The translations under genes were made by a program, and so were the position numbers. A stretch of DNA of 56,860 nucleotides from Oligoflexia bacterium (GTDB lineage Bacteria > Bdellovibrionota > UBA1018): NCBI GenBank assembly GCA_903881565.1, contig CAIRTR010000085.1, forward strand, positions 1 to 56,860. The letters run 5' to 3'. This document shows, one piece after another, positions 1 to 56,860 of this stretch (position 1 is its first letter; each line of letters begins with the position of its first letter). Below the pieces are notes generated by a model. The model searched no databases. It was not told the origin of the DNA and saw nothing but the letters and a program-made list of their open reading frames with translations.

Positions 1-465
1 CAGTCGCCCAGTAAAAAGTAGTGGGCGCCGTGCTGATCGCGTTTTGAGTGACCGTGAAACTCAGGGTTTTGGTCCCCGTATCCCCTTCACTGGTTGAAAC
101 ATTGCCGATCGTCAAAGTGGGCAGTGAAACACCATCATCGTTTGTAATCGTGCCAGTCGCGGTCGGATTCGCGATCGTCGCATTGGTGGGATTACTCAAG
201 CTGACCGCAAAAGTTTCATCAGACTCAGGGGTCAAATCACCGTAAATGGTCACATCAAGGGTCGCCGTGGTCGCACCTGCGGGGATGGTTACAGGAGTAG
301 AAGAAACGGCCCCATAGTCTGAACCTGCCGTTGCAGTAACATCGGAGGTCGCCCAATAAAATGTTGTGGGGGTCGCGCTCACCGCGCTTTGGGTGACGGT
401 GAAACTCAGGGTTTTAGTGCCGATATTCCCCTCCGTGGTTGAAGCACTGCTGATCGTCAGGCTCG
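1..465 (-). repeat. Direct repeat, period about 345 bp (115 aa), coding Calx-beta units
   Basis: gtgaaactcagggtttt recurs with 345-bp spacing (tcaggg at 61 and 406), as do the flanking cccagtaaaa and cccaataaaa motifs. Confidence 0.75.
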
Positions 466-1012
466 GAGCATCTCCCGCGTTTGCGCTCCGGCACGAAAAG
501 ACCGCAGCACTGCTGGCAGAAAAGGATATCGGAATCGTCACGGTCGTGTCTTGCGACAAATCCACCGTCGATGAGCCAAGATAGAAGCCACTGAAGGCCT
601 CCGAACCCGCCGCGACAGCAGCGCAGTCGCCACTTGTTGAATAAAGGCCATAGACACTGAATTTCCGCTGAAGGCCCACGGGGATTTGCACTTCGGCTGA
701 CTCTCCGTCTCGGAGGGGCCCCACGCCAATGCCCTGATATTCAAAAACACCTAAATCTTCAAAGGTACATCGCTCTAAAGGGGCTGAAGCAGTGAGCCCA
801 CTTCCCGTGATATTGACATAGAAACATGAAAAATCAGCTGCAGAAGACAGGGCGCCAATACGCCAGGGATCAAGAAGGCACGACGATGCAGAAGAGCGGT
901 CATGAGCAAGTGTGATCTTTGCGCCGACGAAAGGCCGAGTCCCCGAAGAGCAGGCCGCCGCAAGTATCGACAAAAGAACTGGGAGGAGTAGCGAGAGATC
1001 GTTCTTTTTCAT
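1..1012 (-). CDS. Calx-beta repeat surface lipoprotein, N-terminal part (continues past left edge)
   Basis: Reverse-strand frame open from ATG at 1012 to the window edge: MKKNDLSLLLPVLLSILAACSSGTRPF... with lipobox LAAC, then two Calx-beta-like units (TEGNIGTKTLSFTVTQ...DYGAVSSTPVTIPAGATTATLDVTIYGDLTPESDETFAVSLSNPTNATIANPTATGTITNDD). Missing from the ORF track because it has no in-window stop. Confidence 0.85.
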   Translation of the reverse strand, partial: MKKNDLSLLLPVLLSILAAACSSGTRPFVGAKITLAHDRSSASSCLLDPWRIGALSSAADFSCFYVNITGSGLTASAPLERCTFEDLGVFEYQGIGVGPLRDGESAEVQIPVGLQRKFSVYGLYSTSGDCAAVAAGSEAFSGFYLGSSTVDLSQDTTVTIPISFSASSAAVFSCRSANAGDAPSLTISSASTTEGNIGTKTLSFTVTQSAVSATPTTFYWATSDVTATAGSDYGAVSSTPVTIPAGATTATLDVTIYGDLTPESDETFAVSLSNPTNATIANPTATGTITNDDGVSLPTLTIGNVSTSEGDTGTKTLSFTVTQNAISTAPTTFYWAT

Positions 1013-1070
1013 GCTCCCCATCTAATCTCACGGACCCACGGAAAAAAACAGGGTTCTGACGCGTTCCTTA

Positions 1071-1098
1071 ACCAAAAGGTACGGAGTACCTTTTTGGT
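1071..1098 (-). terminator. Hairpin immediately 3' of the tRNA, possible terminator/processing element
   Basis: ACCAAAAGGTAC-gga-GTACCTTTTTGGT inverted repeat abutting the tRNA 3' end. Confidence 0.4.
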
Positions 1099-1171
1099 GG
1101 CTCGGGGCGGGATCGAACCGCCGACCTCGGCGTTATGAATGCCGCGCTCTAACCATCTGAGCTACCGAGCC
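1095..1171 (-). tRNA. tRNA-Met (CAT anticodon; Ile2 not excluded)
   Basis: Minus strand GGCTCGGTAGCTCAGATGGTTAGAGCGCGGCATTCATAACGCCGAGGTCGGCGGTTCGATCCCGCCCCGAGCCACCA folds as a cloverleaf with 7-bp acceptor, GGTTCGATCCC T-arm, anticodon CAT and encoded CCA. Confidence 0.92.
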
Positions 1172-1255
1172 ACTTTTGGAGAATATGAGGTCGAGGCCAT
1201 TTCTTACCCTCAAATTCATTGCGGATCAACCCCAGAATCGGATTGAATAGGAGGA

Positions 1256-4240
1256 ATGGATTCTCAAGCCTTTTTAACCTTTTATCTGGCCGTCCAAAAG
1301 GCCACCCTCCCCGCCATTTGGTCCCGTGGGGTGTCGCTTGCCCGCGAAAACGCGGTCCTACCCGAGGCTCCAGGCTCCAAACCTGGCGAAACTCACTTCA
1401 AAATTCGCGTCTCAAACCGTCCCGTCAGCCCCCGAGTCACTCTCTGGATTGACGAAGAAGACTGGTTCTGCGATTGCGGCGACCGCAATGACCCCTGTGT
1501 TCACGTTGCGGCGGCTGTGGTTTGGCTCAAAACGGCTCCCGAAGCCTCGCAATCTCCAGACGCAAACGCCCCCTCCCCCAACAAAGGCCTCGGAACCCTC
1601 AGCTATCGCTTCAAATCCCAAGGCCAGACCCTCACCCTTGAGCGCTATGTTGTTTGGGGCGCCGAAAACGAGCTCCCCCTTCCCCCGGATCAAAGCCTGG
1701 TTTCTTTAATTGGAGGAATCACATCAAAGCGGATTCCAAAGCCCCCGATCGCGGCATCGAATGCGGATCTTGCAATTGACGCCACCAAGGGCGCGCTTGC
1801 GCTCATGCTCTCGCATCTCGAAGATTGCGCTGATGTCACGCTTGATGGTGCGAAAATCAGGGTCAACGCAAAGCCGGCCACAGCCGTGATCGAGCTCACC
1901 GACCAGGCTTCAGGATTTAGACTGTGTCTGAAGTACCCCGACGGCGTGCGGTTTTTGAACGCAATGATTGCCAACGAAGGTCTGCTACGGCCGTTAAAAG
2001 AGCCGAATCTTACGTCCGCCCAGAAACAGCGGCTTAGTTCGCCGGGTCTGTTTTTTTCGCAGGAGCAAACCTTGGAGCTGCTTACGCAGATTTTGCCGGA
2101 GCTTGAAGCCCTCGCACGTGTTGAAATCAAAAGTACCCGCCTGCCTGTGCTTGAGGAACTTGCCCCGCGTCTGGAAATCGAAATGCAAAAAGACTCTCAG
2201 GGCAATCTCGAAGTTTTCCCTCACCTCTATTATGGAACGCCTCCCATTGCCGAAATCCGCGGTGAAACCCTCGTGATTTTGCCACTAGGCCGTCGGACGA
2301 ATCGGATTCCGAAGCGAGACTTGGCTGCTGAGCGCGAAATTCTTTTGGAATTGCGACATGACCTCTTTTTAAAACTCGATCAACGAGTCACCTACCAGGG
2401 AATCGAAGCGGTTCGAATGGCAGAAAAACTTGCGACATTCAAAGCGGCGAGCACTTCAGGGGAATCTCAGGCGTTTGTTCCCCAAGGTGTCCTGCTGCCC
2501 ACCATGAGTTTTGAGGGCGATCGGTTTGAGCTGGGGTTTGAGGTGCCGGGTGTTGGGGGCGGTTCTGGCGCGAAGTCACTTGCGGATCCGAAACGTGTAT
2601 TTGAAGCCTGGAAACAAGGCGAAAGTATCGTTCAACTCATGAGTGGTGGCTGGGCGAAGCTCCCACGTGATTGGCTGGAGCGCTTTGGCGCACGCGCGCT
2701 TCACTTGCTCGAAAAGCAACGTTCGAGTGCGGGCGTTTTGGCCACGCATTTTAGACCCGAGCTTGCGCGACTTTTCGAGGATTGCACGCCCAATGCCCTT
2801 CCCGCCTCGTTAGCCCGGTTAAGAGGATTGTGGCAGTCGCACAGCTCTTTGCCCGAAGTGGAATTGCCAAGGGATCTCGCTGCGGATATGCGAAGTTATC
2901 AGAGAGAGGGATTTCGCTGGTTGTCCTTCTTAAAACAATGCGGTCTTGGCGCACTCTTGGCCGATGACATGGGGTTGGGGAAAACTCTGCAGGTCATGGC
3001 AACCTTTACCACGCGCTGCCTTGTCGTCTGCCCCACCAGTGTTTTGAACAGTTGGCGTGATCAACTCACCTCTTTTCGGCCTGGCTTGCGCGTGAGTATT
3101 TATCACGGAAGCCGTCGAGATGCGGAAACGCTAAGTGCCTCCGATGTCGTGCTCACAAGCTATGGAGTTTTACGACAGGACCTAAGTGCCCTCACCTCTC
3201 AAACCTGGGATACGGTGGTGCTTGATGAAGCGCAGATGATTCGAAACTCGGAGAGTCAAATGGCGCAGGCGGCGTTTAAGCTCAAAGCCCAGTTTCGAGT
3301 CGCCTTAAGCGGCACCCCGATTGAGAATCGGGCGCAGGACCTGTGGAGTATTTTTAATTTTACGCACCCAGGGTTATTGGGCGAAAAGACTGAGTTTCGG
3401 GCAGGGGCCATGGGGCGCGGTGAGACTTATGGCGATTCGATTAGGCTGAAAATCCGGCCCTTCATTTTAAGACGTCTTAAAGAGGAGGTCGCCTCAGAGC
3501 TTCCGCCTCGAACGGAGGCCGTACTTTCTTGCGAGCTAACGGATCCGGAGCGCGAAGTTTATACTTCGGTTTTGGCAGCCACGCGCAAAGAGATTTTGGA
3601 AAAGTTGGAGGAATCCAGCTCCACCATCAGTGTCATGAATCTTTTAACCGCGCTGCTGCGACTGAGACAAGCGTGTTGCCATTCTGCGCTTGTGGGCGGC
3701 GCCCGTGGGGGGGCGTCGGCGGCCGAGAGTTCTTCTAAGATTGAGCTTCTTTTGGAAACGCTGCGAGAAGTTACTTCGCTGGGCCATCGTTGTCTCGTCT
3801 TCTCGCAATGGACTTCGTTTTTGGATTTAGTGGAACCGCATTTGAGCGCTTCTGGGTTGGATTTTCTGCGGCTGGATGGGACCACTGCAAATCGCGGTGA
3901 AGTGATCGCTCAGTTTCAAGATCCCAAAGGTCCGCCTGTGTTTTTGCTCTCTCTAAAAGCAGGGGGCGTGGGTTTGAATCTAACAGCCGCTGATTATGTG
4001 TTTATTTTGGATCCCTGGTGGAACCCCGCTACCGAAGCGCAAGCCGCCGATCGCGCGCATCGCATTGGGCAAACCAAACCAGTGATGATTTACCGGTTGA
4101 TTGCGGAGAACACGATCGAAGAGCGGGTCTTGGAGTTACAAGCCGCAAAAAAGCAACTTGCGGAAAATCTTCTTGAAGGCAGTGGCGAGGCGTTGAAGCG
4201 AGAGGAATTAATGGAGCTGCTTTTGGATTTGAAGTCGTAG
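1256..4240 (+). CDS. SNF2-family (HepA/RapA-like) helicase with N-terminal SWIM zinc finger
   Basis: FCDCGDRNDPCVHVAAAVVWL (SWIM), ADDMGLGKTLQVMA (Walker A), VVLDEAQMIRN, GVGLNLTAADYVFILDPWWNPATEAQAADRAHRIGQTK (motifs V-VI). Confidence 0.92.
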   Translation: MDSQAFLTFYLAVQKATLPAIWSRGVSLARENAVLPEAPGSKPGETHFKIRVSNRPVSPRVTLWIDEEDWFCDCGDRNDPCVHVAAAVVWLKTAPEASQSPDANAPSPNKGLGTLSYRFKSQGQTLTLERYVVWGAENELPLPPDQSLVSLIGGITSKRIPKPPIAASNADLAIDATKGALALMLSHLEDCADVTLDGAKIRVNAKPATAVIELTDQASGFRLCLKYPDGVRFLNAMIANEGLLRPLKEPNLTSAQKQRLSSPGLFFSQEQTLELLTQILPELEALARVEIKSTRLPVLEELAPRLEIEMQKDSQGNLEVFPHLYYGTPPIAEIRGETLVILPLGRRTNRIPKRDLAAEREILLELRHDLFLKLDQRVTYQGIEAVRMAEKLATFKAASTSGESQAFVPQGVLLPTMSFEGDRFELGFEVPGVGGGSGAKSLADPKRVFEAWKQGESIVQLMSGGWAKLPRDWLERFGARALHLLEKQRSSAGVLATHFRPELARLFEDCTPNALPASLARLRGLWQSHSSLPEVELPRDLAADMRSYQREGFRWLSFLKQCGLGALLADDMGLGKTLQVMATFTTRCLVVCPTSVLNSWRDQLTSFRPGLRVSIYHGSRRDAETLSASDVVLTSYGVLRQDLSALTSQTWDTVVLDEAQMIRNSESQMAQAAFKLKAQFRVALSGTPIENRAQDLWSIFNFTHPGLLGEKTEFRAGAMGRGETYGDSIRLKIRPFILRRLKEEVASELPPRTEAVLSCELTDPEREVYTSVLAATRKEILEKLEESSSTISVMNLLTALLRLRQACCHSALVGGARGGASAAESSSKIELLLETLREVTSLGHRCLVFSQWTSFLDLVEPHLSASGLDFLRLDGTTANRGEVIAQFQDPKGPPVFLLSLKAGGVGLNLTAADYVFILDPWWNPATEAQAADRAHRIGQTKPVMIYRLIAENTIEERVLELQAAKKQLAENLLEGSGEALKREELMELLLDLKS

Positions 4241-4372
4241 CCTGACTCGATACAGGAGTGCTTGCGTCATCAGTATCGTTGCGAAATTATTAAGGATGAC
4301 CCTCACAACATCGCTTACCAAAGAGCATTGGACTCGAATCAGGCATATGGGTTGCACCCCTTAACTCAAGTT

Positions 4373-4753
4373 ATGACAAACCAAGAGCACGACAAGCAGT
4401 TGAAAAATGCGGGTTTATCAATCCAGAAGCTGGACGCTATTGGATGGGGACTCTTCTTTATCTGGATGGGGATCGCCTTTCTTGCCGACGTGGGCTGGGG
4501 ATTGGGACTTTTGGGCATCGGCATCATCACGCTCTGGGCGCAAGCCGCACGGAAGTATTTGGGCCTCCCGCTTGATCGGTTTGGATTAATGATCGGACTC
4601 ATCTTCGTTGTCGGGGGTATTGGCAATCTGTTTAACATTCAACTTCGGGGCGGTGCGATTCCCGATGGCCTGCTTCCAATCCTCTTCATCGCTGTAGGTG
4701 TCGCAAAGATTGTTTCCACACTTCGTGGGAAACCTAAAGCTGAGTCGCTCTGA
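4373..4753 (+). CDS. Small hydrophobic membrane protein
   Basis: ATG at 4373 (MTNQEHDKQ...) followed by several hydrophobic segments. The ORF-track start at 4262 is a TTG. Confidence 0.6.
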   Translation: MTNQEHDKQLKNAGLSIQKLDAIGWGLFFIWMGIAFLADVGWGLGLLGIGIITLWAQAARKYLGLPLDRFGLMIGLIFVVGGIGNLFNIQLRGGAIPDGLLPILFIAVGVAKIVSTLRGKPKAESL

Positions 4754-4799
4754 ATTTGCTTATTGACCCGCCGCTCGGCCGCAAAGTACTCATCAGTTC

Positions 4800-5651
4800 A
4801 TGGAAACTCAAACCTTGAAAATCGAGCCAGGATTCATCTACGGCACCGCCTGGAAAGAAGAGCTTACCGAAACCTGCGTCTTTAGTGCCCTTGCTGCCGG
4901 ATACCGCGCCATCGATACAGCAAACCAAAGAAAACATTACAACGAAGAGGGCGTGGGAAAAGCCCTGGCCCGCGCCTACTCCGAACTCGGACTGAAGCGC
5001 GAGGATCTTTTTCTCCAGTCGAAATTCACCTATGCCAGGGGCCAAGATCACCGTTTGCCCTATGACAAAAATGCCCCGCTCAAGCTCCAAGTTCAACAAA
5101 GCTTCGAGAGTTCATTGCAGCACCTGCAGACCGACACCCTCGACTCTTATATCCTTCATGGACCTAGCTCGTCATCCGGTCTCACTGATTCAGACTGGGA
5201 AACCTGGGGCGCGATGGAAGTCCTAGGCCTAAGCGGCAAAGTAAAACATCTTGGCATCTCCAATGTAAATTATGCGCAATTAATCGAGCTATACGAAAAA
5301 TCTTCGATTAAGCCCACGTTCGTGCAAAATCGCTGTTTTGCCGAAACCGGCTGGGATAAAACAATTCGCGAGTTCTGTGTGTCGAAAAAAATCATTTACC
5401 AGGGATTCTCATTGCTCACGGCAAACTCGAACTTCCTCGTGGGCGAGCTGCACCCCGAAGTTTGCGCAACTTTAAAACAGACTGGCAAGAATATTCAGCA
5501 GGTGATTTTTCGCTTTGCTCAGCAACTCGGGATGCTCCCCATCACCGGCACCCGCTCGCCACTGCACATGAAATCCAACTTGGAGATTTGTGATCTTGTC
5601 CTCACTGACGACCAAATGAGGACGTTGGAGAGTATCGCTTTTCTTGATTGA
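4800..5651 (+). CDS. Aldo/keto reductase
   Basis: GYRAIDTANQRKHYNEEGVGKAL, LKREDLFLQSKF, DSYILHGPSS, KHLGISNVNYAQL motifs. Confidence 0.88.
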   Translation: METQTLKIEPGFIYGTAWKEELTETCVFSALAAGYRAIDTANQRKHYNEEGVGKALARAYSELGLKREDLFLQSKFTYARGQDHRLPYDKNAPLKLQVQQSFESSLQHLQTDTLDSYILHGPSSSSGLTDSDWETWGAMEVLGLSGKVKHLGISNVNYAQLIELYEKSSIKPTFVQNRCFAETGWDKTIREFCVSKKIIYQGFSLLTANSNFLVGELHPEVCATLKQTGKNIQQVIFRFAQQLGMLPITGTRSPLHMKSNLEICDLVLTDDQMRTLESIAFLD

Positions 5652-5742
5652 GCCAGTCGATAATAAATTAAAATAAAGGGACCTTGGCCCTCAGCAAGGG
5701 GGACGCAAAGAAGGCCGAAGAATTTGCCAGTGGCTTATTTTT

Positions 5743-8055
5743 CTACCGGCACTTCTTCGGAAACCTAAGCCTAAGTCCCCCTGACACAAAGTCCTCAAGC
5801 CCCGCCACTCGATCCGAGCCTCGCAGAAACTCCTGAACCTGCTCAATCCCCTCGCGAGCCCCATCCCATCCGCAAGCAAGCGCACCTGCCGCAAGTGCGG
5901 CTGCCATATCCGAAGACGTTGCACGTCCCCGTTGAATTCTTGGCTCACCTACAAGCACATTCACCGCCGGAGCCGCAAGCCTGACAAGGTCTCGCGAAAA
6001 ACCCGACCGACGCGAGCTCTGCGCTCCACCCTGCCCCATCAACTGATCCCGCTCATCCACGCCCGCGACCGTCATTACGTTTTCATAGCGCGCACCAAGG
6101 CTTGCGGGATAAAGCAGTTGTTTCGAAATATCGCCCCCCCGATCTCCGGCTGAAGTCACGACAATCACGCCCTTTTCTTGGGCCTTTTTCACTCCCAGCT
6201 CCAATGCCTGAGACTCGCGCGGCGTAGCCCAGGCACACACAATGATTTGCGCGCCATGATCTAGCGCAAATTCAAAAGCGGCAAGCAGAGATGCCGAACT
6301 GGTGAGCCCCCAAGGATTGAACACCTTAAGCGACATCACGCGCGCATCGGGCGCAACGCCTGCAATCAGCGAAGCGACTTGCGTGCCATGATAACCGTCA
6401 TCAAAAGGCTTAGCGTCTCCTGAAATAAAATCATACCCTACGCGCGCGCCCTCAGGGCCTTCTTCCCAAACGTGACCTTCGAGAGCGGGATGGCCGTAAT
6501 CAATTCCGCTATCAATGACGGCAACGATGACACCCGTTTTAGAAGCGGCAACAGGCGCGGCAGTCCCACCACTAAATCCCAGACGCGTAGCCCAGGCTTC
6601 ACCCCTGAGCTGTTTTGGAAAATTAAATACGCGCGCGGCATCCGAAAGTGCGCCTTCGGGAATGCCATCTGCGGCTTGCGCGCGATAAGGCTTATCATAT
6701 TGAAAGTATCGCCAAATGCGATAGGGCAGCAAAAAACCCTCAGTAATTTGCTTTAAACGGGCCTTCCACGTCGAGTCGTGAGGCACCGCAATGGAGCCAT
6801 CGTTAGGAAATTCCGGTTTCGCAATCACCTGATCATTCAACGTCAAGAACTCTGTTGCAACAACCGCACGCTCCCCAGGAGCCACTTGCTTTTGCGCAAC
6901 TCCAGTTACCCCTGCTCCCCCACCCACCACTTGAATCAACAGATCGCCAGGGTGAATCTGAGCAACCTCACCTCGATAGATTTCACCAATCGCGCCACTG
7001 AGCTCACTTTGAATCACACGAATCTGAAGATCGGGTCGATCCACGACCGAGTACACCACTCCCGGGCGAACGCCCGCACCGCGACCGGTTCCTAAATAGA
7101 TTAAATGTGAGCCCAACTCAATTGCGTCCACTTGCGCAGTCAGTGGAAAAGCAGAAACCCCTCGCTCGATCGCCGCTAAAGAAGCGCTAATCGCACTACT
7201 GATCGCGCGCTCCATGGCATCTCGCCTGGCATACTCGATGGCGCCGCTGTACTGGCCGTAGCCCCCCGCAACGTCATAATAATAACCCTCGCCCGTTACG
7301 CCGATCAATCGAGACTCGTGAATTCCCGCAAGATCGGCATCAAGCTGAAGATCAAATCGCAGCTCCGAATGATAGCGTGCGTACTTGACACTTAAGAACG
7401 CGAACAACACGTCAATGCCGAATCCATCACCTAGATCAAGGCCCGAGCGTGAGCCAAACGCAACCGAACCCTTTTGCTCAAACGACGCCCCAAACCAGCC
7501 TGGATTTTGCGGGTCTGTGCGAAACGGAAACTCATTTGGAAAAAGCCCCGTGCCGTCGTTAAACTGAGACTTGAAACGCTCATTAAAGCCGTAAAACATG
7601 CGCTCGCCGCGAAAACCCGTTTGAAAACTCAAAGCCTGCGGCACCACTCGAAGAGTCACGGCGGGGACGGAACTTCCGACCCATTGACTCTCTTTTTCTA
7701 TCGCTCGCTCTCCAGAACTTTCAAGAGCTGACGCCCCACCCACAACGTTTTCAGGCTGCGTTTGCGTCACCACAAAATGGCCACTTTGATAGAGACGATC
7801 TTCTAAAGAACTGCGCAGCAAGTACCCAAAATCGCGCAATGACCCATCCGGCATTTCAAGAGCCAGGCTCTTGATCGGATCGATACTCACCACGCGCTTG
7901 CCATCCACAAAAGCGGAATCGGCTGAAGCGGCAGGCGCAGGATGCTTTGCAGCTCCCTGCGCCTGCTCTGTTTGTAACAAAACAACCGCCGCGCAGACTA
8001 AAACAATAATTCTTGATTTAATAATGAGTCCCACAACGAAAACCTCCCTGTACAA
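5743..8055 (-). CDS. Secreted protein: N-terminal CsgG/FlgT-like region plus C-terminal subtilase (S8)-like domain, probably catalytically inactive
   Basis: Signal peptide; VIVAVIDSGIDYGHPAL (Asp motif), YHGTQVASLIAG (His motif), VVTSAGDRGG (oxyanion motif, N to D), TSSDMAAALAAGALA (Ser motif, S to D). Confidence 0.8.
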   Translation of the reverse strand: MYREVFVVGLIIKSRIIVLVCAAVVLLQTEQAQGAAKHPAPAASADSAFVDGKRVVSIDPIKSLALEMPDGSLRDFGYLLRSSLEDRLYQSGHFVVTQTQPENVVGGASALESSGERAIEKESQWVGSSVPAVTLRVVPQALSFQTGFRGERMFYGFNERFKSQFNDGTGLFPNEFPFRTDPQNPGWFGASFEQKGSVAFGSRSGLDLGDGFGIDVLFAFLSVKYARYHSELRFDLQLDADLAGIHESRLIGVTGEGYYYDVAGGYGQYSGAIEYARRDAMERAISSAISASLAAIERGVSAFPLTAQVDAIELGSHLIYLGTGRGAGVRPGVVYSVVDRPDLQIRVIQSELSGAIGEIYRGEVAQIHPGDLLIQVVGGGAGVTGVAQKQVAPGERAVVATEFLTLNDQVIAKPEFPNDGSIAVPHDSTWKARLKQITEGFLLPYRIWRYFQYDKPYRAQAADGIPEGALSDAARVFNFPKQLRGEAWATRLGFSGGTAAPVAASKTGVIVAVIDSGIDYGHPALEGHVWEEGPEGARVGYDFISGDAKPFDDGYHGTQVASLIAGVAPDARVMSLKVFNPWGLTSSASLLAAFEFALDHGAQIIVCAWATPRESQALELGVKKAQEKGVIVVTSAGDRGGDISKQLLYPASLGARYENVMTVAGVDERDQLMGQGGAQSSRRSGFSRDLVRLAAPAVNVLVGEPRIQRGRATSSDMAAALAAGALACGWDGAREGIEQVQEFLRGSDRVAGLEDFVSGGLRLRFPKKCR

Positions 8056-8116
8056 ACCCTCTCATCTTGAGAAGGCCTAGAAAGCTCAGAAGCCCGAAAA
8101 ACACTGGGCGACTGGC

Positions 8117-9085
8117 TTACTTTGAACTCACTGCCCTGACCATCACCACATCACCCGGCTGCACGCCTCGCGCATCCAAGATCTGATCCACGAACGCGAC
8201 ACTGGATACGGGATCCACTTGCGTCGTATGAGCATATCCGACTGCGTGATACACGTTGCACACGCCCGTCGTTGGGGTAACGGCATAAACCACAAAACTT
8301 TGATTGGGCAAGATTCGAGAATTCGTGCCCGCATCGAAGGTGAACATCCCCGCTTCAGGCGTTGACTCCTTCACGCTCGCCTTCCAATTCAACTCCGATA
8401 TATGGGGATTTGCAGAGAGTCGGTTCATGCCATCCACCATGATCGCGCGCAGAATTCCTCCGAGTGGCGTGTTGTAGATCAAGCTCGTGCTCGTCGTGAC
8501 ACTGTTGAAGTCGATATCAAGTTTGACATCCACGCCAGCCGTCAAATGACTGGCGGGCACGGCGGCGGCCGCCGTACATTTTTGACCGACGCACTCCCAG
8601 ACACTAAAATCCATGGCAATCGTCCCCACCTTTACCGTGGTCTTGCCCGTGATGTTGGAAACGGTATTTGTCGCGCCTGTTGGCGTGTAACCAAACGTCA
8701 CACCGGCCTCAAAGGCATTAAGTTCAAGCGTGCTCACGGCCGCTCTGAGCTCAATATGGGTATCACACAGATCACTGTCAGAAGGATCCGTGGGTGCAAA
8801 ACTCAGCGCAGCCGTCACCGCAGTCGAAAAAACGGTGTCAAGATCAGCACTCAAATTTACCTGCGCGCCATTAGGGAGCTGAAACGCTTTTGTCACCACA
8901 GGTCGCAAAACCGCCCTGCGAGTAGGGTTGGGCGTTGTTTGCCCAGGATGAGGATTACAAGCGTCTACCGCAGGCTTTTTAGCCGCGGCATACGAATCCA
9001 ACTGAGAATAGGGAAATGCGGCTAAAGCCAGGGCGGCGAAACTCACCTTTGAAAAAAATGGGGTGACCATCGAAGGGTACTTCAT
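8117..9085 (-). CDS. Hypothetical secreted protein
   Basis: Signal-peptide-like N-terminus (VSFAALALAAFPYSQLDSYAAA), long open frame, purine-rich stretch upstream of ATG. Confidence 0.7.
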   Translation of the reverse strand: MKYPSMVTPFFSKVSFAALALAAFPYSQLDSYAAAKKPAVDACNPHPGQTTPNPTRRAVLRPVVTKAFQLPNGAQVNLSADLDTVFSTAVTAALSFAPTDPSDSDLCDTHIELRAAVSTLELNAFEAGVTFGYTPTGATNTVSNITGKTTVKVGTIAMDFSVWECVGQKCTAAAAVPASHLTAGVDVKLDIDFNSVTTSTSLIYNTPLGGILRAIMVDGMNRLSANPHISELNWKASVKESTPEAGMFTFDAGTNSRILPNQSFVVYAVTPTTGVCNVYHAVGYAHTTQVDPVSSVAFVDQILDARGVQPGDVVMVRAVSSK

Positions 9086-9171
9086 ACAAAAAAACTCCTT
9101 TCATAAACTGCTCAGGAGTTGTTTCGGTCGCTCGACTCAAAAACTTAAACTGAATTGAACTGAATTAGACT

Positions 9172-9197
9172 GAAAAAAAAAGAGCGGGATCCCCGCG
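9172..9197 (-). terminator. Rho-independent terminator downstream of motB
   Basis: On the minus strand CGCGGGGATCCCGCTC followed by TTTTTTTTT. Confidence 0.8.
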
Positions 9198-9203
9198 AAA
9201 AGG

Positions 9204-10109
9204 TCAATTGTAGCGATTGTTCAAGATAATGATTTCAACCCTGCGATTCTTTGCCCGAATCCAATGTTCATCTTCATCTGAGTGGGCTTGTTTTTTCGCA
9301 GGTTTTGCTGCATCACCTGCGGCATTTTCGCCGTCTTTGCCATCGCCCTTGTCGTCACCTTTATCATCACCTTTGTCTTCGGCCTTTTCCTTATTGCTTG
9401 CGAGCGGACGATAATGCGACATCCCAGAAGCACTGAGGCGCTTGGGATCCATTTCAAAGCGTTGCATCCAATACTTGACGACCCAAGAGGCGCGGGCGGC
9501 AGAAAGTTCCCAGTCACTTGAAAACCCCGCCTTCTTGGCCAAGGCCTCTTCTGAGGGATCCGTATGTCCTTCAATGCGAACATGGCGATCGGTTCGGGCC
9601 AAAATCTTTCCAATTCGATCCAGGATGGGGCGCATATCAAGCCTGACTTCGACATCACCTTGATCAAAAAAATCCTTCGCCGCCAGTCGAAGCATCATCC
9701 CTTTACTGTCGTACTGCATATTAAGTTTTTCGGAGAGATCCGACACGCCAAGCTCCAGGCTGATCGTCTCCTCCATGAGCTCGCGAATATCTTGCATCTC
9801 TGGATCGGGATCTGTGGCGGTATGGGTTTTCCCGGCCGGCATGTTCACAAGACGACCGGCTTGAGTTTGTTCTGCGTCAAACTGATTCACGCTCCCTCCC
9901 CCCGTGTTGCCAGTCAAATCCAGTTGCCCATAAGGAGCGGGAGCATTGAAAGCTTGAGCGATACTGGCTGAAACCTGTTTAAACTTTGCAATATCCGCCT
10001 GCGAGATGGCGTACATGATCACGAAAAAGGCAAAGAGCAGCGTAATAAAGTCGGCATAAGAAACCAGCCAGCGCTCAAGATTTACGTGTTCAGGGTGTTT
10101 TTTTCTCAC
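9204..10109 (-). CDS. motB: Flagellar motor protein MotB
   Basis: NLERWLVSYADFITLLFAFFVIMYAIS plus OmpA-like peptidoglycan-binding domain (VRIEGHTDPS...LSAARASWVVKYW...NRRVEIIIL). Confidence 0.93.
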   Translation of the reverse strand: MRKKHPEHVNLERWLVSYADFITLLFAFFVIMYAISQADIAKFKQVSASIAQAFNAPAPYGQLDLTGNTGGGSVNQFDAEQTQAGRLVNMPAGKTHTATDPDPEMQDIRELMEETISLELGVSDLSEKLNMQYDSKGMMLRLAAKDFFDQGDVEVRLDMRPILDRIGKILARTDRHVRIEGHTDPSEEALAKKAGFSSDWELSAARASWVVKYWMQRFEMDPKRLSASGMSHYRPLASNKEKAEDKGDDKGDDKGDGKDGENAAGDAAKPAKKQAHSDEDEHWIRAKNRRVEIIILNNRYN

Positions 10110-10894
10110 GCTTTAGCGTCTCCGCCGCCATGGCCTCCACCGCCTCTTAAATGCTCTTCGAGAAACACTTCCAATTTTTCTTTTAAGAAGTGAGGATTGA
10201 GTCCTTCTTGTATCCCCGTGACGCCCAGACGAATGACTTCTTTGACCATCATCCGCTGTTGGGCTTTCCGCTTCAATTTGGTCCCCCAAGGAATCAAGAT
10301 CAAGTTTGACAGCCCCACCCCGTAAACCGTCGCGACGAAGGCCACGGCGATCCCGTCTCCGATTTTCGAAGGGTCATTGAGCATCGACATAACGTGAATC
10401 AGACCCAAGACGGCTCCGATAATCCCGATGGTGGGCGCAAAACCTCCGGCGCCTTCAAAGACTTTTCCAGCCATTTCTTCTTCTTCAAACGTGATGTAGA
10501 TCTCGGTCTCCAGAATCTCTTTAACCGTATTGGGCTCAAAGCCGTCGATGACGAACTTGATGGAGCGTTTGAACATTTCGTTTTGAATCGTGTCTTTTTG
10601 CCCTTCGACGGCCAAGACACCCTCTTTTCGAGCAATGGTCGCAATGCGAACAATCTCCTCGATGACGGGCCGAAAATCCATGTCCACTTTCTTGTAAATC
10701 ACCGGAATCATCTGCACAGCGCGAATAATATCTTCAGTGGGATAAGCCACCAGCATCGCGCCCAACGTCCCCCCGACGACGATGATGGCTGCAGTGCCCT
10801 GCATGATTTGTCCGATATGGCCACCCTCAAGGAGTTGCCCCCCCACGATGGCGAAAAGACCCAAGAAACTTCCTACGACTGCGGCAATATCCAT
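10106..10894 (-). CDS. motA: Flagellar motor protein MotA
   Basis: MDIAAVVGSFLGLFAIVGGQLLEGG...APTIGIIGAVLGLIHVMSMLNDPSKIGDGIAVAFVATVYGVGLSN; start overlaps motB as a translationally coupled pair. Confidence 0.95.
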   Translation of the reverse strand: MDIAAVVGSFLGLFAIVGGQLLEGGHIGQIMQGTAAIIVVGGTLGAMLVAYPTEDIIRAVQMIPVIYKKVDMDFRPVIEEIVRIATIARKEGVLAVEGQKDTIQNEMFKRSIKFVIDGFEPNTVKEILETEIYITFEEEEMAGKVFEGAGGFAPTIGIIGAVLGLIHVMSMLNDPSKIGDGIAVAFVATVYGVGLSNLILIPWGTKLKRKAQQRMMVKEVIRLGVTGIQEGLNPHFLKEKLEVFLEEHLRGGGGHGGGDAKA

Positions 10895-10918
10895 GAATTC
10901 ACCTAGTCCTTTTATCCG

Positions 10919-11158
10919 TTATCTCTCTTGTTGCCCCGACTTCACTGGGGGAGGGCCACCTGAACTCAAGGGCAGCACTTCAAAAAGTTTCTTCCGATAT
11001 TCGACACTTCGTTCAATTACTTCAGTGACACTCTCGCGCACCATAATCTTTTCGCCCGTGACCAGAGTCAAAAGAGTATCGGGAGTGGACTCGATGTACT
11101 TGATCATCTCACAATTGACGACAAACGGTTGTCCAGCAAGCCGACTCACATGAATCAT
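10919..11158 (-). CDS. flbD: FlbD-family flagellar protein
   Basis: MIHVSRLAGQPFVVNCEMIKYIESTPDTLLTLVTGEKIMVRESVTEVIERSVEYRK; located upstream of motAB. Confidence 0.85.
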   Translation of the reverse strand: MIHVSRLAGQPFVVNCEMIKYIESTPDTLLTLVTGEKIMVRESVTEVIERSVEYRKKLFEVLPLSSGGPPPVKSGQQER

Positions 11159-11159
11159 T

Positions 11160-11188
11160 AAAACTCCCCTTGAGAAAACTCCCCTTGA
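11160..11188. repeat. Tandem direct repeat 2 x AAAACTCCCCTTGAG upstream of flbD
   Basis: aaaactccccttgag repeated back-to-back; the minus strand reads CTCAAGGGGAGTTTT twice, then AATG. Confidence 0.85.
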
Positions 11189-11221
11189 GACGTGTCTTAG
11201 TTAAAGTGTAACCTCAATCTT

Positions 11222-12550
11222 ATGACGTGGCTAGCTCCTCCAGACGAAAAGAGTCAAAAGACTAGTATGAGTCGTGGCGTTTCCACCTATCACCTCCCCG
11301 CCTCCTGGGGCCGAAGGTTAGGGGCAGCCGTAACGGATGGAATATTGGCGCTCGCAATTGGAGTGTCTGTCCTCACCCTGGGCAATCGGTTGGATTTTTG
11401 GTCGCTGACCCCCTCAAAACTCTGGATTTTGGGCGTCATTTTCATTTTTTTTGGAATCAGAAGACCTTCCCCAGGCACTCGCGTTTGGGGTATCAAAAAA
11501 GAGGGCCGCAATCGATTCCAACAAAAAGAGGCCTTGGGTTTTCTGATTTTCGTACGCATGGGGGCGACACTCATCCTGCTCTTCGCGCTTGTCGGTTTGA
11601 CCGAAGCCGCCCTTTTGAGCCATCCTCTTTGGAGCAGGGCTGCCCCATGGCAACCGACCGTGAATAACCCCACACTCGCCGTTACCTCACCCGCCCGACT
11701 TCGCCTCCCCTTTTTTTACACGCAGGCCCTTTGGCCCCTGAACTTTAACAGCCAGCCCATTTATTACGCGATCCCCTATGAAAAGGGCCCCCCCGAACAT
11801 TTCGTGGGACATATCATCGCTCGCTGGGACGAGCCCGGCTCGCCACGTGTTCGTGTGGTTTTCGAAGGCCCTAAGACCCCGAATGCGCCCTGGCCCATGA
11901 CGGCGATTCGAGATTGTTTTACAAAATCTTGGTTTTCGTTAATCAACCCTCAAGGCTTTGACTGCTTTGAAAAAAAACAGGACGTGCTCGCCAGACATTT
12001 GCGCGAGATCCATGCATTGAAAATGAGGGTTTCTAATATCCGTTGGTTTAAGCTGCCCTCCCAGGCTGAAGGGTTTTATCTGCATGCTGAAAAGGCCGAC
12101 AGTTTCCAGGAGCGGTTTTGTTTCATCACCCCTCACGGCATTCACCAAACGATCATCCTGGATCGGCCAAGCCACCCCAGCTCCGATTCCGCCTGGCAGG
12201 TTTTTCAAACTGTGCTTAACACCCTTGAACTTCGAGAAGACCTCAAAGACGGACAGGCTTGGGTGAATGAAGCCCTCTCAAAAGTAGATGTGAGAAATTC
12301 TGGGGAGGACGCCCTCAACCAGGCTCAGGCACTGCTCACCTCCAAGATCAGTGTCGATGGCAAGGTCCTGGACTCTTATTTCCATTTAGGGGGAACGGCC
12401 TACCTTTTAGCCAAGAAGAATCAGGCAATCCCCCGGGAGGTCGCGGGCACCTTGATAGAGAATATGGTCCATTATTCCCATGATTTAGCTCCTGAAGACC
12501 CTCGAACCGGCCAGCTGGAAAAAATGGCATTAGAAGCCAGAAGGAAGTAA
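11222..12550 (+). CDS. RDD-like membrane protein with C-terminal domain
   Basis: ASWGRRLGAAVTDGILALAIGV...RPSPGTRVWGIKKEGR...; two or three hydrophobic segments then a soluble region. Confidence 0.6.
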   Translation: MTWLAPPDEKSQKTSMSRGVSTYHLPASWGRRLGAAVTDGILALAIGVSVLTLGNRLDFWSLTPSKLWILGVIFIFFGIRRPSPGTRVWGIKKEGRNRFQQKEALGFLIFVRMGATLILLFALVGLTEAALLSHPLWSRAAPWQPTVNNPTLAVTSPARLRLPFFYTQALWPLNFNSQPIYYAIPYEKGPPEHFVGHIIARWDEPGSPRVRVVFEGPKTPNAPWPMTAIRDCFTKSWFSLINPQGFDCFEKKQDVLARHLREIHALKMRVSNIRWFKLPSQAEGFYLHAEKADSFQERFCFITPHGIHQTIILDRPSHPSSDSAWQVFQTVLNTLELREDLKDGQAWVNEALSKVDVRNSGEDALNQAQALLTSKISVDGKVLDSYFHLGGTAYLLAKKNQAIPREVAGTLIENMVHYSHDLAPEDPRTGQLEKMALEARRK

Positions 12551-12602
12551 GAAAAATACGTTAGTTTTTCTCCCCCCATTCAGGTAAAAGACCCCCCACA
12601 GC

Positions 12603-13145
12603 ATGAAATGCCCATTTTGTTCCACCTTCAACACCCGCGTCATCGACTCCCGCCTCAATCAAACGGGCGAAATCACTCGGAGGCGGCGCGAGTGCCTCCA
12701 TTGCGGAGGACGCCTTACGACCTACGAGCGCATCGAAGAGCAGATGCCAGCGGTGATCAAAAAAGATGGCAGACGCGAAGACTTTAATTCTAGAAAAATA
12801 TTGGATGGGATCCAAAAAGCCTGTCAAAAGCGCGAAGTGACCATTGCCCAGATGGAACAAATCGTCCAGGATTTGGAGCGAAAAATTCAAGCCATGGGCT
12901 TAAAAGAAATTCCATCGCGCGCCTTGGGCCAGGTCGTCATGAAGGCGCTGCATCGCCTGGATAAAGTCGCTTACATCCGATTTGCTTCGGTTTACCGCGA
13001 TTTTCGCGACGTCGAGGACTTTGTCGCGGAACTGCGGGGCTCCCAAGGCGAGTTGCTTGTTCTAGAAGAAGAAGACGATGCGACCGAAAATCTGAAGTTT
13101 CCTTTTATTGAAGATTCCGCACCCGAGGCACCCAAACGTTTATGA
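12603..13145 (+). CDS. nrdR: Transcriptional repressor NrdR
   Basis: MKCPFCSTFNTRVIDSRLNQTGEITRRRRECLHCGGRLTTYERIE zinc ribbon plus ATP-cone domain. Confidence 0.96.
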   Translation: MKCPFCSTFNTRVIDSRLNQTGEITRRRRECLHCGGRLTTYERIEEQMPAVIKKDGRREDFNSRKILDGIQKACQKREVTIAQMEQIVQDLERKIQAMGLKEIPSRALGQVVMKALHRLDKVAYIRFASVYRDFRDVEDFVAELRGSQGELLVLEEEDDATENLKFPFIEDSAPEAPKRL

Positions 13146-13591
13146 AATCCAGACATCTTGCTCGTGAAATCGCTCTCCAGATCCTCTACCGCTATGACAT
13201 CGCAGGCAATGCGCCTACCACCAGCGCCGCGCTCAAAGCTGAGCTTGAAGGGCATTTCGCCCATTTTCATGTCTCTGAGAACTTGCGTCCCTTTGTCGCG
13301 CTTCTCGTTGAAGGAACCCTGGGCGCCATGGCCATTTTGGATGCGCTTTTAGAGAAACATACCGATAATTGGAAACTATCGAGGCTCGCTCATGTCGATC
13401 GCTCGCTGCTTCGCATGGCCGTCTATGAGATGACCCAAATCTCCGATACGCCGATCTCGGTGGTCATTAATGAAGCCATTGAACTGGCTAAGCAGTTTGG
13501 TACGTCTGACTCCCCTTCGTTTGTCAACGGAGTCTTGGACGCCATCAAGGGCGCCCGGGAAATCCCTGCAGCCGCGCCGTCAGATCACTGA
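13142..13591 (+). CDS. nusB: Transcription antitermination factor NusB
   Basis: RHLAREIALQILYRYD...LSRLAHVDRSLLRMAVYEM...TPISVVINEAIELAKQFGTSDSPSFVNGVLDAI; overlaps nrdR by 4 nt. Confidence 0.95.
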   Translation: MKSRHLAREIALQILYRYDIAGNAPTTSAALKAELEGHFAHFHVSENLRPFVALLVEGTLGAMAILDALLEKHTDNWKLSRLAHVDRSLLRMAVYEMTQISDTPISVVINEAIELAKQFGTSDSPSFVNGVLDAIKGAREIPAAAPSDH

Positions 13592-13633
13592 CACTTGCAC
13601 ACTGCCCCCGAACTCATATAGAATATCCTCAGG

Positions 13634-14089
13634 ATGTCCGATGCTGATCGTCACAATAAAATTGAACTCGATCCTATCACAGCCTTAGAGAGCCAGACTC
13701 TCGAAGGCTGTGTTGCGACCTTGTATCAAAACGAAAGGCCGCTCTTCGGCTTAGCCGGTCTCTTGGATTGGCGCTTTCAAGGCGCGCTTTCCTCGTACCT
13801 GCGCTCGGGGGCGATGAGTGGCCGCGAGGGAGAGTGCATTTATGCGCCCTTTCAGAGCCATGGACGCGTCACTCATGTCATTTTCCTGGGCTGCGGCAGC
13901 AACAAAGCTTCGGGAGCTCGAAGCGTTCCCTCTCCCGCGTGTGTCGCCCTTCTGCGAAAGAATCTCGCGACCCTGACTTTACCGAAAATAGGCATTTCGC
14001 GAGCTGATTTTGGCACCCCTTCAGAATCCTTTTTTGAAGAGAATTTTCCTGATCATGGGAAAGGAGCTCCCCTTTGGGTGTGCCACTAA
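13634..14089 (+). CDS. Hypothetical protein, possibly like the N-terminal domain of M17 aminopeptidases
   Basis: Open frame with LAGLLDWRFQGALSSYLRSGAMSGREGE, an M17 N-domain-like pattern; no catalytic domain. Confidence 0.6.
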   Translation: MSDADRHNKIELDPITALESQTLEGCVATLYQNERPLFGLAGLLDWRFQGALSSYLRSGAMSGREGECIYAPFQSHGRVTHVIFLGCGSNKASGARSVPSPACVALLRKNLATLTLPKIGISRADFGTPSESFFEENFPDHGKGAPLWVCH

Positions 14090-14607
14090 AGCCTTCTCTC
14101 TCAGATTTGGCGGCGTGGTCGATCGATCGCTCAAAGAAGTTTGAGCCGCCGCAACGCAAACCCTTTGAGAAAATCACGGAAGCCTTGGATCTTCTCAACG
14201 GCCTGGCGGAGATTACGACCGAAAGTTTGAAGCAGATTCAGCCTAAAAAATCGGCTGCACCTCTCGTGACCGCTTCTGCTCCTGTGCCCGCCCCAGTGGC
14301 AGCAACGCCTTCGGCGGCCCCCGGAAAACTGATTCAAACCAAACCCATGTTTTCAACCTCACGCCCCGAGTACAAAGGCGCGCTTCAAGATCCAAAACTG
14401 GTCGAAGCGCTGTTGCGAATCACGCAAAACCGAAAAGCTCAAGGCAAGCCAAAACCCAAAGCCTCAACGATGCCTACCGAGGCCCAAGACAACGGGTTTC
14501 GCCTCATTCAACCTGAACAAATTGATGCCGGACTAAAACCGCAACCCGTGCGAGCAACTTTTTCTGCCAATCGCACTCCTGTAATGCGAACCCATAAACG
14601 AAAATGA
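14074..14607 (+). CDS. Hypothetical Pro/Ala-rich protein
   Basis: TTG start at 14074 with aaggag 7 nt upstream; low-complexity APVPAPVAATPSAAP linker; overlaps previous ORF by 16 nt. Confidence 0.55.
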   Translation: MGVPLKPSLSDLAAWSIDRSKKFEPPQRKPFEKITEALDLLNGLAEITTESLKQIQPKKSAAPLVTASAPVPAPVAATPSAAPGKLIQTKPMFSTSRPEYKGALQDPKLVEALLRITQNRKAQGKPKPKASTMPTEAQDNGFRLIQPEQIDAGLKPQPVRATFSANRTPVMRTHKRK

Positions 14608-14614
14608 GAACGTA

Positions 14615-15142
14615 GTGAGAGTCGTCGATTTTTTATCCTTCATCCTCAAATCCCACGGACAAACCCTGCAAGAACTTGCGGCTTTTTTGCAAGAAGACGT
14701 GCTCTTTGAAGTCCTGGAGCAAGCCGGAGAGCTCGATCGCCCCCCTTCGCTTGCCGAAGTGACCCAATACCTTTCGCTGCATACGACCCTAACCCCTTTG
14801 CGTGAAGCCCATCCCAGTTACGAGTCACCCTACGTCTTGTTGGAGAATACCGTTCGAGAAATCCATCTCTCCCCCGTCCTTGAGTTTCACCTCTGGGCCT
14901 ACCCCCATTATCGTGCCTTTGTCGAAAGTTCCGTGGATCTGAGCGCAAGCGTCGTACAAGATTCAAAAGGCCCTATTCTCGTTGGTGAAGCGGTTGAGAG
15001 AGCCCAGGAATGGGTTAAAACCCTCCCCTTGCCGCCTGAGTCAGGTAAGCTTGCTGAAGCCATCTCGCGCAAGATTTGGCTCAGATTTCGGACTGAAGCA
15101 CTCAAGAAAATGGGGCTGCGTCCCATTTCTGCAGCGACTTGA
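14615..15142 (+). CDS. Hypothetical protein
   Basis: Co-directional open frame 8 nt after the previous ORF (MRVVDFLSFILKSHGQTLQELAAFLQEDVLFEVLEQAGE). Confidence 0.55.
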   Translation: MRVVDFLSFILKSHGQTLQELAAFLQEDVLFEVLEQAGELDRPPSLAEVTQYLSLHTTLTPLREAHPSYESPYVLLENTVREIHLSPVLEFHLWAYPHYRAFVESSVDLSASVVQDSKGPILVGEAVERAQEWVKTLPLPPESGKLAEAISRKIWLRFRTEALKKMGLRPISAAT

Positions 15143-15226
15143 GCAGCAAGCGTCCTCCTTACGCAGTTTGCACTAGCTAATCAGCCGCCTGTCTTATTAA
15201 GATATTAATGGGGAATGTAGGTGCAT

Positions 15227-17096
15227 ATGGCGAAGGGAAAATCTCAAAACTTTATCGAAATCTTGAGCTGTGCTCTTGCGTTGCTGGCGGGGGGCCACGC
15301 GCTTGCCGGGACTCCGCGCAACATTAGCGAAGTGCCGCCTGCACGCACGGTTGAAGAATCCAAAGCGCGCTTTGATGATCGAGCCGCCGCGTTTATTCGC
15401 GACTATGCGGGCGTGCAATTGGGATTCATGGGATCCAACATCATGCGGTTTCCCATCATCTCGCTGGCGAGATTGCATTTTGGTGAAGACATTGAGTTGG
15501 TCAATCAGTCCATCATGGATCCAAGGTCCTATGCGTCCGCACTCCCAGGCACTGATTTTCATGACTTAGGAAAGCTATTCGCGCGAAACGGCGATTACGA
15601 CTTTGGTCTCAGAGGACTTGAAGTCCTCGCCTATCATTTTGCAAACCGGCCGGATTTACTTTGGCCAGAATCTCGCCAAAAAATCGTCTATGAGCTCATG
15701 ACCGCTACCGGCGGCGACTTCACGACTTACCACATGTTCGGGCCCGTAAAATGGAAAGAAACCGAAAACCATATTCTCCTTACCGAGAGTTCAAGGTTTC
15801 TCACCAATCAATTGCGTTTAAATGACCTTAAAGCGCAAGGCAAGTACGACGCAAGTTTTGACAATGACAAGAATGGGTTGAGCGAAAAGCTCCTGCGATT
15901 TATGCAGAAGTTCTTGAAAAATGACTTCGATGAGTTCAATTCTCGCCCCTATCAAAAGCTGGCTCTTGCCGCGGTAACGACGTTGTTTGAATATTCAGAG
16001 GACGCCCGAGTCAAACTCATGGCTGAAATGGTCATGAACTTTATGGATGCCAAATTTGCGGCCTCTTCAAAAAGCTTGCGCCGAAGCGTCCCCCTTTCAA
16101 CGGCAGCCCGCCTATGCCGAAACGCCCAATCTTGTGAGCATTGATCAAGAAAGCACACGCATGGCGCTGATGGCGGGCAACACCCAACACTTGGGCGAAA
16201 TGGATTCGCCCTACAGTTTGGATACGTGGAGTTTAATTGCGCAGGCCGTAGGAACTTACCGCGTTCCCGATATGATTTTGGATCTCATCGTTCGCGATGA
16301 GGAGCCGGGGCGTGTGTTTTTTCAGCGTTTTCATCATACCGCTTGGGAAGCTTATTCAGGCGCCCCTACGTTTCTGCTTGCCGCTGGCGGAAAATACAAA
16401 AGTCAGTGGGATTTTTTCACCAAGCAGTTGAGTTCCTGGGCAGTGCCCACGACGTTAATTCCTGCCCGCGAAGGTGTTTCTCGCGATCAAATGATTCACA
16501 TTGATGGATTGAGGCAGCTCAGTGCCAGACACAATCTGTGCTTAGCCCCCGGTTTTGCGTGCGGCATGAATGTCGTGATTCCCAAATTTATTCCTCCCTC
16601 TTGTCGCGAGACAGTGGGCAACTGGACGTTTGTGGATTTTACTTCGGCTGCGTGCCCCCTTCACTATGGTTTTTTTGTCGCCGCTTATATTGAACCTTGC
16701 ACCATGTGGAACTGCAAGAAAGTGGCAGACAATTTTGGTTTCTTGGAAGTGTCAGAACCCACGGCTTCGATGGATTTTGCAGCGTTTAAAAAGCAGATCT
16801 TGGCGAAGAACCCGGGGGCGAAATTCAAGCCCAGCGAAAACAATGTGTATGTCACTTCTCAGGGCGGGCGTGTGGAGTTTGAGCCCTTACCTTCCCTTGC
16901 TTACGATTACGGGATCCACGCCTGGAATGGTCAGAAGATGGATCTCAACGAGTTTCATTGGCCGCTGGCTCAAGGCGATTATATTCAGGCCGATGGCAGT
17001 GGGATGGTCATGATCACAAATCCGTATTTGCGCAAACGCATTATCCTGGATGGCCGAGATGCAATGAACCCTTGGCGCGGAGAAGTGGATCTCTAA
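15227..17096 (+). pseudogene. Secreted hypothetical protein interrupted by an apparent frameshift in a C5 tract
   Basis: ORFs 15221..16144 and 16047..17096 join as one protein if one C of the run at 16090-16094 is removed: ...SKSLRRSVPFQRQPAYAETPNLVSIDQES... Confidence 0.7.
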
Positions 17097-17262
17097 GTAT
17101 CCCGTGGGCAGCGTGGCTGCCCGGCGGATATGCGAATGTATCCGACTGGTATTTCTGGAATTTTTTTAAAATTTAATTGCAAATCTTTTTTCGTTCTGCG
17201 ATAAAGAGGCACTTTTACCCACAATAAGTGCGTTTTAATTACACCGTCTTTTCTATTTACCT

Positions 17263-18309
17263 TTGTCGCGCACTTTCATGAATTCACTAAAACCACTCTC
17301 TTTCATGAAAGGCACCAGACCTATGTCACTCCTTCAGCAAATCCACCAACGCGCCCTCGAACTCAGCACCCGTTACAAAAAGGCCGAAGCCGAATTGCTA
17401 GAAATTCTAGATCAGGTAGATCGCCACCGCGTTTATCTTGAGCAGGGGCACTCCAGCCTGTTTCTCTACGCCGTGCGGGGACTAGGTCTTTCCGAAGGCG
17501 TCGCTTACAACCTAATTACGGTTGCTCGCAAAGCGCGCGCGGTGCCTGAGATTAAGTCGATGATTGCCGAGGGCTCTCTGACCCTTTCCAATGCAAGAAG
17601 GATCACTCCCGTGCTCACGCCCCAAAACAAAAAGGAATGGTTGGAGAAGGCCGCTACCCTCTCCCAGCGGCAGCTTGAAAAAGAAGTTGCTAAAGTGAGG
17701 CCCCAAAGTGCGACGCAAGAGAGCGCAAGTTACGTATCGGAAACTCGCGTTAAACTTGAGGTCGGACTTTTCGAAAAAGACATGCTGGCACTTAGGCGCG
17801 TGCAAGACCTTTTGAGTCAAACGCGGGGTCGGGCGGTTTCACTTGAAGAAACCTTGGTAGCGATGACAGGTGAATACCTAAAACGCTTTGATCCGGTCCG
17901 CCGAGCTAAAAGGCAGATTGCGAAAAATGGCTCGGATTCGGCCCCGCAAGTCATACAGCCTGTATCGAGTCAGGCGATTGAGCCTGAAAAGACACGCAAA
18001 AAAACCACTAAACACGTCACCGGACGCGTCCCGATCCCCGCCCCACTCCTTCATCAAGTCCGACTCCGAGATCAAGGCCGATGCACCTACACACCGGATA
18101 ACGGAAAACGCTGCAACCAAAGCCGCTGGATCGAAATCCATCACAAAATCCCGGTATCCGAGGGAGGAGGCAACACTTTAGAGAATCTGACGACTTTCTG
18201 CTCGGCCCATCATGACTGGACTCACGCTACCGCTACAGCTCCATCCAATTCGCCCCTTGCGACGAATTCACCCGCAAAGGAACCGCCAAAGTCACAACAG
18301 TCTCCATGA
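17263..18309 (+). CDS. HNH endonuclease-domain protein (DUF222/13E12-like layout)
   Basis: C-terminal HNH: CTYTPDNGKRCNQSRWIEIHHKIPVSEGGGNTLENLTTFCSAHHDWTH; helical N-terminal region shared with ORF 50444..51472. Confidence 0.85.
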   Translation: MSRTFMNSLKPLSFMKGTRPMSLLQQIHQRALELSTRYKKAEAELLEILDQVDRHRVYLEQGHSSLFLYAVRGLGLSEGVAYNLITVARKARAVPEIKSMIAEGSLTLSNARRITPVLTPQNKKEWLEKAATLSQRQLEKEVAKVRPQSATQESASYVSETRVKLEVGLFEKDMLALRRVQDLLSQTRGRAVSLEETLVAMTGEYLKRFDPVRRAKRQIAKNGSDSAPQVIQPVSSQAIEPEKTRKKTTKHVTGRVPIPAPLLHQVRLRDQGRCTYTPDNGKRCNQSRWIEIHHKIPVSEGGGNTLENLTTFCSAHHDWTHATATAPSNSPLATNSPAKEPPKSQQSP

Positions 18310-20977
18310 CCTCGCACAGAAGCTTTCGAACCACGTCAACTTCATCGGCAGGGCAATCCAAAAGCACTTCATCATGAACCTGTATAATCAATCTTGAGCG
18401 ATATCCCTTAAGCCTATGATCCAGCTCAATCATCGCAAGCTTCATCAAATCCGCGGCCGTCCCTTGAATCGGCGTGTTCATCGCCATCCGCTCGGCATTG
18501 GCGCGCACGGCGCCATTTTTGGACAATAATTCCGGCAATTTTCGCTTTCGCCCAAAAAGAGTCTGGGTATAGCCCAGTTCCTTGGCATCACTGATTAAAC
18601 CACCCAAAAACACTTTCACGCCTTCATAGCGCTCAAAATAGCGATCAATCGTATCCTGTGCCTCGCGCCTGGAGATCTTTAACTCCTGGGCCAAACCAAA
18701 AGCCGTCTTGCCATACATCAGCCCAAAGTTAATCGCCTTGGCAATGGATCGCTTCTGATCAGTAACCTGATCCAGCGGAATCCTGTAAATCTCTCCGGCG
18801 GTGCGCCGATGTACGTCTTCGTCTTTTTGAAAGGAGCGAGACAGCTCAATATCGCCGCTCATGTGTGCCAAGATCCTAAGCTCAATTTGCGAATAATCGG
18901 CCGACACCAAAACATTGCCAGGGGACGCCACAAACGCGCGCCTGATCTTAAGCCCTCGCTCTGATCTCACCGGAATGTTTTGAAGATTAGGCTCTGAGCT
19001 AGAAAGCCGCCCCGTGGCTGTGACCGCTTGATGAAAACCTGCGTGAATCTTGCCCGTGACAGGATCACAAAGTTCAGGCAAAGGATCAACGTAGGTGCCC
19101 TTAAGCTTTGCAATCTCTCGGTATTCTAACAAAAGACGCGGAATTTCGTGAAGCGGCGCAAGCGCTTCAAGGACCGATGCGTCAGTTGAAAATCCAGTTT
19201 TCGTTTTTGATTGAACGGGAAGTCCCAGATCTTCAAACAAAAGTTTTGCAAGCTGCTTAGGCGAGTTTAAATTGACGCGCTCTTTTGTAAAAGCGGCGAC
19301 CTTTTCTTCAATCTGCAATAACTCCGCCCCAAACTCCCGAGACAGCTGCGCAAGCCAGGGCTTATCAATGCAAACGCCTTGAGCTTCCATCCGCGCCAGA
19401 ATATCGACTAACGGCAAATCGATCTTGGCAAAGACTTCCATTGCCGCCTCAGACGCAAGTCGGCCTTTTAGTTCATTCCACAACTTCAGCGCAATCCAGG
19501 CGTCCTCAGCCGAATAACGAGTGGCAACCTCTACAGACACCTCATCAAAGCCTACCTGTTTTTTCCCTTCACCGCAGACGGCCTCAAAAGGGAGCACTTC
19601 GTAATTGAGATATTTTGCAGCCAGAGTTTTAAGATTGTGCCTACCTTCCGGATCCAAGACATAAGAGGCCACCATCGTGTCAGCACCGATTCCATCAGGA
19701 CGCAAGCCCAGTTGGTAGAGAACACTCCAGTCATACTTTAAGTTTTGCCCGATTTTTTTATAACGGGGATTTTCCAAAAAAGGTTTCAACCCTGATAAGA
19801 CTCGCTCCTGCGCGAGCTGAGGAACTCCAGCCTCGCGATGCCCAATCGGAATGTAACACCCAAACCCTACGTCATAGCAAATCGCAATCCCTACAAGACG
19901 CGCAAGCCTAGGATTTAAAGAGGTGGTCTCAAGGTCAAACCCAAACTCCTTTGTACGTTCAAGATTTTCCAAGAGGGCAACAAAAGCAGCTTCGTTATTG
20001 ATCGTTCGAAAAGTGTTGCGATCAAGTTCAATCGTAGGCACTGCTTTGACTTCGACCGGTGGCACCGCCGCATCTCCAAAAAAGGCAAACGCCGTTTGGG
20101 CCTGAGTTTCCCAGCGTTTCATGAGCGAGCCTAATTCCATTTTTCCAAGAAACTCTCTAAGTTCCGCCGTTAACCTAAACTCAAAGCGCAGCTTTTCAGA
20201 ATCTGCTTCAAGGGGCAAATCATGATGCAGGCTTGCAAGTTCTGAAGACAATCTGGCGTCTTTGACATGCTCACGCAGAGTCTCGCCTTTTTTGCCAGGA
20301 ACAAGACCCTTTTCCGCAGCATCCAGCACCGCGTCCAGGCTCCCATACTGATTCAAAAGTTCACAAGCGCCCTTAGGACCAATGCCGCGCACCCCCGGAA
20401 TATTATCCGAAGAATCCCCCACGATCGCCAGATAGTCTCGGATGAGTTCAGGGGGCACTCCAAACTTCTCTTGCACTGCCGCGGGATCATAAGTTTTTCC
20501 AGCCATCGTATCCCAGACCTTCACACGTCCCGACACCAGCTGCATCAGATCTTTATCCCCAGTCACAATCACCACTTCGTGATCGGGATCTAGCGCGCAC
20601 CACTTTTTAGTCAACGTCGCAATTAGATCATCCGCTTCAATACCCGAGAGTCGAAACCCCGGAACCCCAAAAGCGTTAACCAGTTCCTCGACGCGCGAAA
20701 ACTGCGGGATGAGTTCCTCCGGAGGCGCCGATCTGTTGGCTTTATACTCGGCGTAAACCAGCTTTCGATGGGAAGGTTCTTTTGAATCGAATGTGACCGC
20801 CATGTACTCAGGCTTTGCTTCATCAAAAAGCTTGGCCATCATGGATGCCACGCCATAAACGGCGTTCGTAGGTTCGCCCGTTCGCGTATGAAGCGGCCGG
20901 ATCGCGTAAAAGGCGCGGAAAATAAAGGAACTAATGTCCAGCAGGTAGAGTGTCTTTATATTCTTTTTGGGGGGCAT
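18233..20977 (-). CDS. polA: DNA polymerase I
   Basis: 5' nuclease (VTFDSKEPSHRKLVYAEYKANR, SDNIPGVRGIGPKGA), 3'-5' exo motif FGFDLETTSLNP, polymerase motifs (SADYSQIELRILAHMSGD, KAINFGLMYGKTAFGLAQELKISR, IQVHDEVLLD), C-terminus GANWMEL. Confidence 0.96.
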   Translation of the reverse strand: MPPKKNIKTLYLLDISSFIFRAFYAIRPLHTRTGEPTNAVYGVASMMAKLFDEAKPEYMAVTFDSKEPSHRKLVYAEYKANRSAPPEELIPQFSRVEELVNAFGVPGFRLSGIEADDLIATLTKKWCALDPDHEVVIVTGDKDLMQLVSGRVKVWDTMAGKTYDPAAVQEKFGVPPELIRDYLAIVGDSSDNIPGVRGIGPKGACELLNQYGSLDAVLDAAEKGLVPGKKGETLREHVKDARLSSELASLHHDLPLEADSEKLRFEFRLTAELREFLGKMELGSLMKRWETQAQTAFAFFGDAAVPPVEVKAVPTIELDRNTFRTINNEAAFVALLENLERTKEFGFDLETTSLNPRLARLVGIAICYDVGFGCYIPIGHREAGVPQLAQERVLSGLKPFLENPRYKKIGQNLKYDWSVLYQLGLRPDGIGADTMVASYVLDPEGRHNLKTLAAKYLNYEVLPFEAVCGEGKKQVGFDEVSVEVATRYSAEDAWIALKLWNELKGRLASEAAMEVFAKIDLPLVDILARMEAQGVCIDKPWLAQLSREFGAELLQIEEKVAAFTKERVNLNSPKQLAKLLFEDLGLPVQSKTKTGFSTDASVLEALAPLHEIPRLLLEYREIAKLKGTYVDPLPELCDPVTGKIHAGFHQAVTATGRLSSSEPNLQNIPVRSERGLKIRRAFVASPGNVLVSADYSQIELRILAHMSGDIELSRSFQKDEDVHRRTAGEIYRIPLDQVTDQKRSIAKAINFGLMYGKTAFGLAQELKISRREAQDTIDRYFERYEGVKVFLGGLISDAKELGYTQTLFGRKRKLPELLSKNGAVRANAERMAMNTPIQGTAADLMKLAMIELDHRLKGYRSRLIIQVHDEVLLDCPADEVDVVRKLLCEVMETVVTLAVPLRVNSSQGANWMEL

Positions 20978-21401
20978 GAGCATCAACCACTTCCGTATCA
21001 CCAAGCACATCGCCTAAGCGATGACCTGCGGCCACAGTGGCCATGAGATAAACTTCAATGAGCATTAAAGGGATTCCGACCAAGATCAAGATCAACCATC
21101 CCCAAACCGGAATCAATGCAAAAAATGTCGCAATACCCACCGGCGCGTTTCTTAAAAGTGAATCGCGAAACGTCGCACTGCCACCGCGTTTGGTGCTCAC
21201 CACTCTGAGATTCAGCACGCGCTTGCCTAGGCTTTGCCCGTGAAAACCGGCACGCGTTATTCCATCTCCAAAAAGACTATAGAGAAATCCTGCCAACGGC
21301 CCGACGGGATAAGGGAGCACAACAGAAACCGCAATCACGAGCACAAGGTCAATGGATTTTGCCACCACACGATTCAGCACACTGACTCGAGGGTGTGCCA
21401 T
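20931..21401 (-). CDS. RDD family membrane protein
   Basis: RVVAKSIDLVLVIAV...GQSLGKRVLNLRVVSTKRGG...GHRLGDVLGDTEVV; 3' end overlaps the 5' end of polA. Confidence 0.8.
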   Translation of the reverse strand: MAHPRVSVLNRVVAKSIDLVLVIAVSVVLPYPVGPLAGFLYSLFGDGITRAGFHGQSLGKRVLNLRVVSTKRGGSATFRDSLLRNAPVGIATFFALIPVWGWLILILVGIPLMLIEVYLMATVAAGHRLGDVLGDTEVVDAHAPQKEYKDTLPAGH

Positions 21402-21405
21402 CGAG

Positions 21406-22014
21406 TTAAAGGGCTCCTGGGAGAAAAAAGCGATCTAAAATATCCACTAAGCAATGAATCGCAAACCCATGCGCCTCTTGAATGCGGCAGGAGTTCTTAC
21501 CCAGCTCGACGTTCAAGACGAGATCACACTCTTGCTTAAGTTTGCCTCCGACGCCGCCCGTCATCGCAATCGAAAGACAGCCTTTTTTGCGGGCCTCCCT
21601 CACGGCTTCCAAAACGTTGGGTGAATTTCCTGAAGTTGAAATTGCAACAACCACATCCCCCTTTTTTGCCAATGCTTGGATCTGCTTTGTAAAAACATGC
21701 TCAAATCCATAATCATTGCCAATCGCAGTGAGATTTGAAGTATCCGTCGTGAGCGCAAGAGCCGGGAGCGGTCCACGTTCAACGAGCATCCGGCCCACTA
21801 ATTCCGCTGCCATATGCTGTGCGTCGGCTGCGGATCCCCCATTGCCAAAAATCAAAATCTTGCCGCCTCCGGCAATCGAATCGCCCATCATTTTGGCGCC
21901 TTTTATGAGGTTTTCTCCATAATCATGAAAAAACCGCCGCTGCGCAGCGATCGTCTCTTCAAAAATTTGCGCCAAATATTCGCTAGGCTTTAAGTTCGCT
22001 TGCGTCGTGCCCAT
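21406..22014 (-). CDS. gmhA: Phosphoheptose isomerase (SIS domain)
   Basis: KILIFGNGGSAADAQHMAAELVGR, ALTTDTSNLTAIGNDYGFEHVFTKQIQA, VVVAISTSGNSPNVLEAV; ATG at 22014. Confidence 0.9.
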   Translation of the reverse strand: MGTTQANLKPSEYLAQIFEETIAAQRRFFHDYGENLIKGAKMMGDSIAGGGKILIFGNGGSAADAQHMAAELVGRMLVERGPLPALALTTDTSNLTAIGNDYGFEHVFTKQIQALAKKGDVVVAISTSGNSPNVLEAVREARKKGCLSIAMTGGVGGKLKQECDLVLNVELGKNSCRIQEAHGFAIHCLVDILDRFFLPGAL

Positions 22015-22037
22015 GAATCTTTTATACAATGAAAACT

Positions 22038-22370
22038 ATGACAACTTCAAAGAATGTTTTAATCGCCACCGATGCTAACTTCCAAACCGACGTCAAAGGC
22101 TCCTCCCAGCTTGCGCTGGTGGATTTTTGGGCCGAATGGTGCGGCCCCTGCAAAGCCCTCACGCCTGTGATTGAACAAATTGCGGATGAGTACGCTGGCA
22201 AAATGAAAGTATTCAAAATGAACGTCGATGAAAACCCAGGCACTCCTACCCAGTTTCACGTGCGAGGGATTCCGACTGTGCTCTTTATCAAAAACGGTCA
22301 ACTCGTGGATCAATTGGTGGGCAACCACCCCAAAGACACCATCGTTTCGACGATTCAAAAACACATCTAA
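22038..22370 (+). CDS. trxA: Thioredoxin
   Basis: LALVDFWAEWCGPCKALTPVIEQIADEYAGKMKVFKMNVDENPGTPTQFHVRGIPTVLFIKNG; ATG at 22038 (alternative at 22029). Confidence 0.93.
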   Translation: MTTSKNVLIATDANFQTDVKGSSQLALVDFWAEWCGPCKALTPVIEQIADEYAGKMKVFKMNVDENPGTPTQFHVRGIPTVLFIKNGQLVDQLVGNHPKDTIVSTIQKHI

Positions 22371-22458
22371 GATATCGTTTGACCCTGCTCCAAGATCCGG
22401 TATCCTCTAGATAATCATGTAGATTTTTAGGAATTATTTCTACAAAAGGAGCCCGCTC

Positions 22459-23127
22459 ATGGAATCGGCGAATTACATACAAGGACTGGTAGCAGGTTTT
22501 CAGGCAGGCGGAGGGTGGATGATCCCCATCGCCATCGCTCTTGCCGTCTCGGTGGCATTTTCAATCGAGCGTTTTATTCGCCTCTACTTTCAATATAACG
22601 TGGATGGCGCGTCATTCATGTTCGAAATCCAAAAATACGTGCTCGCCAGCGACTTAGATGGCGCCATCCGCCTCTGCAATGGCACTGGCAAAGCGGCACT
22701 TCCTCGAGTTATCAAGGCTGGCCTTCAACGCGCTTCTCGAGATGAAACACAGATCCAAAACGCGATTGATGCGGCAAGCCTTGAGATTATGCCAAAACTT
22801 GAGCGTAGGCTCCCGTTCCTAGCTCTCATCGCCAATATCTCGACACTCCTAGGATTGCTGGGAACGATCAGCGGATTGATCAAAGCCTTCGCCGCCATCG
22901 CTCTTGCGGATCCAGCGCAACGCCAAGCGATTCTTTCCCACGGGATCAGCGAAGCCATGAATGCCACGGCCTTTGGTCTTTTAACCGCGATTTTCACGAT
23001 GATCTCTCACAGTATTCTCACGAGCAAAGCGAATCACCTTTTAGAGGAGCTTGATGAGTTTGGCGTGAAACTTCTGGATCTTCTGTCAGCGCGAAAATAT
23101 CGGCAGCCTTCGCAGCAAGCCGAATAG
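22459..23127 (+). CDS. MotA/TolQ/ExbB proton-channel protein (AglR-like)
   Basis: ISTLLGLLGTISGLIKAFAAIALADPAQRQAILSHGISEAMNATAFGLLTAIFTMISHS is a MotA_ExbB signature; SD aaaggag. Confidence 0.88.
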   Translation: MESANYIQGLVAGFQAGGGWMIPIAIALAVSVAFSIERFIRLYFQYNVDGASFMFEIQKYVLASDLDGAIRLCNGTGKAALPRVIKAGLQRASRDETQIQNAIDAASLEIMPKLERRLPFLALIANISTLLGLLGTISGLIKAFAAIALADPAQRQAILSHGISEAMNATAFGLLTAIFTMISHSILTSKANHLLEELDEFGVKLLDLLSARKYRQPSQQAE

Positions 23128-23140
23128 GAAACCAAAAAGC

Positions 23141-23713
23141 GTGCTAAAGCGCCCTACATCTAAACGAAAGAGTAAAAATCAGCAAATCGAGCTGAACCTC
23201 GTTCCAATTTTGGATACGATGGTAACCCTCATTGGTTTTCTGCTCTTTACAACCTCCTTTTTGGCCATTGTCAGTATTGAATCTCCCTTCCCAGAAACTA
23301 ATTCGGCGCAGGTTGAGAAGAAGATAAAAGAGCGGCCTTTACAGCTCACCCTCAGCCTTCGTGAGAAAGAATCGGAGCTTTGGAGTCCCTTTGAGAGAAT
23401 TCCAAGCAAAGTGATACCCCATGCTACTCCTGAGCTACCCACGGGTGTACCCCAACCCGACATCAAGAAAATTCACGACGCACTTATTGCCATCAAACAA
23501 CAGTTTCCCGAAGAAACGCAGCTCATCTTGGTCCCTAATCCCTCGGCAAACTATGACCTGCTCATTGGCGTGATGGACACGGCGCGCGCCATAGAGCCAA
23601 CAGATCCCCCGCTTTTTCGCAAAAATCCAAAATCCGGGAATTCTGAAACCATCAAAACCCTTTTTCCAGAAATCATCTTTGGGAACCTTCTTGAAACGGA
23701 AGGGGGCGCATGA
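23141..23713 (+). CDS. ExbD/TolR-like protein 1 (divergent)
   Basis: Single TM with acidic residue: IELNLVPILDTMVTLIGFLLFTTSFLAI; directly after the TolQ-like gene. Confidence 0.75.
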   Translation: MLKRPTSKRKSKNQQIELNLVPILDTMVTLIGFLLFTTSFLAIVSIESPFPETNSAQVEKKIKERPLQLTLSLREKESELWSPFERIPSKVIPHATPELPTGVPQPDIKKIHDALIAIKQQFPEETQLILVPNPSANYDLLIGVMDTARAIEPTDPPLFRKNPKSGNSETIKTLFPEIIFGNLLETEGGA

Positions 23714-24282
23714 GCTTTCGAAAATCCATCCGAGGACGTCGCGGCCGAAGACGTGTCTCCTCCCACTTCGAATTGCAGTTAACGAGCATGATGGATGTGT
23801 TGGTCATCATCGTTGTATTTTTGCTTAAGAGCTACTCCACGGCCACTAATCAGTTTAGCGCGATGGCGGGAGTGCAGCTCCCTTATTCGTTTTCGCAGGA
23901 TTCTCCGCCTGATAGCTTACATTTGATTTTGACCCCTGAAGCGATGACTTTTGAGAATGAGCGGATCTTGGAATTTACACGCTCCGCAGGCGATGTCGGA
24001 ACAAGCGACGCTTCCTATTCGCTCAGGCCTTCAGACACGGATGAAGGTGGCAGACGAGTCATCCCCCTTTATGATGCGCTGATCAAGGCTCGCAACAAGT
24101 CTGAGCTTTTGCGCGCAAAATCAACTAAGCGCGATGCGCAAGGCAATCCCCTTCCTTTTGAAGGCGTTCTTGCCATCCAGGCCGATAAGCGCGTGCATTA
24201 CGATACCATTAGGCGAGTCATGTACACGGCCGGCGCTGCGGGTTATAAAGTTTTCCGTTTTCTCGCGATGAAAAAAGAGTAA
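23710..24282 (+). CDS. ExbD/TolR-like protein 2
   Basis: FELQLTSMMDVLVIIVVFLLKSYS; ends DTIRRVMYTAGAAGYKVFRFLAMKKE, typical of ExbD; overlaps previous gene by 4 nt. Confidence 0.85.
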   Translation: MSFRKSIRGRRGRRRVSSHFELQLTSMMDVLVIIVVFLLKSYSTATNQFSAMAGVQLPYSFSQDSPPDSLHLILTPEAMTFENERILEFTRSAGDVGTSDASYSLRPSDTDEGGRRVIPLYDALIKARNKSELLRAKSTKRDAQGNPLPFEGVLAIQADKRVHYDTIRRVMYTAGAAGYKVFRFLAMKKE

Positions 24283-24291
24283 AACAAGAGC

Positions 24292-24888
24292 GTGCATAAG
24301 CGCTTTCATCCCATCCTCAGACTCTTCGCTCATATGCGAGCGAAAGCCTTTTCACCTTGGTTTTTGCCACTCATCTTTTTCCTCTCTTTCATCGATTTTT
24401 TTGTCGTCGTGATCCCGATGGATGCACTTGTGGTCGCTTCTGTTTTGCTTCGCAAAAAAGATTGGTTCAAAGTCTTCATCGTTGCAACGCTGGGATCGGC
24501 GCTCGGCGCGATTGCGCTGGCTTACGTTATTGATTTATGGGGAGAGCCCCTCGTGCGCGAACACTTGGGGACTTGGTACGTCGGCGAAACCTGGACCAAA
24601 ACCACCGAAATTATTTCAAAGCACGGGGCCTGGGGACTCATCCTCATCGCCATGACTCCACTTCCTCAACAAGTGGCCGTTGCTTTATGCCGATTTGCGC
24701 ATGTGTCTCTGTCTGCGATTTTCTTAAGCATCTTTGTAGGCCGAGGCCTTAAGTACTTTTTCTACGCCTATTGCGCGGCGTTTGCACCCAGGCTGATCAT
24801 GCGATTCAAATCAATCCGCGAAGAAACAGTGGAACTTACGACCGACGAAAAAGACGCATCAGTAGATGCGTCTACTAACGCGCCTTAA
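24292..24888 (+). CDS. Membrane protein of the YqaA/VTT (DedA-like) type
   Basis: FFLSFIDFFVVVIPMDALVVASVLLRKKDWFKVFIVATLGSALGAIALAYVI...ILIAMTPLPQQVAVALCRFAHVSL. Confidence 0.7.
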   Translation: MHKRFHPILRLFAHMRAKAFSPWFLPLIFFLSFIDFFVVVIPMDALVVASVLLRKKDWFKVFIVATLGSALGAIALAYVIDLWGEPLVREHLGTWYVGETWTKTTEIISKHGAWGLILIAMTPLPQQVAVALCRFAHVSLSAIFLSIFVGRGLKYFFYAYCAAFAPRLIMRFKSIREETVELTTDEKDASVDASTNAP

Positions 24889-24897
24889 GCGCGCGCA

Positions 24898-26925
24898 TTA
24901 CTTCCCACCGGAACTATACTTAAACGCGTAACTCACTTGCACAATGCCTGCTCCGCGTGGAATCGGAAACTGAATCCGCTTTAGGACGCCCAAAATACAA
25001 CGCTCCGTATTGGCATTATTAAGGGTCGTGGACTCCAGGCCCGCTTGGGTCACGATGCCCGAAGCTCCGATGACAAAACTTGTTCCTACGCGCCCCGCGA
25101 GATGGGGATTTTCAGCGTTGATTTCTTTTTCATAACACAGTCTAAATTCATCCCGATGAGCGAGAATTGCCGCTTCAACCGCATCACGATCAATCGCTCC
25201 CATCACAACCGTTTCTTCATCGCCGCCCATCCGAATCGCCACACGCGTTTGTCCGCCCACAATGCCACTGCCTGTGCCCGCAGCTCCCATGCCAGTGCCC
25301 ACGCGTGCGCCACCTCGGCCTTCATTAGAAAGCCCGCCTAGGGTCGTCGCATCTGTCCCCCCACCGCCTTTGCTTGCACCCGAAAGCGCAAGACCACCGC
25401 CGCCGCCAGTATCAAAGCCCCCAAATCCTTTAAGTTTTGAGCCACTCTTTCCAAGCTGGGCCGCACTATTTCCTAAGAGATTTTCAATTTTTCCAGCGGC
25501 TGATTTAAGAAGATCCAAATTACCTTGATCTGCAACCTGACTGTTTCCGCCCCCTTTGCCTTCTCCTCCATCAGGGGCGGCACGCTTGGCCTGCTCTTGT
25601 TTTTCCAAATCCTTTTTGGCCGTTTTTGAGCCACGGGTCCCCTCTTTGCCCTTCGCGCGCGCGCCCTTGCCGCCTTGCGCTTTGAGTTGAGCTTTAGGTT
25701 TCGCATTCTTCTTTATAGCCGCGGCTGCCGCGTTTTTCTCCAGGGCTTTGGCGCCGACATTCATTTCCTTAGGGACGGGCTTGTTGGGCTCCGCATTCTT
25801 AAGTTCCAGCGCAATTTTCTCCAGCGCGGGAGGAGCTTCCTTGATCACCGGCCTCTTTGCCGAAAATTTTTCTGGCTGATAAAGGATCGTCGCAATACGC
25901 TCCGGCACCTGCTCGGGTTCGACATTTTGCGGCACATTGATCTTGAGCAGGGCCGTGATCATGATTGCCGAAAGTAAAAAAGAAGCGCCAAAGATCTTGA
26001 AAAAAAGCGGATCCCGCTCAATCATTTTGCTAGGCTTAAGCTTGGGCGGCGCCGCCGTGAAACTCAGATAAAAATCTAAAGCCCCCAGCGTGATCTTCGC
26101 AAAATCGTCTTTGCCGAGCGAAACCTGATAGGCCTGCTTTAATTGATCTAAGTTTTGCAGTTGTCCGTTTCGATGAACAACGCCCTTCATGGGGACATCG
26201 AGATTCAAAACGTAATCTTTACCAACGCGTGTGACTAAATCAAACAAGCCCAGAGGCGCAAGCTGAGGCATGAGCTGAGGAATTCCAAAATCCGCTTCGC
26301 GAGTGGGTCCGATGCTCACTTTGTCTGCTTCGACAAAATGTTTCACATCCAAAACGCCATCGGAGCCAGCGGTATTCCAGGAAAACACAATCTCCAGCGC
26401 CTGCTTTTGGGTAGGCCGATAATCAAAAATTTCTCTCACAACAGATTCATCTTCCAAAAGCAGCGAAGTAAAGTCCTCTTTAGGATCCAGAAAAAGCTTT
26501 CGGCCTTCGGCTTCTTTTGAAGGAGGCGCCAGGGCATTTGATCCCTGCGGTCTATCCAAGGAAAACTTAAAGCTATGCCGACCAATGGTCAGTTTGCTGC
26601 CTCCTTCTAAAACCTCCAAAACAGTTTTCTTGCCGTTTACGAAGATCCCCGTTTCACTGGCTAAATCAAATACTCTGACCTTGCCATCTTCGCTCTGCTC
26701 GAGCACGGCGTGAAGGGGCGCCACGCCATCACCCGTGACGCGCAGATCTGCTGAAACCACCGAACCCACCACGATCCGATCTTTATCAAAGCGAAAAGTG
26801 CCCTCGACACTCTCTAAAACCATCACGGCCTTTTTGCGAGTGGGCGCGATCACGTCGCGAAACCCTTCAATTGCTTTTGTAGGATCGGGGGCTGCCTCGT
26901 GAGGCGGTTTTGTTTTATCGGTCAT
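24898..26925 (-). CDS. FHA domain / TM / low-complexity linker / AgmX-TonB-like C-terminal domain protein (GltG-like)
   Basis: FHA-like repeats (VVGSVVSADLRVTGDGVAPLHAVLEQSEDGKVRVFDLASETGIFVNGKKT...LTIGRHSF), one TM (FKIFGASFLLSAIMITALL), Lys/Gly linker, C-terminus DAVEAAILAHRDEFRLCYEKEINAENPHLAGRVGTSFVIGASGIV...RIQFP...VQVSYAFKY. Confidence 0.83.
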   Translation of the reverse strand: MTDKTKPPHEAAPDPTKAIEGFRDVIAPTRKKAVMVLESVEGTFRFDKDRIVVGSVVSADLRVTGDGVAPLHAVLEQSEDGKVRVFDLASETGIFVNGKKTVLEVLEGGSKLTIGRHSFKFSLDRPQGSNALAPPSKEAEGRKLFLDPKEDFTSLLLEDESVVREIFDYRPTQKQALEIVFSWNTAGSDGVLDVKHFVEADKVSIGPTREADFGIPQLMPQLAPLGLFDLVTRVGKDYVLNLDVPMKGVVHRNGQLQNLDQLKQAYQVSLGKDDFAKITLGALDFYLSFTAAPPKLKPSKMIERDPLFFKIFGASFLLSAIMITALLKINVPQNVEPEQVPERIATILYQPEKFSAKRPVIKEAPPALEKIALELKNAEPNKPVPKEMNVGAKALEKNAAAAAIKKNAKPKAQLKAQGGKGARAKGKEGTRGSKTAKKDLEKQEQAKRAAPDGGEGKGGGNSQVADQGNLDLLKSAAGKIENLLGNSAAQLGKSGSKLKGFGGFDTGGGGGLALSGASKGGGGTDATTLGGLSNEGRGGARVGTGMGAAGTGSGIVGGQTRVAIRMGGDEETVVMGAIDRDAVEAAILAHRDEFRLCYEKEINAENPHLAGRVGTSFVIGASGIVTQAGLESTTLNNANTERCILGVLKRIQFPIPRGAGIVQVSYAFKYSSGGK

Positions 26926-26938
26926 AAATTTTTAGTTC

Positions 26939-27232
26939 TCATTTTGTCATAAGAGCATCACGAAGCATCTCGGGATGGAAGTTTTTCCGCCGTTTAACCC
27001 AAGAATCAAACTTCTCTTCGTTACGGTTTTGAAAATAAAACTCCCCCGGCGCTTTGACCTCTCCTTGAATATTGATTCCATCAAAATTAAGCTCTGTTTT
27101 TTTAGGAAATACCGTTCGAACCTTTTTTCCACCACTACTCACGGGCTCCTCCGCCCAAACCGGGCAAGCCACCCAAAAGCTCAGCAAGAGTGCAGGCAAA
27201 AGAAACCCTATTTGTCTTTCCATACCCCACAC
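26939..27232 (-). CDS. Small secreted protein (possible CglF/GltF-like gliding component)
   Basis: Signal peptide LLPALLLSFWVACPVWAEE then ELNFDGINIQGEVKAPGEFYFQNRNEEKFDSWVKRRKNFHPEMLRDAL; sits between the TPR and FHA genes. Confidence 0.65.
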   Translation of the reverse strand: MWGMERQIGFLLPALLLSFWVACPVWAEEPVSSGGKKVRTVFPKKTELNFDGINIQGEVKAPGEFYFQNRNEEKFDSWVKRRKNFHPEMLRDALMTK

Positions 27233-30200
27233 ACCTTTCTTAAACGATCCGTAGAATCTTTTTCAAACCCTACCAGTTTGACCCCATCCAATTCTTTGAG
27301 AATCTCCAGACACTTAGCCGCGCCTTCAAGACCGGCAGGACCGGCGAGTGCCGCTTCATGAAAACTGCGGGCAAATCGACCTGAAGGCTCAGAACCCATC
27401 GCTCGCATGCCTTCTCCCGACGTTGTCCCGCCCGTCCCTTGAGAACATACGGCAAGACCCACTTTTACTTCTAGCGTATCAGCGGCCTCTTTCGCCGCTT
27501 TTTCAAAACTCAGTTTTGCTTTTGCAAAAAGCCGATAATAAGCAAGCAATTCTCCGCGATTAATGAGCGCAGGTAAAAAACCGTCTTTTAAATGCAGGGC
27601 CTGTGTAAAGCCATAATTTGCTTCAGCGGCGGCGGCCCAATCTTCTTCACCTTCTGCCGAGAGCGTCATAGCGGCGCGATTGTTCAAAGCCGAAACACTT
27701 TTAGGCGCTAAAGCCAGCGCCCGCTCATAAGCGATTCGCCCCAGGATCGGTTTGCCTTGCCCCCAAAGCAAGTTTCCGTAGTCAACCCACGCTTCACCCT
27801 CCTCAGGGTTTTTGAGAAGCCGTTCACGCGTTTTTTCAAAGGCCGGCGCCAAGCCCATCGTTCCACCATCCGGAGCGATCCCTGCTATTCGAAACCGCCC
27901 GCGAACGCCTTGTGCACGCCCGAGTGCCCCAACACCCGCAACGGTTGTGATTCGAGCGTCCGCAAGGCCATCCGCAATTTCGGGAAGGGCGGGGCTCAAA
28001 ATTTCTGAAGCCGCGGCCTTTGAATAAGCCTCAGCCCAGGTCGAAAAAGCCTTGGCACGAAGAGGGACACTGAGCGCTTCTAAATTCTTTTTAAACTGAG
28101 CTTGAAACACGGCCAAATCGGTCCCGGGACTCACCGTGGCAGGAGGAGGAATTCGGTCAATCTCGTCTGCAAAGCTATAGGCCCATACCCCTAGGCGATG
28201 AAGTCCTGCAATGCCCCAAGGACCGCCAACTTCGACGGCGGCCGCATAAGCTTTCGTGAGAGGCTCCAAGAACCACATCCGCTGATCAAGCGCTTTTTTC
28301 AATTGAGTTTCGGGTAGCTGCAAACTTTCAAAATGGGCTTCACTCTCCATCATTTCAGCCAGGCGAAAACGCGCATACCCCACAAAAGGCGAGAAGGACT
28401 CGACCTTGCCTTTTTGTCCTGAACTGCTCGAAGTCACGAGTCCCGCCGCTTTTTTATACATCCCTTTGGCTTGAACGGTTTCCCCGGACTTCAACAAAAG
28501 ATCTCCTAACCGAGAAGCACACTCGGCATCGATTTCAGCAGGTCCCGTCAGACAAAACTTAAAAAGCCGATTGGCTTCGCTCTCTTTTTCGGACCGAGTG
28601 TAGGAGCGCGCAAGCGCGAGCGCCACCGACCAGCGAAGGGGAGATTTTGGATGAATCGTGAGAAAGGCTTCCCGGGTTAATTGCGATTTAGCGATTTCCC
28701 CTTCACCCTCAAAAACGCGTGCGGCCGTCTCCAAAGATTCAGGAGTCCCGCCTTCTCGCCCCAGCTTTTCAAAGAGTCTCGCAGCCGTAAGCATCGCCCC
28801 AGTGATGAACCATCCCGTTGCGGAATTTCGAATCGCTTCAAGCGCCTTGGGACTTTTTGGAAAACGCTTCAGCCACTCCCCACTGACTCGCTCCGTATCT
28901 GAAGCCAGTGCCGCTTTTTGAAAACTCAACAAGGCATTGGCAAAAGTTTTTTCCGAGACATCTCGCGCTACGGTTTCAAGAGCCAAGGCCTCATAACCCC
29001 TCGCGGCCTCCGCAAAATCCTTACCACGCTCCTGTTTTGCAATGAGCCCAATCTTGAGCCTCTGTCCCAAATCCGCTAGAAACAGCTTCAGTTTTCCGGC
29101 CGCGTTTTGTTGATCGTTGGCCAGGATTGCCGCATTTTCACCCAGCTCCTTCACGGCCAGCTTGAGTCCCTCTACATTGCTACGGACTGGGTCCGAATCC
29201 ACCGCCATCGACGCAACCGTTGGGACTTGGTCCGAATAAATCTGAAGCCACAAACGAGCTGCAATGAGGGCCTGGTTAGATTTGGGTGTCCGATCCACAA
29301 TCGCTTTAAGTCTTTTGACCGCCTCTTTTTGAGAGCCGGGATAGCCTGCCAACACTTGCGCGGCCTTCAAAGCAGAGTCTCTCCCTTCTGCGGTATCTCC
29401 CAACGAAGTCTGAAGGGTATCGGTGGCTTCTACGAATTGTTTTTCCAGATCAGACGGGTCAGTGGCTTTGCTCTCGGTTTTACCCTGTTTTTGAATCGCA
29501 TCCGCAAGACTTGCCGTCCAAAGTGCCGCCGCTTCCTTGGCATAGCGCTCGTCTCTTGAATCTACCACTTTACGATAAATATCCGACGCCTCGGACAACT
29601 TCCCGAGGTCGCGTTTCACCTCGGCAAGATACATCTGAATCTCAGGAGTTTCCTTGCGGCTGTCTTCAGTTGATAGAAAAACACCTAAGTAAGCCGAATA
29701 ATACGCCTCACTGACGATTAAGGCCTCACGATTGGATTTTCTTCGATACTCGTCGTGATGCTCCGTCGCAGTCCTCCGAACCATGGCCCGAAGATTCTGC
29801 GCAGCCGTCAACGTCTCGGTATCGCCACTTTTTGGTATAGTCAGTTTCTGAAGTCGCGTCAGCGCGTCGTTATGTCGACCTCTTCTCAAATCCAAATCGA
29901 TGAGCTTCACCACGACGCGAAAAGCAGAGTCGCTTCCGGGATGGGTCTTTAAGAGCGTTTCATATACTTCCGTGGCCTTTTCAGGCTGTACATTGCGCTC
30001 GTACTGTCTGCCGAGTCGCTCCAGAAGTTTTGGAAAAAAGGTTTTATCCCCTGAGGTCGTATTAAAATAGGCCAGCGCGTCTTGAACTTTTCCATCTTCA
30101 GTCATAAAGACCGCCATGTCCCGCAGCGCTTCTTCTTTCAGAGACAGAAACTTCTCTCCCCCTTTGGTCGCGATTTCGACCGCTTCTTTAAGGGCAAGCA

Positions 30201-30933
30201 CGGCACGATCGGGCTGGCGCATCCGATAAAACACCCAAGCCAGTTTATGCAAAATCCTGGGTTTCTGCTCAGGATTAGCGCCCTTGGCTGCAGCCTCAAA
30301 AAGTGATTTTGCTTTTTGAAACTCCCCTGCCTGAAAGGCAGAATCTCCTAACTCGCGATAAGCATCCGAGACATAGACACTCTGGGGGAATTTTTGGATC
30401 AAATATTCAAAATACCGAAGACTTTCCTCGCGAGCCCCCAGCTCTGCCGAGTTATAGGCTAGAAAATAGTAAACCTGATCCAGTCGCTCATAGGCGATCC
30501 CCAGAGCCAGGATTTCCTTGCAAGCCTTGATTCCCGCTCCCAGATAGAACCTTGAATGAGAACGATCAATCGTTGGGCTTTCCTGGCCCTTCTCGAGTCG
30601 TTTCTCGTGCGCTCGCCCCTCAAGAAGAAACTCCGCCCGATATCCCTCTAAATCAAGCTCAGCTAACCTTAGATACAAATCCGCCCTTCGATTCTCTGGA
30701 GCCCGCCTGCCCAGGGCAATTCGAATTTGGGTGATCTCTTGTCCGCGAAGCTCCCGGATTTTCGCTTCTTCTGAAGATTCAGCGCTTCGGATTTCGGAAT
30801 CAGAGTAGGCAACAGCAATTGCCGCAGGCCCGGACCAAGCTAAAGTAACAGGGGCCGCTAATCCCAGAAAAAAAATTACACACACGAAAGCCCGTGCTCC
30901 CAACACTTTGGTCGCCTTCTTACTCACGTGCAC
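27208..30933 (-). CDS. Large secreted TPR protein (GltD/AgmU-like candidate)
   Basis: Signal-peptide-like N-terminus and many TPR-like units (YFLAYNSAELGAREESLRYFEYLIQKFPQSVYVSDAYRELGDSAFQAGEFQKAKSLFEAA; ALALAPKSVSALNNRAAM). Confidence 0.85.
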   Translation of the reverse strand: MHVSKKATKVLGARAFVCVIFFLGLAAPVTLAWSGPAAIAVAYSDSEIRSAESSEEAKIRELRGQEITQIRIALGRRAPENRRADLYLRLAELDLEGYRAEFLLEGRAHEKRLEKGQESPTIDRSHSRFYLGAGIKACKEILALGIAYERLDQVYYFLAYNSAELGAREESLRYFEYLIQKFPQSVYVSDAYRELGDSAFQAGEFQKAKSLFEAAAKGANPEQKPRILHKLAWVFYRMRQPDRAVLALKEAVEIATKGGEKFLSLKEEALRDMAVFMTEDGKVQDALAYFNTTSGDKTFFPKLLERLGRQYERNVQPEKATEVYETLLKTHPGSDSAFRVVVKLIDLDLRRGRHNDALTRLQKLTIPKSGDTETLTAAQNLRAMVRRTATEHHDEYRRKSNREALIVSEAYYSAYLGVFLSTEDSRKETPEIQMYLAEVKRDLGKLSEASDIYRKVVDSRDERYAKEAAALWTASLADAIQKQGKTESKATDPSDLEKQFVEATDTLQTSLGDTAEGRDSALKAAQVLAGYPGSQKEAVKRLKAIVDRTPKSNQALIAARLWLQIYSDQVPTVASMAVDSDPVRSNVEGLKLAVKELGENAAILANDQQNAAGKLKLFLADLGQRLKIGLIAKQERGKDFAEAARGYEALALETVARDVSEKTFANALLSFQKAALASDTERVSGEWLKRFPKSPKALEAIRNSATGWFITGAMLTAARLFEKLGREGGTPESLETAARVFEGEGEIAKSQLTREAFLTIHPKSPLRWSVALALARSYTRSEKESEANRLFKFCLTGPAEIDAECASRLGDLLLKSGETVQAKGMYKKAAGLVTSSSSGQKGKVESFSPFVGYARFRLAEMMESEAHFESLQLPETQLKKALDQRMWFLEPLTKAYAAAVEVGGPWGIAGLHRLGVWAYSFADEIDRIPPPATVSPGTDLAVFQAQFKKNLEALSVPLRAKAFSTWAEAYSKAAASEILSPALPEIADGLADARITTVAGVGALGRAQGVRGRFRIAGIAPDGGTMGLAPAFEKTRERLLKNPEEGEAWVDYGNLLWGQGKPILGRIAYERALALAPKSVSALNNRAAMTLSAEGEEDWAAAAEANYGFTQALHLKDGFLPALINRGELLAYYRLFAKAKLSFEKAAKEAADTLEVKVGLAVCSQGTGGTTSGEGMRAMGSEPSGRFARSFHEAALAGPAGLEGAAKCLEILKELDGVKLVGFEKDSTDRLRKVCGVWKDK

Positions 30934-32515
30934 TCACCTTTTTGCCTCGTCCGTCGGGCGTGTCGCGACACTCTGATTCAAGACCAAAAACATAGTCCCC
31001 GAGTTCGTCATTCCAGAATTCGCCATTAAAAGACCAATAATACTGATAATTTTTTCGACTCGGCCGCTCGTTACCTCGGGCCCGTTCCAGCGCTGAAGGC
31101 CGCTTATTCATGAGCCGCTCCTTGGCATGCTTGAGCATCTCAAGCTTGATGAAGGCCATCTTCTCAAAATTAGAAATCAAAGCCGCATGGGTTTCGATCA
31201 TCCCATTTTTCACGAATCCGCCCCCTAAAACACGAAGCGACTCTCCTCGCCAATCCAAAACCTGATTCAAGAAACCCGCAAAGCCTTTCCCCGACGTAAA
31301 ACTCACACCTTTAAGCATCGCTGAAAACTGCTCGACGGCCTGCCGCTCGGAGCGAACGTCTTTTTCAGCCTTTACCAGCCCCTGAAAATAGGGACTCCGC
31401 ACAAAGCCATTGATCATTTGATGGGTTTCATTTGAAGAATAGAGGGACTCACCTAACGCCTTTTTACCGAGTTCAAAAAAAGCACCGAGATCAGCGGATT
31501 GATTTTCGACAAACTCTTTTACAACTTCTCCCACATGAGAATATTGCGCATTGTACTCATTAATAACCTGGTTCGCGTCGTCATAAAGGCAAAGACTTAA
31601 GAAGGTTTGAGCTCTTAAGACGTCCACTTCAGAATTGAAAACGAACTTGAGCGCAGGACTTTTATACGAAACCAGCTTTCCTAAGGTGCGATTATATTCC
31701 TGCCGGCCAAAAGAGTTCCAGGCCTGCTCAAAAAGGATGTCTGGCCACACGAAGCTCGCCTTGGGAATTCGATCATAGGTCCGGTCGGCATCATCAAAAC
31801 GATCCATCTGATAAAGCGTACGGGCTTCGCCTGCTAGGCAGCGATTTTTAAGATCGTCATATTCACGAAAACGCGCTTCGGTTTTTGCTTCCCGCCCGGC
31901 ACGCGCTTGGCACGCTCTAAAATCCGCAAGCGCCAATGCGTCTTTACCCAAAATCGCATGCGCCGAGCCCCGAAGTTGCAAGGCAAAGGGCCACAAAGGG
32001 GTGGTTTCATTCATGCCTGAAAAGTACTTTACGGCGGCATCGGATTTTCGGGTCAAGAGCGCGTCCTTCCCTAAAGAGAAGAGATAAGCGCTTTTATTGA
32101 TGGAGTCATAGTCCTGATACTTGGTGTGACGAATGAGATAGGGTCTGATCAGTTCGCCGCCTAGGCTTAGGAGCAGTGATTCTGTTTCAGTTAAGACACG
32201 CCGAATTGCGGAGGGTTCCCCGCTTTGAAGCGTTTTGATAAAGAAGTAAGAAGCAGCGTTCGGAAGCCCCGCCTTCACTAAACTCAGCGTGATCCAAGAA
32301 TAGGCCGTATGAACGACTTTTGAATCACTGGGGGCATGTTCTGCTGCTGCAAAAGCATAACGGGCCGCCTTAAAGTACTGCCCCGACTCAAAGAGCTTTT
32401 GTGAATCATGCAAATATGAAGTCGAATCGGGCTCTTCAGCAATTGCAGTCGTCGAAACAAAGACAACTAAAGCCGCAAACCGAGCCCAAGACCGAAACGG
32501 TAATTGGAAAACCAC
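30920..32515 (-). CDS. Secreted TPR-like protein (GltE-like candidate)
   Basis: GTG start with signal peptide RFAALVVFVSTTAIAEE; QKLFESGQYFKAARYAFAAAEHAPSDSKVVHTAYSW and similar helical repeats. Confidence 0.75.
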   Translation of the reverse strand: MVFQLPFRSWARFAALVVFVSTTAIAEEPDSTSYLHDSQKLFESGQYFKAARYAFAAAEHAPSDSKVVHTAYSWITLSLVKAGLPNAASYFFIKTLQSGEPSAIRRVLTETESLLLSLGGELIRPYLIRHTKYQDYDSINKSAYLFSLGKDALLTRKSDAAVKYFSGMNETTPLWPFALQLRGSAHAILGKDALALADFRACQARAGREAKTEARFREYDDLKNRCLAGEARTLYQMDRFDDADRTYDRIPKASFVWPDILFEQAWNSFGRQEYNRTLGKLVSYKSPALKFVFNSEVDVLRAQTFLSLCLYDDANQVINEYNAQYSHVGEVVKEFVENQSADLGAFFELGKKALGESLYSSNETHQMINGFVRSPYFQGLVKAEKDVRSERQAVEQFSAMLKGVSFTSGKGFAGFLNQVLDWRGESLRVLGGGFVKNGMIETHAALISNFEKMAFIKLEMLKHAKERLMNKRPSALERARGNERPSRKNYQYYWSFNGEFWNDELGDYVFGLESECRDTPDGRGKKVSARE

Positions 32516-33195
32516 GCATTCTCCCCCGTCGTGCCGTAAATCGGCGCGCTATAATAAGCTCCCATGACATCCAAACGAACTGTCCACATTTGCGAAATAT
32601 GATATTGATGTCCTGTGGCTGCAAAAAAGGAAAACAACTTCTGATCCGCAAAACCTGACGCCGCCGAAGTCCCCTCGATCCTAGAATTCAACGTTCCCGC
32701 ACCCCCGGCAAAATACCAATCAAAATAAAGAATGGAGTTAAAGACATTGATCTTCGCATACCAAGGGACCCAATGAATAAGTCCACCCATCTCAGATCGT
32801 ATCTCTCGTACCACCGAAAGCGCGTTAGGTGCCGCCTGCGCAAAAGCTTTGAAAGTATTATTTTCAGAGTTCATTACGCCCACGAAAAAGGCTTCAATTC
32901 CGAGTTCTTCGGTAAAGTAGTAGGCGACTCGCGGATCAATGTGAAAGGTCATTCGGTAGGGATCAGAAAGTCCCGGCCCTCCCATCACACTCAAGAGCAA
33001 GTGGTCTGATTTTGAATAACGCCGGTTTTGTAAAACATAAACCTGCTTATCCGTATCAAGCCAATTGAAGTTATATTCATCGGAAGCTTGCGCCGCTTGC
33101 GCCCAGCTGAAGGCTACGAGAAGAAGCCACAGCAGTGCGATTGCAACACCCGCTATCTGAAACCCCCATCCATGGTAATTTCCGTTGCTTTTCAT
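32467..33195 (-). CDS. Predicted outer-membrane beta-barrel protein
   Basis: N-terminal signal region, alternating strands, C-terminal NAWFSNYRFGLGLGLRL barrel-like ending. Confidence 0.7.
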   Translation of the reverse strand: MKSNGNYHGWGFQIAGVAIALLWLLLVAFSWAQAAQASDEYNFNWLDTDKQVYVLQNRRYSKSDHLLLSVMGGPGLSDPYRMTFHIDPRVAYYFTEELGIEAFFVGVMNSENNTFKAFAQAAPNALSVVREIRSEMGGLIHWVPWYAKINVFNSILYFDWYFAGGAGTLNSRIEGTSAASGFADQKLFSFFAATGHQYHISQMWTVRLDVMGAYYSAPIYGTTGENAWFSNYRFGLGLGLRL

Positions 33196-33199
33196 GATC

Positions 33200-36142
33200 T
33201 TAATTTAGTGTATCAACGGGTCCTTTGGGACAGCAACCGAAAAACGGGCATTTTTCACATCGAGCGCTGTATTTTGGAATTCCAGGGACGCCGCTGGCAA
33301 TTTCAGAGGCAAGAGCATTGAGATTCTGCCAAGATTTTGACGCTTCTTCAGTTTCTATCTTGTATTCATGGACCTCAGCACCAGAAATGTTCACGATCCA
33401 AGCTTCAACGTGAGGAGGATTCACTTGCTGCGCCGTTAATCTTGATACGGCGTCAACATAGAGTGCCATCTGGGTTTGATAGTTGGCCCTGAGGTCCTCG
33501 ATTTTCGCAGGGCGAGAGGTAATCTTGAAATCAATGACCTGCGCCCTGTCTCCCTCAAGCACTAACCGATCCATCGCGCCCACCAGAGCCTGCCCGCCAC
33601 TCATCGGAATTTCGAAAGCAAGCTCCGCCCACACCCTGCGCTCGGGTCTAGATTCAGGCAACATCAGTCGAGAGTTCATGGCCCACTCCCTAATCCGTTT
33701 TGAATTCACGCGATATTTTCCGGCTAAAACTTCCAAATCATCGAGCCTTGCCCAATCCCCTCGCTCAAGCGCCTGATGAACTTCGGTCCCCACTTCAACT
33801 TGCGTCATGGCCCCGCCGCCCACTCGTTTGAATTTTGGAGCGGCGGCGTCGTCATCACTTTGTAATTCGGGTATCTCTGTAGGTCCTTCCGCAGGAATCA
33901 CCACCGGCTGATGCGCCGGAGTGACTGGCCTCACATAGGTCCACTCATAAGCTCTGGGACAACGAGCAAGAAGGTTCCATTCGGAAACGCTGTGACGGGA
34001 TCTGATCTGTGCCGGGCTCTCATGATTTTTTGCGATCAAATAACCTTGCGCAGGACCCAAAAGTTTCGAGGGCCCGCGCGAAGCTGAAACGCGCCGTGTT
34101 TGCACCAACGCTCCCCGTTTAAAGACCTGGGATGAATCCAGCCAGGCTCTCCACCAATCTTCTTGATAGGTTTTTCCCTTTTCTTCAAGCTCGGTGATTT
34201 TTTCGGGCTTTGGGATCGCCTCACAAACCATGATCAGCCGCTCTTGAGGCCGGGTGAGCGCGACATAGAATAGCCGTTTACTTTCGGCAAGCTCCTTTTC
34301 ATTTTCGAGCTGTTTCCACTTATTATCGACTGGATTTTTGCGATCGCGCTCCCCCTCGGGAGTTCGAGAAGCGAGATGCGCGCCTTGATTACGATCCCAA
34401 TACAAAAGTGGCGCATCCGCCCCGCGCGTTTTTTTCCCGAAGTCGACCAAAATGACATGAGGAAACTCAAGTCCCTTGGCCCCATGCAGAGTCATCACGA
34501 TGAGCTGACCTTGATTGCGCGGGGGAGGTAAATCCTGTGCTCTCCTACCCTCTTTGATCGCCAGAGAAATCTCCCGAACCACTCCCGAAAAATCCACTCC
34601 AGACGAAGAAAGCTCTTCGACTCTATGCCACAGCCCCAGGTACGAGACTCCAAGCTCCTGCTCCGCCTCGGGAGTTACCAAAAACGCGGCACTTAACACT
34701 TCCGCCGGTCGCACGCTTTTCTTCAACAGCGGCGCCAAGGCCCGCGCGATCGGATAATCAGACCCTATAAAAGCAGCCCAAAACGCATTTTTCCCAAGAC
34801 TCACCCACTCATCAATCTGCGCATCGGGAATCCCCACCCAAGGGGCCCGTAAAAAGCTGACGGCCGAAACCGACAAATCCTGCAGTTCCCACCACCTGAG
34901 CAAAGCCACCATTTCGCGTACCCGCGGTTCATCCCAAAAAAATCCGCCGCTGCCTACGACCACGGGAACGCCTGCGGAAATCAGAGACTGAAGCCAACGT
35001 TCATTACCGCGAATTCGGCGCATGAGAATGGCCATGTCCTCAAGCGGAACCCCTTTTTCACGCTCCGCCAGAATCCAAGAGGCCAGCTCCGCCGGGTCTT
35101 CAACATCAAGGCGCAAAACACTGGGGGTATCATTGGGCGGCCGCCTGGGAACCAAGGCCTCAAAGGCCACCGGAGAGTTCTCAAAAGTCTGCGCACACAA
35201 TTCATTCACAAAATGAATGATTCCGGGTCGACTTCTAAAATTCCAAGTCAACGAATGCTTGCCCGGGAGTTTGGAACAAAACTCTTCAAACACCGCAACG
35301 TCCGCGTCTCTAAACCGATAAATCGATTGTTTGGGATCTCCAACCACACAGAGATTTGAAAAATCTGGTTTCACAAATCTTGTAACAATCTGCGCCTGCA
35401 CCGGATTGGTGTCCTGAAACTCGTCAACCAAGATCAAATCAAACCGTTTCTGAAAAACCCTCGCGATCTCGGGGTGCGAGAGAACGCGAGAAGCCCCCTT
35501 TTCAAGGTCATCAAAGTCAATTGCGCCTTGCCGCATCTTCTTTTGCTCGTAACGAGCCAATACAAAGTCAAAAACCCGATTCAGCGCGAGGCTTCCGGGA
35601 TCCGAGAGCTTTGCCAAGCCCTCACCCGCCCCAAAATGTGCGAGGCGCTTCAAGCGATCCAAGAGATCCACGAGCGACGCGACGCTCTCTCTGAAAAGCA
35701 AAAGATCCAAAGCGCCAGATAACTCCTCAGGCAAACCATCTGCCCATAAGGCTTCGACCGATTGTTCCCAGAGCATTTTTGATTCAAGCTCCGAAAGCAC
35801 TCTCTCTTCACCATCTTTGCCTGCTGATCTTGGAAACTCGCGCAAAACCGCGCCGCAAAATCCATGAATCGTCATGACCCAATGAGATTCCAAAGGTCGT
35901 AGGGGTTTGAACCTGCCCAACACTTGGGTGAGCTTCACTCTTAAATCACTCGCCGAGCGCTCCGTAAAACTAATCGCTGCAAATCTTGCCTCTGGGTTGC
36001 GCTCCAAAAGAGCCTCGCACTTTGCAACGAGCGTCGTCGTTTTACCAGAGCCCGCGCCGGCCAAAACCGCCATCCCGCGCCCCCAGGATTCTACGACGGC
36101 ACGCTGTTCAACAGACAGGCGAGACAAGGTTTCGCTACTCAC
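33200..36142 (-). CDS. addA: AddA-type UvrD/RecB-like helicase-nuclease
   Basis: SVEQRAVVESWGRGMAVLAGAGSGKTTTL, DLILVDEFQDTNPVQ, VVGDPKQSIYRFR, VMTLHGAKGLEFPHVILVDF; nuclease GAMDRLVLEGDRAQVIDFKI...QMALYVDA; GTG at 36142 overlaps the addB stop. Confidence 0.87.
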   Translation of the reverse strand: MSSETLSRLSVEQRAVVESWGRGMAVLAGAGSGKTTTLVAKCEALLERNPEARFAAISFTERSASDLRVKLTQVLGRFKPLRPLESHWVMTIHGFCGAVLREFPRSAGKDGEERVLSELESKMLWEQSVEALWADGLPEELSGALDLLLFRESVASLVDLLDRLKRLAHFGAGEGLAKLSDPGSLALNRVFDFVLARYEQKKMRQGAIDFDDLEKGASRVLSHPEIARVFQKRFDLILVDEFQDTNPVQAQIVTRFVKPDFSNLCVVGDPKQSIYRFRDADVAVFEEFCSKLPGKHSLTWNFRSRPGIIHFVNELCAQTFENSPVAFEALVPRRPPNDTPSVLRLDVEDPAELASWILAEREKGVPLEDMAILMRRIRGNERWLQSLISAGVPVVVGSGGFFWDEPRVREMVALLRWWELQDLSVSAVSFLRAPWVGIPDAQIDEWVSLGKNAFWAAFIGSDYPIARALAPLLKKSVRPAEVLSAAFLVTPEAEQELGVSYLGLWHRVEELSSSGVDFSGVVREISLAIKEGRRAQDLPPPRNQGQLIVMTLHGAKGLEFPHVILVDFGKKTRGADAPLLYWDRNQGAHLASRTPEGERDRKNPVDNKWKQLENEKELAESKRLFYVALTRPQERLIMVCEAIPKPEKITELEEKGKTYQEDWWRAWLDSSQVFKRGALVQTRRVSASRGPSKLLGPAQGYLIAKNHESPAQIRSRHSVSEWNLLARCPRAYEWTYVRPVTPAHQPVVIPAEGPTEIPELQSDDDAAAPKFKRVGGGAMTQVEVGTEVHQALERGDWARLDDLEVLAGKYRVNSKRIREWAMNSRLMLPESRPERRVWAELAFEIPMSGGQALVGAMDRLVLEGDRAQVIDFKITSRPAKIEDLRANYQTQMALYVDAVSRLTAQQVNPPHVEAWIVNISGAEVHEYKIETEEASKSWQNLNALASEIASGVPGIPKYSARCEKCPFFGCCPKGPVDTLN

Positions 36143-38807
36143 TGCCCCCCCCTCCCTCTTCTTCTTCGGGCGCACTGGTGAGCCTACGAAACCCACAACA
36201 ATCCGAAACCCGACAACGATCACAGTCCTTGCGCATCTTGGGGGCGGCCGAATATTGCCCGGATTTCATTTTCTCAACTTCGGCACCGAGATGAGCTTCA
36301 AATCTGCGCCAAACCTCATCATAACTTTCCTCCGCATCCTCGCCCATCAGACTTCGCGAATTCGCGCGCAGATTAACCCACGCGCCTTCCTGTTTTCCGG
36401 AGACTTCAGGGAAAAACACCCCCTTGGTGCGGGTGCCCTGCTTCGTGAGTTCGACGAATTGAATACCCATTACGGGCTTATGTAGGGTCTTTTGCGCCGC
36501 CAACGCGTAAAACGGCAATTGCAGTCGATAGGACAGATTCAACATGTCTGAACCATGTGGGAGAGCTGAGCTTGTCTTAAAATCCGAAATCAACAGCGCC
36601 TCGGCATTCTCCTCGATACGATCGGGCCTACCCTTGATGGTCACATCTCCGATGTGCAGCTCAAGAGTCATGTCATCAATCGCCACGGTCTTTGTTTGCG
36701 CGCGATCCCAAAATTCTTTTTCACGTTTCATGAATACTTCTAGAATCTGCGCCAATTGCTTCTTGATGACGTTTACAATTCGAGTGCTCTTCATCAAACC
36801 CTGAGGAGGATGCTCCGCCCACACCTCTTCAACAGTATCCAAAGCGGCTTTCCCAAACTGGACGCCTGCATCTGAGCCATCCGAAAAAATCCGTGACTTT
36901 AGGAGCCGTCCCACGCACTCATGAAGCAACGATCCACGAACCTGCGGCCAAAGCACAATGTCTGCTTCTTCCTGCTCAAACACCCGCCAACGATCCACAA
37001 CCAGCGAGAGGAGCCCACACTGACTGGCATGATCGAGAGCCGTCGCTGTAAACTCTAACCCGCGCGCGGGGAGACTCACTTCTTGAGGAGGTAAGCTTCG
37101 AAACGGATTGTAACTTTGAGCAAAACGGGGGTGAGTGCCCTTGTCTGAAAATTCCAGCTCCGCAACCCCTAATTCTCTCATAAGACTCTGAAGAGGCTCT
37201 CGCTCTTTACCATCAGGATCATAGGCGGCATCGAAAAATGAGACGGCCTTGGCACGCGTTAACCAACCCCACAAAATATTACGCCGCTGATCGCAACGGC
37301 TTCGGGTTGAATGCAGGCCAAACTCAGGAGCTAAAAGCTCGCGATCTCTTACCGAAAACCACAAGTCTCCCTCTTGCGCGCGCTCCAACCAGTCGGCGGG
37401 CGCGCCAAAAATCCATAGTTTTTCATAATGGATCAGAGAAGCATTCTGAAGACGATAAAGGGCCACCCCTTGTGCTGGCTTAAAATGAGGCGCTGGGGGA
37501 TTTGCCTGCGAAAGACGGTCCTGGGCGCGTTCAAGCCAAAAACGAGGGGGCGCTTTTTTTGAAACACTCCCCACCCTTGATAGATCATCCGCAAAGGTCT
37601 CCCAGAAACTTTCAAAAAAGCTCACCCACTCCTCAAACCCCTGCGCCATTTCGCGAAGGATCTTCACGTGAGCCGCACCCATTTCACGACAAGTCTTTTT
37701 CCCATTTAGAATTTCAAAAATGCCGCTGAGCTCCCCTCGAAGCTCCGCCAATTTTTCGCCCGAATAAGCGTTCAGGCCAGAGCGAATTCCTTTTTGATGA
37801 ATCTCCTTGATCCACTGGAACCTAGGCGTTTGTGCCGCTTCAGGTCTCGGCCACTGGGTCACCCATCGCAAAACCTCGTTGCGCGCAAAATCCCGACCCA
37901 TGAGCTCTAACGGCAAAAGAGCTTGCTTAGCGGCTTCATCCCATTTAAGGCGCGTTGGATCCCTGGGATCTAAAAGGGGAATCCCCCTGCCCTCTAATGC
38001 TCTGAGCAGACTTCTTCTGACTTTGGGGTCATCAGGAATTAAGACCGCGGCGTTTGCCCAGGCTCGATCCACGAGCAGCTCATCGGCTAACCCTTCAGCT
38101 GAATCATCAAGACTATGCCAACGCTGCCACTGCATTTGGGGAAAGACGCCTAAAACTTCAGCACACCCGAGATCTAGGACCTCTAGTTGCGTGACTTGCG
38201 CAAGTGTCTCCCAAAAAGTTTTCTCCAGGCCTTCGGGAGTCCGAGCACTGAGAAGCCTGAGCAGAGTGGGAACTCCAACGACGCCATCCTCGAGCGCTTG
38301 AATCGAATCGCGTAAGAGTCTAGGCAAATCCCAATGTCCAGTGGCCCCAATCCAAGCCTCGTAAGCTTTCGCAAGGCCTCGCACCTCAACGCGCAAAGGG
38401 TTTTCCCCGAAATGCTCAGTCAAACGTTGATCAAAGACGGCTTCTTCTTCTTCATGCGAAAAAGCCAGGCGACCATTTTGAAGCGCGCGATCCAGTTTTC
38501 TAAAAAAATTCTTCTGCCGTCGCAGTTCCTTGACTTCGTGAAGATGCTCTCCAATATGGCGATTCGCGACGAGCGTGCGCAGAATCTCCTCGCGCGCCGT
38601 CGCACCCAAAATACGCTCACCCACCGGATGCCCCGTATTGCGCTCCACAATCCCCGCGCAAAGATCCGGCAGCGTCGTAATGGCGTTCGACACCAGGGGA
38701 ATCCCTTCGAGCAGAATCTGATTCTTCACTTCTTCGCGGGAAATCCCGGTTCCCACACAAAGCTGAGCAAGGGGCTCCAGGCCGCCTAGGTCTTCAAACA
38801 TCAACAT
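36135..38807 (-). CDS. addB: AddB-like PD-(D/E)XK nuclease subunit
   Basis: C-terminal nuclease RGSLLHECVGRLL, KGRPDRIEENAEALLISDFKTSS, YRLQLPFYALAAQ, Cys cluster DCDRCRVSDCCGF; upstream of addA; no Walker A seen. Confidence 0.8.
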   Translation of the reverse strand: MLMFEDLGGLEPLAQLCVGTGISREEVKNQILLEGIPLVSNAITTLPDLCAGIVERNTGHPVGERILGATAREEILRTLVANRHIGEHLHEVKELRRQKNFFRKLDRALQNGRLAFSHEEEEAVFDQRLTEHFGENPLRVEVRGLAKAYEAWIGATGHWDLPRLLRDSIQALEDGVVGVPTLLRLLSARTPEGLEKTFWETLAQVTQLEVLDLGCAEVLGVFPQMQWQRWHSLDDSAEGLADELLVDRAWANAAVLIPDDPKVRRSLLRALEGRGIPLLDPRDPTRLKWDEAAKQALLPLELMGRDFARNEVLRWVTQWPRPEAAQTPRFQWIKEIHQKGIRSGLNAYSGEKLAELRGELSGIFEILNGKKTCREMGAAHVKILREMAQGFEEWVSFFESFWETFADDLSRVGSVSKKAPPRFWLERAQDRLSQANPPAPHFKPAQGVALYRLQNASLIHYEKLWIFGAPADWLERAQEGDLWFSVRDRELLAPEFGLHSTRSRCDQRRNILWGWLTRAKAVSFFDAAYDPDGKEREPLQSLMRELGVAELEFSDKGTHPRFAQSYNPFRSLPPQEVSLPARGLEFTATALDHASQCGLLSLVVDRWRVFEQEEADIVLWPQVRGSLLHECVGRLLKSRIFSDGSDAGVQFGKAALDTVEEVWAEHPPQGLMKSTRIVNVIKKQLAQILEVFMKREKEFWDRAQTKTVAIDDMTLELHIGDVTIKGRPDRIEENAEALLISDFKTSSALPHGSDMLNLSYRLQLPFYALAAQKTLHKPVMGIQFVELTKQGTRTKGVFFPEVSGKQEGAWVNLRANSRSLMGEDAEESYDEVWRRFEAHLGAEVEKMKSGQYSAAPKMRKDCDRCRVSDCCGFRRLTSAPEEEEGGGGSE

Positions 38808-38813
38808 ATTCCA

Positions 38814-39845
38814 TTAGGCATATTCCAGGAGAACTTCCTCTTCGCCAGCTTTGAGAAGCACCTCCGAAGGACGTCCTTTTCGTTTTGAGGTGACCACGCC
38901 CAACTCCCAGGCCGTTTCGCCCGACTTCTTAAGCGCTTTCAAAACCGAACTCGCTTTTGCAGGCGCCACAGCCGCAACCATGCCAATGCCCAAATTGAAG
39001 GTGATGGCACTTTCTTTCAAATCCATCCCCCCAAAATCTCGGATCCATTTAAAGATGCCAGGCCGCTCACGCAAAGGGGGTAATTCAATTTCATAACTCA
39101 CCTTCGAATTCATCCGTGGAACATTAAGAAAGCCAGAGCCTGTGATGTGAGCCAATCCCTTTATATTTCCCTTTTTCAAAAGTCCGCTCAAGGAGTCGAC
39201 ATAAATACGGGTGGGCGTGAACATCTCCTGCGCAATCGAAAACCCATCGAGACCTTCAGGCACGATACGTCTTAAAAACGAAAAACCATTGCTGTGACAC
39301 CCTGAAGAGCGCAATCCAATAAGCACATCTCCGGGACGAATCTCCCGATGCGGCAGCGTCTTGTCTGCGTCAACCATGCCGACCGCAAATCCTGCAAGAT
39401 CGTACTCTCCTGGCGAATAAAAATCGGGCATCTCGGCCGTCTCTCCCCCCACCAAAGCGCAGTGCGCCTGTTTACACCCAGCCACAATGCCTGAGATCAC
39501 ATCACTCGCGATTTGCGAATCTAATTTTCCTGTCGCAAAGTAATCCAAAAAAAACAAAGGCTCAGCGCCCACGCACAAGAGATCATTGACGGACATCGCC
39601 ACCAGATCAATGCCAACCGTCTTATGCTCCTTGAGCCGAAAAGCGAGTTTTAACTTAGTGCCCACCCCATCGGTAGAGGCCGCAATCAGCCGCTTCTTAT
39701 CCAAAGCAAACAGGGATGCGTAACCCCCGATCGAAGATTTGACCCTCGAATTCAAAGTGGGCTTTACCAACGTCTGAATCTTCTCCACCAGGCGATCTGC
39801 GGCATCACGATCCACTCCCGCTTGCTCGTAATTCAATGCGCTCAA
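38814..39845 (-). CDS. purM: Phosphoribosylformylglycinamidine cyclo-ligase
   Basis: STDGVGTKLKLAF, GIDLVAMSVNDLLCVGAEPLFFLDYFATGKL, LVGGETAEMPDFYSPGEYDLAGFAVG, LAHITGSGFLNVPRM. Confidence 0.97.
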   Translation of the reverse strand: MSALNYEQAGVDRDAADRLVEKIQTLVKPTLNSRVKSSIGGYASLFALDKKRLIAASTDGVGTKLKLAFRLKEHKTVGIDLVAMSVNDLLCVGAEPLFFLDYFATGKLDSQIASDVISGIVAGCKQAHCALVGGETAEMPDFYSPGEYDLAGFAVGMVDADKTLPHREIRPGDVLIGLRSSGCHSNGFSFLRRIVPEGLDGFSIAQEMFTPTRIYVDSLSGLLKKGNIKGLAHITGSGFLNVPRMNSKVSYEIELPPLRERPGIFKWIRDFGGMDLKESAITFNLGIGMVAAVAPAKASSVLKALKKSGETAWELGVVTSKRKGRPSEVLLKAGEEEVLLEYA

Positions 39846-39856
39846 TTGAAGCCCTC

Positions 39857-41428
39857 CTAATGGAAAAAATGCCGAACACCCGTAAAAGCCATCGCAATGC
39901 CAAATTCGTTACAAGCCTGGATGCTTTCCTGATCCTTCACACTGCCACCCGGCTGCACGATCCGCGTGATCCCGGCCGAATGGGCGACCTCAACAGAATC
40001 TCGAAAAGGGAAAAACCCATCACTCACCAAGATACAGTCCGACAGTTTTCCGCCACTTTCGCGCAACACCGCCTGCGCTCTTGGAATCGCAAGGATTTTG
40101 AGAGCGTCCACCCGATTGGGCTGCCCCTGGCCCGCGCCAATGAGTTGGAAAGCGCCTGAGAATCCTGGCACCTCACGTACGATCGCCAAGGCATTGGACT
40201 TAAGTGAAGCACAGACCTTGATTCCAAAATGAGCAAGCGCCGAAAAACTCTCAGGCCAATGAGCTTCGCTTACAAAATTCAACGTTTCATTTGAACCTTT
40301 ACCCACCCCCTTGTCCGCCGATTGAACAAGTCTCCCACCGGGAATCGAGAGTTCCTTTTGCCTAGCCTGCTCACCAAAACGATAAATTTCGACCGCTTTG
40401 AGATTCTTTCTCCTCTTCAACAAAAGCTCGCGCGCGGGACTCTGCGCGGAGAAACCGGGAGCCGCTACAACATCAACAAATTTATCAGCCAGCCAAAGAG
40501 CCGTTTCATTCTCCAAAGGTTCTGAAAAAACAACAACTCCCCCAAAAGCGGAGACAGGATCACCTTCCCACGCCTTGATCAAGGCCGTTTTTTGCGCCGA
40601 TGCGTGCGATTTAGGCACCCAAGCAACCCCACACGGGTTGTTGTGTTTTAAGATGACCACCGCACTGGCAGACGATTTATCGAGCTCGCTAATAAGGTGA
40701 TATGCCGCCGATAGATCCAGGATGTTGTTATAGGACAGCGAGTGACTCGTCCAATTAAGCGGGGGATTCTCGCCAATCTCCACATGGGCACTTTGATGGG
40801 GATTCTCCCCATACCGCAAAGGGATCACGCGCTTTTTGCCAAGCTGAGATGCAATCGCGGCATCATAGTGGGACACGAGATCCCAGGACTGGGCAGTGCA
40901 CTCTTTAACAGTTTCAACACCCACGGCCTTCTGCGCCTGAAGTTCGGAAATGACTTTTGAATATTGCGAAGGCGCAGTCAGTACCAAAACATGAGGGACA
41001 TTCTTCGCAGCCGCGCGTACCAGAGTGGGTCCGCCGATATCCACTTCTTCTATTAATTCCTTGGGCGTAATCCCCGGCCTCTTGCACGCCTCTTCAAACG
41101 GGTAAAAGTTCACGACCACGCAATCGATAGGCCGAATTCCCAATCGTTTGGCGTCCTCTTCATCTTGCGCGTCACCACGCCTGAATAAAATCCCACTGCA
41201 TACGCCAAAAGACAGCGTCTTCATGCGGCCATTGAAGGCCTCGGGAGAACCCGAAATCTCTTCAATTGAAACCACAGGGAGCCCGGCCTCTTTAAGCATC
41301 AAAGCCGTCCCGCCTGTCGCGACCAGCTCCGTGCCGCACGCCACTAATGCTCGCCCCAGCTCCACAAGCCCGGTCTTATCGGAAACACTTAAAAGCGCTC
41401 TGCGAATTTTAAGTTCAGATATTGGAGC
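39857..41428 (-). CDS. purH: Bifunctional AICAR transformylase / IMP cyclohydrolase
   Basis: ALLSVSDKTGLVELGRALV, FNGRMKTLS, YGENPHQSA, KHNNPCGVAW; GTG at 41428 with upstream AGGAGGT. Confidence 0.95.
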   Translation of the reverse strand, partial: APISELKIRRALLSVSDKTGLVELGRALVACGTELVATGGTALMLKEAGLPVVSIEEISGSPEAFNGRMKTLSFGVCSGILFRRGDAQDEEDAKRLGIRPIDCVVVNFYPFEEACKRPGITPKELIEEVDIGGPTLVRAAAKNVPHVLVLTAPSQYSKVISELQAQKAVGVETVKECTAQSWDLVSHYDAAIASQLGKKRVIPLRYGENPHQSAHVEIGENPPLNWTSHSLSYNNILDLSAAYHLISELDKSSASAVVILKHNNPCGVAWVPKSHASAQKTALIKAWEGDPVSAFGGVVVFSEPLENETALWLADKFVDVVAAPGFSAQSPARELLLKRRKNLKAVEIYRFGEQARQKELSIPGGRLVQSADKGVGKGSNETLNFVSEAHWPESFSALAHFGIKVCASLKSNALAIVREVPGFSGAFQLIGAGQGQPNRVDALKILAIPRAQAVLRESGGKLSDCILVSDGFFPFRDSVEVAHSAGITRIVQPGGSVKDQESIQACNEFGIAMAFTGVRHFFH

Positions 41429-42185
41429 CACGCCTGACCTCCTGAAACGCATTTTCAAATAACTGTGCCCCCTGCCCAGGCGCACTGGCTCGTCCCGCTT
41501 GCAGTGTCCACTCCGGATGCGAAGACCATCGAACAAAGGCTTCAGGATGCGGCATGAGTCCAAAAATTCGGCCGCTTGAATCGCAAAGCCCTGCTAAACT
41601 CTCATCGCTCCCATTAGGATTATCTTCATAGGTGAGACAATTACGGCCGAGCCTCACCATTTTCCCCCACACTTCGGTCTTGCGAGTTTGATCAAAAACG
41701 ATGCGGCCTTCGCCATGTCGAATAGGCAAGTCCATGGATCCGACGCCTTTAAGCCAAACACACCGCGTCCCTGAAGGGCTGACCTTCGTCCAGGCGTTGA
41801 TGAACCGACCACTCGCATTTTGCGTGATTGAAATCTCTTTTCCAAAAGTACCCATCCGAATGAGCGCCTGAAAGCCGTTGCAGACGCCCAGGACAAGGCC
41901 GCCCCGGTCGGCAAAGAGCCCCAAATTCCAACCTAACTGGTGCTGAATTTTCAAGGCGAGAACTTTGCCCGAGGTCAGATGATCGGCAAAAGAAAATCCA
42001 CCCGGAAGCGCCAGCACTGAAAAAGTGCCGGACAATTGATCCAAAGAGACACGTTCAGACACGAGATCGTTGATATGACGAATCTGCGGCATAAACCCGG
42101 CTAAACTAAAGGCATGGGCCGTTTCGCTCTCGCAATTGATTCCATCGCCTGCCAGCACCAATACTCGAGGTTTTGAGTCACTCAC
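41415..42185 (-). CDS. purQ: FGAM synthase glutaminase subunit
   Basis: PRVLVLAGDGINCESETAHAFSLAGF, ALPGGFSFADHL, VLGVCNGFQALIRMG, FGLMPHPEAF; start overlaps the purL stop. Confidence 0.93.
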   Translation of the reverse strand: MSDSKPRVLVLAGDGINCESETAHAFSLAGFMPQIRHINDLVSERVSLDQLSGTFSVLALPGGFSFADHLTSGKVLALKIQHQLGWNLGLFADRGGLVLGVCNGFQALIRMGTFGKEISITQNASGRFINAWTKVSPSGTRCVWLKGVGSMDLPIRHGEGRIVFDQTRKTEVWGKMVRLGRNCLTYEDNPNGSDESLAGLCDSSGRIFGLMPHPEAFVRWSSHPEWTLQAGRASAPGQGAQLFENAFQEVRRGSNI

Positions 42186-45100
42186 TCCCAGTACCCTCCC
42201 TTTTGCCAAGCCACACGGAGCTGTTTCGTGGGAACGCTCCAGGATTTGACACTCTGATCTTCTTTCGGACTCCACATCACTTCAAGTTTCTCGCGCTGAG
42301 TAACACTGCCCAATCTTTTAAACGGAATTCCCAGTTGTCGCAACTCCATCTCCAAAATTTCGGCATCAGAGTCGGCCACCGTCGCGATGAAACTATGGAA
42401 CCCTTCGCCGAAACAAAATTCCCAGGCATCCGTCGCTTCAGGAATTTTTATATAAGCGCCCAACCCGCGAGCCAGCATCCCCTCGACGGCCGCAACAAGC
42501 AGGCCCCCGTCAGAAACATCATGAAGTGATCTGAGCAGACTTTGCTCCTTGCCGACCTCTCCTCCAAGCCATCCATAGATGCGACGGGCTTCTTCCCAAT
42601 TCGGGACGCCCACCCGTGGAAAACCAGGAAGCTGTGAAACCCCTTGAACTCGCTCAAATTCAGAGCCCCACAGTCCAAAAGATTTTCCACCCAAGAGATA
42701 AATCGCATCCCCCGGTGTTTTAAAATCCGCGGTGCGCCCCTGCGCGACGTCCCGCACTTTTGCGATAGCCGTAATCAATAATGTCGGTGGAACCGAAATC
42801 GTCACCGGCTTGCCATCACACTGGCCTCGAAAATCATTCTTCATGCTATCCTTGCCCGAAATCAGTGGCGCGGACAAAGCCAGGGCCGCCTGCTGCATTC
42901 CATAGCAAGCCCGAACGAGCCACGCCGTTTTCAAACGATCGCCTTGGGGATCGGGCCAACAAAAATTATCGATCAAAGCCAGAACCGATTCGGGTCTTCC
43001 GAACTCGCCGCCGACACACAAAACGTTTCTCACCGCCTCATCAACAGCGGATTGGGCCATTAAGAAAGGATCAATATCCGAGAGTTTCGGGTTAATCCCG
43101 CAACCCACGGCAAGTCCAGCAGACGAATTGGTTTTGGGTTTAATAACCGCAGCATCATTAGGCCCGCTATTAGCCCCATGGGCCGTGAACACCGTGTGAA
43201 GAGGTTTAATGACCGACATCCCCTGCACTTCATGATCGTATTGCCTAATCATCCACTCTTTGGACGCAATATTGGGAGAGCCCAATAGCGACAAAAGCGC
43301 ATCCGCCGCTTCAAATTCAAAACGCCGGGTTGAAATTCCTTTTGGGGGATCTACCACGCCCGGCCACTCACCTTCCATCTCAAGCTGGGGCAGACCTTCG
43401 TGCAGAAACTTCAGATCCAAAGCCGCAACCATTTTACCCTCAACCAAGATCTCAAACATTCCTGAGTCCACAAACTCACCTAGGTCACTGACTTCAACTC
43501 CACGACGATCCGCAAGGGTCGTAAAAAGAGGGAGCGCGTCAGGAGAGACGGCCACCGTCATGCGCTCTTGCGATTCGCTCACCACCAGTTCAAACGGTTT
43601 AAGCCCTGGATATTTGGTCTTGGCTAAACTCACATCGACTCGGGCGCCGCCTTTTTCCCCACAAAATCTCGCCATTTCTCCAACCGAAGACGACAAACCG
43701 CCGGCACCATTATCGGTCAGACAACGAATCAGACCTAAATCGCGGGCTTCAAGCAAAAAATCCGACATCCGCTTTTGGGTTAAAGGATCCCCAAGTTGCA
43801 CCGCCGAAAGCGGCGAAAGTTCATCCAACGCCAAAGAAGAAAAAGTCGCGCCATGGATTCCATCTTTTCCAATCCTACCGCCCACCATACATACGCGATC
43901 TCCGGGACGAATCTCCTTCACTTCGGTCCTGCGCCCCTCGATCACGCGCGGGAGAATCCCTCCTGATCCTACAAAAACCAGGGGTTTTCCCAGATACCGC
44001 TCATCAAAAACAAGCGCGCCATTGATGGTAGGAATCCCACTTTGGTTGCCGCCATCCTCAACTCCACGCCGGATCCCATCCAAAATACGTCGGGGGTGCA
44101 TGAGCCGCTCCGGGATGACCCCCTGATAATCCAGAGGCGCGACACAAAACACATCTGTATTGAAAATCGGTTTTGCGCCTAATCCACAGCCTAGAATATC
44201 GCGATTAACTCCCACAATCCCGGTCAAGGCGCCGCCGTAAGGATCCAGCGCAGAAGGGGTATTGTGAGTTTCAACCTTCAAACAAATGGCATCTTCTTCA
44301 TCAAAAGCAATAATGCCTGCATTATCTTTAAATACTGAAATCAACCAATTCTTGGGCAGGAGCTCCGTGGTGCCCACAATCGTTTGATCAAAAAGACTAT
44401 TGATCACTTTTGGAATTGCGACATCTCTGGCCCACTCGGCCTTGGCCTTGGTATCTTCGAAATACCGGATCTTGGCGTTGAAAATCTTATGTTTGCAATG
44501 CTCCGACCAGGTTTGGGCCAGAACTTCAATTTCCACATCCGTCGGGGTTGAGAGCCCCTTCGCTTTTCGCGCGTCCTGTACTTTTGCGTTTGAAAAATGC
44601 TCACGAATCGCCCGAAGTTCGGGCACGCTCAGCGCCCAGACTTTCTCGCGACTCAGACGCTCCAGCTGGGCATCACTCACCCCTTCAAGCGAAACATGCT
44701 GAATCTCTGCGCTCCCGCGAGTGAGAACTTTTGGCAAATCCCGTTTGACTCGCTCCGCATGGAACCGATCGTTTCTCTGCAACTCCTGTTCAGAAACCAA
44801 AGTCCACGTTTCGATTAATTCGTTGCACAAAATATCGCGAGCAATACGGGCCAGCATCTCTTCAGTTAATTGCGGACCTTCGAGTAAAAGCAGAGTTCCG
44901 CTTGCGGCTCTCGCATCACTCAATTTGCGACCCAAGACAATTTCAAAGGCTTCAAGCGTGGTTCGCGCCACGGTATCGGTGACCCCTGGCCTGAAACGCC
45001 TCTCAAGCGCCCAAAACTTGCCCGGGCGATGAGGCGCGCCAGTCATGACGTCGAGGATTCCGCCGTGTTTTCCGGCAGCCGAAGGAATCAAATTTCCGGT

Positions 45101-45319
45101 AAATACCCAACCTAAAACGCGATCCCAAAAAATTTCGACCACTGCCGGGATCATCTCTTCTCGTGAACTGGGGAGCTCAACCCAAGCAATGGGGAGGACG
45201 CGCATCCAACGCACGCATTTGGCAATCTCGGGATGCGCAAGTTGTAATCTTCTGAGTAATAAATCCGAAGCAGGATCGGCAAATTCCGGCCGGGTCGCAA
45301 GTTCAATTCTGCAAAACAC
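42182..45319 (-). CDS. purL: FGAM synthase: PurS-like N-terminus fused to PurL
   Basis: N-terminal PurS-like segment (LERRFRPGVTDTVARTTLEAFEIVLGRKLSDAR...), then PurL motifs (AQTWSEHCKHKIF, VETHNTPSALDPYGGALTGIVGVNRDILG, VVSESQERM, HDVSDGGLLVAAVEGMLA). Confidence 0.93.
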   Translation of the reverse strand: MFCRIELATRPEFADPASDLLLRRLQLAHPEIAKCVRWMRVLPIAWVELPSSREEMIPAVVEIFWDRVLGWVFTGNLIPSAAGKHGGILDVMTGAPHRPGKFWALERRFRPGVTDTVARTTLEAFEIVLGRKLSDARAASGTLLLLEGPQLTEEMLARIARDILCNELIETWTLVSEQELQRNDRFHAERVKRDLPKVLTRGSAEIQHVSLEGVSDAQLERLSREKVWALSVPELRAIREHFSNAKVQDARKAKGLSTPTDVEIEVLAQTWSEHCKHKIFNAKIRYFEDTKAKAEWARDVAIPKVINSLFDQTIVGTTELLPKNWLISVFKDNAGIIAFDEEDAICLKVETHNTPSALDPYGGALTGIVGVNRDILGCGLGAKPIFNTDVFCVAPLDYQGVIPERLMHPRRILDGIRRGVEDGGNQSGIPTINGALVFDERYLGKPLVFVGSGGILPRVIEGRRTEVKEIRPGDRVCMVGGRIGKDGIHGATFSSLALDELSPLSAVQLGDPLTQKRMSDFLLEARDLGLIRCLTDNGAGGLSSSVGEMARFCGEKGGARVDVSLAKTKYPGLKPFELVVSESQERMTVAVSPDALPLFTTLADRRGVEVSDLGEFVDSGMFEILVEGKMVAALDLKFLHEGLPQLEMEGEWPGVVDPPKGISTRRFEFEAADALLSLLGSPNIASKEWMIRQYDHEVQGMSVIKPLHTVFTAHGANSGPNDAAVIKPKTNSSAGLAVGCGINPKLSDIDPFLMAQSAVDEAVRNVLCVGGEFGRPESVLALIDNFCWPDPQGDRLKTAWLVRACYGMQQAALALSAPLISGKDSMKNDFRGQCDGKPVTISVPPTLLITAIAKVRDVAQGRTADFKTPGDAIYLLGGKSFGLWGSEFERVQGVSQLPGFPRVGVPNWEEARRIYGWLGGEVGKEQSLLRSLHDVSDGGLLVAAVEGMLARGLGAYIKIPEATDAWEFCFGEGFHSFIATVADSDAEILEMELRQLGIPFKRLGSVTQREKLEVMWSPKEDQSVKSWSVPTKQLRVAWQKGGYWE

Positions 45320-47249
45320 GTGTTCTTCTCCCTGCTATCTCTGATGCCAAAGATGATAAAGTCTCTACTTGAAACTGCTCCTGCAAAAACCAATTCAAAA
45401 CCTTCGGATACAACCGATGCTCGACGCTTAAACCCCGCTTCTCAACTTCGGAGGCCGTCCGCAAATCAGAAATATCAAACGCCTCCTGCGCCAAAATCGG
45501 GCCGCCGTCCATTTCTTCTTCCACCAAATGCACGCTCACGCCCGTGATCTTTACCCCATGTTCAAACGCTTGCGCATAAGAATCTCTGCCGGGAAAAGAA
45601 GGAAGAAGCGAGGGATGAATGTTCACTATACGAGAATATCCCTTGGGCGATCGGAAGGCGTCAATGAAGAAGCGGCTTACGAGGCGCATAAAGCCTGCAA
45701 AAACCAAAAAATCGGGTTGAAAAGTGCGCATTTCGGCAATGACGCGCTCTTCAAACTCAGCCCGACGCGCCCGTCCAAACTTAGAAAAATCAACGCAGCA
45801 AATCGGAACCCCTTCGCGCTTCGCAAGCTCCAGTACCGGCGCGTCGTTTTTGTCTGAAAAAACCACACAAACCTGGGCCGCGAGTTCTTTGTTTTTGATC
45901 GCATTTAAGATCGCACCAAAACCGGATCCACGCCCGGAGGCAAAAATGGCGATTCGAGGCAGCGCCTGCGATCGCGATTCTTTTTCGCCAATATCGCGCC
46001 TCAATTGCATTCCTTTAAAAGAGAGATCCGAAAAATGTGCGTAAGCTTTTTCTCGGGCCACCTTCAAACTAGGCCCCATTCCGAGCACGGAAAAAACTCG
46101 GCCACCTGCACTCACAAATCCATCCCCGTCCTTTTTTACTGCTGCCGAAAAAAGGGGGGGAACTGCGCTCATTGTGTCCTCGCGGGACTTCGCCGCAAAC
46201 CCTTCAATCAAAATCCCCGATTGAGGCGCTTGCGGATATCCGGGAGCCGCCGCAACGATGGTAACAGCAGACTCCTCTGAAAATGGGACAATCCGAGGCC
46301 ATCCCGCAAGCTCTCCCTTGGCGCTAGCTCGGCACCACTCATACAAATCGCCCTTCATTCGAGGCAACAGGACCTGAGCTTCAGGATCGCCAAAACGAGC
46401 GTTAAACTCCAAAACCCAGTACCGATCCTGGGCAAAATCAACCATAAGACCGGCATAAAGAAGGCCTTTGAACTCGCAGCCACGCTTTTGGAGTTCTCGC
46501 AAGGTAGGTTCAAAAACCTCGCGTTGCATGCGCTCCGCCCAATGAGCAGGAACACCGGGAACTGGACTTAAAGCCCCCATTCCGCCGGTGTTGGGACCTT
46601 CGTCTTGGTCAAGCAGTCGCTTAAAATCACGAGCAGGCTCAAGCAATGAACAATCAACACCTGAACAAAACGCCATCCAAGACACTTCTTCGCCTGCAAG
46701 CCGCTCTTCGATGAGCAGGCGAGGCGAATGTGGCGCAAGTTCCGCCACGGCTTTAAGCGCCTGCTCTTCATTATCGCAAACATGCACGCCTTTTCCAAAA
46801 GCCAAACCATCAGCCTTCACGACCAACCCGTTAGGCCAGGATTCATTTTCTATGACCTTCTTCGCATCTGCTGCTGAGTCACAGACCTTAAATCGCGCAG
46901 TAGGAACGCGGGCTGCCTCCATCACGTCTTTAGCAAACGATTTGGATGCTTCAATCTGCGCCGCTTTTCGAGAGGGACCAAAGACCAGAAGGCCGTGTGA
47001 CTCCAAAATATCGGTGATGCCTTCGGCCAAAGGATTATCAGGGCCAATCACGACGAGATCAATATGCTCAACCACGCAGCGCTTGGCGAAAGCTTCAAAA
47101 CTGCCCAGGTCCCAACGCTCAAAACAAACAGGCATGCCGGCGTTTCCGGGCGCGACAAAGACGTGGGCAACATGGGGCGAGCGTGAGAGTTTCCAGGCCA
47201 GTGCATGTTCCCGTGCACCCGCGCCGACAACGACGACCTTAGCGCCCAC
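45303..47249 (-). CDS. purD: PurD-PurN fusion: GAR synthetase plus GAR transformylase
   Basis: N-terminal PurD (KVVVVGAGAREHALAWKL, IGPDNPLAEGI, LIEERLAGEEVSWMAF, GPNTGGMGALSPVP) and C-terminal PurN (IAIFASGRGSGFGAILNAI, VNIHPSLLPSFPGRDSYAQAFEHGVKITGVSVHLVEEEMDGGPILAQEA) in one frame. Confidence 0.94.
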   Translation of the reverse strand: MGAKVVVVGAGAREHALAWKLSRSPHVAHVFVAPGNAGMPVCFERWDLGSFEAFAKRCVVEHIDLVVIGPDNPLAEGITDILESHGLLVFGPSRKAAQIEASKSFAKDVMEAARVPTARFKVCDSAADAKKVIENESWPNGLVVKADGLAFGKGVHVCDNEEQALKAVAELAPHSPRLLIEERLAGEEVSWMAFCSGVDCSLLEPARDFKRLLDQDEGPNTGGMGALSPVPGVPAHWAERMQREVFEPTLRELQKRGCEFKGLLYAGLMVDFAQDRYWVLEFNARFGDPEAQVLLPRMKGDLYEWCRASAKGELAGWPRIVPFSEESAVTIVAAAPGYPQAPQSGILIEGFAAKSREDTMSAVPPLFSAAVKKDGDGFVSAGGRVFSVLGMGPSLKVAREKAYAHFSDLSFKGMQLRRDIGEKESRSQALPRIAIFASGRGSGFGAILNAIKNKELAAQVCVVFSDKNDAPVLELAKREGVPICCVDFSKFGRARRAEFEERVIAEMRTFQPDFLVFAGFMRLVSRFFIDAFRSPKGYSRIVNIHPSLLPSFPGRDSYAQAFEHGVKITGVSVHLVEEEMDGGPILAQEAFDISDLRTASEVEKRGLSVEHRLYPKVLNWFLQEQFQVETLSSLASEIAGRRTRVLQN

Positions 47250-48480
47250 TAGCCAGACTCTTTTGAACTTTTGAAAGCTCAGTAGCCACTTTTTCAATCG
47301 TCCAGGCTTCGCTAAACCAATTTTTCCCCGTTAAGCGATTCGTGAGCGCCAGATACAGCTGAGAGGCGAGCACCTTATGCTCAGCTGAAAGCGGTGGCGG
47401 CCCCTCACTTACCGAGCGTTTCCACTCAAGGCTGCCTTGCAGGCTTGCATTCTTTTTTGCCTGATTAATCGAATCATACCAAGGAGTAGTGCGATACAGC
47501 TCTCGTAAAAATTCTTTTGATAATTGCACACCCTGAAACAGCAAGCGCAGTTCATCAGGGCCAATTGCATCGACCAAAAAGGACTCCGGCGTTTCCAAGC
47601 CAGGGCGTGGAGCCGAAACTCCCCACTCCAGTTTTCCATCCGCAAGCTCAAGCCCTGCCTGCGCACAAAGCCAGCGCAAAATCCCTGCCACCCAAGCTGT
47701 CTTCAGCAAAAGAGTTTGAAGGGCATTTGAAGGAAGCCCCGAAATCGTCAGCGCCTCGGCCAGTCCTACCGGTCGATCCGTACTCTCAAGCTTGGTGAAC
47801 ATCTCAAGAACAGGAAACTCCCAATGCTCGCCCTCTTTCGCCTCGATGCCTTGAAACCCGATGCTCCCCATATAATCCGGGTTCTTTGCCGCTCTTTCGA
47901 TCAAGGAGCTGCCAGGCGGACAACTGAACCGAAACACGACTTCAAGTGGAACCAGTTTTGGATAAGCCGCAGCCCGCGTCGGCGCATAATCAGGAATCGA
48001 GCGCCCCAACACATTCACGGCGGAGGGTTTCACGACGGACACTTGTTTTACAAGCAAATGCCGAAATGGTTTGGTCTGCTTGCGAAAAAGCTCGGCCGGT
48101 ACTTCGGGCATCTCGCGATCTACGGTGAAAAGCTGTTTGGCGTCAGTAGCCACGCCCAGGTAATGCGTGCGTAATCCTTCGGTTTGTAGCAGTTCTCCGA
48201 TTTCGTTAAAATTTGAGCCAAACCGATTGGCTTTTCGAAGCGCCAAAGCTTCGGGGGTTTTGGAAAAGACTTTCCAAAGCTCCGGGTCTTCCAAACGCTC
48301 AAACCAGAAGGCTGCGAGTACGGCCAAAGCCTCCCCTTTTTTGGGCAAGAGATCAGGCATGCGACCCCAGTCAAATACGGAATAAGTATCACCATACTCA
48401 AAAACAACGGCCTGCTCACCGCCGACACGAACGGGGCCTCGCAAATCTTTGACGGTTCCTCGATAGAGGGTGGTGATCAC
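47239..48480 (-). CDS. purC: SAICAR synthetase, long form
   Basis: LYRGTVKDLRGPV...VFEYGDTYSVFDWGRMPDLLPKKGEALAVLAAFWFERLED; ...VVKPSAVNVLG; 413 aa; embedded in the pur cluster. Confidence 0.82.
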   Translation of the reverse strand: MITTLYRGTVKDLRGPVRVGGEQAVVFEYGDTYSVFDWGRMPDLLPKKGEALAVLAAFWFERLEDPELWKVFSKTPEALALRKANRFGSNFNEIGELLQTEGLRTHYLGVATDAKQLFTVDREMPEVPAELFRKQTKPFRHLLVKQVSVVKPSAVNVLGRSIPDYAPTRAAAYPKLVPLEVVFRFSCPPGSSLIERAAKNPDYMGSIGFQGIEAKEGEHWEFPVLEMFTKLESTDRPVGLAEALTISGLPSNALQTLLLKTAWVAGILRWLCAQAGLELADGKLEWGVSAPRPGLETPESFLVDAIGPDELRLLFQGVQLSKEFLRELYRTTPWYDSINQAKKNASLQGSLEWKRSVSEGPPPLSAEHKVLASQLYLALTNRLTGKNWFSEAWTIEKVATELSKVQKSLASGR

Positions 48481-49979
48481 GTTTTACGCTCCTTTTTTGT
48501 TTTCAAGTCCTGCTTATTTTCTAAACGATCACTTTTTCTTTTCGCGGTCAGTTTCAAAGCCAAGCTCACATCGGTGGGATAATCTCCATCCAAACAGGCG
48601 TGGCAAAGTCCGATTTTTTTCTGGGGGGTCCCGATGGAGCGTTTGAGCCCCTCAAGCGTTTGATAAATCACCCCATCAGCGCCCAGATCTTTTTCAATAG
48701 CCGAAATTTTTCGATCCGAAGCCAGCAGCTCTGCTTCGTCCGGAAAATCGATCCCATAAAAACAGGGCTTGCGAATCGGAGGGCAAGTCGACACGAAATA
48801 AACCCTTGCGGCTCCCGCTCTGCGAACCAGATCAATGATTTTACGCGAAGTCGTTCCACGAACAATCGAGTCATCCACCAAAAGGACATTTCGGCCTTTA
48901 AGTTCCGAGACGACAGGCGAGAGTTTCAAATCAACCGCTTGCTGCCTTTTTTCAGGTGAGTCTAAAATAAAGGTGCGCTTGATGTAACGATTCTTGATCA
49001 GCAGCTCACGATAGGGAGCGCCGAGTTCTTCAGCTAAAGCGATGGCCGCAATGCGCGCAGTCTCCGGAACTGGTACGATAAGAGGGTCTTCAATGCCATC
49101 AGCTTTCAAGCGCGCACGCACCTGGGGCGCCAGATTTTTTCCCAAGCCGATTCGAGAAGCGTAAACGGCTTGCCCTTCCAACACAGTTTCGGGTGACGAA
49201 AAATAAACCCATTCAAACATGCAATGACTAGGCTCACGTTTCTCCAAGACCCTTGCCAAAACCCTTGAATGAAACTTACCTTTGAAATCAATCCACACGA
49301 CTTCGCCCGGAGCCACATCGCGCACGACTTCATAGCCCAAGAAGTAAAGCACGGCACTTTCGGAGGCGACCAAATAGGCGCCCGTTTTTGGATGTTTTCC
49401 AAAGATGAGGGGCCGAATCCCCAGGGGGTCCCGAAAGCAAACCAAGCCCACTTCGGCAATCAGGCTTACGATGCTGTAACTGCCGTGCGCCTCTTGAAAC
49501 ACGCGCTCGGTGGCCTTACAAATTCCTTCAAAATAATTCGCCTTCTCATCCCGCATTTCCGACATGCCTTCGGCAAAGAGGTTCATGATCGCTTCGGTAT
49601 CGGAGTGTGTAAGGGGATGCCTGCGAGATTCAGTTTTAAGCTTTTCACTCAGCTGCGAGAAGTTCACGAGATTGCCGTTATGAACCATGCCAATACCGAA
49701 CGGGTAACTCACTAAAAAGGGCTGCACATCGGCGACATCTCCGCGGCCAATGGTGCTGTAGCGGGCGTGCCCAATGGCGGCCGAGCCGGTTAGGATTTCT
49801 AAATCATTTGGAGTAAAGGCCGATTCAACTAAGCCTAAGTTTCGCACGCGATGAAACCCGTCTTCGTCGTACGTCAAAATGCCGGCCGCATCCTGACCTC
49901 GATGTTGAAGCATGGTGAGAGCGAGAAAAACTTCTTTTGCTGCTTGGCTTGAGCCAATGACACCGACAACGCCACACAT
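48477..49979 (-). CDS. purF: Amidophosphoribosyltransferase
   Basis: MCGVVGVIGSSQAAKEVFLALTMLQHRGQDAAGI, SHCMFEWVYFSSPET, NVLLVDDSIVRGTTSRKIIDLVRRAGA, CPPIRKPCFYGID. Confidence 0.97.
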   Translation of the reverse strand: MCGVVGVIGSSQAAKEVFLALTMLQHRGQDAAGILTYDEDGFHRVRNLGLVESAFTPNDLEILTGSAAIGHARYSTIGRGDVADVQPFLVSYPFGIGMVHNGNLVNFSQLSEKLKTESRRHPLTHSDTEAIMNLFAEGMSEMRDEKANYFEGICKATERVFQEAHGSYSIVSLIAEVGLVCFRDPLGIRPLIFGKHPKTGAYLVASESAVLYFLGYEVVRDVAPGEVVWIDFKGKFHSRVLARVLEKREPSHCMFEWVYFSSPETVLEGQAVYASRIGLGKNLAPQVRARLKADGIEDPLIVPVPETARIAAIALAEELGAPYRELLIKNRYIKRTFILDSPEKRQQAVDLKLSPVVSELKGRNVLLVDDSIVRGTTSRKIIDLVRRAGAARVYFVSTCPPIRKPCFYGIDFPDEAELLASDRKISAIEKDLGADGVIYQTLEGLKRSIGTPQKKIGLCHACLDGDYPTDVSLALKLTAKRKSDRLENKQDLKTKKERKT

Positions 49980-50153
49980 AGGTTTGGTCGTGAGCTTAGC
50001 ATAGCCCTTACGCTCTAAGATAGCGTCAGAAAGTTGACCGCTTTAGATTGATGAGGGGGGTTGAAACTCCTGTCGCGAACCGGTAGACTAAGACTGTAAG
50101 ACGAGGTCGCGCAAAGGAATTCAAACCAGCCGACCCACACAGGGAGGTTTTGC

Positions 50154-50378
50154 ATGAGTTCGAATGGAAGTCCCGTCACTGGTGTCATAGACGAAACACA
50201 GGTGATCATCGATTTCGGCAAGTATGAAGGAATGAATGTTCAGGAAATTGCGGATGTGGATCCCGGTTTCTACGAGCGCCTAGTGGCCGAAAAAGAAAAC
50301 GGGGTTTTTGCCATCCGTCGTCATAAGGACAAAACGTTTCGACTTTACATTAATCCACTTTCGAACATGGATCATTAA
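50154..50378 (+). CDS. Small conserved-looking hypothetical protein (DUF3820-like pattern)
   Basis: ATG preceded by agggagg; IDFGKYEGMNVQEIADVDPGFYERLVAEKENG. Confidence 0.65.
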   Translation: MSSNGSPVTGVIDETQVIIDFGKYEGMNVQEIADVDPGFYERLVAEKENGVFAIRRHKDKTFRLYINPLSNMDH

Positions 50379-50443
50379 AGGACCGCAAGACGAGCGTCAG
50401 CGCGTCATTCTGTTGTTCTGTTATGCAAAGACGCCTTTGCGCC

Positions 50444-51472
50444 CTACCTCAAATCTTTAATATATCGACTCATCTTCGAGTGACCGATTTTCTGAATTGC
50501 CTCCCAGGTGTTGTGACTGGCGCATAAGATCCTGAGGTTTGATAGTTGAGACGCCCCTCCTAAGGCTACAGGCACAATATGATCAACCTGAAGTCCAAAC
50601 TGTGATTCGCATTTATTCCCGGTTTCCGGTGAAACAAATGTGCATTGCCCTTCATCTCGCTGCCACACGGCTGCTCGAATAGCTGCAGGAACAAATCTCT
50701 TCGAGCGACTTTTTAGTGATGACTCCGACGTCGGAGTTGACGGTGCATCTGCAAGAACAGGGGTCTGCTCAGTTCCAGCTTTTGCCCGCTTGCGCTCATC
50801 GCGCTGAGCGCGTCGCTCATTTTGTCGATCCGGATCAATCTGCTCCAGGGTTCGATCGGCAAGGATTTCGAAAAGCTGCGATAGACTCAAACTGGGCTGA
50901 GAGTGGGCCAATAGCCCTTTGATTTTTTCGAATTTCTTCATCAGCTCATCAGACACCACGACTTTAAGCTCTGTTTGCGTAGGCGAAACAGCCCGACTCG
51001 TTTCTTTTGACTTTGCCGACTGCGGAGAGACTTGCAGCAAGATCTTCTCGCACTCCCGAGCGGAGCGATTCTCCATTTTGGCCAAAAGTTTCTGTTTTTC
51101 ATCAACCGTGTAGGTCTTACCCCGATCCCGCTGTTCGCGCTTTAAAAAGCACTGCACGGTACTCAACGTTGAGAGATTCAAAGTCCCCATCGCTATTGAA
51201 TTGGCTGCACTTGGAACGTCCTTGATCAAGCGCATCGAATTGATCCGACGTGACGCGCTTGCCTCAGAGTAGCCCAGTTCCTTTACGGCGTATTCAAACA
51301 AGGAACTAAATCCAAGCCCACAATAAAGTTTTCGCCGCTCTACCTCGCGTAGCAGCTCAAGAACTTGCGTCGTAAGCTTGCGCTCTTCGATTGCCAAGTG
51401 CTTGAGTTGAGATAGGAGATTTTCATCCGATAGAGTTTTTGCCGCTAATAAATTTTGAGTCAAATTATTCAT
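50444..51472 (-). CDS. HNH endonuclease-domain protein, paralog of ORF 17263..18309
   Basis: CTFVSPETGNKCESQFGLQVDHIVPVALGGASQLSNLRILCASHN; similar N-terminal helical region (LYCGLGFSSLFEYAVKELGYSEASASRRINSMRL). Confidence 0.85.
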   Translation of the reverse strand: MNNLTQNLLAAKTLSDENLLSQLKHLAIEERKLTTQVLELLREVERRKLYCGLGFSSLFEYAVKELGYSEASASRRINSMRLIKDVPSAANSIAMGTLNLSTLSTVQCFLKREQRDRGKTYTVDEKQKLLAKMENRSARECEKILLQVSPQSAKSKETSRAVSPTQTELKVVVSDELMKKFEKIKGLLAHSQPSLSLSQLFEILADRTLEQIDPDRQNERRAQRDERKRAKAGTEQTPVLADAPSTPTSESSLKSRSKRFVPAAIRAAVWQRDEGQCTFVSPETGNKCESQFGLQVDHIVPVALGGASQLSNLRILCASHNTWEAIQKIGHSKMSRYIKDLR

Positions 51473-51737
51473 TGCCCCTGCATAACACGGGAAAAATGCG
51501 TCTCTTTAAACGGCCTCATATGCCTCTAAATCGCAAGACTAAAGTCACAACTTGATCCACTCTGCCTGACCCTGAAACGGCCCTCATGCGGGCGATTGCG
51601 AGTATCTATAGGACGATTAAAGACAAGGTTCATGGCCCACAGTGAAAACTGTGAAATCATTGTCAACAAATTAATTCAAAATATGGCATTTTTTGCGGGG
51701 ATTTCGGCAAAAAAAATCCCGACTAACGACTAACGAC

Positions 51738-52586
51738 TCAGATCTCAATCTCTCCCCGAAACACTTCAACAGCAGGCCCCGTCATGAACACGGACGCTCC
51801 CGCGCCTGCCCATTCGATCGTAAGCACCCCGCCAGGCAGTTCCACTCGCACGGGCGATTGCACACGCCCCGCCAAAATCGAAGCCACCGCCGACGCGCAC
51901 GCACCCGTCCCACACGCAAGCGTGATCCCGGCACCGCGCTCCCAGACACGCATTAGAACCTCAGAGCGCGAAACCACCTGCACAAAATCCACATTCGTCT
52001 TCTGCGGAAACATCGGGTGATTCTCAATCACAGGCCCCAAAACTTCTAGGGCAACCCCTCGAACATCGTCCGTAAAAAAGACGGCATGAGGCACGCCCAT
52101 CCCTACCTTATATAATGCGAAATTCTGACCCAAAATCTCAACCGGCTCGCCATCTACCCCGAGGCTAGGGGCAAGAACCGGAACGCCCATATCCACGCGA
52201 ATCTGATCACCCACGCAGCTTATAGTTTTCACGCCATCCAGAGTTTCGATTAAAACCTCGGGTGAGAAACCCTCAGCCCCCCCCCCACAATACCTCGCTA
52301 AAAAAAGCCCCGCAGCCCTAATGCCGTTTCCGCACATTTCGGCCACCGAGCCATCTGCGTTTAGAATTTCCATTCGCGCAAATGCGCCCGAACCCGCGCT
52401 CGCAGGCTTTAGCCAAAGCAGCTGATCGGCTCCGACGCCGAATCTTCGATCCGCGATTTTTCGCGCAAACTCGGGCGTCCAAGGGAGCGACATCTCAGGC
52501 ACAAAACAAGGCGCGGCTGCATTCAACGAATTGAAAAGCACAAAGTCGTTTCCGAGACCCTGCATTTTTAGAAAATGAAATTTCAT
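51738..52586 (-). CDS. dapF: Diaminopimelate epimerase
   Basis: MKFHFLKMQGLGNDFVLF, ADRRFGVGADQLL, NADGSVAEMCGNGIRAAG, TLACGTGACASAVA. Confidence 0.96.
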   Translation of the reverse strand: MKFHFLKMQGLGNDFVLFNSLNAAAPCFVPEMSLPWTPEFARKIADRRFGVGADQLLWLKPASAGSGAFARMEILNADGSVAEMCGNGIRAAGLFLARYCGGGAEGFSPEVLIETLDGVKTISCVGDQIRVDMGVPVLAPSLGVDGEPVEILGQNFALYKVGMGVPHAVFFTDDVRGVALEVLGPVIENHPMFPQKTNVDFVQVVSRSEVLMRVWERGAGITLACGTGACASAVASILAGRVQSPVRVELPGGVLTIEWAGAGASVFMTGPAVEVFRGEIEI

Positions 52587-52593
52587 GAACTAA

Positions 52594-55110
52594 TTAAAAC
52601 CCAGCTCCGGCAGCACCAACGCCCGATTGAACGGTACCTAATCGCGTCGCTTCATTCACGATGCGGGTTGAAACAGCGTTACAGCTTGGACTCGCTTTGT
52701 TATCATATTCCGTGGATCTTCGAGCCTGCAGTTTCTGCAATACATCAGCAAAGCCTGCATCCTTTGGATTATCATCCACATTTTTTTGCGCTTTTGCGAT
52801 ATCTCGGTCGAGTGTAACAAGGCCTCCGCCTTTCTGTTGGCACGCCCGAATCCCTGAATCCAGTGAAGATTGCATATTTGCGATCTGCCCAGAATCTATT
52901 CCCGGAGTATCCCCGCTAATGGCCTGAACTGCCTCAGCCGCTTTAAAAAGCGAGGAATCCTTTTTTGAATCACACAAATCCTGAAGGTAAGCGCAATTTC
53001 CAGAGCTCACACTATCCACCGCCGACTGCAGCCGATCCACCGCGGACTTTACACTCGTACCCCGGCACTTCTGAATCGCGGCACTGATCCCAATCTCCGC
53101 ATCCCTTATCGTTTTTCGGTCGCCTGCAATCCCTGCCGTGACCGCGCCTACTCCATCGGTTGCATCATTTAAAAACGTACTTTGAGTATCAATCAACGGC
53201 GGTTGCATCGTTGCGGAAACCGCTTCAGTCACGTTCGTCGGCGTCTTGAGCAATCCCGTTTTATCATCGGCCGAAAGCTGCTCCCCTTTTCGGTAGCTCA
53301 CGGCCACTGAATTAGCTTCGGGATATCCAAGCCCCTTTAATTTTGAATTGAAGTCAGTAATCTGCTGAAGAAGTGCGGCGTTCTTACCTTTAAGCTGGGC
53401 GCCCGTAGAGTTCATGAATTGCGTGACCCCGTTATTGGACGCCGACACATAGTCAGTCTTATATTTTCCGAGCTTCTTGGATTCATTCTTGATGTAAGTC
53501 GACTGAGCCTCCAAGACTTTCTTACAACCAATTAAACTAAAACACTGATAATTAAGCGTCAGATCATTTGGGGCCGTATGATTATTAGGTGCAACCAGCA
53601 TCCCCTTGACCCCGACGTTTTTAGATTGAGAATCCAACATCAATCTTAAATTTGCCTGAAGATCCGTCACGCAACTCAGTTGTTTGTCGGGGGAGAGCGC
53701 GGTCTTCGCCCCCGTGGAAACGCAAGAGTCAATGTTCAACGAGGAAATCGTATTCGGATGCTCCATCCCGGTCATCGCCCGCATGCCACGGTTCCAAAGA
53801 GAAGAATACTTCTCCAGCAAATTTCCAATCGCGTTCTGATTTGAATCAGTATCACCAGAAACTGCGTTTTTTGTCATATCAGCGGTCCCTCCTGTAGCAG
53901 CGGTATCAACTTTATAAGAAGTTGAGGCCTCCGCGTAACAGGCACGCATGCGCTTGATCACGACGTCCTTTACCGCGGCCGTCATGGGCCCAAGGTTTGG
54001 AATATTAGCCGTAACTTTTGCTTCAAAATCCGAAAGACTTGTAATGCCCTTTTTATCTTTTTGAAACGCTGCCAACTCCTCTGGAGTTTGGGGTATGTCC
54101 TTTTGAGTAGGCATCAAGGAGTTAATTTTCTTAAACACCCCTGCCAAAGAACTCTTGGTTGAGGCCACTTTATCAGCCACGGGTCCGTTTGTTTGAACCT
54201 TGCCTAGTCCATCTTTCGGCAAATTTGTCTGCTCATACCGGCACAAAACATGATCGACAACTGATACAGAGTCTTTTTGAGCTAAATCGCAATGAAGATC
54301 CGTGGTGGCCTGATCAAAGAAACAATCGCGGGCACGCGCCGAAATCACTCGGGGTTTTGCCTCTTGGAGCATTTTTTTATGACTTTCAACTATGGCCTGT
54401 GCTGTTTTAATCTGCTGAGCTTCACCACGAAAAGCCTGCTGAGCCGCAGTCAAATCCTTGAGAACCGTATCGATCCCTTCGGCCCCATTGTCTTTGTTAC
54501 CTGCAATTCGTGCCAGCACTTCTTCTAATTGCGATTTACGATCATCTTCCATAGAAGTCAGGGTATCAAAATCTTTTTTATGAGCTGCAAAATTGGCATC
54601 CATCGCGCCGCGAATCCCCTGAAGGGCGTTATCAAGCTCAGTCGCAGCATTCTTCATACAAGCCACTTGGCTATTTAGGTTTTGAATCTGTCGATCCCGG
54701 CAGGACAACACGGAGTAAGCGCCAATAATTCTTGCTTTGTAGCACGCCGAAACGTTCTGAAGATCTGCAGGCATGGGGCAAACGAGTGAAGAGGCATCGG
54801 GAGGACTCGCCACCCCCGGGCAGACGGCCCCTGGAGCAACGGGAGCAGGAGCTGCCAAGTTTGCACAAAACGGATTTGAGGCCACCGAAGTAAACACGTC
54901 GATCGCGGCAGAAGCCATATCCGTGATCCCACCCGCAATGCCGGTACACGCGAGATTCACACCCTGCAAATTCAACGCAGTCATCGAGGCAGGAGGCGTG
55001 AGGCCAAATTGAGAAGGTAAGGATGAAGAAGTGGAACTATCGACGGCCCAAGATTGGATGCCTCCAAAAAAGACGCTCCCCACAACAAGAACAAAAAGGC
55101 TGATCTTCAC
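52594..55110 (-). CDS. Large secreted hypothetical protein (helical/coiled-coil-like)
   Basis: Signal peptide ISLFVLVVGSVFFGGIQSWA; 838 aa open frame rich in helical segments with scattered Cys. Confidence 0.75.
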   Translation of the reverse strand: MKISLFVLVVGSVFFGGIQSWAVDSSTSSSLPSQFGLTPPASMTALNLQGVNLACTGIAGGITDMASAAIDVFTSVASNPFCANLAAPAPVAPGAVCPGVASPPDASSLVCPMPADLQNVSACYKARIIGAYSVLSCRDRQIQNLNSQVACMKNAATELDNALQGIRGAMDANFAAHKKDFDTLTSMEDDRKSQLEEVLARIAGNKDNGAEGIDTVLKDLTAAQQAFRGEAQQIKTAQAIVESHKKMLQEAKPRVISARARDCFFDQATTDLHCDLAQKDSVSVVDHVLCRYEQTNLPKDGLGKVQTNGPVADKVASTKSSLAGVFKKINSLMPTQKDIPQTPEELAAFQKDKKGITSLSDFEAKVTANIPNLGPMTAAVKDVVIKRMRACYAEASTSYKVDTAATGGTADMTKNAVSGDTDSNQNAIGNLLEKYSSLWNRGMRAMTGMEHPNTISSLNIDSCVSTGAKTALSPDKQLSCVTDLQANLRLMLDSQSKNVGVKGMLVAPNNHTAPNDLTLNYQCFSLIGCKKVLEAQSTYIKNESKKLGKYKTDYVSASNNGVTQFMNSTGAQLKGKNAALLQQITDFNSKLKGLGYPEANSVAVSYRKGEQLSADDKTGLLKTPTNVTEAVSATMQPPLIDTQSTFLNDATDGVGAVTAGIAGDRKTIRDAEIGISAAIQKCRGTSVKSAVDRLQSAVDSVSSGNCAYLQDLCDSKKDSSLFKAAEAVQAISGDTPGIDSGQIANMQSSLDSGIRACQQKGGGLVTLDRDIAKAQKNVDDNPKDAGFADVLQKLQARRSTEYDNKASPSCNAVSTRIVNEATRLGTVQSGVGAAGAGF

Positions 55111-55231
55111 GATATTAAGTCCCCCTCAAACTACTATTGTACCTAGGGGATTTGGGTTTTGGAATAGTTAATTCACAGAAAACACGAAGAATTACGGCTT
55201 AGTAACGCACTGCGATATAACTCGTCGAAAC

Positions 55232-56302
55232 TTAAGCTTTTTCCGAAGCCACCTCGCGGATCACGCGCGCGATACTTTGCTCCGTTGGCACACTGGCCGC
55301 CTCTAAAACGTCGGCTAAACCAACGCCTGGAACGAATTCGCCGGCCACTAACCTGGGCGGGGCTTCGAGCTCATAGAACAGCTCTTCAACCGTTCTTCTG
55401 ATCAAATGCTCCCCAAAATTCGTGACTTCGGTGTCTTCGTTCACAAAAACCGCGCGTCCCGTTTTTCGAATGCTCTCTGAGATCATTTTCCAATCATAGG
55501 GCCACAGCGTTCGAAGGTCGATCACTTCGACCGACACACCCTCACCCTCTAACAGCTCTGCAACCTTCACGCACAAGGGTATCGTGCGGCCATAACTGAC
55601 CACGCTCACATGAGCGCCTTCACGTAGCCTGCGGCCTTCTCCTAGAGGTACTGTGTAATCCGTTAGGCCTTCGGGCCAACGTGGCTGCCACTTCGAGCGA
55701 TCCCCCAAAGGTGCATCGATTCGCTCCTTAAGCTCCCGCTCACCTTCAGGCGTAAGCTCCGGCTCGCCCGGAATCTGATCTAGACCTCGCACCCGAAGCA
55801 ACGCCTTGGGCTTGAGATACATCGTGGGGTTGGGATCTTTCAAACAGGCAATCATGAGACCATAAGCATCCAGCGGATTTGAAGGCATCACGATCTTCCA
55901 ACCCGGAATATGGGTCATCGTCGCATCAAAAGAATGCGAGTGATAAATCGAGCCTCGGATCCCGCTTCCCACCGGCGTCATCACCGTCATGGGCAGGTTC
56001 CAATCCCCGTTGGTGGCCCAACACGAATTGCCCGCAAGTTTGAGCAAGTCGATCGTATTATAAATGTAATCGCAAAACTGAATCTCCGCCACCGACCTGC
56101 ACCCGCTCATCGCAAGCCCCATGGCCGCGCCAATAATCCCTCGCTCATCCAGTGGCGAGTTCCAACTTGTTTTCAGACCTTGAGTCACGGTAAAAACGCC
56201 GCCCAATGGAGGCCCCACGTCTTCGCCAAAAATATCTGTCACCCCCAAATGGGTTTCACCATAATGAAGGGCCATCCTAATTGCTTGCGCGAGCGTTGCC
56301 AT
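55232..56302 (-). CDS. 2-oxoacid dehydrogenase E1 beta subunit (branched-chain-like)
   Basis: FGEDVGPPLGGVFTVTQGL, DERGIIGAAMGLAMSG, AEIQFCDYIYNTID, YHSHSFDATMTHIPGWKIVMPSNPLDAYGL, transketolase C-terminal domain. Confidence 0.9.
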   Translation of the reverse strand: MATLAQAIRMALHYGETHLGVTDIFGEDVGPPLGGVFTVTQGLKTSWNSPLDERGIIGAAMGLAMSGCRSVAEIQFCDYIYNTIDLLKLAGNSCWATNGDWNLPMTVMTPVGSGIRGSIYHSHSFDATMTHIPGWKIVMPSNPLDAYGLMIACLKDPNPTMYLKPKALLRVRGLDQIPGEPELTPEGERELKERIDAPLGDRSKWQPRWPEGLTDYTVPLGEGRRLREGAHVSVVSYGRTIPLCVKVAELLEGEGVSVEVIDLRTLWPYDWKMISESIRKTGRAVFVNEDTEVTNFGEHLIRRTVEELFYELEAPPRLVAGEFVPGVGLADVLEAASVPTEQSIARVIREVASEKA

Positions 56303-56860
56303 TTACCAGGTTCTCCCTTTTTGGCCTGCGTAGGTGTTATCATAGATGCTTGCAGGATCAGGCGCAGGTTCGATGCGCACACTTTGGGAGAGCGCCAGGA
56401 ACTCCGCCTCAAAATCGTCCTTAACTTTCTGGGCGTCTGATTTTTTGAGGAGGCCGCTTTTAATTAATTTCTCTTCAAAAGCTGCGATTGGATCCGGCTC
56501 TTTAGGATCCAGGTTTGCACCGCTGGCTGAGCTGTGGCCATACATGCGTGACACCCGAGCCTCGAGCAAAAAGGGCTTACGCTCTTTGCGTACGTAGGCC
56601 ATCGCATCGCTTAAAGCCGAATGCGACTCCTCAACATCAAGCCCATTGATGGTCTGCGTCTTCATTCCAAAGGCTTTCCCGCGATCCGCAATATTCTTCT
56701 CCCCGTGCTGCGTGCTGCCTGAAGTTGAAATCCCCCAACCGTTATTGGTCACGATAATCAAAATCGGAAGCTCTTTGCCAGGACGCGACGCCCAAACCAG
56801 ACACGAAGCAAAATCCCCTTCAGCGGTTCCTGCATCCCCCCCGTTGACGATCGTGATACC
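56303..56860 (-). CDS. 2-oxoacid dehydrogenase E1 alpha subunit, C-terminal part (runs off right edge)
   Basis: Frame is open to 56860: GITIVNGGDAGTAEGDFASCLVWASRPGKELPILIIVTNNGWGIST...; TAA directly abuts the E1 beta ATG. The ORF-track start at 56761 is an internal TTG. Confidence 0.88.
   Translation of the reverse strand, partial: GITIVNGGDAGTAEGDFASCLVWASRPGKELPILIIVTNNGWGISTSGSTQHGEKNIADRGKAFGMKTQTINGLDVEESHSALSDAMAYVRKERKPFLLEARVSRMYGHSSASGANLDPKEPDPIAAFEEKLIKSGLLKKSDAQKVKDDFEAEFLALSQSVRIEPAPDPASIYDNTYAGQKGRTW

Follow-up and report, generated by a model that had tools for sequence, protein, structure and literature searches.

A probable core Glt/Agl trans-envelope machine encoded in a Bdellovibrionota genome

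Overall composition of the locus

The window, a 56,860-nucleotide stretch of DNA, carries at positions 22459-33195 a locus that very probably encodes a core trans-envelope machine of the Glt/Agl kind in a member of the Bdellovibrionota. The encoded parts are probably a proton-driven motor and a set of envelope-spanning proteins pulled by it. The machine is of the type of Bdellovibrio bacteriovorus Bd0828-0838 and corresponds to the core complex that Luciano et al. defined in 2011; it is not a new system. It is the core machine that also drives Myxococcus gliding, and the copy in the window may serve gliding, prey attachment or surface transport. What is observed directly is the identity of the genes, the layout of the domains, the conserved residues and the clade of the motor, and the conserved gene order. 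The locus comprises the following features.

22459..23127, + strand: aglR, MotA/TolQ/ExbB-type channel subunit, 222 aa (Pfam MotA_ExbB, 1.8e-27)
23141..23713, + strand: first ExbD/TolR-type subunit (AglQ/AglS-like), 190 aa (Pfam ExbD, 1e-10)
23710..24282, + strand: second ExbD/TolR-type subunit (AglS/AglQ-like), 190 aa (Pfam ExbD, 2.1e-11)
24292..24888, + strand: VTT/DedA-family membrane protein (PF09335, 34.7 bits, cut-off 33.9)
24852..24873, - strand: terminator-like hairpin immediately past the gltG stop, with 9 pairs and a T tract (consensus match only)
24898..26925, - strand: gltG, 675 aa (NCBIfam GltG, 2.6e-51; FHA, 2.4e-07)
26939..27232, - strand: gltF (cglF), secreted, 97 aa (NCBIfam CglF, 1.2e-06)
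27208..30933, - strand: gltD-gltE in one frame, secreted TPR protein, 1241 aa (profile mapping)
30920..32515, - strand: gltC, secreted, 531 aa (NCBIfam GltC, 5.1e-25)
32467..33195, - strand: gltB/gltA-type outer-membrane beta barrel, 242 aa (OMP_myx_plus, 70.4 bits, cut-off 60)

Every part of the locus has a family match in Pfam or NCBIfam, and chance is excluded because of the E-values and a gene order kept across dozens of genomes. The NCBIfam equivalog cut-offs were missed by far, with 175 of 650 bits for GltG, 88 of 450 for GltC and 28.5 of 90 for CglF. No GltG exceeded this cut-off in the Myxococcota genomes searched either, where the best reached 472. An earlier note had proposed a Glt/Agl-like trans-envelope machine for motility or cargo here. 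All of its open reading frames are found where it placed them, on the same strands, and its assignments hold as GltB/A-C-D(E)-F-G with AglR and two ExbD-type subunits. The one-to-one correspondence, which it had left as inference, is now supported by models or by gene order, at scores below the equivalog cut-offs.

The AglR motor

The AglR-type channel and the two ExbD-type subunits share one operon, in which the second ExbD gene overlaps the first by 4 bases. In an alignment of 16 ExbD-type subunits, drawn from six genomes with eight sets between them, Asp25 in the transmembrane segment was invariant (16/16), including both subunits of the window. Judged by sequence, this residue is the ion-carrying Asp, and both subunits keep it. 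On the channel side, T136 and T170 of AglR were invariant among 18 aligned AglR proteins, at positions in the two membrane segments that line the channel in the MotA/TolQ/ExbB-type family.

In a tree of 54 AglR-related rows, from which M. xanthus itself is absent, all glt-linked motors of Bdellovibrionota and the R-plus-two-ExbD motors of Myxococcota formed a clade of 29 rows (support 100/99), and TolQ/ExbB formed a separate group of 19 rows (support 100/99). The AglR of the window clustered with its own family and with L065. The best single curated model for it is the generic TolQ (76.8 bits, below the cut-off), there was no Agl motor model among the NCBIfam matches of the window motor, and a sequence comparison with solved structures gave generic TolQ/ExbB matches only.

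The VTT/DedA gene just downstream of the second ExbD gene had been left out of the gene list in the earlier note. We considered it as a machine component and rejected it, as no homologue was present in any other fetched glt locus. It is probably a local insertion outside the machine.

GltG, periplasmic proteins and the outer-membrane barrel

The AgmX/PglI tail of GltG reached 75.5 bits, above its cut-off of 40. The structural model of GltG, which is confident in the folded parts only, places an FHA domain at 34-124 and a further beta-rich domain at 175-291, followed by a single TM helix (~306-329) and, after a disordered low-complexity linker of low confidence, a C-terminal alpha/beta domain (562-672). 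As modeled, GltG thus has a cytoplasmic FHA and second beta domain, a TM helix and a TonB-like periplasmic C-terminal domain. The best Foldseek matches of the model all fell on the FHA part, and solved structures were matched by sequence through a kinesin FHA only. Judged from the sequence of the window GltG, the residues by which an FHA domain recognizes its target seem degenerate. As for the hairpin following gltG, 29 terminator-like sites were observed against 15.9 expected in shuffles, while the promoter scan gave no excess over shuffles.

In the case of the periplasmic proteins, GltC, GltD and GltE are all present and clustered, with GltC below its equivalog cut-off. When a profile was built from the 1241-aa protein, GltD frames of relatives matched its region ~27-980 and their next, separate frame, GltE, matched ~980-1200. 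The separate GltD and GltE frames of relatives therefore map to two parts of one profile, and the 1241-aa protein is GltD and GltE in one frame. This long form occurs in all complete same-family loci examined and in several Bdellovibrionia loci. The 531-aa protein was identified as GltC because of its match to the GltC model, its TPR content being only marginal by Pfam. Of the two secreted TPR genes claimed in the earlier note, that of 1241 aa was borne out, whereas the 531-aa protein had no TPR family over the cut-off. GltC also carries a conserved C-terminal motif, GE[FY]W.DE; the start codon of its gene is uncertain, and gltC and gltB overlap by 49 bases. GltF, which is the same protein as CglF (PMC4488436), has a motif, DFEG..VEGE, common to Myxococcota loci.

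The barrel was modeled from 60 sequences with eight strands at a mean pLDDT of 86, and the model matches the folds of OmpA, OprF, NspA and OmpW. Only one copy is present here, where relatives in the Bdellovibrionia and Myxococcota mostly have two. An AddA-like helicase-nuclease gene (33200-36223, - strand) ends 4 bases before gltB, and such a neighbor recurs in L067, L073, L075, L076, L077, L082, L084 and L066.

Conservation of the glt block and its motor

GltC was found in 87 of the 97 relatives. L067, L072, L074-L078, L081, L082 and L084 all keep the order barrel-GltC-GltD(E)-GltF-GltG; eight of these loci belong to the window's own family, and two, L072 and L084, lie beyond those eight. Conservation of this block extends over Bdellovibrionota and Myxococcota. 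Among 80 named MAG or genome loci, the R-Q-S genes lay directly downstream of the glt block in 35, a motor was absent in 25, and most of the remaining loci were cut by contig ends. Because a GltC alignment guided the scan, the numbers hold for loci that carry GltC and not for genomes at large. Myxococcus was absent among the best 80 of 506 relatives in a GltC scan of genome contigs.

The position of the motor varies, being directly downstream in Bdellovibrionia and convergent with gltG in the family of the window. The convergent gap is 214 bases in L075, 135 in L077 and 557 in L078, and reaches ~3 kb in L081 and ~8.5 kb in G010; no motor was found near the block in the same-family loci L067, L074 and L082. 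The conservation of the locus as a unit, on which the earlier note had made its proposal depend, stands for the glt block, while the motor is detached from the block in some relatives. Separately, in Myxococcota/Deltaproteobacteria loci with a motor-less glt block (L135-L159), a TolQ-clade channel and ExbD-like genes lie ~5-6 kb upstream of the barrels.

Comparison with known systems

In M. xanthus, the core complex consists of AglR, Q and S with GltD, E, G and C, and an interaction between AglR and GltG was shown (PMC3169522); GltA, GltB and GltC bind one another (PMC4488436). B. bacteriovorus has four expanded sets, of which Bd0828-0838 is nearest to aglRQS (Luciano et al. 2011, PMC3169522). 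The locus shares with Bd0828-0838 and the Luciano core AglR, two ExbD-type subunits, GltC, GltD, GltE, GltF, GltG and a GltA/B-type barrel, and GltH-K were reported absent from Bd0828-0838 (PMC3169522). The gene order of Bd0828-0838 is that of the Bdellovibrionia loci L068, L192 and L195. Compared via MAG and genome relatives rather than the HD100 sequence, the window differs in having one barrel and not two, and a convergent and not a downstream motor. A further difference is that GltD and GltE are in one frame, as they are in some Bdellovibrionia loci. With the AglRQS-GltA-K machine of M. xanthus, the locus shares AglR, AglQ/S, GltC, GltD, GltE, GltF, GltG and GltA/B, by models or order. In contrast to that gliding machine, no GltJ-like protein, MglB or MglA-sized GTPase was found in the genome of the window, and scores stayed below the equivalog cut-offs. 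As a phylum-wide compact core of putative gliding function from which several Myxococcus parts are apparently missing, the window-type locus helps define the minimal machine.

The genome, which is 98.75% complete, holds three Agl/Glt sets, that of the window (C85), C177 (L054) and C217 (L055). The only three proteins in it with an AgmX/PglI tail are the GltG of these sets, and so no GltJ-like protein was seen. No Robl/LC7 match to indicate MglB was found in the genome, nor an MglA-sized GTPase; the sole Arf-like match lies in a 967-aa frame, with PF00025 taken as a proxy that lacks a Myxococcus positive control.

Proposed mechanism and function

We infer assembly, ion flow and the path of force as follows. 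AglR and the two different ExbD-type subunits would form an ion-driven inner-membrane motor acting on GltG, in which the TM helix and a long, flexible linker would connect the FHA side in the cytoplasm to the TonB-like domain in the periplasm. From there GltG would hand force to periplasmic GltD-E, GltF and GltC, which would then pass it to the GltA/B-type outer-membrane barrel. By moving laterally or in cycles, this chain would shift an outer-membrane-anchored complex or a surface adhesin, and slow gliding, attachment to prey or surfaces, or surface transport may be the outcome. We regard a role in adhering to, or gliding on, surfaces or prey as rather likely, and other envelope transport as a reasonable possibility.

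The strongest alternative is that the locus encodes a Glt/Agl relative without a motility role, either an Nfs-like mover of surface polymer or cargo or a support of envelope growth. Such a relative would fit a genome in which nothing GltJ-like was found besides the three GltG, and no Robl/MglB or MglA-sized GTPase; the Myxococcus core paralogue Nfs does non-motility work (PMC3169522, PMC3858216), and the core is also present in bacteria for which gliding is not known (PMC3169522). However, Bdellovibrio glides and was also reported without GltH-K (PMC3169522), and prey attachment needs the aglS gene Bd0838, whose transposon mutant lost prey attachment, killing and rounding (PMC6561027). We consider this alternative possible, if on balance doubtful. 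A 2026 review regarded the machinery by which Bdellovibrio glides, its motor and its adhesins as still unidentified (PMC13104615).

It is quite unlikely that the motor and glt operons are chance neighbors and that the motor works for a different Glt set among the three that the genome holds. The convergent layout with the VTT gene in between, the wide gaps in L081 and G010 and the three same-family blocks with no motor seen nearby would agree with chance, but C177 and C217 have their own adjacent R-Q-S, a convergent motor recurs beside glt in L075, L077 and L078 and farther off in L081 and G010, and the motor follows the block directly in 35 of the 80 loci of the scan.

A Tol-Pal or TonB-type energiser for outer-membrane maintenance or nutrient import, with GltG in a TolA- or TonB-like role, was the alternative raised in the earlier note, and it is very unlikely: the locus does share with these systems the channel/ExbD motor superfamily, TolQ as its best curated motor model and a TonB-like force transducer in the GltG tail, but the motor falls in the glt-linked two-ExbD clade apart from TolQ/ExbB, the cluster has no TolB, Pal or TonB-dependent receptor, and GltC, GltF, GltD and the barrel have specific Glt relatives, so that the motor tree and the missing partners led us to reject it.

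Paralogous sets and MIDAS/VWA lipoproteins

The core Glt/Agl machine of the window differs from the two paralogous sets of its genome. The operons in C177 and C217, as well as those of the Bdellovibrio Bd1473-1483 type, share with it an R-Q-S motor, a GltD-like protein, a GltG tail protein, a barrel and a GltC-like protein. Unlike the window, C177 and C217 have the motor genes first, followed by GltD, GltG, the barrel and GltC, with a short GltG without FHA match and a divergent GltC. In the GltC tree, the window grouped with its class and with L065, L066, L079 and L080, and C177 and C217 grouped with other paralogous sets, a placement that carries a long-branch warning. Upstream of each motor in C177 and C217, small secreted proteins that look related to one another gave no family match.

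A VWA/MIDAS lipoprotein adjoins AglR in C217 (L055:16213-17772, - strand), L191 and L194, follows GltC in L193 and L196, and lies upstream of the barrel in L065 and L080. Beyond those, among the fetched loci it occurs only in L129, ~15 kb off; there was none in C177 (L054) and none near the window-type set. The DxSxS motif aligned in L055, L191, L194, L065, L080, L196 and L129, and the C217 candidate has an NCBIfam match and no Pfam match. From these sequences, the paralogous Agl/Glt sets usually appear to carry a MIDAS/VWA lipoprotein; all of the loci had been fetched for their glt/agl genes, and the pattern is a contrast between set types and not a genome-wide enrichment. The lipoproteins are candidate motor-linked adhesins.

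Bdellovibrio has four tonB/agl operons, including Bd1473-Bd1483 (PMC2797640), and Bd1483, like the MIDAS proteins of the paralogous sets, sits in an agl operon. Deletion of bd1483, which encodes a MIDAS protein, left ordinary predation normal (PMC11003981), Bd1481 (aglR) and Bd1483 mutants were impaired on biofilms (PMC2277423), and bd1480 (aglQ) was induced on surfaces (PMC9140294). As a speculative extension, Bdellovibrionota might run several parallel Agl/Glt machines, each with its own surface cargo, where the MIDAS/VWA lipoprotein of the paralogous sets would be an adhesin like Myxococcus CglB and the window-type set would be a simpler attachment or gliding motor without MglA/MglB and GltJ. 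The link between Agl sets and MIDAS proteins names motor-adhesin candidate pairs testable in culturable Bdellovibrio.

Elsewhere in the window, an 838-aa secreted-looking protein (52594-55110, - strand) gave no NCBIfam match, and a flagellar-type MotB and MotA pair is encoded at 9204-10109 and 10106-10894 on the - strand. Two related-looking proteins with HNH-type ends (17263-18309, + strand, and 50444-51472, - strand) have weak matches to an IscB model.
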